Assembly (NCBI GenBank): GCA_963971425.1 | Contig: OZ020521.1 | Span: 26,738,012 to 26,802,011 of the forward strand | Direction of reading: 5' to 3' | Length of the DNA stretch: 64,000 nucleotides | Source of the DNA: Bryoerythrophyllum caledonicum | Lineage: Eukaryota > Streptophyta > Bryopsida > Pottiales > Pottiaceae | Shown here: one piece after another, positions 1 to 64,000 of the stretch | Layout: each line of letters begins with the position of its first letter | Numbering within the stretch: the first letter of the stretch is position 1 | Notes under the pieces: model-generated | What the model was told of the DNA's origin: nothing | Database searches by the model: none | What the model saw: the letters and a program-made list of their open reading frames with translations, nothing else | Made by a program: the position numbers and the translations under genes

Positions 1-550
1 AAGAGTAGATATGCAATAATGCGTGCGTACCACATTCTTGGGCTTCGGCGGAGGCCGTAGAGAGCTTTTTTTTAAATTTGCAAACAATGTGTTCTTGTCC
101 GAGTTCGATAAATCCCTGAGGTTGCTCCATGTACACTTCCATGTATACTTCATCATCTAAGTTTCCATAGAGAATGGCGGCTTTGACGTTGAGATGGTGA
201 ATATCATGCCCAAGCTGCGCCGTACGGGCGGTGAGGGTCTGGATTGTGAACCACTTAACGACAAGTGCAAAGACTTCATTGAAGTCAATGCCTTGCTGCT
301 GTTGGAAGCCACGAGAAACAAGGCGAGCTGTGAGTCACGGGGCTTGTCATGGTAAAGTAGCCTTGGTCATATATATCCATTTGGAGGCAATGGATTTTTT
401 TCCTTGAGGTAAGGGTACTAGGTCCCAAGTTGCGTTCTTGTACATAGAATTCATTTCATCTCGCATTGCATTGATCCAACTTGGGTGTTGAGATGCCAGG
501 CGGTACGTAATGTCTATCCCGTAATATATTGGTCCCTCTCGAGTAAGCAT
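1..550 (-). pseudogene. copia reverse transcriptase (RVT_2) N-terminal part
   Basis: Minus-strand reading starts with a PSWINAMRDEMNSMYKN segment followed by TWDLVPLPQGKKSIASKWIY, the typical beginning of the copia RVT_2 domain. After a frame change it continues toward position 1 with a YGLRRSPRMWY-like segment, equivalent to the usual LYGLKQSPRAWY motif. The catalytic YVDD region lies outside the window. Frame breaks show that it is a relic. Confidence 0.85.
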
Positions 551-1208
551 ATGTCGAAATTCCCCACAGTCACGGAGAGGATGAAATCATCTAGCTCCAC
601 GCTTTGTTTACGAGATCGTGCAGAGCACCAAGGAGGGTGTTGGGAGACATCAAAATGGAGATTTGGTTCTCAAGTTTCTACAGGAGGAGCCACAAGCAAA
701 GGAGGGAGGCTTGGAGGTGGACTAAAGTCCCTGGGAGTGGAAGAGTGGTCGCCGGTCGTCGCATGGGATGGAGAGCCCGATATCCTCCTCTACAAAGCCC
801 CAGGGAGAGGCATTGGGATGAGGGGCGTGGTGGGTATACTGTAGCCCTAGAGAGAAACACGAGGGAGGGGATAACAATGGCTATAAACCCCGATTGAGGC
901 CCGAGACTAGGCCCGGGAGTAAGAGGAGGCCGATGCTCGGGATGAAGGCTCGGGCCTGGTGGGGTTCCAAGGAAAAAATATCTTGCTGATTTTGACGTGG
1001 ATGTCCCATGGAGTTATCACCTAGGAGAGTGTCTGCATCGTTTGTTGAGAGGTTGCAGCCTTGAGAGCTAGCTGCCAACTTGGATTGAAGTGGAGGTTTG
1101 AGGTTGAGGTTTAGAATTTTGGTTGTGTAGCAAAAATTTGCCGAGGGCGTCATAGTCAGAGCCATTAGAGGGAGAAGGAGATGGGATACCTAGGACTTGT
1201 TCGTCAAA

Positions 1209-1990
1209 CTAAACATTGCGAGATATTAAAATTTTGGAGCGTTGAGAATCAAAACACCTAAAAGCTTTAGATTGATCATCATACCCTATAAGTGTGGATA
1301 GCATAGATTTATGTTGGAGTTTGATACATGTCGTGACGTGAATGTAGGCCCGACAACCAAATACGAGGAGATGTGATACGTCAGGCTTGTTGCCTAAATA
1401 ACGTTCAAATAGAGTTGGCATGTACAGTGCTCGATGTGGCATCCTATTAGTGATGTAGTTTGCCGCGCAAAGAGCTTCCTCCCATAATGTGATTGGTAAC
1501 TTTGCACTAAATAGAACTGTGTGCATAGTTCTACATAAGTGTCTATTTTTTCTATGTACTATGCCATTTTGTTGTGGTATGTGGGCCGTTGTCAAATGAC
1601 GTTGTATACCCTCTTGTGTATAATAGTTGTTGAAGTCAGTTGATAGGTATCTGCCTCCGCGGTCAGTGCATAGGCATGAGATAGCGAGCGAGGTTTCTTT
1701 TTCCACCATACGTTGAAATTTTTGGAAGTTGGGGAAGGTTTCATTTTTATGGCTAGGAAAAATACCCAAGTGTGTTGTGAGTAATCATCAATGAATGTGA
1801 GGACATACCTCGATCCATTGAGAGAGGTATGAGAAAAGGGACCACATAAATCTGAGTGTACTAGCTCCAGTGAGCGTGTGGTATGAGAGAAACTTTGTTG
1901 TGGTATAGGGTGTATATGTTGTTTCCCTAAAATGCATGGCTCACACGTAGAGTGAATGTTTCTGAAGGAGAGGAAGACCTATGACTAATC
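1209..1990 (-). pseudogene. copia integrase core, catalytic residues lost
   Basis: The C-x2-C half of the HHCC zinc site (CEPCILGKQ) and the first catalytic Asp (VHSDLCGP) are readable at about 1870-1960. The second Asp lies in CTDRGGRYLS. The usual catalytic Glu of PQQNGxVERKN is replaced by His (PQQNGIVHRKN), so the DDE triad is broken. Frameshifts separate the N-terminal part from the ORF at 1209-1769. The segment up to residue YIHV is the domain linking to the reverse transcriptase. Confidence 0.85.
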
Positions 1991-2032
1991 CTTGGCAAGA
2001 GAAGTTATATAGTGTCTGAAAATTTAGATGTC

Positions 2033-2657
2033 TTAGTCTCCTATGCCATAGTTCCGTAAGAGTTGCCAAATTGAGGAGAAAGGAGGGTATAAGTTTGCAT
2101 TGCCTACTAATGATGTATTGAGTTGATATAGGCTGTTTGAATGAGAGCGTGAATTGGTGAACATGAATTTATTAGGGTCATCCTTGGCAAGTATCCAACA
2201 ATTGTGAGGTCTAAATAGAGTAAAGTGACCCAAATTGACAAGTTTTCCAATTGATAATAAGCTCCTGCATAATCCAGGCACATAGAGAACTTTGGGGATC
2301 CGTTTATTGCGAGGTAGAATAATTGCACCTTGTGCGTTTACAGGGAGAGAGCGACCATTTGTTGTTTTGATTTGGGAGTTGGGTCCTTTAGTCACATTTG
2401 AGAGTAGATTTTTGTTGCCTGTGACATGAGAGCTTGCACCACTATCTAGGTACCAATTGCTAGAGGTTGGTTGTCCAAGTAACTCAATAGCATAGACTTC
2501 ACGATCATTAGCTACATATTTTGTTGTCTCTTCACTAGTGACTTCGTAAGCATCAACTTTAGCAATATGTGCTTGAGAGTTTCTTCTCCAGTTGCATGTA
2601 GTGGATCCCTGATAATTGTTGGTAGTACGTATCTCACAAATCCTTTGTTTGAGAAGC
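2033..2657 (-). pseudogene. copia protease and GAG-pre-integrase
   Basis: The aspartic protease active site reads WYLDSGASSHVTG (codons at 2417-2458), an intact D-S-G signature. It continues in frame into the GAG-pre-integrase region (VLYVPGLCRSLLSIGKL...GHF) ending near 2033. The coding sequence is cut at 2660 by the CACTA element and resumes at 5342. Confidence 0.85.
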
Positions 2658-2867
2658 TTGCACTACTAGAAATCCAGGGATAAATAACTACAACACAAAT
2701 AACCAGCCATGAAACAATTACTCAACATTTACTCTAGAACTATCGAGTTGCCTCTTTCCGGCTACAAAATTGCCCGAGTATTTCTGCGATTGTTGAATTT
2801 TTGCAAGCAGGACGGGAATGAAAGCCACATGACATCTAATATTATTTGTGTTGTCATACCTAGGTTT

Positions 2868-3300
2868 CCATCCAAGTATTGTCTGGTAGTGCTGATGTGG
2901 CAAGTGTGTTGGTGACGTGGATTGTGCCTTAGTAATTCTGTAGTAGTACATTTGAGAATAATTAATAAATAGTTGTAAAATAACTCAGGCAATAATATAA
3001 TTCATGACCAAAAACAAACTCATGGATATTTTTACATAACTGCTGACGTAGATGGATGCATATTTACGTCTGGTAGTGCTGATATGGCAAATACATGAGA
3101 GACGTGGATTGTGCCATAGTGATTCTATAGTAATGCATTCCAGAATAACTCATCAATAAGTGTAAGTAACTAGTGCAGTGAAAAGAACTCATCGATACTT
3201 TTATATAATTGCTGATGTGGATGGATAGATATTTAAGTCCGATAGTGATGATGTTGCAAGTACGTAGGTGATGTCGATTATGCCATAGTGATTCATTCCA
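2868..3300. repeat. Subterminal tandem repeats of the CACTA element (about 170-190 bp units)
   Basis: Three diverged units start near 2880, 3070 and 3238, each with a GTCTGGTAGTGCTGATGTGG-like start, GACGTGGATTGTGCC, and a TAGTGATTC or related end. They lie inside the left part of the element, where transposase-binding repeats are usually found. Confidence 0.6.
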
Positions 3301-3934
3301 AATACATTGAAGAATAACTATTGTATTATCGTAGATTAAGTCAAGTAGTAATATAATATATGACTAAAAAATTACTCGTGGATTGTGCCTAAGTAATTTA
3401 TTTGTACTAAATTGGACACTTGACAGTGGATAAAATTAGAGTTGCGGATGGAAACTAAGTTAGAGTTATGGCAGCTAGGGTTTGGAAGGGATGAGGGCAA
3501 ACGCCCTCATTCTCTCACTGTGTCTTATTATGGGGTGTGTGTGTAGAGAGAGAGAGAGCTAGAAGGTGGCAGTGTAGAGTTGTTAGAGTAGGTAAATCAG
3601 TTGTTAGGATAAGGAGAGTGCACATCGAGTACTTTGTGAAGGTTTTCTGAAGTAATGACACTCTTTTAAAACCCTAATGTGTGTTTGGAGGCAAGGCCAA
3701 GTGTATGGACATGAGATCTTCTTCTTAGAAAGTGATTTTGTATAAAAGACCTTTTGGGTTGAGTAGATCAGGTCTCATTTCACTAGATCCATCCTAGATC
3801 CAGTCAATCCAACACTTCCGATCCATTTTTAGCATTATTTAGGCCTCCAGTTTGAAATAGAAGAACACATGGAACAACTCAAATTTTGGTCCGGTGAGGG
3901 CAACTTCCATTAACTTGTATAAGTCATATATATT

Positions 3935-4205
3935 GTCATTTTCTAGTTGTTTTTAAGTAAGTATATGGTTACTATGTAGTGATTATTTAGTCAATTCAAA
4001 GTAATAACTTTTGCTTTGTTCTGTCATTCTGTAGTTATATCAAAGTCATTCTATAGTTGTTTTGAGTAAGTACATAGTTATTGTGTAGTAATGATTTAGT
4101 CATTTCAAAGTAATACTTCTGCTTAGTTCTATCAATTTGTATCTATGTGAGAGTCATTGTTGGTTGCAGTGTTATAAATATGTAGTCATTGTATAGTAAT
4201 GCATC
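3935..4205. repeat. Imperfect tandem repeat inside the CACTA element
   Basis: Two to three diverged copies of a unit of about 120 bp: TCTAGTTGTTTT...AAGTAAGTA..., then a TAGT-rich stretch, then CAAAGTAATA. An (AG)n run (GAGAGAGAGAGAG) lies upstream at about 3546. No coding potential was seen from 3400 to 5300. Confidence 0.5.
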
Positions 4206-5341
4206 TGCATGGATTGTTTAATTACAATTGTGTTTGGTGGCCTAGCAGTACCATGTGGGTGATTTGGTAATACCATATGGGGGATTTAGAGATTTAGTGA
4301 TATTTAAGAATATCCAACTCCTAAAGCTCAGCCATGACTGATGGTTGATTTTTGATTGGGCATGTATTTTTTGGCATTGGTAGGGATTTTGGTACTATGT
4401 TTTGGCTTGGACTTTGGAGCATTTTGTTGAATGGGACAATATATTACTATTTATTTACTATCGTTCTTGTAAGCAAATCACTATGCATGTATAGATTTTT
4501 GGGCGGAATTTGTGTAAAGAATTTGTATATATAGATATTTAATAACTAATAAATTCTCTTCAAAATAACTCCCTAATTACTATGTAATCACTAGATGGTA
4601 ACTATGTAATTACTATATAATTATTCCAAGATCATTTATTTGATAACTAATAATTAGGTTTCATTAACTCAAAAATAACTAGAAAATAACTATTCAATAA
4701 TTATGTAATATCTAAATAACCACTAGAAAATAAGTATGGAATAAATATAAAACAACTTTATAACAACTAGTAAAAAGAGGATAATTGTGATGTAACTTTA
4801 CAAGTGCATGTAATCTATAATAAGGAAATATGTACTACAAAAAAGGTTATAAATGACTATGACAACACTGCAAAATATCTACAAAATAACTATATAGTGT
4901 GCTTGTAGATTTCATCCAATCAAATGCCTCCACGTATTAGCAAGTGGGTCCTAGAGGAAGTGACACATAAGTCACCACATATGATTACACGTCATCAAGG
5001 GAAACATGTCATCATCCACATCAACTACCACCTCAAAATCCACCTCCTTGTGAAATCCACGTCAATATCCACCTCAAATTCCACGTAACACTCAAATCCA
5101 TGTCATGAGCCACCTCGTCATTTCCCCGTGATGATGTTCCATATTGGCAAATGGATGAGAAATCTATATGGCAAAAAAAAACTACAGAAATCAATAACTC
5201 ACAACAATAAATGTGCCCGTTTCAAAAATTTCTTTGGTTATTCTTTGATTTTGCCTGTTTATTTAGTTATAGATTGCCCATCTGTAACTAAACAATGAGG
5301 AAAATCCCTAGTTATTTATCCCTGGATTTCTAGCAGTATTG

Positions 5342-5571
5342 ATCTCGCAACCATTGTGATCTGGGCTACAAGATTTGTGGCAGACCTCTTGATCAGAATT
5401 GTTGGGAGAGGAATTTTGGGATTGAGCATAACTGTTTTTTGAATCGCAACCTCTGGTGGCGTTCTTGCCATTGGGCTACCGCTGACTGCCGTAGGGCCGA
5501 CGCCTCTCTTTGAATCGTCGGTTGTACTTGAGCCTTCTGGTCTACGGCCTCCTCAGGATCCTTTGCTGCGG
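5342..5571 (-). pseudogene. copia gag C-terminal / zinc-knuckle region
   Basis: Minus-strand reading has a basic Arg/Asn-rich tract and a Cys/His cluster (CHKSCSPDHNGC) where the CCHC knuckle of copia gag is expected, though its spacing is degenerate. At 5575 the reading frame continues, across the 17-kb insertion, the gag frame that ends at 22704. This links the two copia halves. Confidence 0.65.
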
Positions 5572-5580
5572 GCAATTGCC
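5572..5580. repeat. Target-site duplication, left copy (GCAATTGCC)
   Basis: The nine bases GCAATTGCC recur at 22695-22703, immediately outside the right terminal inverted repeat. The target includes the palindrome GGCAATTGCC. The flanking copia gag frame is continuous when one copy is kept. Confidence 0.8.
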
Positions 5581-5617
5581 TATCGTCATTCTATATGTTA
5601 TGATTTTTGAAGGACAA

Positions 5618-5646
5618 AACACCATATTCGTTATATTGGGAGATTT
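5618..5646 (+). repeat. Left terminal inverted repeat of the 17-kb element
   Basis: It starts AACACCATATTCG and ends GGGAGATTT. It matches the reverse complement of 22666-22694 at 28 of 29 positions (G versus A at position 22). It is separated from the 9-bp duplication by 37 bases (5581-5617). Confidence 0.82.
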
Positions 5647-6250
5647 CCATGATTTTGAAGATATATGATCTTTGAAGTATCAATATATATAGACATTTGT
5701 AGGTGCAAAGCATATAGACAATGCACCAAGAATACTATATTCATTACATGGATGGACCAAATTAGCCGAATGTCCAAAAAAATTGGTAACAGTAAAGGAA
5801 GCATATACCATTATTCCAAAATGATTCAAACTTCATGAAAAAAAGTCACAAAGAACACTCATTTATCCCGAGGCAAAACACAATCGTCCTATCACTAATC
5901 AAATGGTCTAGGAAGTTCCGCCATAAGCCTCTATACGCGTCTTCAAAAAAGCCCTCTGACGTTGCCTAGTCCAAGTTGCGCCATTCTCTTGCATTAAAGG
6001 ACTCTCTAGAAGACGCTGCAAACCCCGCCTACGCACCTCGTCACTGTTTGATTTGGGCAGCGAGTGTCGACGGGTGGAGGAAGGAGAGCATTTGTCTCTA
6101 GTTGCATTTCCTGAGAGAATACAAGGGCGGAGACATTTACCAAATGGTTCCTGCACAATAGGCGCCACACACAATGCAAACAAATATACTTTAGGTCGAA
6201 TACTCCTACACATCACACATGAAAATTGTATCAATAAGATCCATCCTAGC

Positions 6251-6280
6251 GCACTTTAGGTCGAATGGAGCTAAAATGCA
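6251..6280. repeat. Element palindrome, copy 1 (3' of the FCP1-like gene)
   Basis: GCACTTTAG-type left arm and CTAAAATGC right arm around GTCGAATGGAG. A half copy (CTTTAGGTCGAATACTCC) lies at about 6190. Noncoding position. Confidence 0.7.
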
Positions 6281-6548
6281 GAAGGGAAGATCCACAGACA
6301 ACAGTTAACATCCAACAAATAAAAACAAAATCAAATGAACAAAAACTACATGAGTGCAATGTAGCTCAAAAGCAAACGAAAATTGCCTAGGTCAAAACGA
6401 CTCAAGAGTGCAATAACTTGGAGGTCAACATAACACGCACCGCGAGCGAGCATTGGAAAGTAGCATCCCTTAAACCGTCATAGAGAGTACGCTTTGCCGG
6501 AGTACAATTATCCGGATTCAGACGCGGGGACCCTGGAACTGAACGAGG

Positions 6549-8013
6549 TCACTGCGGCAAAGGTGAGTAGTTCCTTTCATGAATTGGCTCCCGTGCATTA
6601 GGGCTTTCGACAACTCCGTCGTCCACTGCCATGGTCGAATAAACCATGGTTGACCGCGCGGTTGCAGCAGAGTGCAACAAAAGTCCTTTATTCCGAAGGG
6701 AAAGGGCGAACTCCTCTGGGCCCAGCAAGGAATCCACGGAAGCCCGATAGTCACAGTCCTGTAGAATTTTCAACCGAAGTGACGCTCACATACCTCAGAA
6801 CAATAGATGAATACTCCAATCATTCAAAACAGGACGACATTCCATCAGCAGTAGGTATCCATTCCCCACAACAAACAAAGTAGTGAAACATCTCGGTTTC
6901 ATTTTATAAAAAAAAATATATACACGAAAAATGGTCCAACAAAATTTACTAAATAGAGCTTCAGTCAACCGATACAGTTTAGCTCTATCCGACCTAAAGT
7001 GTCACAAGCATCTAATCGTTTCCAACGGCATTAAGATCGGAGATTCTGAGACGCTTGGATTGCGTTCCAGATACTCGCAGACTGACGACACGTCTTCTGA
7101 TCATTATAGAACATCTCCCGGCCTGAGGGATGTTTGGCCCGGTATTGCGCTAGGCCACCCGAAACAGATGAAGGTCACAGAGATATGGCAGCAATTCCTC
7201 CAACAATACAGAATCATCTCTCGCGCCATCATGTTTGTGCGACCATGATGGAAGAAGAAGGACGTTCTCCAGCAAATTGAGCATATGTTTAATCGGGCTC
7301 TCGTCAATGACAAGCGTATTTGCCGGAGTATACTCATGACCCAACCTATTGAAGAGATGGTTCGATAAGGTCTTCAAGAAGATGTCCTTCTAAGTGCCAG
7401 ATTCCTTCATATAGATTGTTCTGCTACGACTCTACGCTCGGGAACCCTATCGCAACTCTCCTGACCAAAGATCCTGAGAGGGTACGAAGAACTATGCTGA
7501 AAAACATATTTACATATTTGACATGTTGTGGATTCCATCATCGAACTCTAGATGTGATGGTGGCAATCTTAGACAACCTCGTGAGGAATTCAGCACAACC
7601 AGGGCCCCCTCGGACTAGTTTAGGGCCTACTTCGGCCGGATGCAAAGCCGAGTGAATGGACGAGATAGAGTTCCTGGATCCCCTGGCCTGCCATGTTGGC
7701 TCACACGTGCATAAAATCCCATTAAGGTCCAGCACAACATTCAACCACCTGCCCTTGAAATCTAATAGGACTCTAGGTGTTTCTTCTAGATTACTGGCAC
7801 TACTTATTGATGCCTCGCAGACCTGGTTCAGAAACGCTAGGAGAACGAACAATATTACTAAAGATTCATTAACAACGACGAAGCAACAAAATGTAGAACG
7901 AAAAAGGCAAATGGGGGGGAGGCGTCATCGGGGGGGAGAGTGGAGTGTGAAAAGTGTTAGTAGAGTACCTCGAGAACTTCATCGTCTTGTTGCATTTCGT
8001 CTCGAACCTCCAT
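6549..8013 (-). pseudogene. FCP1/NIF-like HAD phosphatase, multi-exon, decayed
   Basis: Not a host-like intact gene. The likely start is the ATG at 8013-8011 (MEVRDEMQQDDEVLE, then a GT splice site). The next exons carry RWLNVVLDLNGILC (HAD motif I), PGCAEFLTRLSKIATI (FCP1-like helix), a GHEYTPANTLVIDESP segment (HAD motif III/IV, D-[DE]-SP) and SWSHKHDGARDDSVLLEELLPYL, the order found in FCP1/TIM50-type phosphatases. The last exon begins after TTCTACAG near 6758 and ends at 6549. In motif I the second catalytic Asp of DLDxT is Asn (DLNG), which should abolish phosphatase activity. There is an in-frame TAG (ESGT*KDIF) near 7390 and frame changes between exons. A palindrome lies in the intron at 6974-7002. 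Confidence 0.7.
6974..7002. repeat. Element palindrome, copy 2 (in an intron of the FCP1-like gene)
   Basis: ACAGTTTAG...CTAAAGTGT arms, separated by CTCTATCCGAC. It lies between the exon ending near 7150 and the exon beginning near 6758. Confidence 0.7.
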
Positions 8014-8294
8014 CGATCCCAACGAACCCTACATGGAGTCAAGGCGTTTCGAGTGCCCCACAACCATTTGGGGGCACGGTTCCAGCAAAATCACGATTGA
8101 TCTCATCTACGAGCAGGGCCAAAACTTAGATGATCCCTTCTACGACCGGGACTGCAGTTTGGACAACCTCTTCTATGACTGGGGGAGCGATTGCGTCATC
8201 ACCGACACTTAGATCTGAAAAAATTCAACAACTTCAACCTATCAACAGATGGGCACAAAGGACAGTGATACAAGTCAGAGTCGTCAGATGTCAA

Positions 8295-8323
8295 GCAGTT
8301 TAGCTCGAGTCGAGCTGAAGTGC
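8295..8323. repeat. Element palindrome, copy 3 (upstream of the FCP1-like gene)
   Basis: GCAGTTTAGCTCGA followed by GTCGAGCTGAAGTGC. It sits about 280 bp upstream of the presumed start codon of the FCP1-like gene. Confidence 0.75.
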
Positions 8324-8718
8324 TCGTTGAGCACTGTAATATTATCAAAAAATTCTGGAGTACAAAATTGGACATTTACAAAATGTTCTGCCTCTATACA
8401 CTCGCAACTACATTACACTAACCTGACAACGAGGTGGGGACATCTGTGATAGATATGTCTCGAGCGGGCGACTTCGGAGGGAAAGAGGGGCGGGTCGGCG
8501 GAGATGGGCGAACATGAAGCGATCGAGCCCCCATGGAGACGGGGAAGGAACCCGCCAGAGACGGTAGCAGCGAACCGCGGGACATACTACCGGTGTCGTG
8601 AAGGCAGTCAGTTGATGTTGTAAAAAGATAGAACAGAGGGAAAAATGAATGGTTAGGGCCGAAGGTGAAGACATGACTAGCGGATTCATCCTCAATTACA
8701 CAGTCATACTTCACCAAA
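8324..8718. other. Spacer with GC-rich stretch, no gene recognised
   Basis: A GC-rich tract at about 8455-8600 (GGGCGGGTCGGCGGAG) looks like a 5' leader or old coding sequence. Neither strand gives a protein I recognise. Confidence 0.4.
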
Positions 8719-8905
8719 CAGCATCTTTATCTTATCTTTACTGCATCTTGTCACTAGCTCAGGGCTTAGGAGCGTGCACCAACTGGTTTTCCTGCTACTT
8801 CTAGCAGTCCCCTGACCACGCATGCGCTAGCTGCTCTAACAAGCCAAGGAATCGAACCCGGACCGGCAAAGTGCTATGAAATGCTCAGCCAGCCGAACTG
8901 ACCCG
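8719..8905 (-). mobile_element. tRNA-derived SINE-like element
   Basis: On the minus strand a pol III A box-like stretch (TTCGGCTGGCTGAGC, 8883-8897) is followed 25 bases later by a perfect B box GGTTCGATTCC (8848-8858). It then continues for about 130 bp without a tRNA acceptor stem and ends in an A/T-rich AAAGATAAGATAAAGATG tract. That is SINE architecture, not a tRNA gene. Flanking duplications were not identified. Confidence 0.6.
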
Positions 8906-10080
8906 CCGTCGATGATAATACATGGGCTCTAATAATACTTAAGTCATTATCTAACATTTCTAAGATTAAAAAAAACCTAAACAGAGTATTATTGTATTTT
9001 TGTTTGTAGTAAAAGTAAGAAATGCTAGTGTTTAGAGTCAAATTAGAGGGAAGAAAATAGGGGCAGCTGCTTGTAGGCATTGTAGATAAGAGATAAGAGG
9101 GAACCTAGGCTTTTGTGGGAAGATATGGGCAAGGATTGGAGGTAAATTGACTTAGGTGACCAAACTTTGGTCAAAGAAGGAGGCTTGAAGGCGTGGGCTG
9201 ATGTTTATTTTTGACTTTCTTGCCCTTCTCCCCCTGCTCGAGCTCTTCTCCCCAAGACTACAAATAGCCTCAGATTTCTGCTTGTTTCATCGCGAGTTTT
9301 TAGAATTTGATTGTCAGGTTTTGGAGTGTAGTTCCTCTTGTTGTTAGCTTTTCAGTGATGTATCACACGCTCTAATCAGAGTCGTAGTGAAGCCATGGTG
9401 CAGATTTGAATGAAGAGGGGTTTAGAAATTGAGGCAGTAATGTATAAATACTTTGAAGGAGTGGTGTTTCGCGATCATTGTGAGTTTGATAGTGAGATTT
9501 TGAGGGTAGTATTAAAATTGTCTAAGGAAGATTGTGTTAAAATTTTAGATCCATTAGAACTATAATCTAAAAGTCATGAGTTAAATTGTAACCGGGGTTT
9601 TGAGAGGGATTCAAGGGCAGAACTTGGTATAAGGAAACTACGCTTTGGGAGATTATAGATAAAGTCTTTACAATTGATTTTTTGTGGAAGTGTTCTTTGT
9701 TATATGAGTGGCTTATGTACAAATTTTGAGATCTTTATCTGTAATAGAATAGGAGTGATGAAGAGTTGAAGTAAGGGGGGCCTGATATTAGAGGCAGAGG
9801 AGTTTGAGGCCATGGATCTTATTGAGAATTGATCCAATAATAGTGAAAATTGGTACATAGCTTTTTAACAAGATTATAAAGGTTGTGTCAAAATCCTAGA
9901 ATCATTGGACTTGTAGATAGAAAGTTATGTGAAAATTAGTGGTGGGATTTTTAGGGGCAGCGTTTGAAGATGGGAACTTCTAGATTAAGAGTGTTATGAA
10001 GATAGACTAGAAGCAAAAGAATGGCAAAGTAGCCATTTTTTATGTTTGTTGAAGCCATACATACAAGATAAGTCTTGCAA
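8906..10080. other. AT-rich spacer inside the 17-kb element; possibly an old LTR-type insertion
   Basis: No coding region recognised. ACTACAAATAGCCTC near 9260 resembles an LTR TATA region. The stretches near 9535-9625 and 9885-9970 are weak direct repeats of each other (TAGA.CATT..ACT...A). No ends could be defined. Confidence 0.3.
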
Positions 10081-10938
10081 TTAACTACCTAAATGCAAAA
10101 AAGACCATGTGTTTCCTAAAGCAAAGTTTCTCAACACCACATCGGCCCCTTCTTCCGCTGAGAGGGGAGGCTGGGGAATCGCAGTATTTACTGCGGGTGG
10201 TGTCGCAGCGGTAGTAGGCAAATTAATCGACATGAATTCGTGCATCATGAGTATGATGTCGGCATGCCTCTGATCTTGGTCCCTCTTCATTTCTTTGTCA
10301 CGCCTCCGCTGAAGATCCATGAGCTCCTGGTCACGCTCCGCCAGCCGCTGCTCCATCAACCTCATCCGGGTGGCCTCTTCTTTGAGCTTCTTCTCAAGGG
10401 AGATCAACGTGTTGTCGTCTTGTGCACTGCTTGACGTAGCCAACGGAGAGCGGCCGCTTGCGCTAGCGACTTTCCTCTTCTTGGCAGCTGACCGAGCAGA
10501 TGACCTGCCCAAGGTGGGAGCTAAATGAGGCCTGTCGGAAATCTCCAGAGAATCCAACTCCGGGAGGTCGAGTCGTTGCCACGAGGAAACGATTGTGTCT
10601 CCTACTTCAGATTGAGAGGCACTCTGAAACTCCGGCGGAGTGGCGGTACCAAAATCGTTATGGGACTTTTCATCCAGAGTGGCCGTGCTCGAGCTCGAGC
10701 ACTCAACCAGGGCGCTCGGTTTGTCATCTTCCTCCTCATCGCCGAGCTCAACAATTGCTTTTTCTTTCTCCTCGGCAAGGCCTCTCCAAGCTCGGGAAAG
10801 ATCTACGCGTTGACGCGATACGCTAAAACATCGAAATCGACCCGATCCAACGTCAACGCGACCTCCATGGCGTCGTCGAGGTCCTGCTTATCGCCGATCG
10901 GTGTCGTGGGAGATGCAGAACGCCTCCAGATCCAACAT
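10081..10938 (-). pseudogene. Basic, coiled-coil protein exon(s), probably the 3' part of the ParB-like gene
   Basis: The exon appears to start after a good acceptor (TTAGTGTGCAG, 10939-10949) with MLDLEAF, shifts frame twice, then stays open from about 10800 to 10081. Visible features: an acidic Ser-rich stretch, a nuclear-localisation-like AAKKRK cluster, and a charged heptad-like helix (KKLKEEATRMRLMEQRLAER...DLQRRRDKEMKRD) typical of a dimerising coiled coil. No enzyme motif. It could be a separate accessory gene of the transposon, or the C-terminus of the protein encoded at 11222-14263. The intron between them contains three palindromes. Confidence 0.5.
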
Positions 10939-10964
10939 CTGCACACTAATGGATTTAACAAGCA

Positions 10965-10992
10965 ACACTTTAGGTCGAATCGAGCTAAAATG
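10965..10992. repeat. Element palindrome, copy 4 (intron)
   Basis: ACACTTTAGGTCGA followed by ATCGAGCTAAAATG. It lies just upstream of the acceptor site at 10939. Confidence 0.75.
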
Positions 10993-11089
10993 AATACAAA
11001 GGAACACTAATACGATAACTTAGATATTACAACTTAAAAGGAAACGACGCGATTGATGGCTGCAAGAAAATCATATAAGTATAAGCCGA

Positions 11090-11116
11090 CACTTTAGCTT
11101 AAGTCGAGCAAAAGTG
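11090..11116. repeat. Element palindrome, copy 5 (intron)
   Basis: CACTTTAGCTTAA followed by GTCGAGCAAAAGTG, in the intron between 10939 and 11222. Confidence 0.75.
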
Positions 11117-11183
11117 CCACGCTACACAAGCATAAGAGTCGACATCTCTGAAACAATCCATGCACAGTCAGAGAGGGTATCAA

Positions 11184-11210
11184 CTGTTTAGCTCGAGTTG
11201 AGTTAAACTG
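11184..11210. repeat. Element palindrome, copy 6 (intron, just after a 5' splice site)
   Basis: CTGTTTAGCTCGA followed by GTTGAGTTAAACTG. It starts a dozen bases inside the intron, whose donor (GTAAGT) lies at about 11221-11216. Confidence 0.75.
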
Positions 11211-12669
11211 TAGGAAACTTACCACACTCGCAATCAGTAATTTTGTCCCGCCAAACAGTTGAACAACTGCCTCCCCCCTCTTGTAGAACAGCTCCAGGAC
11301 CTTGATGAAGAACTCCATCCTCAGCTCGTTCATGTTCATGGAGTACGCCAGCTCGTTGTACTTGCACAACTTAGTGTGCAATACATGCTTCGGAGCTGCG
11401 TAGGTTTTCTTCACAGCCGGGATCTGTGTAAGCTCTTTCTTGAAGAGAAAAAGGAGGCGAATAGGGTCGAGAACGTTGTTTCTCTTTGGCACGTATCCTC
11501 CGAAGCGCTCGTTCTCGGAGGGAAGTTACTTCGACTGCAGCACATAGTACGCATGGCACAATGACAGGCCCTGAGCAAACGCTGTCACTTGAAGGTGTGA
11601 CTGCTCGTCGCCGCAAATGAAGAGCCATGTTGGAAGATCGGTGAGGGGAGGCTGCCCTTTTTATGCGAATATCGTCATGAACTCGTCGAAGAAGGGCCTC
11701 TCCAACGACGACGTTGCCTTCCCAGAGAAACCAGAGACATTCCGGAAGTCGATGTTGCCGAGCTTCACGTTGCCGCCCATGTTGCGCCACGAATCCGAAG
11801 TCCACGTCCCGAGCGAATTCATTGTTGCCTTGTACGAACGAAAGTGCAGGGCTCCCTGAGGTGGAACGAACCACGATCGCACATCGATGAAGACTCTGAA
11901 GAACTCCTTAGCATATGGAAAGAGATCTTCACATTTGCAGTTGCGAAACTGCGTCTACCTCGAATCCTTGTAGTACGAATCCGGTGGACCCCAATCTTGG
12001 AGGGCACGCTTCGATGCCTTGTTGATGTTGTAGTTCTTCTTAAACGTCCGCCAGCTGGAACGACTGTACGTTCCAGAGCTGTTGAAGAAGGCCAGCTCCG
12101 GCCTGATCAATTCAAGCTCTATCCGAGCGACCTCCTTCCTCTTCCTTCGATCGACCCAATCCCTGGCGCTGTAGCAATCCTCCAGCACAAATTGCGACTG
12201 CTTCACAACCACCATAGCATAAGGTAGTTCCCGCGATAGCCTTGATCGATTGAGAATGTGCTTACACATTTTTGCGTGATCAGCCTCGGTCATGTTGCCG
12301 AAATACTTGAAGAACTCGCACGTCAGAACCCCATCCTTCTCAGGCATCCAAGACTTGGCGTCCTTAAACTTTGCCAAAGGCATCGATGTCGAATTGACGT
12401 TGATGAGGTTGCCATGCGCCGCCAAAGAGATGACATCGGACCAGAGCTTGAAGGTCTCATCGGACGAGGTGATGATCTTCACCTCGTTGGTAATAGAAAG
12501 CTCCTTCGCCTTTCCGGCTTTCTTGAGCACTGCTTGGCTCTTAGCAACGTCGATCATTGCGAAGCGCTCATGAACGGCGTTAAGAAATGGGTGCGCAAAA
12601 CATAAACAAGGTTGATTGAGTTTAAAATTAAAGCAAAAAACTAAACATGTTTAGTAGGGTCCAACAACT

Positions 12670-12698
12670 GCAAGTTAGCTCAAGTCGAACTAACTTGC
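12670..12698. repeat. Element palindrome, copy 7 (intron of the ParB-like gene)
   Basis: GCAAGTTAGCTCA and GAACTAACTTGC arms. The outer bases differ from other copies (AAGTTAG for AGTTTAG), but both arms changed together, so pairing is kept. Confidence 0.75.
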
Positions 12699-12763
12699 AA
12701 CCTTAGAGTAGACAATGAAAGCGATTTTAATCTAAACACAACAGAATACAGATATAGAGCAAG

Positions 12764-12798
12764 CATGCACTTTAGCTCGACTCAAGCTAAAGTGCATG
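12764..12798. repeat. Element palindrome, copy 8 (intron of the ParB-like gene)
   Basis: 35-bp inverted repeat, arms CATGCACTTTAGCT / AGCTAAAGTGCATG, about 20 bases inside the intron donor at 12819. Confidence 0.8.
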
Positions 12799-14328
12799 AC
12801 CTTAGTTAAGATAAATTACCTCAAACCTCTTGTCATTGGCAATCTCCAACGCCGTTCACCATCCTGACTTGTGAGACCCGCGAGCGCCTGTGGCGGAGTG
12901 CTTTGGCATTGGTCTCCTAGCTTGGATCCACAAAGTACGTGAGCCGAGGATATTCGTTGCCCACGTCGGCTTGAACTGGACCAAGTGATTCACGCGATTA
13001 TAATACGCGGAAATCTTCCTCAGCTTCTCCGGATCCTTCGTCTAGACAATGTAACACAACCAAGCTCGGAAGTGCCTTCTCACCTTTGGGACGTTGCCGT
13101 TGATCATCTCCTTTGATGCAACAACGCTGTGCAGGCCGTTGATAATGTAGAAGTCGCAGTCGCTGAGCTCCTCAACAATCGTCGGCATAGCATCGAGCTT
13201 TGGCATGACGTAGAGAGTCTGCTTATTCGTCTTGTCGGGCATTTGGAGGTAATAATGCTTCAACTCCTCCATACCCGAGGTTCGAATGCACGGATTGTCC
13301 ACTCCGGTGGTGCATTATGCAACCTCATCACGTCAAGCTCGATCTTCATCTCTCTGTCTCCTTTGAAGAAGCAGCTCTGACACTCTGTCCAGAATTTTTG
13401 GTAAATCTGTTGGACGTTGTTGTAGTCGATTTCCTCTCCGAACCCGAGCATCGAAGGGAGCTCCGAGAGTGCAGAGGCCATCGAATTGGCCAACTCCTCC
13501 TCTGATACGAGCTTTGTCTTCTTCCTGGAAGAGGTCTCCGGCTTCTTGGCAGCTGAGCGCTTCTTGACGGGAGAAGCAGATAGAGTGTTGTGTAGGGTGC
13601 TTCAACTTGTTCTTGCACCTGGTGTTCTAACCGGTAGTGACGCTTGACTTATATCCTGGCTACCGGTCACGGCCCCCAAAACCATTGAAATTTCTACCGG
13701 GCGTCTTGCCGCGATATTTTTTGCCTTATCTAAAGTAGCAAAGGTACTCATTCTTGATGGAATGACGCGGAGTCTATTAGCTACAGCCTTTGCTTTCAGC
13801 GGCTGACCGCTACTAGTCTCCCATTTCTTTAGAGAGATTTCGTGGTCGACCTGAGCCACTATTTCATCAAACTTGGACCCCCTGAGTGATTCGACTAAAT
13901 CGTGGATACTGAATGGAGATGAACTATTGTCCACTACAATAGTAAACAAATACGACTCTACGGACTCAGTGGTTGTCTCACACAACAACTTAACGTGATC
14001 GTTATCTTCGTGGACTACATCAGTAGTTTTGGTCTTGAAGACGGTGTGCTGGGGTACAACGATATCACCAGCGAAGGTCTGACCAAACACTAGATTATCC
14101 GTGTAGGTGGCCCACGGAAGCGTCCACTTCAGTGTCATTGATGGGTCCTTCTTCTCCCAGCAATCCAAGTGGTTATTGTCATCTCCATCGTCATCATCAA
14201 TGTCGACGGGCTTTGGCTGGAAGAAGTGCTGCAGCTAAGTCACCATCCTGTCCCTCTCAGATCTGCACACATACGAGATCGATTAAACATATTAGATTGC
14301 TGCATTGATCATCCGATTAGGATGGAGA

Positions 14329-14364
14329 GGTTACACTTTAGCTCCACTTGAGCTAAAGTGTAAC
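14329..14364. repeat. Element palindrome, copy 9 (upstream of the ParB-like gene)
   Basis: Perfect 16-bp arms GGTTACACTTTAGCTC / GAGCTAAAGTGTAACC around CACT. It sits upstream of the acceptor TGTGTGCAG at 14264. Confidence 0.85.
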
Positions 14365-14504
14365 CGATTACAAGTTTGTTAATAATACTCTTCATTAAAA
14401 TTGAATCATTTGGAGAATGCCACAGACACTTTCAACCAATTCATGCGTACTTCTCGTTCAACTCTCAGAACTGTGGAAAAGCTTACCTACATTTAGTGAT
14501 GGTG

Positions 14505-14542
14505 CACACTTTAAAGTTTAGCTCTAATAGAGCTAAAGTGTG
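14505..14542. repeat. Element palindrome, copy 10, with conserved flank
   Basis: CACACTTTAAAGTTTAGCTC / GAGCTAAAGTGTG, preceded by TTTAGTGATGGTG and followed by a T-rich stretch and CACTTC. The same extended unit recurs at 16080-16260 and 22020-22230. Confidence 0.75.
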
Positions 14543-14633
14543 AATTTTTTCTTTTTATTTCACTTCATTTTGCTTTAGTATGTTAACCTTTAGTATATTT
14601 GCTTTTACTGTAACAATACAAATAGTGTAGTTA

Positions 14634-14887
14634 GAGCATCTCCACCAGTGACAGGGAATTTTCCACGCCAACAGGAGACGTGCCCTAGTTTGAGATGATG
14701 GGAGAGGGGTCACCCTTTCCCTCCCGCACCCGTACTGGAATTGGCCACTCTAGGGGAACGTCAGCGCTTGCCATTTTCGCCGTAGTTGGCCCATTTTTCT
14801 TTAGGTTTCTATTTTCTTTTTAATTCCCTCGTGTCATTACATGATTGGACACAATCTCCCGGACCCTCTGCCCCGGTGGAGATGCTC
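14634..14887. mobile_element. PIF/Harbinger-type MITE
   Basis: 254 bp with 14-bp inverted ends GAGCATCTCCACC / GGTGGAGATGCTC. It is preceded by TTA (14631-14633) and followed by TTT, consistent with a decayed TTA duplication. It lies in the spacer between the divergent genes of the 17-kb element. A diverged relative with TTA on both sides is at 32587-33035. Confidence 0.65.
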
Positions 14888-14959
14888 TTTTTCTAGTACA
14901 CTATTTATCAACAAGTTGACAATTAGTTTTAGCCGCCATTGTCATTATTATTATCCTTC

Positions 14960-16075
14960 ATTTGTCCACCTATTGCAATTCATTTTGTATTAGCCCTCAA
15001 TCGAAACCCTACCCTACCACACAAATTTGTTACTTCATAAATAGTGTTAGCTGCGAATCTTCTGCCAACCGGTCGCCATGCATTTATTCTTCTTGTCTCA
15101 TCTTCAACCTCAAATTCTTATCGCCTTATTCAAAACTATTCTCATTATTTTGTCTTGCATTTCTATTACATTATTTAGGAATATCTAATGAATATTTAAT
15201 GTGTAATCATATTTTTAGACAATAACTAATGACTTTGTAATGATTATTTATAAAATATTTAATGTCTATTTGTATATCTGTAATTTTTATGAACAGTTAA
15301 AGAATATTCAAATATTATTTAATGAATCTTTAGAGTTTTAAAAGTATATTTTATGACAATTTCATTAATTTTTGTATATTTGTATATTTAAGGATTATTT
15401 ATAGAATATTTAATGTATCGATAATGAATAGTTAATGAATAGTGCATAAATTTCTAATGTAAAATCAATGTGTATTGGCATATTCAATGAGTATTTAATG
15501 AATATTTACTGAATATTCAATGCACATTGAATGCAAATGTGATGGATATCTAATGAGTATTTTTTTTGTATTTCTATATTTATTGTATGTTTAAGTTTTT
15601 CCCTTCTCCAATATTCCTTTCTTTTCTCACTTTCGTTTCCGAAAGAATGTTCTTATTTTTCCAATCTTCTACTTGAAATTTCATTTTTCCTTCATATGTA
15701 TATTATACTTTGTCCAATTTTTGAGACTTTCCTTTTGCTTCATACCTACGTCCTATTATTCCTAAGCTCTTTCTTGCAAATTCTTGTTTTTCTACATGCA
15801 TTCAACCCTTCTTTACTTTGATGCTCGAGATGTAACCAAATCATTATTAAGGTTTCATACAGTAACTGTCCACAAGTAAAAAACTTTATGTTCCACTATT
15901 TACTAGGATTGACATTTAGTGTAGTAGTTGACATTTAGTGTAATATAATTTTGTCACTACACTTATTGTAAATTTTACAACTAGTGTATGGTTTCCTATT
16001 TAGTGTCCACTACACTAGAAGCCATCTTTTGTGTATTGGAGCTACATAGTGCAATTTTGCTTTCTAATCCACTCC
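14960..16075. other. AT-rich intergenic stretch with AATGAATATTTAATG-type microrepeats
   Basis: Between about 15180 and 15560 variants of TAATGAATATTTA recur a dozen times. No open frame of note on either strand. Central spacer between the two divergent gene blocks of the large element. Confidence 0.45.
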
Positions 16076-16079
16076 ATTT

Positions 16080-16260
16080 AGTGATGGTGCACAATTTAGC
16101 TCTAGTAGAGCAAAACTCTGCAAGTTTTCTTTTTAGTTCACTGCACCTGGTGATGAGGCACACGTTCGCACTACTGGAGCTAAAGTGTGTGCACACACTC
16201 CTTTTAGTTCATTCCTTGTAGTGATGGGGCACTCCTCTGCTAAAATCCAAGCTGATGTAT
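16080..16260. repeat. Tandem palindrome unit block (about 70-bp period)
   Basis: Two to three degenerate copies of TTAGTGATGGTGCAC + palindrome + TTTTTAGTTCACTGCAC. Palindromes lie at 16090-16120 and 16159-16190 (GGAGCTAAAGTGTG arm intact, left arm eroded). A third, mostly lost, is near 16228. Confidence 0.7.
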
Positions 16261-17590
16261 GTGCAATGTGTATTTCCATTTCTTCAAACAAACATTTTGA
16301 ACTCAAACTTCTCTTTATGGTTAAGTATTTCAGAAGGTGAAATAAAAATCTTTTAATTTCAAAAGAATTTCAAATTATGTAGACCTAAACCTCCAATAGT
16401 AATATTAAAAAGCAAAAAAATATGACAATCTCCTAGTCTTCAGTGCATATGAAGTATAAGTATTTCTGATACCCTAAATCAATAATATGTGACAATGTGT
16501 GAAAATGTATTATTTGGGATATAATCTTATTTGGCACTAAGAAAAATAACATGTTTTTCCACAATATCAAACATTCTAATATTACTTCTATGTATTGGAA
16601 ATATCACATTCCATAGTGTGTCATAGCAAAAGGTTTTTAAATTGCTCGGCGTGCCAGCAATGAAGAAGTTCCTCTTCTGGCTAGCATAACTTTTATTGAA
16701 GACGTTCAATGAGAAAATAAATTACTTATGCCTCATGTCTTCTTTCATCCTTCTACAAAATTTTGAGAATTTGAAATATAATTTGCGACCACATGAACGT
16801 GCTCATAAACTTATTATTCTTTTTTGCATGTATAAAATTAAAAAATTACTTATATTATGATCATTAAATTATGCTTGATGCACTAAGTAATACACTTTGA
16901 ATAAGTTATATTTTCTATTTTGATTATCCTTTTTTTGTTATGAGGAGGTCATTTCATTTCTTGTTTAAATCTTTTAATATTGTTCCACTCTCTATGATTT
17001 ACAAATGACAAAGTCTTTAATATCACGTCAAAACATGAAATAAATTGTGTATGGTCAAGAATTCCTCCATCTTTCATGTCATGCTTAGATTGTCACACCC
17101 TAAACTCATGATAATACAATTTGAACTAAAGAATAAGATATTTTAATCCAACTATTAGTTTGCGCACATTTTCGGTCTTTGAGTACTTAGTGGATAGGAA
17201 CCTGTTTCAATTCCAAATCCAGACCATGGGGACACTTGGGATTCTTGCAAAAAAATAAACATTCTAAGTTGATTACAAAATAGTAACATTATGCACATTT
17301 TTATAACCCCAAAGAAATTATGTCCAAAGCATGTTTGAATACATACTTTTTTGCTCAAAATACAAGTGCACATATAATATGTTTTTTTCTTTTTTCTAAT
17401 GCTACTCGTTTGTTAAGGTCTTCGCTTTCAACATAATAGATAAGTCCTATTTGGATTGTAATACAAATTCTTTCTAATCATCTCAATATCTTCTCTACAT
17501 TTCCCTATACCTTAGTTGAATCGTCAGTATCATGAATCTTCAAAGTATTATTAAATTGAAATGAAATGACATCAGAAGATTCCACCTATA
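16261..17590. other. AT-rich spacer, no gene recognised
   Basis: Low-complexity AT-rich DNA. The short open frames on both strands look random. Confidence 0.4.
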
Positions 17591-17596
17591 TCAAGG

Positions 17597-17848
17597 ACCC
17601 TAAACCCTGAACCCTAAACCTGAACCTAAATTCCAAACCCTAAACCTAACCAAAAACCCTAACCCTTAGCATTACCCTAAAACCGTGTATATTATTCGCA
17701 TGTGCGAGTATATTTGAGGTAGGACTCTTCCTTATTTTAGTCAACCGGAAAATAGTTGATTGAGTTTCCCGCTGAGATTTCGAATTTGCAGTTTTTCAGG
17801 GGCTGTGGAAAAGTTTCCTCCCGCCAATTCTGAAGTTTTCTCCCGCCA
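17597..17848 (+). promoter_or_regulatory. Presumed promoter of the DUF7869-type gene: telo-box cluster plus E2F-like sites
   Basis: A cluster of CCCTAAACCC / AACCCTAA telo-box motifs (17597-17682) is followed by a canonical E2F-type TTTCCCGC (17765-17772) and two CTCCCGCCAA copies (about 17818 and 17840). In plants, telo-boxes and E2F sites are combined in promoters of S-phase genes. The role here is inferred from position, about 1 kb upstream of the start codon. Confidence 0.4.
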
Positions 17849-18294
17849 ATTGTGAAACAGTCGTGTGTCCGTTAGTGACCTCACCGATCCTCGAAAACTT
17901 TTATCATTTTTTCCTTCTCACTTTGGTTGCTGTGCAAGGTTGTTGTAGAGAGGCTTGGAGGTAGTACAACTGTCGGAGGTTGAGGAGGGCAACATCTACA
18001 GGTTGTGCACGGTTGAGCAGGGCGCTTGCGCGAGGCAACAACGCACCGGTGGTCTTCTTCGTAAGGTACACAATGTATACTTCTTGCATTCTCTGTGCAC
18101 TCTAGCAATTAGGATGTGACTATGTTTAGGGTTATTGCGCTCGTTCCAGTTGCTACTATGATTTTGAAGCATCAATGTGAGTATCTTGACGACTAACCCA
18201 AAGATTTGGGTTGTAGTATACAAAGAGGCAGATTCATAGGCTGAAGAGTTTTTCCATATGAATCCCGAAAATGACGCCGAGAATCACGGAAGGG

Positions 18295-18606
18295 CAGTTT
18301 AGCTCGACTCGAGCTAAATTGTCCTCGGATATAAGATAAGGCAGTTTAGCTCGAGTCGAGCTAAACTGTCTTTGGAAATATTGTAAGACAGTTTAGCTCG
18401 ACTCGTGCTAAACTGTCCTTTCATAGTGTTAACGACAGTTTAGCTCAAATCGAGCTAAACTATCATACCTTATTTTTCAAGGACAGCTTAGCTCGACTCG
18501 AGCTAAACTGTCATACCTTATTTTCTATGTTTGTTTACCTCGACTCGAGATAAATTGTCATACCGTCCAATAGTCAACATTTCAGGTTGGGTTGGGCTAA
18601 AATGTC
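18295..18606. repeat. 47-bp-period array of 27-bp palindromes
   Basis: Seven copies start at 18295, 18342, 18389, 18436, 18484, 18533 and 18580 (spacing 47-49). The first five have arms CAGTTTAGCTCGA / TCGAGCTAAACTG; the last two are eroded. Linkers share a T..TACCTTATTTT flavour in later copies. Two more half-copies (18688, 18767) follow. The array ends about 280 bp upstream of the DUF7869-type start codon and could lie in its leader or a leader intron. Confidence 0.9.
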
Positions 18607-18889
18607 ATTGTCAAGGATGAGATTATTTCATATTCGGATTAAAACTAATCGCATGAAATTGCATTCTTGTCATATAATACCACATGTGTTTACCTCAAGT
18701 CGAGCTAAATTTGTTTGTTCTACAATGTCAATTCAGTTGGTTGCAAGTTCTTTTCAAGCGCCAAACCTTACCTCGATTCGGGCTTAATTTCCCACTTCAT
18801 ATGCTTCTTCATTGATGTCTATTCCTACAAGGTATTCACCCATTCTTATTTGGCAGGATTATTTAATATTTATCTCATTGAAATGCAGG

Positions 18890-21722
18890 ATGTCGTCTTC
18901 GGAGGGCGACGATGATCATGTTGACGCTCCCGTGAACCCAGAACTTCCTGAGTTTGATGTTATTCCTCGCCGTCTTTGGGTCGGGATGACTGTTTTGCTT
19001 CACAATGGTTCGGGTGTTTGCGTTGCGGAGGGGTTCGTTCGCAATGTCCGATCTAGTGCAATTCTAGGTTCCTCTGTTCCTCTTCGGGATTCGAATGTTG
19101 TAGTACAAGTGTCAAGTACTTTTGTTCAGGAGGAAGCTCCTGATGAATGGAGGTACTCGTTTAAGTCCTGGCCAATTCAAGAAGTCTTTTTAAACGGTGT
19201 GAGTCTCTTCTATCATTGCCTTAGGGACGTTTACAATGTCTGGTTGGTTGAGCGTAACGGACCTCTAGGTGGGAGCTCCCGTTCATACAAGAATTCCTAA
19301 AGGAATACTCGTCCAACAGTGTCCAGGAATGTTGAATTCCTCATGACCCCTCATTCCATTAACACTGTTGCGAGCAATAGTTGTTGCAGTCAAAACTCTG
19401 TTCAACGCTACCCTAGAGATAAAATGAAAGCCCTCCAGACGCGCTTGTACAGTGAGACCATTGTGTAGTTCAGAAATCATATCAAACTCGACGTTCATCG
19501 ACAGTTTCATAGAAACTCTACGGGTATGGAGGTTGTGACCCTAGAGGGTGTGGACGTTTGTGCCCATGCGTGGATGAAAATCATGGGTGTGAGTTCGAGT
19601 ACTTTCTATCGGAATGCGAAGGACGCTGCTGCTGGTCATGCGGCTCAACACCATGGGAATACCGGTTTGCGTAAGCCTAGAGGTCATACGGTTGTGGCTA
19701 CTGCTGCTCTTAGAGCGATCCTCGATAGACATGCGGACCACATGCCTCATAGGTCTCGTGTTCTCCCATCTGGCGAGAAGGCTGTGGCAAAGGTCCTTCC
19801 GACAAGTTTTAAGTGGAAGGATCAGATACCGCTTCTTGATGATCATCTCGTTGATTGTGGATTGCCGCCAATCTCAACCTCAAGCTTGAGTAAGATTCGG
19901 CGACTGAGCTTCCCCGAGTACTATGCCAAGAAAGGTGGAGACAACTTTGCCCGTTGTTCTACGTGTGACAAATACCAGGATCACAAGAAACTTACTCAAC
20001 CTGGAACACAAGCATCACTGCTATGGCAAAAGAAAATGCAGGTTCACATTGATTCTGCTTTCGCACATCGCGACTTGTACTATCATAACCGATTTCAATC
20101 AAAGTCGTCGCCCCAGGAGGTTCTAACCATCATGCATGATAAGATGGATCACTCAAAGACCGCCTCCCCGGTTTTTTCACATAAAACAAAGCACTTAGAT
20201 GGGCTTATGAAGTTGCCTCTTGCCGTCACAGGCATGTTTGCCCATGGTCATGTGGACCAGCATTACGCCCATTACGGCCTTGATTTATACTCCCATGATG
20301 CCAATTACACGGTCGGGTCGTTCGCAAAACTATTGCGTGACCTGGAGGCGCCTCCGAAGTCATCTTCCCAGCAACTCTTTCCAAAATCTAGTTCTCATCC
20401 ATTGTATGCGGCGGTATTACAGGGTGCAGAGATGTGTTTGGATCCATTAGGGCAGATTCCAGATATCCCAGTTCCAGAGAGGTCTTTGCCTCCTATATTG
20501 AACGTACAAATGGACAATGTTGTTGGTGATAACAAAAATAGTTTTGTTTTCTGTTTTTGGTCTCTCTTTGTTGCAAAACACATCTTCCGCGAAGTATATG
20601 TTAATTTTATGCTAGTTGGTCATACACATGATGATATAGATGCATTATTTGGACGTTGGAGTATGACGCTGAGGAAGGAGAGTTTTCCAACCATTCCTTT
20701 GCTCATGAGGTCGTTCATGAAAAATGAGAGTGTTCCCTCAATCCCGCATCTCATCCAAGAGGTTTCTGACTTTAAGAAGTTCATTAAGGATATGATTGCG
20801 GACGGTGATGAAGCTTTGCAGGGTCATACAAAGGCTCATCAGTTCAAGTTTTATGTGGACTCTAGTGGTTGTCCGGTAATGAAGTATAAAATCCTTTGTC
20901 ATAATGAGGATTGGCTTCCTAAGGGGTGAGAAGGTAGTGGAATCAAATTGTGGAAGGAGGATTCTGAACAAAGGTCTTTATGGCCTCGCGGAGAACCTGA
21001 TGCATTGAAGCCTTCTACGATGTGGCATCTCCAAGAGGTGGTGAAGGGACTTTCAGGATTCATCGATCACTGGGAGCGATCATCGCGGGAGTCTGTTGAA
21101 GCCCGATCGCGTTTTGAGCCGCTATCGTACTATTGGCACGATGTTAGAGATGCTCTGACACTTCCAATGGATATGCTGATATCATTGGAAGACGGCTTTT
21201 GGCCAACGACGCGAATTGCCCATGCCATTGAAGATGAGTTCTCAGCGGAGGGTGAGGTTCGTGAGGAGTACCGTAAAGATGAGCATTTTGTTGGCCAGAG
21301 ACGCGATCGTCCACCTCCTTCTTTTAGAGTTGGTTGTGATTTTTTTTGCTGGCTACTTTGTTGCATTGCGGCCTTGTGATGGAGACGAGCGCCCATTTTG
21401 GATTGCTCAAGCAATTTCAGATCCTAACTCTAATCTAGATATGCCAAACACTGTCCGTATCCAATTCTGCTGCCTTATATCGCGCGATCGGGATGTTTTG
21501 AAGTTCTACATAGATTGGGATACAGATTGCAACCTTCGCTGGACAATTGAAAAGGGAATAGCCATAACGTGGGAGAGTACCGATTCAATCTTGACAGCAT
21601 GGAAACCTAGGTCTTTAAAAAGGGATGGAGGTCATGTACAAGATTCAACTACAAAAATTCCAAAGGGGCAAGTAGCGATTATCAAGGCCTCCTTGGAAGC
21701 ACTTGCCAGGTCCGAATCGTAA
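18890..21722 (+). pseudogene. DUF7869-type transposase-like protein (about 943 codons), inactivated
   Basis: One continuous reading frame from the ATG at 18890, interrupted by TAA (19298), TAG (19466) and TGA (20927), plus one extra base in a T8 run (21340-21347). Homology-like signal continues unbroken through all four. Features by residue from M1: a conserved N-terminal region, CSTC zinc-type pair (356-359), LNVQMDN (Asp 542), GHTHDDIDALFGR (577-589), and a C-terminal GYFVALRPCDGDERPFWIA, like a BAH/Tudor-type barrel. QMDN and GHTHDDID are hallmark motifs of the DUF7869 family. I infer an RNase H-like transposase fold; the acidic residues fit, but no structure was checked. This is the best candidate for the mobility protein of the 17-kb element. 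Confidence 0.75.
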
Positions 21723-22037
21723 TAGACTTAGATCAATGGACTTTCCTTTTCCTAGATTTTGGATTCTGATGCGTAATACTTCATGTAGTATGGTTAGATC
21801 CTTTGGTGTTGAGATTATAGATAATATTTGTATTTAATTTACACTCTGTATGACTATAATATGTGATGCCAATGATTGCTATGAAATATTCTCTCCATTA
21901 TTTTTGCGTATCGGTGATAATTTGCAGTATGTTTTATTTTCTTTTTTAAATAACAATGTGGTAAATTGCTTTTAATCTTGAAACCAATAATACCAGTAAT
22001 TGCCTTCATGGTGGATGATAGAAAGTAAATGTTGGTT

Positions 22038-22213
22038 CACACTTTAGCTCTAGTGGAGCTAAAGTGTGAGCAAATCTTCGTTTTTAGTTCACTGCACTTA
22101 GTAATGGTGCGCACTTTAGGTCAAGTGGAGGTAAAGTGTGTGGAATTGATTTTTTGAGTTCATTGCACCTCTAAGTGATGGGGACACTTTAGTTCGAAGA
22201 AAACTATTGTGTG
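22038..22213. repeat. Right-hand palindrome block (3 units, about 73-bp period)
   Basis: Palindromes at 22038-22068 (perfect arms CACACTTTAGCTC / GAGCTAAAGTGTG), 22111-22140 and 22183-22213 (eroded). They are separated by TTTTTAGTTCACTGCACTTAG-like spacers identical in kind to those at 14490 and 16080. Located 3' of the DUF7869-type gene, about 480 bp from the right end of the element. Confidence 0.85.
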
Positions 22214-22665
22214 TGCAACTTTTTTTCCACTTCTAAACACCATCATTTGAAACTCGTTACACATTTTTTTAGCCAATGTGTATTCCACAAGGTAAACTAA
22301 AATTCTTTAAATTAAAAAAAGGACTTATCAAAATGTGCTTAGCTAATTCTGTTACAAGTGGATATTTGTCCGTCATTTAGCTCACTTTTAGCTAACTTGG
22401 AGCATGCGGTTAATCCTAGTTAGTAGAATCAAGTGTGAATACAATGAACACATGTGGTATAAAAGAAATGTCGACTAATGTGTTCTTCTTTTTAATATTA
22501 TAGTTAGATTCGTAATATACTGTTATGTGTAGTACTTATTTTTCTAGGGATTTTTGTAGTGAACATTACCTCCCAATTTAATGGAAACTCATATCCCTTT
22601 ACATTGTAGAGTTTAGATGTGCACTTTAGCTTTTATGATCTACATGTGTTAATTTGGGAGTCGCT

Positions 22666-22694
22666 AAATCTCTCAATATAACGAATATGGTGTT
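22666..22694 (-). repeat. Right terminal inverted repeat of the 17-kb element
   Basis: Reverse complement begins AACACCATATTCG and ends GAGATTT; 28 of 29 identical to 5618-5646. It directly abuts the duplicated GCAATTGCC. Confidence 0.85.
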
Positions 22695-22703
22695 GCAATT
22701 GCC
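22695..22703. repeat. Target-site duplication, right copy (GCAATTGCC)
   Basis: Same nine bases as 5572-5580. Inside copia gag, where CAA TTG C completes a codon with the left flank. Confidence 0.8.
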
Positions 22704-23256
22704 AGCCATCTTCTTGGAGTAGAAAAGATTCTAACTTTGAGAATGAGACTTGTTGTTCTCTGACAGAGATGAGTTCACAAAAAATTGACCAACTATCGGG
22801 GAGTCTTATAAGAACTCTATCAATGAGTTATTTGTCAGATAACGTAACATTGATATTTGCCAGTTGTGCTACCAAGGAGCTAATGTTTGTGAGATGTTTG
22901 TCTATACTTTGTTTGTCAGACATTCTCATATTATATAATTGGGTTTTTAGGGCTAGCCTCCTATTGATTGATTTGGATTCATTTAGGGTGCGTAATTTCA
23001 TCCACATTTGTCTAGGATAGCTAGAGTGCTTGATATGAGGAAGGAGATAATTCTTAACTGTAGATACAATGATACGCATTGTCTTGGTTTTTTGCTCTTC
23101 TAGCCGTTGCCGATCTTCTGCAGTGGATGTTGATATCTTTCTCTTACCGTGATCAGCAACAACGTTTGTTCCAGTGGCGATCAATGATTCACCGACATCA
23201 AATTCGGTGGTGGTGATCTCTTGTGATATGGTTGTCTTTGCAGTGGTTGGGTTCAC
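22704..23256 (-). pseudogene. copia gag N-terminal part (UBN2/retrotran_gag-like)
   Basis: A Met at 23256 opens a frame with the copia gag pattern: MWMKLRTLNES, LALKTQLYNMRMSDKQS, KHLTNISSLVAQLANINV, then after one in-frame TAA (22828-22830) LIDRVLIRLPDSW and SKLESFLLQED. It is cut at 22704 by the 17-kb element and continues at 5571. Confidence 0.8.
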
Positions 23257-23839
23257 TAGATACTAGAGACATTCACCTTTCAATGCCATACTGATCTTGA
23301 AAGACCATAGTGAGTAATTGTTGATCCCCTTGAGGCTTAGAGCTTTCGAAGATGTCTCTGCTTTGCAAAACCGATTCCATTTGGACTAGTCTTTGAGCAA
23401 TAGCAGATACGTGTAAAATGAACAAGTAGATAACAAGTGATTAAACTTGGTTGATTTGATTTGATGCAATGCACTTGATGGTTGATGATGTTGTCGTGTT
23501 GCTGATGGCTAATGTCGGATCGTTGCACCTCGTGTAAATAAAATCTAGTGGGCGTCGGGAAGGATGGAGCGTCTGATGGCGCAACGTCGAGAGTGTTGAA
23601 GTTTGATCGCAGATAGATCCGTAGCTATTGTTAGGTACTATAATGGTAGCCGTGATATCTGTAGACTATTGTACCTACAAGGAGTGTTCGACATGATGGG
23701 TGACCTAACAATTGATAAGTGTGGGAGGGACTCGATCAAGATCTAAGTGAACTGAGTTGAGTATGATTACTTAAGTGGGAGAAGAATTAATCACATAGAG
23801 AAGGTGCGGAGGTGGAGAGCAAGATTGCTCTAAGAGTGT

Positions 23840-23855
23840 GATTGCTCTAATACCA
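23840..23855 (-). other. Primer-binding site of the copia element
   Basis: Minus strand TGGTATTAGAGCAATC, one base from the standard TGGTATCAGAGC initiator-tRNA-Met site of plant copia elements, directly next to the LTR. An untranslated leader (23257-23839) separates it from gag. Confidence 0.85.
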
Positions 23856-24049
23856 TGATGGTAGAAACACCATTGTGTGATAATAGTAAAGATGATGATT
23901 CAAGGCCAAGAGGCCGACTTATATACACTGAGTCTATAACTAAATTAGAGACCTTGATAGGGCGGTTCGACTAGAAAAAATGCAGTGTCATTATACAATG
24001 TGAATGAATGAGAACATGTAAATTATGGATGAAGGTGAGTATACTAACA
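23856..24049 (-). repeat. 5' LTR of the copia element (194 bp)
   Basis: On the minus strand it begins TGTTAGTATACTCACC and ends ...TACCATCA, with TG...CA termini, and contains TATATAAGTCGG as a likely TATA region. Its end is set by the adjoining primer-binding site. The partner LTR is outside the window, so the start is by TG/CA rule only. Confidence 0.7.
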
Positions 24050-24559
24050 TTTAGGTGGTTGCAGGGGTTTGAAAGAGGTTGTGCGAGGTCCAATTGGACG
24101 TGATTTGCAAATATTTGGTTTTGGTGCCGTTTTAGGGTTTAGAGGGAAGTGATGAGAGGGAGGTGAGAGAGAGGAGGGGAAGTGACGAAGGAGTGTGTGC
24201 CGTGGCATTTGGTTCTTCGGCTTGATTTTGGTCCACGTCTTACATGTTTTCACGGATTGTGATGATGGTAATTGTGTTTTCATTTTGAGTGTTATTGCTT
24301 ATTTGATTTCATTTTTAAATTTGTAATCACTTTCATAATCAAGTGAGAAAATTTTAGACGTGGTTGCGGATTGAACTTGAAAGGGTAGAAGATGCATTGA
24401 AGATTAGAGAGTTTGAAAAGAAAGAGAGTTATTACGTTGTGCCATTAGGGACAACGAGTCAATAAACTAAATCCCTAGAAGTTCTAAAAAGAAAAAATAT
24501 ATGTATCCACGCAAAGATAATTAGTATTCCTATTCTCACTAAAATTTTCAAAAACTAAT

Positions 24560-24625
24560 ATTCAAAATGAGATTTTTGAGAACCTGTCCAAACTCAATAT
24601 GTACCCCATAGGTTCAGATTGTCTT
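24560..24625. repeat. Fragment of the TTAA-family right end
   Basis: GTCCAAACTCAATATGTACC followed by CCATAGGT matches the right-end motif of the TTAA-flanked family (for example 33308-33340), without a TTAA terminus. Probably truncated. Confidence 0.45.
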
Positions 24626-24960
24626 TTTGCCTACCCAACGTTACAGAGCTTCGCAGGAGCAATTGCGGCCATTTTAATCCTGCAAGGCCCGATGTTCATT
24701 TTTGGGTCATTTGGACACGATAACCCTGGTAGCAAGCGCTACAGACCACCTCTGTGGAAAATTTGAATTGTGACTTAGAGGCGGAGTAAGATGAGCATGT
24801 ACAAGGACCAGTGCCACCAAAATCGATGTTAGCATTGGCTAGCTACAGGGATTTTTGTGATGTGCAACCGCAATGAAATGTATCCGTTGTGTAGATGATG
24901 TTTTGCAAAATCTATTATGCTCATAGACTCTCCCAGGTCTTGTGAGCTCATTAGCCTTTA

Positions 24961-25198
24961 ACCCTTAAGCGTCAGTCGGGGACCGTATACACATGACCGT
25001 ATTTTACTCTGTAGAATATAGAAATTGTATTAAAGTTTAGCAAGACTTACACCTTTGGATTGAAGAATCTTCAACTAACATCTTTCATTTGGAAGTAATT
25101 TCAATATCTGAACCTCCTCATGTTCAAATATGACACCGTACATGGAGAATACGGTGGCCACCAGTGGCACCTTATGACGTTTAAGGGTGAAAGAGTTA
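24961..25198. mobile_element. 238-bp MITE-like element with 14-bp inverted ends
   Basis: ACCCTTAAGCGTCA at the left and the complement of ACCCTTAAACGTCA at the right (13 of 14 identical). No coding content. Superfamily unknown; the flanking TTTA and GAAA do not form a clear duplication. Confidence 0.5.
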
Positions 25199-25261
25199 CT
25201 ACTGCTATAGTTTCATTTCAGATGTAGGTAGAACCAAGAATTACGTTTCATTTCAGATCCC

Positions 25262-25400
25262 GAATAGAACCAAAATAGCTGACATACCGACGACTGTACG
25301 AGAAACGAAACCGCAGCTACTATTGTAGTAGCAGACCTTGTTTTTCCCGATGTACTACTAGTAATTCAATCAGCACAGTTGTATTCATCCGTGAACGGAG
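25262..25400. repeat. Direct repeat flanking the DUF506 gene, left copy
   Basis: Shares ACCGACGACTG-ACGAGAAACGAA and AATTCAATCAGCACAGTTG / CATTCATCCGTGA with 28413-28520. The left copy carries about 45 extra bases including GCTACTATTGTAGTAGC. Confidence 0.6.
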
Positions 25401-25538
25401 CACGGGAACACGGAGCCCGCCCTGACTTGTCGCGCCCGCGTCATTACGTGACCGAGAAACCACGGAAACGTCACTCAACGTCCTCCCAAGTCCTGCCGAG
25501 ATTTCGTGGCGAACGTTGGAGAACGTTGGCCCTGACGC

Positions 25539-25545
25539 TATAAAT
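25539..25545 (+). promoter_or_regulatory. TATA box of the DUF506 gene
   Basis: GACGCTATAAATCTCGC sits about 350 bp upstream of the main start codon, in a GC-shifted region. The transcription start is expected near 25570. Confidence 0.6.
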
Positions 25546-25807
25546 CTCGCTCCAACCATAGAATCTCCCTTTCAGAGGTCCCGTTCAGTGGTTCGTGCCA
25601 AGTCCGAGTCTGTCACAGTCAGTCCCAGCTTGGTTTCTCACATCCACTTCGTTGTCGTGTCGTCCTTGTTTGTGTTGTCACTGGGCCGTGTCTGTGCCGT
25701 GTCTCTTTCGTTAGCCTCTCGTTTTTTTGCGTTCCTTTTTCTCTTTCTTTTCGGTGATTTTTTGAGTTTTTCGGGTTTGGTGAGGGTTTTGTGTTTTTGG
25801 TTTTGTA

Positions 25808-25840
25808 ATGGCGGGTGTTTATAATCGGAATGGTCTGTAG
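25808..25840 (+). promoter_or_regulatory. Upstream ORF in the DUF506 leader
   Basis: ATG GCG GGT ... CTG TAG encodes a 10-residue peptide in a fair start context (gtaATGG). It ends 53 bases before the main ATG, so it could limit translation of the main frame. Confidence 0.5.
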
Positions 25841-25893
25841 GAGAGTTTGTGTTTCGAATTTTGGCGCCAGGGTTTGTGCTAGAGGTAGCGAAG

Positions 25894-27129
25894 ATGCCGG
25901 GTCTTGTGACCATGAAGCCGGTGCTGAAGGCGCGGGGTAAGGCGATGGCGCGGGCCAGAGAGGAGCGGGGGTTAGGGGCGTTGCTGTCGCAGGTGCGCTT
26001 CTCGCCCGCGAAGAAGGGCCATAGGCGGCCGACGGATCTGCAGGCGCAGGCGCTCGGGGTGCTGGACAGGTCGGGGCTGGCGATGCGACTCAGGATGAAG
26101 CTCCTCGGTGAGGGAGGTGAGGAGGAGGAGGTGTCGCCTGTTCGCGCCGCCCCCCTGCCTGGGTTCGAGCCGAGCTCTGTGTGCTTGGCGGCGATGGTTG
26201 ACGAATTTCTGGAGGACGAGACCGACGACAAGCAGAATGGCCGATCGCGGTTCAACTTCGACGACGCGTTGTCAAATGGCGATGAGGAGTCGAAGTCGTT
26301 TCTCAGGGAGCAGCTCTTCGCCGTGTTGCACAGCTGCGTGGACAGCTCGCCGGAGCGGATTCTGGCGAGCGAGGTCAACAAGGCTGCTGCGGCAGGGAAG
26401 TTCGTCGGTGACGGACGAACAAGTTACATTATTCGTCATGTCGTGCGATATCTTCGTCGAGTTGGCCACAATGCTGGTGTCTGCAAGTCTAGATGGGACC
26501 ATTCGAGAGGGTTCCCGGGCGGGGACTACGAGTACATTGACGTTTTGCTCGAGGGCGCGTCTGGACGGTGGGAGAGGATTCTGGTGGACGTCGATTTCAA
26601 AGCACAATTCGAGATTGCTCGCCCCACTTCTCATTACGACGCGCTAGTGCAAGCCCTCCCGGCCGTGTTCGTGGGCAGGCAGGACCAGCTGCAGTGGATA
26701 GTCAATGTGATGTCGGACGCCGTGAAGCTGTCTTTGAAGGAACGCGGCATGTACCTGCCACCGTGGAGGAAGCCCGATTACATGAGAGCCAAGTGGTTCT
26801 CTTCTTACATACGGACGACGGCTGACATCTGGGAGAGGACCTCCGACGAAATCAGCGATGGGAGCAGCGACGTGTCTGATGTGTCTCTGGTTGCCAACGC
26901 CAGTGTGAAGAGCTCGGGAACTTTCGCGGAGCCCCAGGAGCCTAAGAAAATGCCTGTTATTGCTGCCATTGGGCATCCTTCAGGGTCCATTGACAACAAC
27001 GACTGGCATCTTCCCATTCTTAAGACGAAGAAGTGTCAAGGTCCTGGGCATGCTGGGCTCGCGTCCCTGTTCAAGGAAGCGAGTCTCAAGTCTTCAATGC
27101 GGAAGGACCAGATGGTGCGGGTGGCGTGA
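25894..27129 (+). CDS. DUF506 (PDDEXK-like, plant) protein, 411 residues, single exon
   Basis: The start at 25894 (MPGLVTMKPVLKARGKAMAR) is the first ATG in this frame; the frame is open further upstream only through non-ATG codons. Signatures of the family: a long N-terminal variable part, SSVCLAAMVDEFLED, then GHNAGVCKSRWDHSRGFPGG, YEYIDVLLEG, RILVDVDFKAQFEIARPT, LPAVFVG, and PPWRKPDYMRAKW. These are the conserved blocks of plant DUF506 proteins, which are predicted to have a PDDEXK-nuclease-like fold; no biochemical role is assumed. The C-terminal 90 residues are Ser-rich and variable. GC-rich codon use contrasts with the AT-rich surroundings. No internal stop, so a likely functional host gene. 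Confidence 0.88.
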   Translation: MPGLVTMKPVLKARGKAMARAREERGLGALLSQVRFSPAKKGHRRPTDLQAQALGVLDRSGLAMRLRMKLLGEGGEEEEVSPVRAAPLPGFEPSSVCLAAMVDEFLEDETDDKQNGRSRFNFDDALSNGDEESKSFLREQLFAVLHSCVDSSPERILASEVNKAAAAGKFVGDGRTSYIIRHVVRYLRRVGHNAGVCKSRWDHSRGFPGGDYEYIDVLLEGASGRWERILVDVDFKAQFEIARPTSHYDALVQALPAVFVGRQDQLQWIVNVMSDAVKLSLKERGMYLPPWRKPDYMRAKWFSSYIRTTADIWERTSDEISDGSSDVSDVSLVANASVKSSGTFAEPQEPKKMPVIAAIGHPSGSIDNNDWHLPILKTKKCQGPGHAGLASLFKEASLKSSMRKDQMVRVA

Positions 27130-28400
27130 GAAGAAGTCCCCATGTCCAGCGACAGACTGCAAGTCACCACCAATTTTTGAAAAACAGCATCTTTCTATCT
27201 GTACAAAAGACCTTCGTGCGTAACTGTATTCGATTTACCAGGTGTTGTGGTGTGCGATGCCGGTATACATATATCCCTTACGGAAGGTGATACATTTTGA
27301 CCAAGGCGATGTCATGAGTGAGTTTATAGTTTGTGCGAGATATTAGGATAAGAAAAAAGAGAAATTTTATAGACAAAAAAGTCGGCATTTTATGGGATGG
27401 TAACCCTATTGCCCAGTTAGGGACTTCCCGTCAAAGAAACAGCTTAGATAATTTTCGTTGAGTATGTGTTAGAGTTTGTTATGTCTCAGTTTTGTAGTGC
27501 ATTTTTGCAGTGTGGGTGTACAGAGTATGATAAAAAAAACGAACGTCGAAAAGTTGGTCGCTCCAGATACGGTATGGTTTACTTCAGTGGAGGAAGTAAT
27601 AGGGCGCGAGGTTTTCAGTGCTGAGTGGTGAAGAGCTTTGAAGTGTGGCTCGTGATATCTGCAGTGTGGTATTCCTTGTCAGTGATCAAGGTTGGAAAAG
27701 TAATGGCAAGTGAAGCGAAATAAATTGTTTGAGTGCAGCATGCCTCAAATTCTACCACTATCATTGTGTGCCTGAACTAAACTATTTCAACTTGTGAGCT
27801 CACACTTTTAAGAACCGTGGTTAATTCATGTGAATATGATCAGATTGCGCTTAAATGTTGTATTTACACTTCAATTTGCAGGACCAAGGATTGGTTGAGA
27901 CCATTAAACCTCAAAACCTAAACCTAAACCTAAACATACTGTTTCCAGATTTGGTGCGCATTCCAATGATTCTCTGATTCCATTCCCTCTGACGCCAGCA
28001 ATGATTCAAAGGAGGACATGTGATCCAACGTTGAATGACGGTGGGGAGAAAATATTCTAACTTGTTCCTTCTTTCGTACCAGATGAAGGACAGACTGCAA
28101 CTGTAGTCGAATTCTTCACGTCACAACTGGCACTTCTTGATGCAAGTGATGATATCGAAGCAGATGTGGAGCAGGTGAAAACGAATGTGCTCACAAACCC
28201 ACATCACCAAGACGTATACGTCACAGCTTAGTTGAGAGGAATTGGTGTCGTCGATATTCGATGATCCGTGATCCAATACTTTTCAATAAACTTCTGCACA
28301 GATGCTAGCATTCTTCGTACAAAACGTCGAATTTCATGTTTCAAGTCACGCAGCGTTACAGAGCTTGGCAGTAGCAACTGTTTCATCTTAAATTTCTTTT
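27130..28400. other. 3' region of the DUF506 gene and intergenic DNA
   Basis: No gene recognised. A short (CCTAAA)n telomere-like tract (AAACCTAAACCTAAACCTAA) lies at about 27908-27935. Confidence 0.5.
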
Positions 28401-28412
28401 CAGATGTACACA

Positions 28413-28520
28413 GACCCAGTTAGAACTAAAATAGCTGATACACCGACGACTGAACGAGAAACGAAGAAGTTGACAGTTAATCCAATTAGCACAGTTGCAT
28501 TCATCCGTGACATTGTCTAC
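28413..28520. repeat. Direct repeat flanking the DUF506 gene, right copy
   Basis: Matches 25262-25400 in the same orientation. The preceding TTACAGAGCTTGGCAGTAGC (about 28355) also matches TTACAGAGCTTCGCAGGAGC near 24645, so the duplicated tract was longer and has since received insertions. Confidence 0.6.
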
Positions 28521-29413
28521 ACTGTACAGTTGACTATATTATCCGGATTTGGTGCGCAATGCATAATACCTGTTACCGGTTGTTGAATTGAATGGGACTA
28601 TGGCTCGAACAATTGAATTTATTGTTGACAAAACAGGTTAAAATTATGTAAATGTGGTACCTGAAGGTAAATCAGGACTAATTGATAGAGACGTGGAGGC
28701 TTCGTCGTCGACTCGGCATTGCCAACAATAATACGTCGCCGTCATGTGGTGCTTGCGCAACAGGTGGGACGCAAGAGGCTATCTTGAAAGGGAACTTGGC
28801 CCCGGGTCTACATATACTACTACTGCAAGAAGAGGACTCAGGTTCATGGTAAGAACAACAATGTACTGTACAATGTTGTACCGCTCCTCCAACATCAATC
28901 CTCCAAAGGAATGCACGGAACGCCCTGCCATCACGTTTGCGTCGAGTCAAATCATCCAGAACCTCCAGTTCTCAACCTGTACCGTGCTGTCTCTTCACAA
29001 GAACACGCTCCGAATCATCGAAATTGCAGCCACTGAGAAGGACAAGAATTTGGCAACGACCTCTGAGCTTTCCAGGTCCTGCGAGAAACGGCGGAAGGCA
29101 CAGCGTCCGGTTAACCGCTCTCGCAATCACCGCGGTCGAGATGTACTCCAGCAATTAGTTTCCCGCTCCGACTCCCGCAGACAGCAGAGGCGACAAGAAC
29201 TTCTCATTGGAGACCTCCGGACCAGCGACAGACGATGGCGATGGCGATGGCGATAAAAGCGGACTCGTTGTGGCTTCGTTCTTCTCAGAAACCTGCACTC
29301 GGAGCAGGCGATCCCGCAGAGAAATCCACGATAGGATAAGTCTCCGGCGCAGGTGCCATGTCGTTCACGAAGATAGCCACCGAATGTGGCAGAGTCGAAC
29401 CTTTAAGCTTTGG
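28521..29413. other. Region with no recognisable gene
   Basis: An open frame from 28744 to 29256 is Arg/Ser-rich and matches no family I know. The other frames are also open here, so I do not call it a gene. Confidence 0.4.
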
Positions 29414-30235
29414 AGCCCCGTATTTCACCCACACGGTCGTTGCGGAGCTCCTGAGTCGCTGCCCGGGCAGCTGCGTGGAGGAAAAAACGTCGTTCCCGAT
29501 ACCCGGGAGATACCCGGTCAGTCAGCCCAAACCACTTCCGGAGCAGCTTCATTCTCCCGCATTCTCTCTCGTTCGCTGAAGAAGCTGGCCATCCGCATCA
29601 TCGCGGAGAAGCTCTCGGAGGAGGAGATCGGCGTCCTGCAGACGAGCTTCGCGGAGATGGACCGCGACACCGACGGCGCCATCAGCTTCGACGCGCTCCG
29701 GGCCGGGCTCGTGAACACCACGCTGCGCAAGGCCGAGATCTTCGACCTCATGGACGCCGCAGACGCGGACCGAGTTTTTGGCCGCCACTCTCAGCCTGCA
29801 CCACATCGAGCAGGAGGAGAATCTGTTCGCCGCCTTCCAATACTTCGACAAGGACGGCAGCGGCCTCATCAGCACCGACGAGGTGCTGGCCGTCTGCCGC
29901 GAGTTCAGCATGGAGGACGTCCGCATCGAGGATCTGATGCACGAGGTGGATGTCGGCGAAGACGGCAGCATCGACTACAAGATGTTCGTGGCCATGATGC
30001 GCAAAGCCAACGGCGGTGTCACGCATCAAACCATGCGCACCACTCTCGGCATCATCGACTCTACATCGGTCTGATATTCTCCTCAGCACTTTTGTACTTT
30101 TAGTTTTGTACCATACATCTGCACCAATCAATTCACATACATAGAGAAAAGCACAGAAATTTTGCCCACGATTGTAGTAACGCTAGGGTTCAGATCGCAA
30201 ACTACCCACTATATAGAAAAGGCGATCGACCCATC
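29414..30235 (+). repeat. Left arm of an inverted duplication
   Basis: Near-identical to the reverse complement of 31476-32323 over about 820 bp, from GAGCCCCGTATTTCACCC to the GGCGATCGACCCATCC boundary. The main difference is a 23-bp deletion at about 29770. Confidence 0.9.
29530..30074 (+). pseudogene. CDPK calmodulin-like domain, truncated copy
   Basis: Codes for the junction and EF-hands of a calcium-dependent protein kinase (LAIRIIAEKLSEEEIGVLQ, EF1 DRDTDGAISFDAL). Then 23 bases are missing after GCGGACC (29771), destroying EF2 and shifting the frame. EF3 (DKDGSGLISTDEV) and EF4 (DVGEDGSIDYKMF) are intact in the shifted frame, ending at 30074. No kinase domain precedes it. Confidence 0.8.
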
Positions 30236-31475
30236 CAGAAAATCTACCGGTCAACACTTAAAACGTAACCCTAAACCCACTTTAGATATTCATCTAGATA
30301 CAAGAGCAGGTGCAACATTAGTCACGAGTTCTACAGCCTCTGTAGCTAATGAAGCACATATTGGAACAATTGGTGACGCTTGAAGTGGCCTCAGCCATGA
30401 ATTTCCTCTCATCAACACCACATTCTGCAACAAATCCATCACCAATGAGGATTTGAATTTAAGCTCGCACATCTTCACAAGAAAATCCAGAAACGCATGA
30501 TCCAGAGCTGCTCATATTATTGAAAAAAAAAACAACCTTGGGATTTGAGTGGAAAATACACTAGATATTCTCTACAAAGTCATCAAACAAGTAAGCGATT
30601 GAGTTTGCTTAGTGTTATTCAGAAAAAGAGGGGATCACAAAGGATTTCTATTGGTGAGGCGGTGTAAATTGTATGGAGTCTTGATCAGATCTTGCTAAAT
30701 GAAGTATGGACCCTCTAAAACACATACCGCTTCGTAGAAAAAACAAATCTCTCTCCAAAAAAAAGCCTCTCAATGCACATTATTAAGCCAAGAGACTCAC
30801 CTGACGAGTTGACCCTAAACCCAATCCGAAGCGCCTACAAAAAATTCCACTCCAACCACCTTCTTCAGATTTCTCCCAAATCATGCTTTCTAGAAACCCA
30901 ACAATTCCCAGAAATCCTACCATCCAAGGAAACCCAACAATTCCCAGAGAATTCATGGATTTCCACTCACCGAGGTTTGGAGCTTGTAAGAGATCATCTC
31001 CTTGATCGCTCCGCAAGCTCACCGGAATTCTTGTCAAATTCCCATGACAATCTGATGAGTTTGGTGTAGATTGATTGTATTTATTCCTGCTCTCGTTCAT
31101 CCTAAGTGTCTCGACGGGTACTCGCGGAGTATCTTCAGTGGCGCCTTTTGAGATACCAGCCTTTTGAGCTTTCGGTAATGGAAGACATGCCATATCTACC
31201 ATTGAATAAGTGCTAGTTCACGAGAGGAGTGTAATACTAGAACTATGCACAAGTCTGTCATCACATCAATGAACATGGCCGTGAATGTTTTGCAGCAATA
31301 CGTGACTCCATCATTCAGCACAAACAGTAAGGGTTGTCGATGATAAGTGAGATAATCGTACAATGCAGGAGTTGCATATTATTCATAATCCTGCTTCGAT
31401 TACAATGTCAGGCTCTGATGTACAAGTTAGCTTTGTAGGCTCACGGCATCCAGGCTTTTGACGATGGACGAAAAT
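30236..31475. other. Spacer of the inverted duplication
   Basis: 1.24 kb, mostly noncoding. At 30896-30958 the phrase AACCCAACAATTCCCAGA is repeated. A 139-codon minus frame (31202-30783) matches nothing known to me. Transcription through arms and spacer would give a long hairpin RNA. Confidence 0.6.
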
Positions 31476-32323
31476 CCATGGATGGGTCGATCGCCTTTTC
31501 TATATAGTGGGTAGTTTGCGATCTGAACCCTAGCGTTACTACAATTGTGGGCAAAATTTATGTGTTTTTCTCTATGTATGTGAATTGATCGGTGCAGATG
31601 TATGGTACAAAACTAAAAGTACAAAAGTGCTGAGGAGAATATCAGACCGATGTAGAGTCGATGATGCCGAGAGTGGTGCGCATGGTTTGATGCGTGACAC
31701 CGCCGTTGGCTTTGCGCATCATGGCCACGAACATCTTGTAGTCGATGCTGCCGTCTTCGCCGACATCCACCTCGTGCATCAGATCCTCGATGCGGACGTC
31801 CTCCATGCTGAACTCGCGGCAGACGGCCAGCACCTCGTCGGTGCTGATGAGGCCGCTGCCGTCCTTGTCGAAGTATTGGAAGGCGGCGAACAGATTCTCC
31901 TCCTGCTCGATGTGGTGCAGGCTGAGAGTGGCGGCCAAAAACTCGCCGTAGTCGATGAGCCCGTCCTGGTCCGCGTCTGCGGCGTCCATGAGGTCGAAGA
32001 TCTCGGCCTTGCGCAGCGTGGTGTTCACGAGCCCGGCCCGGAGCGCGTCGAAGCTGATGGCGCCGTCGGCATCGCGGTCCATCTCCGCGAAGCTCGTCTG
32101 CAGGACGCCGATCTCCTCCTCCGAGAGCTTCTCCGCGATGATGCGGATGGCTTGCTTCTTCAGCGAACGAGAGAGAATGCGGGAGAATGAAGTTGCTCCG
32201 GAAGTGGTTTGGGCTGACTGACCGGGTATCTCCCGGGTATCGGGAACGACGTTTTTTCCTCCACGCAGCTGCCCGGGCAGCGACTTAGGAGCTCCGCAAC
32301 GACCGTGTGGGTGAAATACGGGG
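31476..32323 (-). repeat. Right arm of the inverted duplication
   Basis: Reverse complement of 29414-30235, containing the undamaged version of the EF-hand sequence. Confidence 0.9.
31642..32230 (-). pseudogene. CDPK C-terminal calmodulin-like domain, four EF-hands, no kinase domain
   Basis: Open frame (extends upstream to 32418 without an ATG) with the junction SLKKQAIRIIAEKLSEEEIG and four EF loops: DRDADGAISFDAL, DADQDGLIDYGEF, DKDGSGLISTDEV, DVGEDGSIDYKMF. EF2 and EF3 have full Ca-ligand patterns. The spacing and the LFAAFQYFDKDGSG and EDVRIEDLMHEVD phrases are those of CDPKs rather than free calmodulins. The first in-frame ATG is at EF1, and there are no introns, so this is most likely a captured or retrocopied 3' end of a CDPK gene. 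Confidence 0.75.
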
Positions 32324-32586
32324 CTCCGGGGAGTGGCAAGAATGACATGGAGCAACTTTGTACCTTTGGAATTTGCATTGGATGTTGCTTTGGAATCTAC
32401 ATGGCAATGACTTGGCACAATAATTGCCGTTGAAAACTACCAGGCACTAGTGCCTGGAAGTCCACAATGTAAGGAGGAAAAGAATATTTTTTGTGCCACT
32501 AGTGCCATGTTGGAGGAAGTTGTGAAACTTCCTCCCCCTCCTGTGTGGTAAGGCCCTGAAGCTAAATTGATCCGCCGGCAGCGTTA

Positions 32587-33035
32587 GAAGAGCTCCACCG
32601 CGGGCCCCCGTCCCGGCAGACCTGCCCGGTTTGGGGTCCCGGTGGCATGGCCCGCGGTACGGAAGATCTTTATTTTTTTAGAGGTTTAGTAAAGTGCAAC
32701 GGAATAATTGGGTTTTTTGGCGGCCTCCTCAAAAACCTCACCGGGCACGACCTCCAATGACTAGCTTCCACGTGGTGCTTTCACAATGGCTGCGGTAGTG
32801 GGCCATGGATTAGATCCCAATTCGGCCCAAAAAACTGTAGAAAATTGTAGTTGTTTACTTTTCCAACAATTCTTTGCAGAATCCTCGGCGAGGCATGGGA
32901 GGCTTTTACAGGGAATAAAAAATAATACAATTTTGCGTTGCAGGCGATGTGTCGACTACGTCACTTCGGGCCCAGCGTTTTCATTCTGTTGGCGGCCATA
33001 TTCCCCGGTTTCCAGGTTGCGCAGTGGAGATGCTC
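32587..33035. mobile_element. PIF/Harbinger-type MITE, GC-rich, with TTA duplication
   Basis: Begins GAAGAGCTCCACC and ends GTGGAGATGCTC, flanked on both sides by TTA (32584-32586, 33036-33038). The ends match the element at 14634-14887; the interior has GGGCCCCCGTCCCGG-type GC-rich sequence. Confidence 0.55.
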
Positions 33036-33169
33036 TTAACACGGACACAATGGCCACCACGGCAAACGCCGCTAAAGTTCGTTGTCCTTAACTACTACTC
33101 ACCTCATAAAAGCGCACTATTTAACAATACAATACTATTATTTAGCTCTATAGTACCTTGCCCAGCTGC

Positions 33170-33355
33170 CCCAGACTGAAGCTTTTGATGTTTAAAGTAC
33201 TAAAAAAATTCTTATAATTTTATATTAAAAAATTAAATCTTTGCAAAGATATTCCTTTTTCAGTAATCATATCACAATTTTTTCTTCAAAATTAGGTTTT
33301 TGAAAACGTACCCAAACTTGAATTGTACCCCATAGGTACAATTTATCATAAGGGG
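33170..33355. mobile_element. TTAA-family element, right-end fragment
   Basis: Ends with CCCAAACTTGAATTGTACCC...GGTACAATTTATCATAAGGGG followed by TTAA (33356-33359). The left end was not found. Confidence 0.5.
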
Positions 33356-33449
33356 TTAATGATAGTGTTTAAAGTGAAGAAGGTTTTTTTTTCTCTTGTG
33401 CGATGAAGATCAACACAATTTCATTCCTCATGGATTCAAATAATTTTAA

Positions 33450-34374
33450 CCCCTAAAGGACCACGACCACTTTCGCTCTAAAACCAGTCCAAAACTGCCA
33501 CTGCCAAAAAGAGACATGAAAATCACATTTCAAAGTGAATTTTGGATTTTCAACCGTAAGATCTGAAAATAGACTTCTATATAAACATGCTACAAAAATT
33601 TTGGTTGCAATCCACCGCACAGATTGATAGGTTTTAGTGTTTAAAGTCAAAACAATGGTTCATTTTCTTCTATGCGTCGAGTAGATCAGCAGACTTAGAC
33701 TTCACTTTGTATCAAATTTTTGCATTGTACAAGGTCTAAATATTTTACCATTGTCTTAAGCATGATGTTATTTCCCAACTCACCAATTTTTAGAGGTAAA
33801 AAAGGGGTGTAGCATATTCTAAACAAGTGTGCAAGGAGTGGAGGTTCAAAAATTGCCATTTCACGTTTTATTTTTTTGTGAACTACCTATGTATTTAAAT
33901 GATAATCCAAACGGTCAATAAGAATTTTTTAACCACATATTGTTGTTGTGAAAATAAAAAGTGAAAAATATGAAGATCTCTAGGTTTTACGTAGAAATGA
34001 TGAATTTTTTTCCACACGTTGCCCAACAATGTGTGAAAATGTTTGACTTGGAATAAAATGCCTTTTTACACTAACGACAAGATTTTTTTTGAAAATTTCC
34101 AAAGAAGGAAATATTCTTTATATATGTGAAAAATCTCAATGTCAATAGAAACTTTTGTCAAAAAAATTGGAGGTGCCCGGAGTCCCCATTTTTTACTATG
34201 AGTGGTACTAACGTTCAAACCACAAATCCAAAAAATAAAATAAAAATATCTTCACGAAGCTCTTATCAGAGGCTATCTTGTATAAAATTTTCAATTAGAA
34301 AGGATTTTTTTCGAATTGTAGGTACATGCCCAAAATCCAATTTGACCCCGGGGGACGTTTGGTCCTTTATGGGT
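33450..34374 (+). mobile_element. TTAA-flanked element, copy 1 (925 bp)
   Basis: Starts CCCCTAAAGGACCACGACC, ends GGACGTTTGGTCCTTTATGGG, with TTAA on each side (33446-33449, 34375-34378). The interior contains a conserved stretch (TTTGCATTGTACAAGGTC... TTTTTAGAGGTA...GGGGTGTAGCATATTC, 33718-33820) also found in other copies. No transposase. TTAA duplication and CCC-starting ends are piggyBac traits. Confidence 0.7.
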
Positions 34375-34831
34375 TTAATTCAAAGGTCAAATTATTATCA
34401 TTTACATTATGCAAGTTCCTTGCACATCAAACTTTGGAGGCATAGTGCGGTGTAATATTTTCAAAGAAATGCTCGCTACCAGTATGCATTTTTATTTGTG
34501 TAAACGAAATTTTGTATGGAATGAAAATCCAAACGGTCAGAACAATGTTTTAGATTATTCCTTGAAGTAGATAAAAGTTCTAAAAGATACCAAAATCTAC
34601 AAGTTTATAAAGATATTTAGTAAAATTTTTTTTGTATTATGTTTGCGTAGTTGTAACTTATTAGATGAAATTCACTTTCATCCACATGTGAACATTGTTA
34701 TAGTCAAAATAGAAGATTACCAACTTTTTAAAAATACTACTAGCAGTTGGCGCTTGCTTTGCAACGCATTTGTAAAACCATTTTAATGTAGTTTTTATAT
34801 TACAAAATATTTTTAAAAGAAAGGTAACACG

Positions 34832-34966
34832 ATTGATTGCACAATTGGCTGCAGCGTTTTTGTAGTTCACTGCACAGTTGACTGCGTGGTTGATTGCACC
34901 GTTTCTGTAGTTCACTGCATGGTTGACTGCACGATTGATCGCTGCGTGGTTTATTGCGCAGATTAT
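34832..34966. repeat. Minisatellite of GATTGCACNGTTGACTGC units
   Basis: Alternating GATTGCACAATTGGCTGC, GTTGACTGCGTGGTTGATTG and TTTNTGTAGTTCACTGCA blocks repeat over 135 bp with a higher-order unit of about 51 bp. The minus frame translates to a repetitive NHAVNRAVN peptide by chance. Confidence 0.65.
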
Positions 34967-35099
34967 GATTTTAGTAGTATGATTCAATTCCTTCATCAAG
35001 TTTTAATATATTTTGTTCAACGCATAAAGATACAATGCAAGTCACCTTTCTTGCAACTAAATGAGAAAACCAATAGCACAGTACATGCTAGCTAAGTAC

Positions 35100-36285
35100 A
35101 ATAATGTCGTGGTTGGTTTTTGAATCTAAAATTAAGAAACAAACATCTCTTGCTATCATTTAAACAAAAAGTAACCAAATGAGAAAGTGTTAAAATATAG
35201 TTAAATGCATGATCTCTATTTTTATAACAAAAAAACACCTCTATGCTCGTCCAGTGGAATCGAAACCATGTGACCCTGAGATAGAGTATCATGACACAGG
35301 GCACTAATCCCATGGAGGTGTTGGAGTTCATCTTGCAAAATGACGTGCAGAATGGTCGAAGATGGATGAGGCATCGCGCAAGGTTGTGGTGCTGGGATTC
35401 GGAAAGGTGGGCGTGATTCTTGAATAATGCTAAACCATTACAATTTGAATAACACTAAACCTTTACAATTAGTGTGAAAAATACAATGAAATACAATGAA
35501 GTGAATGAAAATTGGATTCAAGTATAGTTTTTTTATTGAATTTGTAGTAAGCACCAATAGTTTGTAGTGGCCAATATTCGACTAAAACATTTGTATATCA
35601 ATTTAAGCACATTCTAAGAAAATCAAATAAATTATATCTTATATTATTTATAGAAAAATATTAATATGTTTGATATACTAAATTTTGGATCTACAAAACA
35701 CATGTACAAGATTTTTTTCGTAAAATATAATAATAACTTAATAAATTCTTTATGGTGTTTTTTATAGAACTATTTTTAAAATTTTACTGGTATTATATAT
35801 CAACTTATGAAAAAATTCTTCATTTATTTTTCAAAAAAGAAATCAAACTAGATAATATAAACATTCCCAAAAAAAAGTGTACAACTCTACTAGCAATATA
35901 AATGATAAATCACTTATGTATTTTAATATGAAAGTATGTCTTTTATAAAATAAAACATTCAAGTAGATTAATTTTATATAAATCAATCAAATTATTATTT
36001 TATATAAATACTAGAATATAACATGTGTTAACAACTTGCTTCTATGTGTGCCATATTTTTTACTATCATCAAATTTACTACTAAAATATTTTGAACTCCA
36101 ATGAAATTACATAGGATTTATACTTTTTGATGCTTTCTGATGTTTGGATTTCTTAATCTTCACAAAATAATGTCCTCTCAAACGAACCAAAGATTAACCC
36201 TAAACCAAGGATGAATATTTTCAAATTTTAATGATATGTGTTATATCATATGATATATTTTTGATTTTCTGAACACTCAGTTGGT
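35100..36285. other. AT-rich intergenic DNA, no gene recognised
   Basis: Very AT-rich (poly-A/T runs, ATAT tracts) with short random open frames only. Confidence 0.5.
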
Positions 36286-36289
36286 TTAA

Positions 36290-37101
36290 CCCCTAAAGGA
36301 CCAACACATTTTCCCCTCAAAATCACTCCCATACTGCCATTTTCAGCGCATTCAACACGAAATGATACAAAATGTTTTTTATGAAAATTTAACCATAGAA
36401 ACTTGTACTAGACTTGTATGAGAGTGTGTGGTAAATTTTTTGGTAAGTTTGACCGCACGGATTGAAAGATATCAGCCTTTGAAGTGAGACATAATCTCTT
36501 TTTGAGGTCATACTAAACACCTTCAACAAACTTCGACCACCTTCTATGGCAACTTTTTGCACTACCGGCCGTGAATTTATTATGTTAACTTGAAAAGGAT
36601 CATGTTAGGCACATGTGCACCAAGTTTTAGAAGTAGAAGAGATGTAGAAGATCATAGATGTCCTAAAAACTTCTGCAATGCAACTATGTGATGAGAATCA
36701 ACAATACATTTTATATTTTGCATATATCATATCCTTCTCAAATTTTTGAAGTTCACAAATCCGTACAGTAGATGCAAAGATCTCAATTTCCTTTCCAAGA
36801 GGACATTTTCTTTCTTTTAAATGGAAAAATACTCGAATTTCTATTGAATTTAGAAGTTATTTAAGTTTAGTGACAGTATTTGTGATATGTCACACTAAAC
36901 TGCTGGACTATTTGTATATGTAGGTGAAAATAAACTATAACTTTTGAACTGTAAGTTGGAATTCTACAAAATTTGTGTCGACGCAAAGCTAATCAAAAGT
37001 TGTCCATTCAATAAAAAATATCAAAAAATAATGCCTAGAACGAATGTGGTACCTTACCCAAACTCAAAATGTCCCCCGAGGGGACTTTGGTCCTTTAGGG
37101 G
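36290..37101 (+). mobile_element. TTAA-flanked element, copy 2 (812 bp)
   Basis: Starts CCCCTAAAGGACCAACAC and ends GGACTTTGGTCCTTTAGGGG, with TTAA on both sides (36286-36289, 37102-37105). The terminal 17 bases are perfect inverted repeats. The internal TTTGACCGCACGGATTGAAA matches the site in copy 4 where the MULE inserted. Confidence 0.75.
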
Positions 37102-37604
37102 TTAATCATGTAATCTAATCTACAACATTTTTAGTATTTTGGATGGACCAAGTAATAAACTTCTTACTTCAGATAGGTGAAAGAATTCAAACTATTAAAA
37201 GATAAACAAGAATCGTAATAAAGACATATTGAGTATTTTTTTAGAAATACGGAGTAAAATAAACATTTTAATTCGAAATTTAGATTCTATTGAAAAAGTT
37301 GTGATGGAAGATACATGTGCAAAAAATCATTTTTTTATGTCCTTCAATAATAAGAAATCATTGCATCAGGATACATCCTAGTACACAAAAAATTTATCAC
37401 AAGAGTAGCGAAGTAAGCATTATCCTAGGCAATAGAAATTGTGCATATCTATGGCTTCAATAAGCATGGTATTTTGGCATAAGATGTGGATTTGATGCTA
37501 GCAATGCCTGTATAGTATACTCAGTAGGAAAAAAAAGGTATCTTCTATAGAACCTCCACTGAGTAGTAGAAGTTTTGCCTTACGGAGGAATCAAGTCTCA
37601 AGGA

Positions 37605-40028
37605 TTAAAGAGATGATGACACATAGCCTGCCAAGCCAGATACAAGAGCTTGTTTGAGATGGCCATTGGATGCTGCTATGCGCCGTGACATCAAGTCAAA
37701 GTCCTCCCCGGACCTGCACAATAACATCAAATTTTACATGAGATATAACAGTGTAAGGCTGGCGCAAAATATATGTATTTCACCTCAATATTTGTTTTTG
37801 TCCAATCAAAATTGAAATGCTCACGGATCAAAGACATTTCCACCCGCTTCTCGCACTATCAAGGCTCCTCCAGCAACATCCCTGGTTTTCCAAATCCAAA
37901 AAGTTAAAAGATTCTACATTCCATGAGAATAGTCCACACAAAGCTTAACATTTGGCTTACACTACCAAATAAAACCTTCAAATTAGGGACAACAGAAGCA
38001 CGGTGCTGTATTTTCTATAAAGGTATCTTTTGACATTTAGGGTTTAACCTTGCGAATGAAGGTAACAAAAGGATAACAACAGTGAACGAAAATGTGAAGT
38101 CAAGAAACCATCTGTAATTCAAGCTAGTGAGTAAGGATCGCTCACCAGGGCCCTCCAAATCCAAGCTCGTAGAATATGTCAAGCCTCCCACACGCAATGC
38201 CACACAAGTTCATTGCACATGAGCCACTCAAACGGACAGATCGCACCTGGAATAATAAGGACATTTATATAAAAACAACAAACAGAAAACAATACCGTTT
38301 GAGCGTACCTGCATTATCCAAAGACACCCAAATACACTAGAACCTCTTTGTTTTTGTTGGCTTGAGAGCCAAGGACTCCACAATCACATGTCTCATGATA
38401 TAATAGAGAACCGATTTTTAATTAAGCCATAATGTTTGTATCCCTTGTACACATCACAGTTCTGAGGATATGCTCTAGATCTGAGGTTCTGTGATATTAT
38501 TGAGGGTAATTAAAAAGAGTTTAGAGTGTATGCACAACTCACACCCAGCAGAACAAGGGAAATTAATCAGTATGTATTAAATCTATGAAAAGAGGGAAAA
38601 GAAGAGAATACTTGCATTGGCCTTTACAAAGCACTAGAAAATCTACAACACAAGTCATACCTGATAGAGAAGATTGTTGATAGTATTGGTGGTCCGGTCC
38701 ACGGTTTTCTTGTCTCGTGCGGTTCCAACCTCCGTGGCCAACATCGCATTTCCTATCTTGTCCTGGCTTGAAGCTGTAGCATAAATGGAGAGTTAGAAAG
38801 GGCTGATCATAAGTACTCTCTCTTGATTGAATGCAGGTGCAAATGAGTTATTAGAGCTGCAAAACACACACACCGTAAATGCGCTTCCCGTTCAAGTAGG
38901 CGCCCTTTCCTTGTATCGCCGTGAAGAGCTGCACGTCACAGACACAGAGATTAACTTGGCTCGATTTCTCCATTACAACACTTTGGTAAATGCATGGGAA
39001 AAGAAAGTTGAGGTGTAGAGACTATCAAATAAAGAGCCATCCCTATATTCGTTCCATTAGCGATGTGACTGGTTCGGAAAAAAATTCTACTCGTGACTAT
39101 CTAAAAATTCTACTCGTGACTATCACGTCCTTCTGCATCTACACATTATAGCATGTTCAGATTTACAAAAAACTTATAATGTTCAGCTTGCACTTCAGTT
39201 TGCATCTAGAGTTTTGCACAAAAGTGTCATTGTCATTTGTTAGCAAGATATAGGTACCTCATCCATGATAGGGTTGTAAACGACTCCCACGATGGGGACT
39301 TTGTTGACGACAAGTCCAATGGAAACGCACACGAAGGGGAACTTGTGCACAAAGTTTGTGGTTCCGTCCAAAGGGTCGACCACCCAAGTGGGTGCATCGG
39401 TCAAAAGTGGAGTTCCATTCTCTGCAGACGTCTCTTCTCCTATCAACTGCACATGGGAACAAGGAGCTCACGTCTCTAGTGGCCCTTCGGAAATAAAATT
39501 GAAACATTTGAAGTCAGTGGTGTGTACCTCGTGGGCAGGGAAGGATAACTTGAGCTGCTTGAAGATCAAATCCTCGCAAGCTTTGTCTGTCTCGGTCACC
39601 AAATCAACCTACATCCAGATCATTTGTTAGTAATAGAAAAATCACGCATGATTGGTAGGAGATTAAATGATACTCTCTGCTTACCATTCCCTTGTGCTCC
39701 ACGGTCTTCGCACTGTGGAAATTGTTCACAATGATCTGAAAGTCGCACAAACGCAGGTTTATTCCCCATTCAATTCGAAAACAGAGTCCAAACCATGTAA
39801 TCTTCGTCAGAAAAATAGCATTTATGTTACCTGGCCTGCTCTCTTGGCACAGTCGATTGCCACAGCTAAGCAGCAATCCACGTCCACTGCAATCCAACCG
39901 CATATTTTGCTCAAGGATCTGTAGAGAGGGTGCTACTCTCGCAGGCTCAATGATCATTGATTCAAAGGAAAATCAAACCAAGCGTAGAGGGTTGAGAGGT
40001 TTCGTTTACCACACTGCTGGACACCCAT
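37605..40028 (-). CDS. Inositol monophosphatase / L-galactose-1-phosphate phosphatase, ten coding exons
   Basis: Exons (minus order): 40028-40010, 39886-39831, 39735-39685, 39608-39528, 39446-39258, 38928-38874, 38773-38661, 38246-38146, 37881-37825, 37713-37605. All introns are GT-AG and the exons sum to 831 nt (276 residues plus stop), as expected for plant IMPs. Motifs: [10 protein letters not shown], metal-binding [15 protein letters not shown] (motif A), [16 protein letters not shown], and [15 protein letters not shown] (motif B). All catalytic metal ligands (Glu, Asp-Ile/Leu-Asp, Asp) are present. Family members hydrolyse myo-inositol phosphates and, in Arabidopsis VTC4, L-galactose-1-phosphate for ascorbate synthesis. 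The start is fixed by an in-frame TAG just upstream. Intact, probably functional. Confidence 0.93.
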
Positions 40029-40085
40029 GTCGCTCGTGATGGCCCAGAGCTCAGCTTTGGATCTGCGCTAATTCGTATTTCCCTG

Positions 40086-40670
40086 CCAGACTGCTGCAAG
40101 AGCAAAAAGCGATGCGCACCGATTCGATCAACCCAATCACTATTTGAAGCGATTCCGCAAAAGATTAGCACAACTACTGAAGAGGTGCTCGGTTTTTAAC
40201 CAAAGACAAGATAATAAGCCCACAAGCTCAACCTCAGCTTCAGCCACGAGAGAACTTGATCGATCCGATCCACGACCACATGAAAGGTGCAAATTCAACT
40301 ACGTGCTTCACTGACTACAAAGAAAGCTCACGTCTTTCCCTATGCTTGGCGAGTATTGAAGCTTCCAAGAGATCCTACTCACGTGAACCAGACAGACAGA
40401 AGAACCACAATGCGAACACAATTGAACCGGAACACAACAGCACCTGATCGAATAAGTACCGAGCTGCAATTAGCCTCCGATCAAATTCCCCTCCTAACTG
40501 CCACGAAGAAAAAAAGAGGACCAACACGTGATCAGCAAGTGCACTTTCCGAACAGCAATCACAATGTGAACTCATCTCCTCGGATACGAAATTGGTGGCA
40601 GCAACTGGACTTCATCATAAAAGGGAATAAAGACCCAAAAATAGAAACTCGAAGTAATAAAACGAGCACC
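40086..40670 (-). other. Predicted 5' UTR intron of the IMP gene
   Basis: Acceptor CAGTCTGGCAG/GGAAATACG lies about 60 bases upstream of the start codon, and a donor GATCTCAG/GTGCTCG lies at 40671. The leader exon (about 40671-40900) has CT-rich sequence. The first exon boundary and transcription start are not fixed. Confidence 0.5.
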
Positions 40671-41360
40671 TGAGATCCAAAATCTCCTCAACCACCGCAG
40701 AGTTTAGTTTCTCTCCACAGTGTGCAGCAGCCGATGGAGAGATTGAGACAGAGAGAGGAGTGATGACTGTGGTAGAAGTTGTAGTACTGCAGGTTAATTG
40801 AGGTAGAAAAGGAAAAGGGGCTGAGGGAGATGCAGGAATATGCGAGGGAATGATGCCGGGTTCCTGCGAATGATTCCGGTGCCCGTTTCCACACTTCACC
40901 ATGACGTCGGAAGGGGCCCAGGCCGGCGTCCGCTGTCAGGCCCTTGTATATTGGGATGCAGCTGCTGCATCTTGCGATGCAAATCGATCCAGAGCAGTGC
41001 AGTGGAGTGGAGCTGGTGGTGCAGGGGCATGTGTGGCTGCCCGGGATGGCAAATTCTCCGGCCCGGGCGGATTGCATGCCGTGAACTGCTGCTCAATCAG
41101 GGGGGTTCTCGGAATCGCACTCTCGCACTCTCGCTCTCATACGGTTTCTCTGCGCGCTCATTGGTGGCTTCCCATCTGCCATGTGGGCCTGCGTCACTGG
41201 CCCTGTTTCCAATCGCTGGAGCGTGGGAGGCCCGTGTATGGAATATTTGCTGTCAATGCTTTTAATCCAAATCCAATCATTGTTTTATCATCGCTTTCGG
41301 CCCCTGCATACCTACACTATCAATGAAAATTTGCACTGCAAGACATGATGTGTACGATTG

Positions 41361-41543
41361 TTCACCCCCAAAGTTCCTTGTTAATTTCACATCAAAAACA
41401 CCTCAACACTCTTGGTTCTAGTGCAATGACTGAGGAAGGAAACAAAAAGAACTTATTTCCATTTCTATCCATTCACATCCCAATTAAGATTTGTTGAGTA
41501 TCATACTCACAAAATCTCATAAACTTTGACCTAGCGGATTGAA
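41361..41543 (+). mobile_element. TTAA-family element, copy 4, left part (split by the MULE)
   Basis: Degenerate start TTCACCCCCAAAGTTCC, then sequence continuing to TTTGACCTAGCGGATTGAA. Together with 51456-52216 it aligns with copy 2 across the MULE insertion point. The left TTAA has mutated. Confidence 0.55.
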
Positions 41544-42283
41544 GGGCAGGGAGAATTGGCCCCCTCCCTCCTCCTCCCATGGATGGAAGTGAGGGATGAT
41601 GGCTGCGTTTTCTCATCTCAACCTTAACCCATGAGCCTCTAACCATGGTTAAGTCTGGTCAAACCCCCTAGTGGAGCATGTGAGGTAGGTGGACATGGTC
41701 TCCCTTGTCTTTTAGTGAAGCACTTAATATGGGGCGCCACTTTATTCATCCTCTCTACATGATGGACCTAATTTTAAATACAATCTTGGAATATGGACAC
41801 GTGTCATTCCTTGGAGAACTACCCTTTCTGTATTTGCAAGAAAAATGTAGTGGACATAATTTGAAATCTAAATAAGACCCTACCCCTTTATTTCCCACTT
41901 GCACATTTCAAATTGATAGTACCATCAAATATTCCGTAATTAGAAAATATTTTGCAAACCAATCAACAACGAGGATGGATTAGGGTTTAGAATACAAAGC
42001 CATATCCTTAGAAACACACTAGTTGTATTTTCATTTGGGAATTGCAATGTTGAGTGCAAAGTGACCATTCTATGAGGTATGTATTCTTCTCTTGGTTTAT
42101 TTTATTTTATTTTTATTTTTGATCTTATGTTTTACATATTCATTCAATTATTAATAAATTCTTGTGAATTCCATGTTGTTTTAAACATTCATTTTCATGT
42201 CATGTTCTTTAATGTAAGAGATGTTAGAAGCATTGCATTTATTGAATTTCAGTGATAATATTAAGAAGACAATCCCCATTCAT

Positions 42284-42780
42284 GATGGGTATTGTCGATG
42301 ATAGCTCCCTCTACATGTATGTGATGGGTATTTTTGGGCTATTCCTTCTCTCTTTTTAAACAGGGATAGTTCCTTGTCACAAAGGGATCATCGCAATGGT
42401 TATTGTCCATGATTATATAATTTTGTTTTAGTGATGGGTATTGTCGATGATAGCTCCCTCTACATGTATGTGATGGGTATTTTTGGGGTACCCCTTCTCT
42501 CTGCTCAAACAGGGATAGTTCCTTATCACGAAGGGATCATCGCGATGGTTATTGTCCATGATTATATAATTTTGTTTTAGTGATGGGTATTGTCGGCAAT
42601 AATCTTAAGCCAAATATATGATGGCTATTGCCAATGATAGCTTCCTCTAGATGTGTGCGATGGGTACCATTGGCCTCCTCATTCTCTCTTCTCAACCAAA
42701 GGATAGTTCCTTTGTCACAAAAGGATCATCGCGATGGTTATTTCCCACGATTATATAATTTTCTTTTAGCGATGGATATT
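42284..42780. repeat. Left subterminal tandem repeats of the MULE (149-bp period)
   Basis: Units start at 42284, 42433 and 42582 with GATGGGTATTGTCGATGATA, followed by CTCCCTCTACATG, TAGTTCCTTGTCAC, GGATCATCGC and TTATATAATTTT. Shorter (C)GATGG(G)TATTG motifs continue to 43050. Confidence 0.85.
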
Positions 42781-43376
42781 GCATGGTCGGGCCAATCTTT
42801 TCATTTTAGTCCAAGGTTTAGGTCTGCTCATACAAGACATATCATGATAGGTATTGCCCGTGATGTTTTAGTGTTCAGTTATGATGGATATTGTTTGCTT
42901 TGATCTTGTATCCTTCATGTGGCTAAAGATATTTCCCTCTCCCGTATATGACACCGTGATTGTTATTTCTCATGATCTTGTGTACAACCATACCGAGATG
43001 GTTATTGTAGACGATAGCTCACTTTCCTTACCTGTGATGGATATTATGAGTTAGAGTCATGTATACTCTCTAACCATACCCATTTGCACTAACCAAGGTT
43101 GTTCGTCGTTCCAAAAAGAATATAATAGACCATACAATTTATTCTTTTTTGAATTGTAATAATATAAATTCAAACATATTTGTGATTGAAGTCATTCCTT
43201 TCAACTATTGATAGATGTTATGTCTTTGAACAACATTGTTATGGATATTGCCACTAAATTCTTTGTTCAAACACTTGCATGATGCGTTTTTTGATAGTAA
43301 TGTTGTGCATTTCTTGAAGTTTAGACTAATACATCCAATTTGGTTGAATTTATTCTTCATATATATAGAGGACAGT

Positions 43377-45927
43377 ATGGGGAACAAAAAGAAGACGGTC
43401 TATGTCCAAACCCCTCCGATAGGGCCAATTCCTTTCCTAGCTATTGCTTGGAATGGTGGAGAGAGGCATGGGTTTGGATACACAACAACTGTATTGAAGG
43501 CATACATTCGTTACGACAGGGTAGGCGACTTCATTAATGGACAAACCATAGAGGATGGGACACCAGTGGATGGATTATTTATGACACCAAAAAGGGAGAA
43601 GAAAAGAAGAGGGTTCGGGTGGATTCGTTCATTATCCATGTTTATTATAATTGTGCATTTGGTCCAGACAACCATATGAATGATTCTCATCATCTACATT
43701 CCAAGAAGCGTGGATGCATTGCTAGGTTTTCTGTGAAACAATTGCGTTTATATCTAGATGTGGTAGAGTTGGCATACTATCATGTTGACTACACAAGGGA
43801 AGATGGGACACTGGCTCATGGAGTAGAAGACCCACACTCAATGGGAAGAAAAACTACATATCAACCAAGAATGTCAAAGAAGCTCAAGAAGTGGATCATC
43901 CATCGTCTGAGTGAAGGATTTACATCGAATCAAGTTTATGAAGAGCACAAGCGCAATTGGATTGAGAGTAAGAAGGCAAAAACCAAGAAACTACATGATG
44001 ATTTTGTAGAGCTTCGAGATATTGCGTATTATGAGAAAAAAATGAAGATGGGAGTGTGGTGTCGAGATCCAAATGACTTTGAGAGTATTAAGATGTGGGT
44101 AAAGGAAGAACCCAAAAACGTCTTCATGTGGCATAAGAAGGACGATGTCACGGACTTACCATTTATTTTGGATATCCAAACTCCTTGGCAGAAGGAAATG
44201 ATGCTCAAATTTGGTCACAATGGAGCCATAGCAATGGATGCTACTTTTGGTACAAACTTGCCTAAATATCCTTTGTTTTCTTTGTTTGTCTTTGATGATT
44301 GGAGGAATAGTATACTTGTGGCTTGGATCCTCACTAGCCGCCAAAAAGAAGAGGACCTTGTGATGTGGTTGGAACCTCTGAGGAGACACCTAGAGAAAGA
44401 CATGCCGGATTTCCTACCATCATGTTTTATAGTTGATGACGCTAACTATCAGTGGAAGGCATTGAAGCGAACTTGGCCTAAGGTTGAAGTCCCTATCTAC
44501 CTTTGTTGTTTCCATGTTCTAAAGAATTGGAAAAATCATATTTGGACCAAGGTACCCAACCTTGGTACGTTGAGAGCCCTTGTGTACAAAATATTGCATT
44601 CCTTTTTGTATACTTCTATAAACTTCAAGGAGTCCGAGAAGGATTTTTTGGTCAGGGTGCGAAAAATGAGTGAAGAAATGTTTCAATTCTTATACATTCC
44701 ACAGTTTGAGAACTATTTCAAGAAGTATTATGATCATCAAGGTAAGAAGATTACAATCTAATACTTTATTCCTCATTTATTTTTGTATTAGGATGAAATA
44801 CTACATGTGATTAATTGTTTAAGACTTATTATCTTTGTATATGCTTATCTCTTATGTCATACCTTGTAACCATTATGTTTTGTGGCAATAGCATTCATAC
44901 AACTTTAATTTTTTTATTTGCTTCAGAGATGTGCCTTGTAGGCCATCGGCGAAATCCGCATTCAAACCAAGACACTCAAGCTAGCATTGAATCATATCAT
45001 GGAGCTTTGAAGTGTTGGATGAAGATTGACAACCATCAACCCCTTGGAAGAAGAGTGGATTCACTTGCTTGGCGTCTGACTAGTCCTATTAATACACATT
45101 ACATGTATGTGGAGGATAGGAAACTCCACGGATTTGTGCTTAACAAATTTGTGGAGAAGGTTGTCGAAGAGGGTATTGCAGAAGCAAAAACAATTCCTAT
45201 CGAGCACATCCGTTCTCATCCTTATGAAGATCAAGGATGGCAAGTTCACTCTCAAAATATAGAAGATTGTTGGTATGATATTCCAGATCCTTATACGCAA
45301 TATGTTTTATGCTCTTGTGAGTGGGCAATTCGTGGGAATTTTTGTAAACACCAGCTCGCTTTGATCAAGTCGACGACAGACATATCTTGGATGATTATGT
45401 TGGAGTTTCTAGGCACCTACTATGGTTCTCTACGTGGGGGATTGGAAGCAATGTTTGAGCACGTTGTTCCACTTGACCCCTTTGAAGACTTTGATGTTGA
45501 TAGCGATGAAGAGCACAAAGATGTTAATGATGACAACTCTGACGACCATGGTGAAGGAATTTATATGAAGGATGAAAATGATACTCAAGGTAGTGAAGAA
45601 CTAGCTTCATCTTCAATAGATCCAACACATGCTCGAAATCATCAAATAATTTATGGATCTTTGGAAATTATTGACAAGCTAGTGTGAGAGGCTAAAGAAG
45701 AAGCCATTGGAGGAGGGTTGAAGTTAGTTTAACACATGCAAGTCATGCAAGCGAGGGTATTGACGGATGTAAGGCGCATCTGGGCTTTACAAAATACAAA
45801 TAATTTACATCCTCAAACTAGCTTTCAAGTAGTGGAGGACGGATTTGGCACGTCAATTGTGAGGACGCCGGATTTTCGAGAGAAGGTAATGAGTGCGATG
45901 GACAAGAGGAAACATAGTGCTCTATGA
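43377..45927 (+). pseudogene. MULE transposase (MuDR/FAR1-type) with SWIM zinc finger, one frameshift
   Basis: The ATG at 43377 (MGNKKKTVYVQ) opens the N-terminal domain. One frameshift near 43560 leads into the main frame. DDE residues: MDATFGTNLP (D1, 44237), CFIVDDANYQW (D2), and ASIESYHGALK (E, after the intron), with CCFHVLKNW between D2 and E. An intron lies at 44742-44926 (GTAAGA...TTCAG). A SWIM finger CSCEWAIRGNFCKH is near 45310-45357, followed by an acidic tail. Stops at 45685 (TGA) and about 45730 (TAA) interrupt a C-terminal extension that stays in frame to 45927. Apart from the frameshift the catalytic core is complete, so the copy is young. Confidence 0.85.
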
Positions 45928-46048
45928 GCCACACGTGAGGGAAAGTGATTACTTGTTTGTAGTTGTCTTTTTTGGCTTATGGGTCTTGTGTTCTATGTTT
46001 TTTCATCAATTGTCCAATATTTCAATTAATAGTCATGGTTTTGTTAAA

Positions 46049-46051
<3 letters not shown>

Positions 46052-46092
<41 letters not shown>
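46052..46092. repeat. (TA)n microsatellite
   Basis: About 20 TA units (ACATATATAT... to ...ATATATTTG), just 3' of the transposase gene. Confidence 0.95.
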
Positions 46093-46095
<3 letters not shown>

Positions 46096-46479
46096 CAAAA
46101 CCATTATGGAGCATACTTAATGTCTATGGTAATTATTATGCACCATATAATATGGTATACAAAAAAATTAGGAAAATAGGAAGTTTATTCGATGTTTTAA
46201 AAAAATGATATTTTTAAGGGTTTATTAAGGCTATTAGTTTTTTCTCTCCATATATTTTGTTCTTTTCTCATTCTTAACCATAAAAATTTTAAATTTTTTT
46301 TTTACCCATATCGGTAATGTTTCTCCATTTTTTATTATACATAGGCATTTGAATTTTATTCTATATTTTCAAAATTTATCATCACAATTCATAAAATTTA
46401 TAATAAAACAAAATACTAGTACTGTATATATTGCATGTGTATGGTATAATTGGAAACATAGGTACCTTGTGATATGAAT

Positions 46480-46940
46480 ATGAACCGACGATGGCTATTT
46501 TCCAAGTCTCCATTGGTAACGAGTGATAATTGCATCCAAGAATGTGGCCGTGGCGATGGATATTGTTCGTGATATTTCAAGATGATACCTTACGATGGGT
46601 AGGAAAATGTGGCGATAGGAATTGTCTATGACCCCATAGAAGACCAGGGATACTTGTATCTAAAGATGTAGCAATGGCGATGGGTATTGTCTGTGATATT
46701 TCAAGATGATACTTGACAATGGATATTGAAATTTGGCGATGGGAATTATGTGAGTCCCTATTGAAGACCAGGGATACTTGCATCGAAAGATGTGGCCATG
46801 GCGATGGGTATTGAAATGTGGCGATGGGAATTATTTATGTCCCTATTGAAGACCACGGATACTTGCCTATGAAATAGTAACCACGGCAATGACTATTGCT
46901 TATTATATTTGAATATGATACTTTATAATGGATTTTGAAG
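46480..46940. repeat. Right subterminal repeats of the MULE
   Basis: Units of about 120 bp starting near 46485, 46555, 46678 and 46800 with GGCGATGGGTATTGTCTGTG, TATTTCAAGATGATAC and GAAGACCAGGGATACTTG. The CGATGGRTATTG core is the same as in the left block. It ends about 300 bp 3' of the convergent zinc-finger gene. Confidence 0.8.
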
Positions 46941-47240
46941 GAAAACAATAAATTATATGAGATTTTAGATTTCGACTACAAACATATTAATATGAACAAA
47001 ATTATATATCAATGAGTTATGGTATAAGTCTACAGGACCTAATCATTGGGAATCTACAAGAAGTTAATTCAACAACGAACACAAATAAAAAGTTGCAAAT
47101 GAGTTTGTACACCAAAATGTAAGTATGAAGTATACCTTGCAGTTCAAGTGTTAAGAAGAAGATAGTTTCAATGTATGCATAACAACATCTTTTTAAATGC
47201 AACCATCTTGCAAAGAAAAAAACAAAAAAACTTTGACTAT

Positions 47241-48337
47241 TCACTCATCATCTTCATCACGAGCATTACCACCCCCACTATTACTCTCACTATCATTAGA
47301 ACCATCACTCCCACTTTCACTGTATTCTTCAATCTCATTGACCTCCTCCATCTCTTCATTGTCTTTACGAATATCCTCCGTATCAGCTATGGGATGAGTT
47401 GCTCTATAAACCTCACATGCAACTTCAATCCGATCCATACGAGTTGCATTTTGCATAGCATAGATGTCTTTGCACAATCCCACATACCTTGCAATCCATC
47501 TATCCTTCCCCTCTTTGAGCCTATGCCAAAAAAAATACATTTAAATATAAATTAATACCACGAAGTCTTTGAACAACAAACATAACAATTTGAAATGCAT
47601 CAAATGAAAATAGAATGCAAAGAAATTACTTACGCAAAAAGTAAGACTTTGTGGTGATGCTAATCCATAACCTCCTTCACCAATCCCTTACGAAAGTACT
47701 GATTATCTTTCCACTTCAAATCCTTAAAGAGACTCTTCATCTCCTCAGTGACCCTCTTCAACTTCTTTGGAGCAGTAAGCACCAAATTTGCAAATTCATC
47801 ACAATCATGAAGATCATCACATTTTTTGGAATCAAGAATACCTTCATCAAAGTCAGAAACTCCAAGGAGCTCCATAGTTCCTCCTTTTAGAAGTGTAACC
47901 ACAACAGGGCAAGTCTTCTTGTCTTGGGTCTCCAACAATGCCTTCTTCTCAAGCTTCACCCACTCCTCTTCAGCTCTTCTGATCCACTGGTCAATCTTCT
48001 TGTAGAGGTCCAAACGAGCTCTCTTGAAAGGGGACCCTAAAACCTTCAAATTCATTTTTTTGGAATTCATAGGCTTTCTTTTCTTACCTCCAGCAGTTGT
48101 TGATGAAGAGGCCTCTCTCTTCTTCTCAGGCAGTGTCTTTCCATGTGTTTTCTTAAGATGATCAGACAAGTGATGGCGATATGCATACGGACCAAACTTG
48201 CAAATTTTCCCTGAAAGATTTTTTTGAATCAAACATTCATAGGGCTTTTCTTCCTTTTGTACCTTTCTCCAATCACTGTCTTCCGTGGCATACTCAACAT
48301 CCTCAGACACATATGGAATAGTGGTAGTCTCTGTCAT
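47241..48337 (-). pseudogene. C2H2-like zinc-finger protein with acidic tail, second gene of the MULE
   Basis: The ATG at 48337 (MTETTTIPYVSEDVEYA) follows an acceptor-like site, so earlier exons may exist. Exon 48337-47634 carries a zinc-finger-like CLIQKNLSGKICKFGPYAYR with HHLSDHLKKTHGK, a basic KKREA...GGKKRKPMNSKK stretch and a helical domain. Donor GC/GTAAGT is at 47633, and the acceptor TTGGCATAG leads to exon 47520-47241, which ends in an acidic Ser/Asp/Glu tail. One in-frame TAG (47660-47662, VMD*HHHK) interrupts exon 1. Transcription converges on the transposase gene, as mudrB does with mudrA in maize MuDR, but I see no sequence likeness to MURB. Confidence 0.65.
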
Positions 48338-48549
48338 ACCTAGGGAGCAATACAAGAAGTTAGAAAATATGTACTGTAGAGGCCAATATTCATATGGATG
48401 GCACAAAGAAATAAACATAAGTCTAAACATAAAAACAAACTACTATCAATAAGAAATAGAAATGCGAAGATAATTTCTGATGAAGACCAATTACTAATGT
48501 AATGAAATTTATTATTATTAAAAGTAAAATAAAAGTGAAGAGAAAGTAC

Positions 48550-49067
48550 CTGAACTGAGGTAAAAGGAGGAGCTTCTATACAAATTGAAGTAGAAGGAGG
48601 AGGAGCTGCTACGGGAGGAAGAACTGAAAAACTTGCAAAATGGAAAACATTAGTGATTGGTGATGAAAGAAAGAATTTCAGAAATAAACAAAGAAGAATG
48701 AGGTGACGAGAAAATACCTGAACTGAAGTAGGAGGAAGAGGAGCTGCTACGCGAGGAAGAGGAGCTACTACGCGGGGAGGAGCTGATAAACCTGCAGAAA
48801 TTGAAAAAAATTAGTGAATGATAATGAAAGATATAATTTAAGAAATAAGCAAAAAAAATGAGGTAAGAGAAAATACCTGAATAGTAGTAGGGGGAGGAGG
48901 AGCTGCTACGGGAGGAGGAGTTGCTAAACCTGCAAGAATGGAACACAAGTAGTGAATGGTGATAAAAGAAAGAATTTAAGAAATAAACAAAAAAGAATGA
49001 GGTAAGAAAAAGTACCTAAACCGAAGTAGGAGGAGGAAGAGCTGCTACAGTGGAGGTGCTGCTAAAG
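48550..49067 (-). repeat. Four tandemly duplicated Pro/Ala mini-exons with their introns
   Basis: Exons 48631-48550, 48791-48718, 48929-48877 and 49067-49016 each follow a GCAG acceptor, encode an APPPVAAPPPPT-like peptide and end TCAG/GTA. The intervening introns (about 85-90 bp) are homologous (GTGAATGGTGATGAAAGA, AATAAACAAA, ATGAGGTAAGA). The unit period is 139-168 bp. They lie upstream of the zinc-finger exon and may be its N-terminal exons. Confidence 0.7.
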
Positions 49068-49596
49068 CTGCGAAAATGTCAACAATTAGTGAATGGTGAT
49101 GCAATTTTATTTTTTTTAAAAGAAAAAAGAATTAGGTGAGATAAAGTATCTGAAACGAAACGAAATGAATACAAGAAGTACCAATTGTGGAGATCGATGA
49201 GAACGCCATACCCAACCGTAGCCCTGTAGCTCAACGACAAAGAAGGTAGAATAAGGACCACCTTACACCGTATTCATCAACTTTATTCATCAACTTCAAT
49301 CAGATTCAAGTCCCAAGCTAGACGATCACTTAACACAGACCTTTGTAATAGACTTGTGTTCATGAATGGGTGGTGTTAATAATAATGCCATGGGGACAAT
49401 CACTGATTTTGGAGTGAAAACATACAAAAAGGACATGTTGTATAAAATAAAAAATAACAATACAGAAAGAATCTGAGGTACGGAAAAGTTCACATACAAA
49501 AAAGAAAACAAAGATGCAAAGGATTGATGAATGCTTACAAAACCATGTGTTCATGCGCGTGAAGAAAGCCATTGAGACTATTCCTGGCATACCCTA

Positions 49597-49815
49597 AAAC
49601 CGGGAAGCTAGCTGAACTATGAAAGTAGTATAGCCGAGAGGAGGAATTGCCTCTGCAAACACCAGAAAGAATTTTGGAGCGGCACGAGCAGGAACTCCTT
49701 CGTGAAGATTGACATATTTATCTCGTAGCTGGCGGTCAACTTCAGTGATAGGAATCAACTGAGACAAAATTGCGTTCCTTTTTGCAGCAATCGCTTCAAT
49801 TTTAGAGCTTGTAAC
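49597..49815 (-). pseudogene. Fragment of a plant GH38 alpha-mannosidase gene (C-terminal exon)
   Basis: After the acceptor ATTAGCATCCATGCAG-type site at 49816, the exon reads ILSQLIPITEVDRQLRDKYV, GVPARAAPKFFLVFAEAIPP and LGYTTFIVQ. Plant lysosomal-type alpha-mannosidases have a LPKYWLVFxxxVPPLGFxTYIV signature in this place. No other alpha-mannosidase exon was recognised nearby, so this looks like a captured host fragment (Pack-MULE style). The frame ends with TAG just after LASRF. Confidence 0.65.
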
Positions 49816-50069
49816 CTGCATTAGCATCCACCGTCAGCAATTTTCCTGATATTTAAGATCATACTTCAACATCAAAATAGAACAGAAAACTAAAAGTGTC
49901 TCAATAGCAAAAAAATAAAATTAGAATCGCAACAGCACATATTTGTACTACTATTTGAGGAGAGGTTTCAAAATCCAACAATAGCTTCATATTGATCAGA
50001 AAAAAATTGATGATAACTCAAATTAAAACTGAAAGCTCCTGAAGCAAATGACTAAATGCTTACAAAACT

Positions 50070-50574
50070 TGGTTGTTGGTGATGTTGGGCATGCCGTCTA
50101 GTGGGGATGTAAACATGGCAAGGCAAGCATCGACTTCACACAAATGCATATATCCATTCATGTTTCCACTGCACATGGAAAGCCGAAAACATTTCAATTA
50201 AAACTGCGAAGGGTACACCATGCGAAGTAGTAGCGTACATATACAGATTTAGAAACAATTTTGAATTATCACCTAAAGTAAAGTTTACCTGTTTAGAGAT
50301 AAATACACGAATATTTACAGGAAGGACCTATAACATAGACGCAGGTTTGACAACTCAACTGAACCATTCACCTAGGGGCAGTTCCGCCTGCAGTTGCTAC
50401 CAGCAGGAGTTGTTCGGTAATCACCCAGCTCCCGACGCTCAAATGCTTCAAAGTTGTTCTCAGATGAATCCTCGGCAGCAACACCAGCAATGTTTTCTCG
50501 CAGATAAAACTTCTCAACCGAAGTTGAAAACAACACAAAGACAGCATCAAACACCACGCCTCTACGCATCATGA
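50070..50574 (-). other. Possible further exons of unknown origin inside the MULE
   Basis: A frame at about 50172-50085 reads GNMNGYMHLCEVDACLAMF...NITNN between splice-like sites. A frame from 50572 to 50372 reads MMRRGVVFDAVFVLFSTSVE ... NFEAFERRELGDYRTTP. Both look coding in composition but match no family I recognise. They may be captured exons. Confidence 0.35.
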
Positions 50575-50837
50575 ACCAAGATTATGCCCGGCTTCTCTCA
50601 CACAGTTTGCTAGCACAACTCAATGATATCGACAGACCCGTGGAAAGAGCTTAATAATAAAAAGCAACCATTCAAAACTGCAAAAGCTAAGAGCCTCATC
50701 CAATCCCCTCCAGTTAACCTCTCTATTAAAGAGGACCAAACCAAAATCTCCAAATTACAACAACTCGTCTCAACCATCTAGTATCAACAGATCCGTAGAG
50801 GAGCAATGCAAAACATGGTAGAATTGATTATCGTCGG

Positions 50838-51330
50838 CACATGTGACGGTTGCAGTCTCATCCACTCGAGTGCTGCGCGGACGGAAGGTGCTGCGCGGGG
50901 GTCTCTGCGCTCAACGCTGCTGCGCGAGGACTCGACGTGGACTCGGGTGTTGCGAGAGGAATGTCGGCGTCGACACGGTGAGCGTTGGGTGTGTGCTGCG
51001 CGGGAAGCGATGGAGCGATGGAACCAGGCGTCGACACAAGTTGATGGAGCGATGGAACGATGGAACGATGGAGCAACACAAGCTGATGGACCGACCCAAG
51101 CTGACGGCGTCGACACAAGCTGAAGGCTGCCGGAGTGCAACGTGGAACGACGTTGCTTAAAGCGATGGAGCAAGGCGAGGCGCGATGCTGCTTGGAGCGA
51201 TGGAACGAGGCTGCACAAGTGCAGCGTGGAGCGAGTGACGATGTTGATTGGCGGGAAGGTGCATTGTCAAGGAGTGAGTGCAGCGTGGAGCGAGTGAGTG
51301 CTGCTTGGCGGGAAGATGACGTCAAGGTGG
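50838..51330. repeat. GC-rich GATGGAACGATGGAGC-type repetitive tract near the right MULE end
   Basis: Variants of GAGCGATGGAAC, CAACACAAGCTGATGG and GTGCTGCGCGGG recur, giving long frames on all strands that I regard as artefacts of composition. Just before the terminus, GGCCCCCTCA/TGAGGGGGCC (51391-51431) forms a hairpin. Confidence 0.6.
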
Positions 51331-51455
51331 GACCCTAACCCTAACCAAGGTAACCTGTCCCGGTTACTCGAGCACCTTCATCCGTCATCAGGCCCCCTCA
51401 TCCGTCATCCATCAGAACGAGTGAGGGGGCCAGTTCTCCATGGGCGCGGATTGAA

Positions 51456-52216
51456 AGATTATAGTGATTAGGGTTTACCACACGGTTCATTTTCTACCCT
51501 ACGTTGAGTGGATCAACAAACTTTGGCTTCACTTGGTGTCAAATTTTTGCACTACACAAGGTCAAAATTCATTACCATTATGTTAAGCAAGTAATTAGTT
51601 CCTTGTACACCAATTTTTAGAGGTAGAGAAGGGGTGTAGCATATTCAATACAATTGTGCAAGGGAATGGGGGTTCAAAATTGGCCAATTGAGGTTTTCTT
51701 TTTTTGTGAATTTAATATGTTTTGGAATGATAATTGGAAGAGTCAAAAACAAGGTTTACAATACATATTGTTGTGGAAAAAATAAAAAGTAAAAAGTATG
51801 AAGATCTTCAAATTTTATGTGGAAGAGAATAATTGTTTTAGTACGTTGCTTGACAATGAGTGAAAATAATTGACTTGGGTTTAAATGCTTTTTCCACTAA
51901 AGACAATTTTATTTTGCAATTTTTTAATGAAGGTAGTATTCTTTATATATATATGAAAATTCTCAATATCAACTGAAAACCTCTGACAAAAAATTTGGAG
52001 CTGACTCCGATCCCTTAAAAGTTTGTAGCTGGCTTGGAGCTTAGAATAGCAAACTTTTCTCCAAAAGCTCCGGTGTGAAAAAAATTCATATTTCCACAAA
52101 GCTATTGCTATGTCTCATCTTTATAAAAAAAAATAGAAATTTGTGATTGAAACTCAGACCATAGGAACCTACCCAAAATGGATATTGTCTCTAAAAAACA
52201 AATGGTCCTCTAGGGG
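51456..52216 (+). mobile_element. TTAA-family element, copy 4, right part
   Basis: Continues from the duplicated GCGGATTGAA with the family interior (TTTGCACTACACAAGGTC, CACCAATTTTTAGAGGTAGA, GGGGTGTAGCATATTC). It ends ATGGTCCTCTAGGGG followed by TTAA (52217-52220). Confidence 0.7.
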
Positions 52217-52220
52217 TTAA

Positions 52221-54071
52221 TATATTTTAAGCCCTTCATAAGTAAAATGTGACAAGATGACTCAACATCATTTCATAGGTAGATGAAAATACGTCCATTG
52301 ACAAGAAATGAAAGCAGACATAAATTTATCCATAGTCTAATATGTGGATGCTTCAACATTTAGAAGGTTTTTTCTTTAATGATAATTATTATCAAAAAAG
52401 TTTCTCAAAAATTAAAGTAATTAGAATCACATTTCCAACAAGAAGATGAAATTTCAAAGTGCACATATTTGCAATGCATGTAGCGTAGGCAAGTTGTCAA
52501 CTCCTACCGGGCACTTTCATACCAATAGGAAACATCTCCAACCATTTGATAATTGTGAAAGGCATCCATCCATTGTCACATTGATGTAAAATTCCAAAAA
52601 TATTAAATTGATTAAATATTTTTTATACAACTATTCAAGCAATGCAAGGCTTGTCAAATCCATTGAGTAAAGTGAGAAGGGTTTATCTATAGGCATGGCT
52701 TTAGTAGGTCAAGTAGCCCATTAATTCTAAAAAAAGAAGGATTCAGGGCTTTCATTTCAAACCAAATTTAGTAGAGGTTACAAGGATTTATAATATTATT
52801 GAAAATTGAATTTCATAGCTTCAATGATATTCCATATATATATATAGAAAAATCATTAAAATTTCAAGCTAATTGACCATTGAAGCTAAGATACAAAACT
52901 ATATTTTTGTATTTCAACTAAGTAAGAAAATTTCTATTTATGACAGAATTTAATTTAAGAAATAAGAAAATGGCTTAGAATCAAGGCTCTAGCTCCACAT
53001 TCTCATTCCTCCCTCTCCATTGTAGCAAGAGGGATAGTCAATTTTGTGCGTAAAGAGGTTATTATCCACCCTTGTCAGCATATGTGCACTACAAATCATT
53101 CACTCTCAAACTACCACCACTTGTAACAAGGGATTGAATACAATTGACCTCTTAAGCTGCAACTCCACTCTCACACTTTATTCTATTCCCACCATTCCAC
53201 TTCTTTAACAATTGTTATTGATTCACTCCTGCAATGCCACTTCAATTGGCTCCGTTTGGTCCATTTCCTAGTATAGAATTGAATTTACTCTTTCAAGGCT
53301 TCGGCATAAGGAAAATATCACTAGCTAGGTAATTCAAGCCTCATTTGGTCATCAATTTTAGTACCCTTCCTTTGTCCTTGACTATAAAGTTGAGTAGTGC
53401 CAAAAATCCTTTTTCTATGTATTTAATTTCTATTCACCCAAGGTTATGTAATGTCATTCAAATGACATCACATGCTACAATTGCATGCTACGACTTGGGT
53501 GAGCAAAATATAAAACCACACTAATTATAGTTTTGATGTAAAAGTCAGACACTTTATAACCTTTAATTTAAGAAATAGCATGAATTTTTAGTAGCTACTT
53601 CATGAAAAGAGTGAGGTGGAAAAGAGGTCCTTTTATAAAATCAAAATACCTCTTTTCCACCTCCAACGCAATAGTTCTTCACAAACTCAATGGTTCCTAG
53701 TCAATCTTCATATCATGGACTTGGTGGTTCCAAAAGATCATCGTAGTTTACCAATATGAGGGTTTTTCAACTCCTTGTGGGCAATGTCATGACCTGCTCA
53801 TTGGGCGCCAACCATCAAAGTCCCTTTCATTCCCTTGTTATCATAGTCCACATGTGTGGTTCTCCATGCACAATTAGGTTTTTGAGCTCCGCCTACTCGT
53901 ACCGCTTCCTTCTTCATGTAGCACCACTCTTCCTACTTGTCATCCTGCTGCTCTGCCTACGACACTCCTTCTCGTGCTTTAAAGTGGTGTTCAACACAAG
54001 CTAGCTCCATACAATTTAGAGATGAGGATTCAATATGATATATAATTTAGGGTTCTATATATGCACGTAGA
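52221..54071. other. AT-rich intergenic DNA, no gene recognised
   Basis: Short, unrelated open frames only. The 82-codon frame at 53756-54004 has no family resemblance I can name. Confidence 0.45.
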
Positions 54072-54075
54072 TTAA

Positions 54076-55331
54076 CCCCTAAGGACAATTTGTACCTAAG
54101 AGGTACAATTTGAGATTAGGCAGGTTCCCAAGATTCTAATTATGAAGATAGATGAATGAAAAACAATTAAAATTAAAAATCTTTGTGGGAATTTTTTTGG
54201 GGAACTATAGGGAAAAAGTAATCATCCTTCAAACATCAAAAATTTAAGTCAATTGGAAAATTGGGCAAGATAATATAGAGCTAAATAGTAGTACTACAAA
54301 GCTGAACAATGCATTTTTCTAGGTGAGTAGCAATAAACGAAAGTTCATAGCAATCTGCATTGTCTTTACTTCAAAATGCGTTAAAGTTAAGGGTTGTATT
54401 GTCTTTCAAAAACATCTTTTTCTCCAAATAGAAGAAGGCACTATAGTTTTATCCATAGTTCAAGTTTTAGATCCAGAAACTATTTATCTATCTTTAATAT
54501 AATATTTCTTTCCTATGTAAATGGCTACTTTCTATGCCCCAAGTAATTGCAAGTCCAATTTTCCACTTTTTATAAACCTCCATTACTTGTGATTTTTGGC
54601 ATGCAATAACCTAACACAAGGTAGAACAAAAATTCATAAAACTTATGCAATGTGTAGTGGTAAATATGGCATTATTGTGGTTCAAAGTACATTGACCATG
54701 TCTGAGCAGGGTAGAAAAAAAAATATAGCACGTTTCAAATGCATGTAATTAAAATTTGTGTGGTCAAACTTTACCGAATTTTTGGAGTGTTTCCTTCAAG
54801 TACTTGACTTGAAAACCTATGGTTGAAAATAATGAAATGTTATTTTTAATTAGTCTTGAAACTTCTCATCTTCGGGAGGTACACCAAACACTAAAAATAG
54901 TGTGGATTCATTAGAAATGTGGATGAAAATTGATGTGGACCTCATCAATTTTGGTTTTGGAACAAAATTAATGTGGACACATTTCAACATGTGTCATGCC
55001 CCTCATTGCCACCTCACTGCCACTCACTACCAAATATCTTCCACTCCCCACCACTTGCCACCACCTCTTACCATTACTCACCGCCACCTCACCACCACTC
55101 ACCATCAGCTCTCCATCAATCCACATTAATTTTGTGTCAACAATTTTGAAACATCTTAGACTATTTTCTCAAGGACATGATTTGATGTGAATGGGGTTTA
55201 AGTGAACCACTTTACTTTGCATTTAGTGGAATTAGTGTAGGTAATTTAAAATAGTGTGGTCCACGACGTATGCAATGTTTGGTGTAGTTTTGGGGTGGTT
55301 TCGGTGAAACATAGTCTTGGTCATTTAGGGG
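54076..55331 (-). mobile_element. TTAA-flanked element, copy 5 (1256 bp, inverted orientation)
   Basis: The right-type end is at the left (CCCCTAAGGACAATTTGTACC...GGTACAATTTG) and the left-type end at the right (TTGGTCATTTAGGGG), with TTAA at 54072-54075 and 55332-55335. It contains a CCACCTCACTGCCACTCAC-like low-complexity insert (55010-55115). Confidence 0.65.
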
Positions 55332-56269
55332 TTAACAACAGAACGGAGTTGGTTGTTGTCGTCTCTTAGTTCCTTTGGCTCATATTATATCGCTTTCTTG
55401 GTTATCTGAAATTATGCAGACCGTGAGAGATCTAGTCAGTTATTTTGCTTCTGCAGCTTGAATTCAAAGACTTGATCAGGATGCTCTTTGGTTTGCTACT
55501 TCTCATTGGTGTATTGGTGGTTAAATTTTCCATGGGTTACATTGCGACCAGCTTAGGTGGAGTGACGGATAATAGTTCTTTTAAGTCAAATGGGGTCTAA
55601 AATCACATTGTATGTTGAAGGAAATTAGGCAAAAAGTTGAAGAATGAAGCTCAATGAGCATTTTTTTCAAATTTAAACTCAAAGATTTCAAATAGATATA
55701 GAATTTTAAAGCCCAAAATCCACTTGAGCCTGTAAATGTATTGTAGAGTATGTGGTACTTGTGATGGGTTGGATCATAATTTCGTGCACCCCCCTTTGCC
55801 CAATGCTAGGAACTGACAATGAATGAAAGAGAGAAGGCAAACCATGGATGACCAACATATGCATGATTGAAAACCGCACCAACGTGTTAAAACATTTGAG
55901 TGAGGCTACCAATGAGAAGCTCAAAAAATTGCACACATTCATAACCCCATGCAACTATTAAATAATTTTATTTACAAATTCTCAAAAATTCGTGTTAGAC
56001 TTCACCATTTCATGTATAGTCTACAAAACCGTTTCGGGCGGAGGTCCAGTTATAGGTTGTTCTACCTTAATCTCCAATAAGCATATTCTATATGGCAAAT
56101 GTGAATTTAGCTTCTGTAAACAGATTTAGAGCATGAATATGGTACGCAACTGCTCGTCTCTAGAAAATACACCAATCATCTTATGCAAGTTCTTTGATGA
56201 TCACCAAATGAAAACAAATTCATAACACCTAAATTCATAAAGAGTGGAGACTAAAAACAAAAGTTATTA

Positions 56270-57092
56270 TTTGTGTGTCCAACCGTGAGATCCTAATCTC
56301 TATTCATAAAACCACATGATAAAATCACATGCTTGCAAATTATAATAATCTTTGGCCACATGGAATAAAAGATTAAAGATCTTGAAGTGAAAAATAAAAA
56401 ATAAAATCTTCTAAGTTCCCTATGTTTCAAGGATCAACAAACTTTGACTTCTCTTGGTGTTGCATTACAAAAGATTTTAAATTTATGCCATTATAATGTA
56501 TGTGATGTTAATTCCTCATACACCAATTAGAAGTATTAGAGAAGTGAAGCATTTTTAAAAAAAAAAAACAAAGAGAGGTTAAAAATCATTAGAACGCATT
56601 TTTAATTCATTCAACCTTGTATAAATTCAAAATCTGTACAATCAAAACTAAAGCTCATGCTTGTTCCTTATGAAAATCTGGAGATAGGAAAAGATTAAGA
56701 TCTCCTTTTTTTTATGAGGAAATGAAATGTGTTTTCTCAAAAAAGGTGAGAAAACTTTGACTTTTCTTTGAGGAAAAATTACACACTGTATAAGGTTTTT
56801 TTAACAGTTTCAAACTAAACAACATCATTAAATTGTATGAAAAACCTCATATGAATTGTGTAGCAAAAGTATTTGAAGTGGCACAAAATGCCAGCTCTTG
56901 GCAAAAGATGGCCTAAATTTTTATCAACTGGTTTGATGAATCTTTTATTTCCCATGAATATTATATTTCCATGAATCTTTTTATCTTCTTGTATCTTTGC
57001 TCAAAATTTCAAGTACTGAAAATACGATTGCAACCAAGGGAAGATGCCCAAGATTTGCAATAGCCCACCTTGGGACTTTTGGACTTTAGGGG
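56270..57092 (+). mobile_element. TTAA-family element, copy 6, right part
   Basis: Family interior at about 56425-56550 (AACAAACTTTGACTTCTCTTGG, ACACCAATTAGAAGTATTAG). Right end TTGGACTTTAGGGG followed by TTAA (57093-57096). The left terminus was not found, so the start is approximate. Confidence 0.5.
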
Positions 57093-57096
57093 TTAA

Positions 57097-58914
57097 TATT
57101 AGAAATGCTATCTTGTAAGCGGTGAGCAGCAAATACTCTTTAGTTTAGAGGTTTTGGCATATTTTTTTAAATTGTTAAAGTGCACCACCTATGACAAAGG
57201 TTTATATTCAAATTGTTTTGAGAATTTTAACTATATTTTTGGAATTGATACGAGGACAAAAGTTATGGAATGTATCAAAGTAAAATTTAATTTGGAGAGA
57301 AGGAACAATGTCATAATCATCATATACACACAATTCTCTATGCAATGACACAATCATTCCAATGTCCAAATATATATCCATGCATATACACATACAAAAA
57401 GTGTTCTGTTGCATCCAAAATATATATATTGCAGTCATGATGAATAAAATAAATTACAACAAGGAGGATATATCATCAATTTTAGATATTGAACTTTTCA
57501 TAATTAAGAATACGATTTCTTTCAAAATTATGATATGACCATATTTGATAAAAGAATACAAAAGGGTATGCACATTTTTTATGAACAAGTATTAAGACCT
57601 TAATACAAACTTTGGGATAGACAAGCTACAATGGACTCCAAACTATTGAATTGAATCTTCACCCTCTGTTACCTATCTATATAAAAATGCTTGCTCCCCT
57701 TGAAGTAACTACAAAATCATAGTACATTGTGGAGATTGGTAGGAATCAAATGTGACACATTTGAAACAATCTAATTCCAAGTTGGAGGTTATGGATGGAT
57801 TTGGAGATGAGGTTCTCAAATACATAAACACATACACATTCAAATAATGATAGTTCAAAACAAAAATCCATTATTAAATACTCCAAGGTAGCATACCAAT
57901 CTTTCTAATATTTTTATATGGACAATTTTTATGGACTCTAAGAATTCTATTGGAGAGAAGGTTGTAGATCAACGACAAGAACCAAGCAATGGAAATATTG
58001 AGACCATTACAATGCCCATTTTCATAACTATAAGCCACATGGAAATTCAAATAACAAACAAACTCAAAATTACGAATCCTCCATTGAAATATCACTGGAG
58101 CAGTGTCCTCCAATTCATCCATCACTATTGTGTAAATCACTATCTAGTTTGTGGACTTTGACAATTGCGTCTTTGTCAATGAAATGATGTACTTTAAACT
58201 TAAAAGGAGCAGTCCGTGGAGAAGGTGGAGGAGACCAAAGTGTTGCAAGTTCATTTGCAACACCTTCAACATAAGAAGGGAAAATTAAAGACCCTGGAGG
58301 GCTTTAGTATTCCTTTCCATACCGCGATAGCACTCCCTCATGAGGTGTTGATTAGGAAGTCATCAACAGCGTTAAGAATTGTCTGCTTGAAAGGTATATC
58401 ATGTAAGTGTTGGTTTACATACTCATCGTTTAGTATTTTAACAATTGCAGAAAAGTCACTAAAACCATAGAAGACTTATTTACAAATCATCTTCGATGAT
58501 GTCTTTACCTCAAGTTTATCATTGTCCTCCAATGGTTGTCTATTTATTGTTTTGAAACAATTTTTGGAACCGTAGATCAAACTTCTGTGGATTGGGGGAA
58601 TATAAAAACAAATATTTGATCAAATAAGTTCTTGTCCTACTCAAAAGCAATCGTATGGCACTTGTGGCTTTTCCAAGAACAAACAAAAGCCCCTACACAT
58701 CAAAAACTTGCAATTAGAAGATACATGACAATAGAAAAAATGACCAAGTTGTAAAAAAAATTAAAAAAACGCGTTAGTTAGTGTCATGAGATCCATAACT
58801 ATGTCTTCTTCCTTTGTGCATAGGTCCATTGAAGCCTCAAAGAAGGTTTTCAAATTTTTACGTGCCCCCCGCCATGGCTTACTTGTGCTCAAATAGAATG
58901 TGAGAGACTAATTT
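57097..58914. other. AT-rich DNA; weak, decayed coding traces only
   Basis: The minus frames near 58140-57874 and 58700-58200 read like eroded coding sequence but cannot be assigned. No confident gene. Confidence 0.3.
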
Positions 58915-59530
58915 ATTTACCCTTGAGAGGTGGGAGTAGTTCTATTACACTAGCCTATGTCCCATGGCCATATGCTTAGTAAAGAGAATGAACAAACACT
59001 ATAGTCACGCCGGTCTCCTTCGGATACCGGAGTTCTTATTTTTCTGAGAGAAATTGCATACAATTAGGGTGGCTGGGAAGAGAAAGGAGCAAGCCGTTGA
59101 TGGCGAACCACTTGGATTTCTTGTAATAGTTGGCCAACTCCACCCAAGCAATAACTTCATTCAATATGAATTTGGAGTCCGAATAGAAGGCAATTACCAC
59201 AACATGGTCTTTGAGAAATTGAGATGCAAGCTCAGAACACTTTTGAACCCACCTCCACTCCTTCCTTTTGCTCATCTCATCAAAAATATGGAGCTGGTTC
59301 TATACTAGAATGTTGAAAGAGGCAAAAAACCCAGTGACTGATAAGCTTTTGGGAACATCAAGGTTGGATAGTGTCTACCCTCGAGAGGGGAGAGTAGTTC
59401 TATACTAATAAACCTATGCCTATTGGACATGGATTTAGCGGTGGAACAAACATACACTTTATTTACTCCGGCCCTCTTCAAACAGACACTTTACTTACTC
59501 CCTTCAAGAACCGGAGTTCTTCTTCTTTCT
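58915..59530. repeat. Imperfect direct repeat, about 465 bp apart
   Basis: 58915-59050 and 59381-59530 share GAGTAGTTCTAT.ACTA, CCTATG...GGCCAT or TGGACAT, GAACAAACA, and a CTCCGG...CCGGAGTTCTT end. A 79-codon minus frame between them (59275-59036, SELASQFLKDHVVVIAFYSD) may be a relic of a gene I cannot identify. Confidence 0.45.
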
Positions 59531-59946
59531 GGGAACATCAAAGATCATCATGTCTACCTATGGATTGAAACTTTCCATGCCCATGTAATGTTTTTTCTTG
59601 CTACGTATATGTTTAAAAATCCAAGAAGAAAATGCAATCAAAATTTTGGGCTTATCCAACCTAGTGAGATCATTAAAGACAGACTAAATACTTGAATCGC
59701 CTTGTCAATGAACATTGACTTTGGTTGTAGAATCTTCCACGTCAATAACCGGAAATAAAAAACTATTTGTCAAGGCTTCACCATAAACAAAAAATGTTGG
59801 CTACTCGAGGAAGGAGAAATGCCTAGCGGCAAAGCAAGAACTGAAGCGGCAATGAATCCTTCAAGATCCAAACTTAACAATAACATTTCCAAGCCTTCTT
59901 TTCCAAACTACATGCGCCAATACTTTGTTTCATGCAGAAATTCACA

Positions 59947-60146
59947 NNNNNNNNNNNNNNNNNNNNNNNNNNNNNNNNNNNNNNNNNNNNNNNNNNNNNN
60001 NNNNNNNNNNNNNNNNNNNNNNNNNNNNNNNNNNNNNNNNNNNNNNNNNNNNNNNNNNNNNNNNNNNNNNNNNNNNNNNNNNNNNNNNNNNNNNNNNNNN
60101 NNNNNNNNNNNNNNNNNNNNNNNNNNNNNNNNNNNNNNNNNNNNNN
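59947..60146. other. Assembly gap (200 N)
   Basis: Exactly 200 unknown bases, a conventional scaffold gap size. Frames drawn across it are meaningless. Confidence 1.
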
Positions 60147-60359
60147 CATCTCCCATGCATGGATCTGAGTCTTTCAATTCAAGATACCATCGACGTTGCA
60201 CAAGGTGGTGCTCGATAGACCTCCGGTTTTGTGCATCCGCAAAAATGCACTCCAAACTTGCAGTATTGATCCACTTTTTGAAGCGGATGAATAATTGCCT
60301 CCTTTCCAATGACAATAACACGGAAGGATAGTCCTCTTTACAGTCTTTTTTGTAACCAT

Positions 60360-62630
60360 CTACGATAAGAACTCCTCCCCTTTATAATAGTTGATGTAAA
60401 TAAGGATAACTCTATATTAGATTAATATGTTAGTATTATTAAGTTGTAAATGTTTATAATTGAATACATACTATTCGTTAATAATGTTATGATATTCAAT
60501 GTCTTGTGGTCAATTGGTCCAAATAATGTTTATATATTTTGGTTCAAAAATATATAGCATAAAATTTGTTGATATACATCTCTAATTGCAACAACAAAAT
60601 ATCAATTTGTATTAAAATTTACAAGTATTTAAAGAACATGATATTTGGTGTCATATCAAATTGTGAAAAAGATTCTATATCATCAATAGGTACTTAAATT
60701 ATATTTCATTCAATGAATCATTACAAGAATTTACTTACAATACAAAAGTAGATGAAAATGCACAATTTTTTTATGTTGTAGATTCTAAATTTTGATATTT
60801 TATTACTTTGGATGATTAATTAAATTATGGATTAGAAAAAACTATATGATTTGTAATCAAAGACTTTGAATCTTACACATAAATCATCAATATATTCTTA
60901 AGGTGCATGTATTTTAACTACCCTATTTTTGCTTGCAATTGATTACTATGCGTACGTTTGCTTTTGATTACTATGCTTGCTTTTGATTACTATGCGTGCG
61001 TTTGCAATTGATTACTATGCGTACGTACACATGCTATACGTTTGCTTTTAAAAAACCTATCTATTTTTAAAATTAAAAAAATATTTTGTAGATTATAAAG
61101 AATATTATGTAAATGCCTTAGCTTAATTGAAATAGACTCATGGCTTGGTAATCAACATACCCTACCACCTCATCTCTTATATCATATAAATTTAAAGAAT
61201 AAACTGGATTAATGGCCACTATCACCAAGCACTCTTGACTAAAAACTAGCTACTGGTTATTGATTATTCATTACTAGATTCTATTGTAGGCAAACTTCAA
61301 CTTAGGTACTTCTATGTTGAATAATTAACTATATGGTTAACATCCATTTTGCTTTTCAAAAAGCATTTAACAATCATTATCAAGGAATCACAAACTAATA
61401 TTTGGCACATTTTGACATGAATGAATTTTGGACCCAAAACCTTAGAGCTCCAATTTGGAAGCCTCAAGTATTAATTTTCAAATATCAAGGCTTACCTAAG
61501 CGTATTTGACCTTTGATGTTTTCATCCTCTACATACTTTAGTTATTAACATTTTTCCAATTTTAGCAATTCACCTTATAATTTTCCAAAATAATTTGGCA
61601 TGCCTTTATTATATTTATTTAATCCAAACTTTGAGTTCATCTATGGTAGTTATATAAAAATATCTACTTTTAAAAAAGACAATTGATAATATGCTAATAG
61701 GTATTTATAGTAAAGTGTAAATTACTAAAATTAGACAACATTTCTATTTTGCTAACCTATATCATGTGCATATAAGGTGTATGGAGAAAAAAAATTGCTT
61801 CTTTATTTTGGTCTTAAAATCATAATATGCTTCTGAAGGAAAAATGAGCTGTATAGATTGTTATTATACTCATCATGATTGAAAGACGTAAGAGAATCGT
61901 TTTAAAAGATAGATCTAAATTCAACATTTAAATTTATAAAAAAATCTTGAAGAATTCTAATGGGTCTTGAATATGTTTTTAAAGTTTGCAATCATTTTAA
62001 AGACATGTGACTACTATGCTTTCCATGACAATCCTTTTAAAACTAAATCAAAATGAAAAATAATATTTTATCAAAGAATAAATATTAGACTATTTTAAGG
62101 TACGTCTACATATAATTATGTTATATATACAAGATATTTCATAACTTAGTCATCATAAAAATTTAATACCGCAAACCATAAAACTATAACAATGAATTTT
62201 TTTTACCAATCATCACGTTCAATCTAATTTTCAAGATTTTTGTGTTTTCAATTATCAAAACATTCATTATTAGACATCATTTTGTGTAGTCTTTCTTTTT
62301 GGGTAAAAATTGGTTGTTTGCGTCTAATTTTAAATATATGATGATAAAATTTCTTAATATTTTTTTCCAAAAGAACTCATTATCAATAATGAAGTAGTAG
62401 AGATATGAGATTTATTTGTGAAATCAGTCAAACTTTCAATACTTCTTTTGATCTTGATATTATTATATGTTCTTGATACTGTTAGCTGTTCTTGATAGCT
62501 AATTGTCGTACCACAGGTTTTCAAAAATAATTTAGTTAGGTAGTTTAGGGTGTTAAAGTTAAACCAGAAGCTTAAGTTAAGGCATCAATCTAAACTAGGA
62601 TTAGCCCCTAAGTAGAATTAGGGAAAGAGG
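60360..62630. other. Very AT-rich intergenic DNA
   Basis: No gene recognised on either strand. A small minisatellite of TTGATTACTATGCGTACG-like units lies at 60943-61030. Confidence 0.5.
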
Positions 62631-62719
62631 AATAAGGGGTTATTTTGAAATCCTTATTAGGGATAACGGAGATCCCAGACCTAAGCCTAGACCCAATCTT
62701 AAAAACTCACTAAAGCCAG

Positions 62720-64000
62720 GGATAACCGGATCACCTCAACTTTCACCGAGGCGAACCTCAGGAGCGCAAGGGCAGAAACCAGGAACCCCGGAGGGCGGAA
62801 CTCCCGAGAGCTTACCAGGGAGGGCGGAAAGGCTCAAGGCGGAACTCCTGGGAACGCGCACCACCAGGCGGACAGGCTGAAGGCGGAACTCCTAGGAACG
62901 TGCACTGCAAAGGTGGATAAGCTGGGCCCAAGACCCAAGGGCACACCAGCGAAGAAGGCAGAAGGCGGAACCCGGTTAAGTTCACCAAGGGTGGAGGACG
63001 TCTCCGGAGGAGCGTAGGTCCGGTGCAGTGGACAGGCGGAAAGCGGAACTCCCGAGAGCTTACCGGCGTAGGCGGAAGGCGGAAGGCGGAAACCCGAACG
63101 CACACCACTAGGGCGGAAGGCGGAAGGCGGAGACCCGAACGCACACCACTAGGGCGGAAGGCGGAAAGCGGAGACCCGAACGCACACCACTAGGCGGACA
63201 GGCGGGAGGCAGAACTCCCAAGCACGCACCTGCGAGGACGGAGGAACTCCCGAGAGCTTACCAGCAAGGAAGAAGGCGAAAGGCGGAGCCCGAACGAGCC
63301 CCACCACTAGGCGGACAAGCGGGAGGTGGAACTCCCAAGCGCGCATTTGCAAGGGTGGAGGAACTCCCAAGCAAGCACTAGGAAGGCGGAACCCTGAGCG
63401 CGAAGTCCCGAGGGAGGAGGTCAACTGCGGAGGAGCTTGTCAACTAAGGTGGACAAGCTAAGCGCGAAGCCCGAAGGCGCACCAACGAGGACACGCGGGA
63501 GGGCGGAACTCCCGAGAGCTTACCAACACAGGTGGAAGGCGGAGCCCCGAACGCGCACCACTAAGGCGGACAGGAGCAAGGCGGAACTCCTGGAAACGCG
63601 CACCACCAAGCGGACAGACTCAAGGCGGAACTCCTGGGAATGCGCACTGCAAAGGTGGATAAGCGGGGCCCAAGATCCAAGGGCACACCAGCGAAGAAGG
63701 CGGAAGGCGGAAGGCGGAACCCGGTTAAGTTCACCAAAGGTGGAGGACAACTCCGGAGGAGCATAGGTCCGGTGCAGTGGACAGGCGGAAAGCGGAACTC
63801 CCGAGAGCTTATCGACGTAGGCGGAAGGCGAAGACCCGAACGCACACCACTAGGGCAAAAGGCGGAAAGCGGAGACTCGAACGCACACCACTAGGCGGAC
63901 AGGCGGGAGGCAGAACTCCCAAGCGCGCACCTGCGAGGACGGAGGAACTCCCGAGAGCTTACCAGCAAGGGCGACAAGCGGAAGGCGGAGCCCGAACGAG
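62720..64000. repeat. GC-rich tandem/higher-order repeat, runs off the window
   Basis: Built from short GGCGGAAGGCGGAAC, CTCCCGAGAGCTTACC and CGAACGCACACCACTAG modules. A larger unit of about 742 bp is visible: the stretch at 62902-63075 recurs at 63644-63825 with few changes. Open frames on both strands (Pro/Ser-rich or Arg/Lys-rich) result from the repeat and GC content and are not called genes. The transition from AT-rich DNA is abrupt at about 62640-62740. Confidence 0.85.

Follow-up and report, generated by a model that had tools for sequence, protein, structure and literature searches.

Evidence for a giant, cargo-rich DNA transposon family, probably of the Sola superfamily, in the moss Bryoerythrophyllum caledonicum

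In a stretch of 64,000 nucleotides from Bryoerythrophyllum caledonicum (contig OZ020521.1; the whole stretch is called the window below), a copia gag gene is interrupted by an insertion with three gene blocks, which raises the question of where the inserted unit begins and ends, what moves it and what its other genes do. According to the original prediction, the unit spans 5581–22694, is flanked by a 9-bp target duplication and fits no named plant superfamily. The explanation preferred here, with a probability of roughly 0.7, is a broken copy of a giant cut-and-paste DNA transposon family, probably Sola, with a DDD-type DUF7869 transposase, conserved helper genes, palindromes acting as binding sites and a scar at the left end. 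The observations on which it is based are common ends, exact 4-bp duplications at unrelated sites, many transposase copies, the same gene order in four copies and palindromes lying mostly in non-coding DNA. Coordinates are given in Table 1.

Table 1. Features of the insertion and its flanks (positions in the window)
Feature	Position	Strand	Remarks
Interrupted copia gag, 3' continuation	5316–5580	-	
9-bp direct repeat GCAATTGCC, left copy	5572–5580	+	
37-bp filler between 9-bp repeat and true left end	5581–5617	+	Outside the family's element
Transposon proper	5618–22694	.	17,077 bp; decayed copy of a high-copy family; inverted ends, limits from other copies
Left terminal inverted repeat, AACACCATATTCG...	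5618–5646	+	
Palindromes of 27 bp, dispersed, type CACTTTAGCTCGAnTCGAGCTAAAGTG	6252–22211	.	24 at at least 18 of 26 positions; 23 at at least 19
Gene 1, NIF/FCP1-like HAD protein (phosphatase-like)	7022–7924	-	Broken in window; limits approximate, carried over from copy C866
Gene 2, last exon, coiled-coil-like tail	10081–10930	-	By eye and from weak Pfam matches
Gene 2, second long exon, amino-methyltransferase-like fold	11225–12575	-	Modelled on copy C866; broken in window
Gene 2, first long exon, ParB-like INGxHS motif	12817–14234	-	Broken in window copy
Gene 3, DUF7869 transposase (likely)	18890–21722	+	Intronless
Right terminal inverted repeat	22666–22694	-	
9-bp direct repeat GCAATTGCC, right copy	22695–22703	+	First four bases, GCAA, at the expected place of the 4-bp duplication
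Interrupted copia gag, 5' part	22704–23262	-	

The genome (437 Mb, 894 contigs) was searched with probes for both ends. For the 120-bp left-end probe (5581–5700), 40 of 1,272 first-look candidate places were scored, the window included; among the other 39, 38 matches start at query base 27–38 and one at base 12, and in the loci read the sequence outside AACACC differs from place to place and is unrelated. Of 571 candidates for the right-end probe, 40 were scored, the window included, and every one of them matches it over its full length, to the last base. Since the left matches begin inside 5581, the sequence outside is unrelated and the right probe is matched to its last base, the element is taken as 5618–22694. 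The right end given by the original prediction thus stands, whereas its left end has to be moved 37 bp inwards, to the start of the inverted repeat; that other copies end elsewhere, the outcome it had named as contrary, was found for this end. The 29-bp inverted ends that it described are present and 97% complementary in the window copy, and the same termini (AACACC...GGTGTT) recur in other copies. Both ends lay within the fetched stretches for 12 of the 16 other copies examined for target duplications. All 12 copies, at 10 distinct sites, carry an exact 4-bp duplication (TAAT, CATG, CTGC, ATAT, ATTG, TTTG, ATTG, ACTT, TGGT, and AAAA three times with the same flanks) and none a longer one, which suggests recent insertions. 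Left-end matches, unrelated flanks and 4-bp duplications together rule out 5581 as the left end and 9 bp as the duplication rule of the family.

The DUF7869-type protein, previously proposed as the mobiliser with the other proteins as accessories, is likely the transposase, with the others as conserved passengers, and this division is supported. It is 951 codons long; the window copy is interrupted by three in-frame stops, located near 19298, 19466 and 20927, and its frame shifts near 21345. Among 4,461 candidate places in the genome, 91 were scored, all at least 92% identical; by eye, the matched part has no stop in 67 of these 91 rows, some of which represent the same copy on duplicate contigs. 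Asp residues, numbered 224/227, 349 and 389/391 in the window frame, are invariant in 43 of 43 rows (the window frame and 42 of 120 listed relatives), the predicted structure is too poor to assign a fold, and PDB sequence searches with the transposase returned no convincing match. Among the 120 relatives listed of 307, Physcomitrium patens (A9U683, 57%) is the sole named source without a cyanobacterial label. An uncharacterised Pfam domain gains a likely role in this way; in the literature searched, mostly papers outside subscription, neither DUF7869 nor a description of such an element was found, which does not prove their absence. Scans for relatives confirmed none of 67 pattern matches in viral contigs and one of 31 in contigs of prokaryote genomes. 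The latter, L068, is filed as a cyanobacterium, has an 80% identical transposase and is, we infer, misbinned plant DNA.

Regarding classification, Sola fits in its 4-bp duplication, size and report from a moss, and in a DDD transposase that is presumed for the present family, contrary to the view that no named plant superfamily does; the element, set beside Sola by way of published descriptions, probably belongs to this superfamily as a large cargo-rich variant. As described in the available text of PMC10741241 and PMC9033089, Sola elements have DDD transposases, 4-bp duplications and terminal inverted repeats of variable length, some members exceed 15 kb, and they are reported from Physcomitrella. 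Sola elements, among them Sola1 of Physcomitrella, resemble the present family in their 4-bp duplication, inverted repeats, the large size of some members and occurrence in a moss, as well as in the DDD transposase that is presumed here; in contrast, three gene blocks and 23–36 palindromes per element are not mentioned for Sola in those portions of the two papers. Four other groups were considered and rejected, according to the accessible parts of the sources. Mutator elements require duplications of 7–12 bp (PMC10741241), as against 4 bp in each of the 12 copies here; KDZ/Zisupton elements have 8 bp and hAT elements 8 bp (5–8 bp), while EnSpm/CACTA elements combine 5'-CAC..GTG-3' termini with a 3-bp duplication, as opposed to AACACC..GGTGTT and 4 bp (PMC12730594 for all three).

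Gene 1 is best seen in copy C866, where an open stretch of 284 codons matches PF03031 at E=1.4e-18 (67.5 bits, above the cut-off of 21.8); the piece in the window, with 2 stops, reaches only E=0.011 and 15.9 bits by itself, below the same cut-off. For gene 2, only the INGQHS motif points to ParB; with E values up to 1 allowed, profile searches of 34 members list no ParB family. In a model of the C866 copy, its methylase-like part has a permuted methyltransferase fold. The usual catalytic motif of DNA amino-methyltransferases is [DNS]PP[YFW] (DPPY). This motif is absent, and D, F and R stand at the presumed motif strand in 52, 48 and 51 of 53 rows, respectively. In both this replacement of DPPY by D-F-R and the fusion to a ParB-like motif and a coiled-coil-like tail, gene 2 differs from the beta-class DNA amino-methyltransferases (CcrM, M.BceJIV, MboII) and from MTA1/METTL3. 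Profile searches assign little: Pfam reports N6_N4_Mtase in 1 of 53 methylase-like members (E=0.029), PADLOC, PHROGs and NCBIfam give no clear family (one window piece matched PglX of PADLOC at E=0.018), and PDB sequence searches found no convincing match. Relatives of gene 2 number 58 other sequences with 26–66% identity; the named plant relative of the methylase-like part is Physcomitrium patens A0A2K1ISM0 (43%), and in the Physcomitrium protein P0169 this part is, by eye, joined to a similar tail.

About 20 palindromes had been noted in the element, and 23 sites share at least 19 of the 26 consensus positions; at this threshold the remainder of the window (46,868 bases) contains none, and neither do 50 approximate dinucleotide shuffles made from the element. 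Further copies contain 35 (C843), 32 (C11), 33 (C866), 35 (C839) and 36 (C2), and a stretch with a right end and no left end (C14) has 8. In C866, the one copy tested, 31 of 33 palindromes are outside long open stretches; the other two overlap one such stretch near its edges and probably sit in introns. On the preferred explanation, the palindromes would be binding sites of an element-encoded protein, most likely that of gene 2. They might instead lack a protein partner and be no more than hairpin repeats that copy themselves or internal signals for transcription, a reading with a sizeable minority chance of being right. Tandem spacings of about 47–53 bp agree with such hairpins. Alternative complementary pairs fill 40 cells over 100 distinct sites (four copies and L068), whereas 1,000 shuffles give 17.8 on average and at most 30; the excess is inflated by related sites, and hairpin-mediated repair would also produce symmetric change. 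Identity between copies is 0.86–0.90 in palindromes and 0.76–0.78 in the 40 non-coding bases on each side; however, it is 0.85–0.89 in the remaining non-coding DNA and 0.88–0.89 in exons, so that, within the element as a whole, palindromes are not unusually well kept, as hairpins alone would allow. What speaks against hairpins alone is the dispersal of the palindromes over the whole element, their position outside the long open stretches of C866 and the presence of the same core in L068 (5 sites with at least 19 of 26 positions, among them a perfect palindrome), although, of the 8,787 remaining non-coding positions in C866, just 93 can be aligned with that locus.

In the mechanism proposed, the DUF7869 protein would bind the AACACC ends, and this presumed DDD transposase would excise the element and insert it with a 4-bp stagger, the duplication being what is observed. 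Genes 1 and 2 would act as conserved helpers, and the protein bound to the palindromes could either keep the element active by anti-silencing, as VANC does for VANDAL, or gather its distant ends. VANC acts through short non-coding motifs within the VANDAL elements of Arabidopsis (accessible text of PMC5735166), and by analogy a conserved second protein together with palindromes may point to a self-directed system. The two cases are alike in that a transposon carries an extra protein, a candidate here; unlike the family described here, VANDALs are of MuDR type (PMC12730594, in part), and in the moss elements a 27-bp palindrome takes the place of the short motifs, with a methylase-like protein as the putative binding partner. 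According to the same portion of PMC12730594, fungal DNA transposons of KDZ and other groups carry TET/JBP enzymes, so that a DNA-modification enzyme travels with a transposase, as the methylase-like protein might here; those enzymes, however, are dioxygenases in fungal hosts, with 8-bp duplications for Zisupton, as opposed to an amino-methyltransferase-like fold. A fuller version, in which a Sola-type element has its own sequence-specific chromatin system, with the ParB-like/methylase-like/coiled-coil protein loading on two to three dozen palindromes and keeping the element unmethylated or bridging its ends, so that a transposon of almost 20 kb can reach high copy number, is speculative and, taken as a whole, unlikely. 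Should the palindromes be targets of the element's methylase-like protein, the family would add to VANC another anti-silencing or partition-like system, built independently of it, which could be tested in mosses, as these are easily transformed. To our knowledge, autonomous DNA transposons of 17–20 kb with conserved accessory genes and high copy number are unusual in plants.

The left junction of the window copy is either a repair scar or a double event. At the ends of the element itself, the left ACAA and the right GCAA agree in three of four bases. On the + strand, the one searched, the repeat GCAATTGCC occurs just twice in the window; the 9-bp repeat reported at both junctions is therefore real, and it is as a rule of the family that it fails. 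With the flanks joined through one copy of it, the copia gag frame reads across; joined by the 4-bp rule, the frame keeps the same phase but contains a stop, so that phase alone is not decisive. The claim that gag continues over the insertion is borne out by related copia copies as well: three of three, chosen from 149 other matches, align across without the element, which supports a nested insertion at the family level. Their gag proteins are 58–62% identical to that of the window, too low for the ancestral site to be fixed exactly, and, aligned to them, the window flanks once joined are 7 bases short close to the junction. As for the 37-bp filler, it was not found in any other locus fetched for flank comparison; a near match at C1:15641554 was rejected, the actual left flank there differing at 18 of 37 bases. 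Repeat and filler are probably the repair scar of the window insertion or of a later one-ended cut. Rather less probably, a small earlier insertion or repair in the copia gag left the repeat and a short filler, and the transposon later inserted into the second copy of that repeat, making an ordinary 4-bp duplication (GCAA, of which the left copy has since become ACAA). The single difference between ACAA and GCAA and the 7-base gap, a hint of a disturbed site, are in line with two events, which would, however, require two independent hits at one place, and the copia relatives are too distant to fix the ancestral site exactly.

The three gene blocks that had been described in the window recur in the same order in C843, C11 and C866. 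Transposons often capture host pieces, and NIF-like HAD genes are ordinary plant genes; genes 1 and 2, moreover, are interrupted by stops in all but one of the four copies compared. The blocks might thus be passively captured host genes that form no functional unit, with the transposase alone mattering. Such a reading is improbable in view of the identical genes and order in the four copies, the 58 relatives of gene 2, one from Physcomitrium, and dN/dS values well below 1. When C866 is compared with C843, C11 and the window copy, these are 0.19–0.27 for gene 1, 0.11–0.22 for the long exons and 0.45–0.48 for the last exon of gene 2, and 0.18–0.28 for the transposase (0.11 against L068, where dS is 1.35). 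Two points, the conservation of the palindromes, which does not exceed that of the remaining element, and the breakage of genes 1 and 2 in three of four copies, lessen the weight given to a chromatin system and to the whole explanation and increase that given to hairpins alone and to passive cargo.

That 5581–22694 is itself the mobile unit, Mutator-like or of a new 9-bp superfamily, is highly improbable: the exact repeat at its flanks (chance of a 9-bp match within 60 bp, about 2e-4) and the gag frame read through one repeat copy favour it, but it is already contradicted by 38 of 39 left-end matches, the unrelated outside sequence, the exact 4-bp duplications and the lack of the 37 bp at the other loci compared. 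The misleading 9-bp duplication is hereby corrected to the 4-bp rule of the family. The duplications of two short derivatives that share these ends likewise measure 4 bp, TACA in L004 and ATGT in the C2 stretch.

In synonymous divergence between copies of the family, gene 2 and the transposase differ. For pairs among the copies on contigs C866, C843, C11 and in the window (L025-L039), the long exons of gene 2, the ParB-like/methylase-like block, give values of ~0.4-0.6, whereas the DUF7869-type transposase of the same copy pairs gives only 0.11-0.16. This difference within the same pairs suggests an exchange of modules between subfamilies.

Not all copies represent separate insertions. On contigs C843 and C839, and at 2.95 Mb on C2, the element (L025-L033) has common flanks and a common target-site duplication, so these copies are a single insertion, present either on duplicate contigs or within a larger duplication. 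As for contig C14, the stretch at 5.1 Mb (L034-L035) carries the right end and the transposase of the family with only 8 palindromes, and no left end of the family was found within 20 kb; it is a truncated or rearranged copy.

Short derivatives were also observed. A MITE-like element of 163 bp (L004:273-435) has inverted ends nearly identical to those of the family and a 4-bp duplication, TACA. A similar element, with the duplication ATGT, lies inside the C2 copy at 2.95 Mb.

A relative of the plant transposase, together with the same palindromes, is present in contig L068, which is recorded as belonging to an uncultured cyanobacterium; that bin is therefore probably contaminated with plant DNA.

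Further features of the window are listed below; the 426-aa frame presumably resembles a plant DUF506-type gene.

Other features of the window
Feature	Position	Strand	Remark
Assembly gap, run of N	~59.95-60.15 kb		200 N in window
426-aa frame	25849-27129	+	near nested insertion

The search with the copia gag also returned 12 weakly gag-like frames (185 aa, 25% identity) at G000:C3:5527005-5563505 in the searched genome, with a spacing of exactly 3,291 bases.
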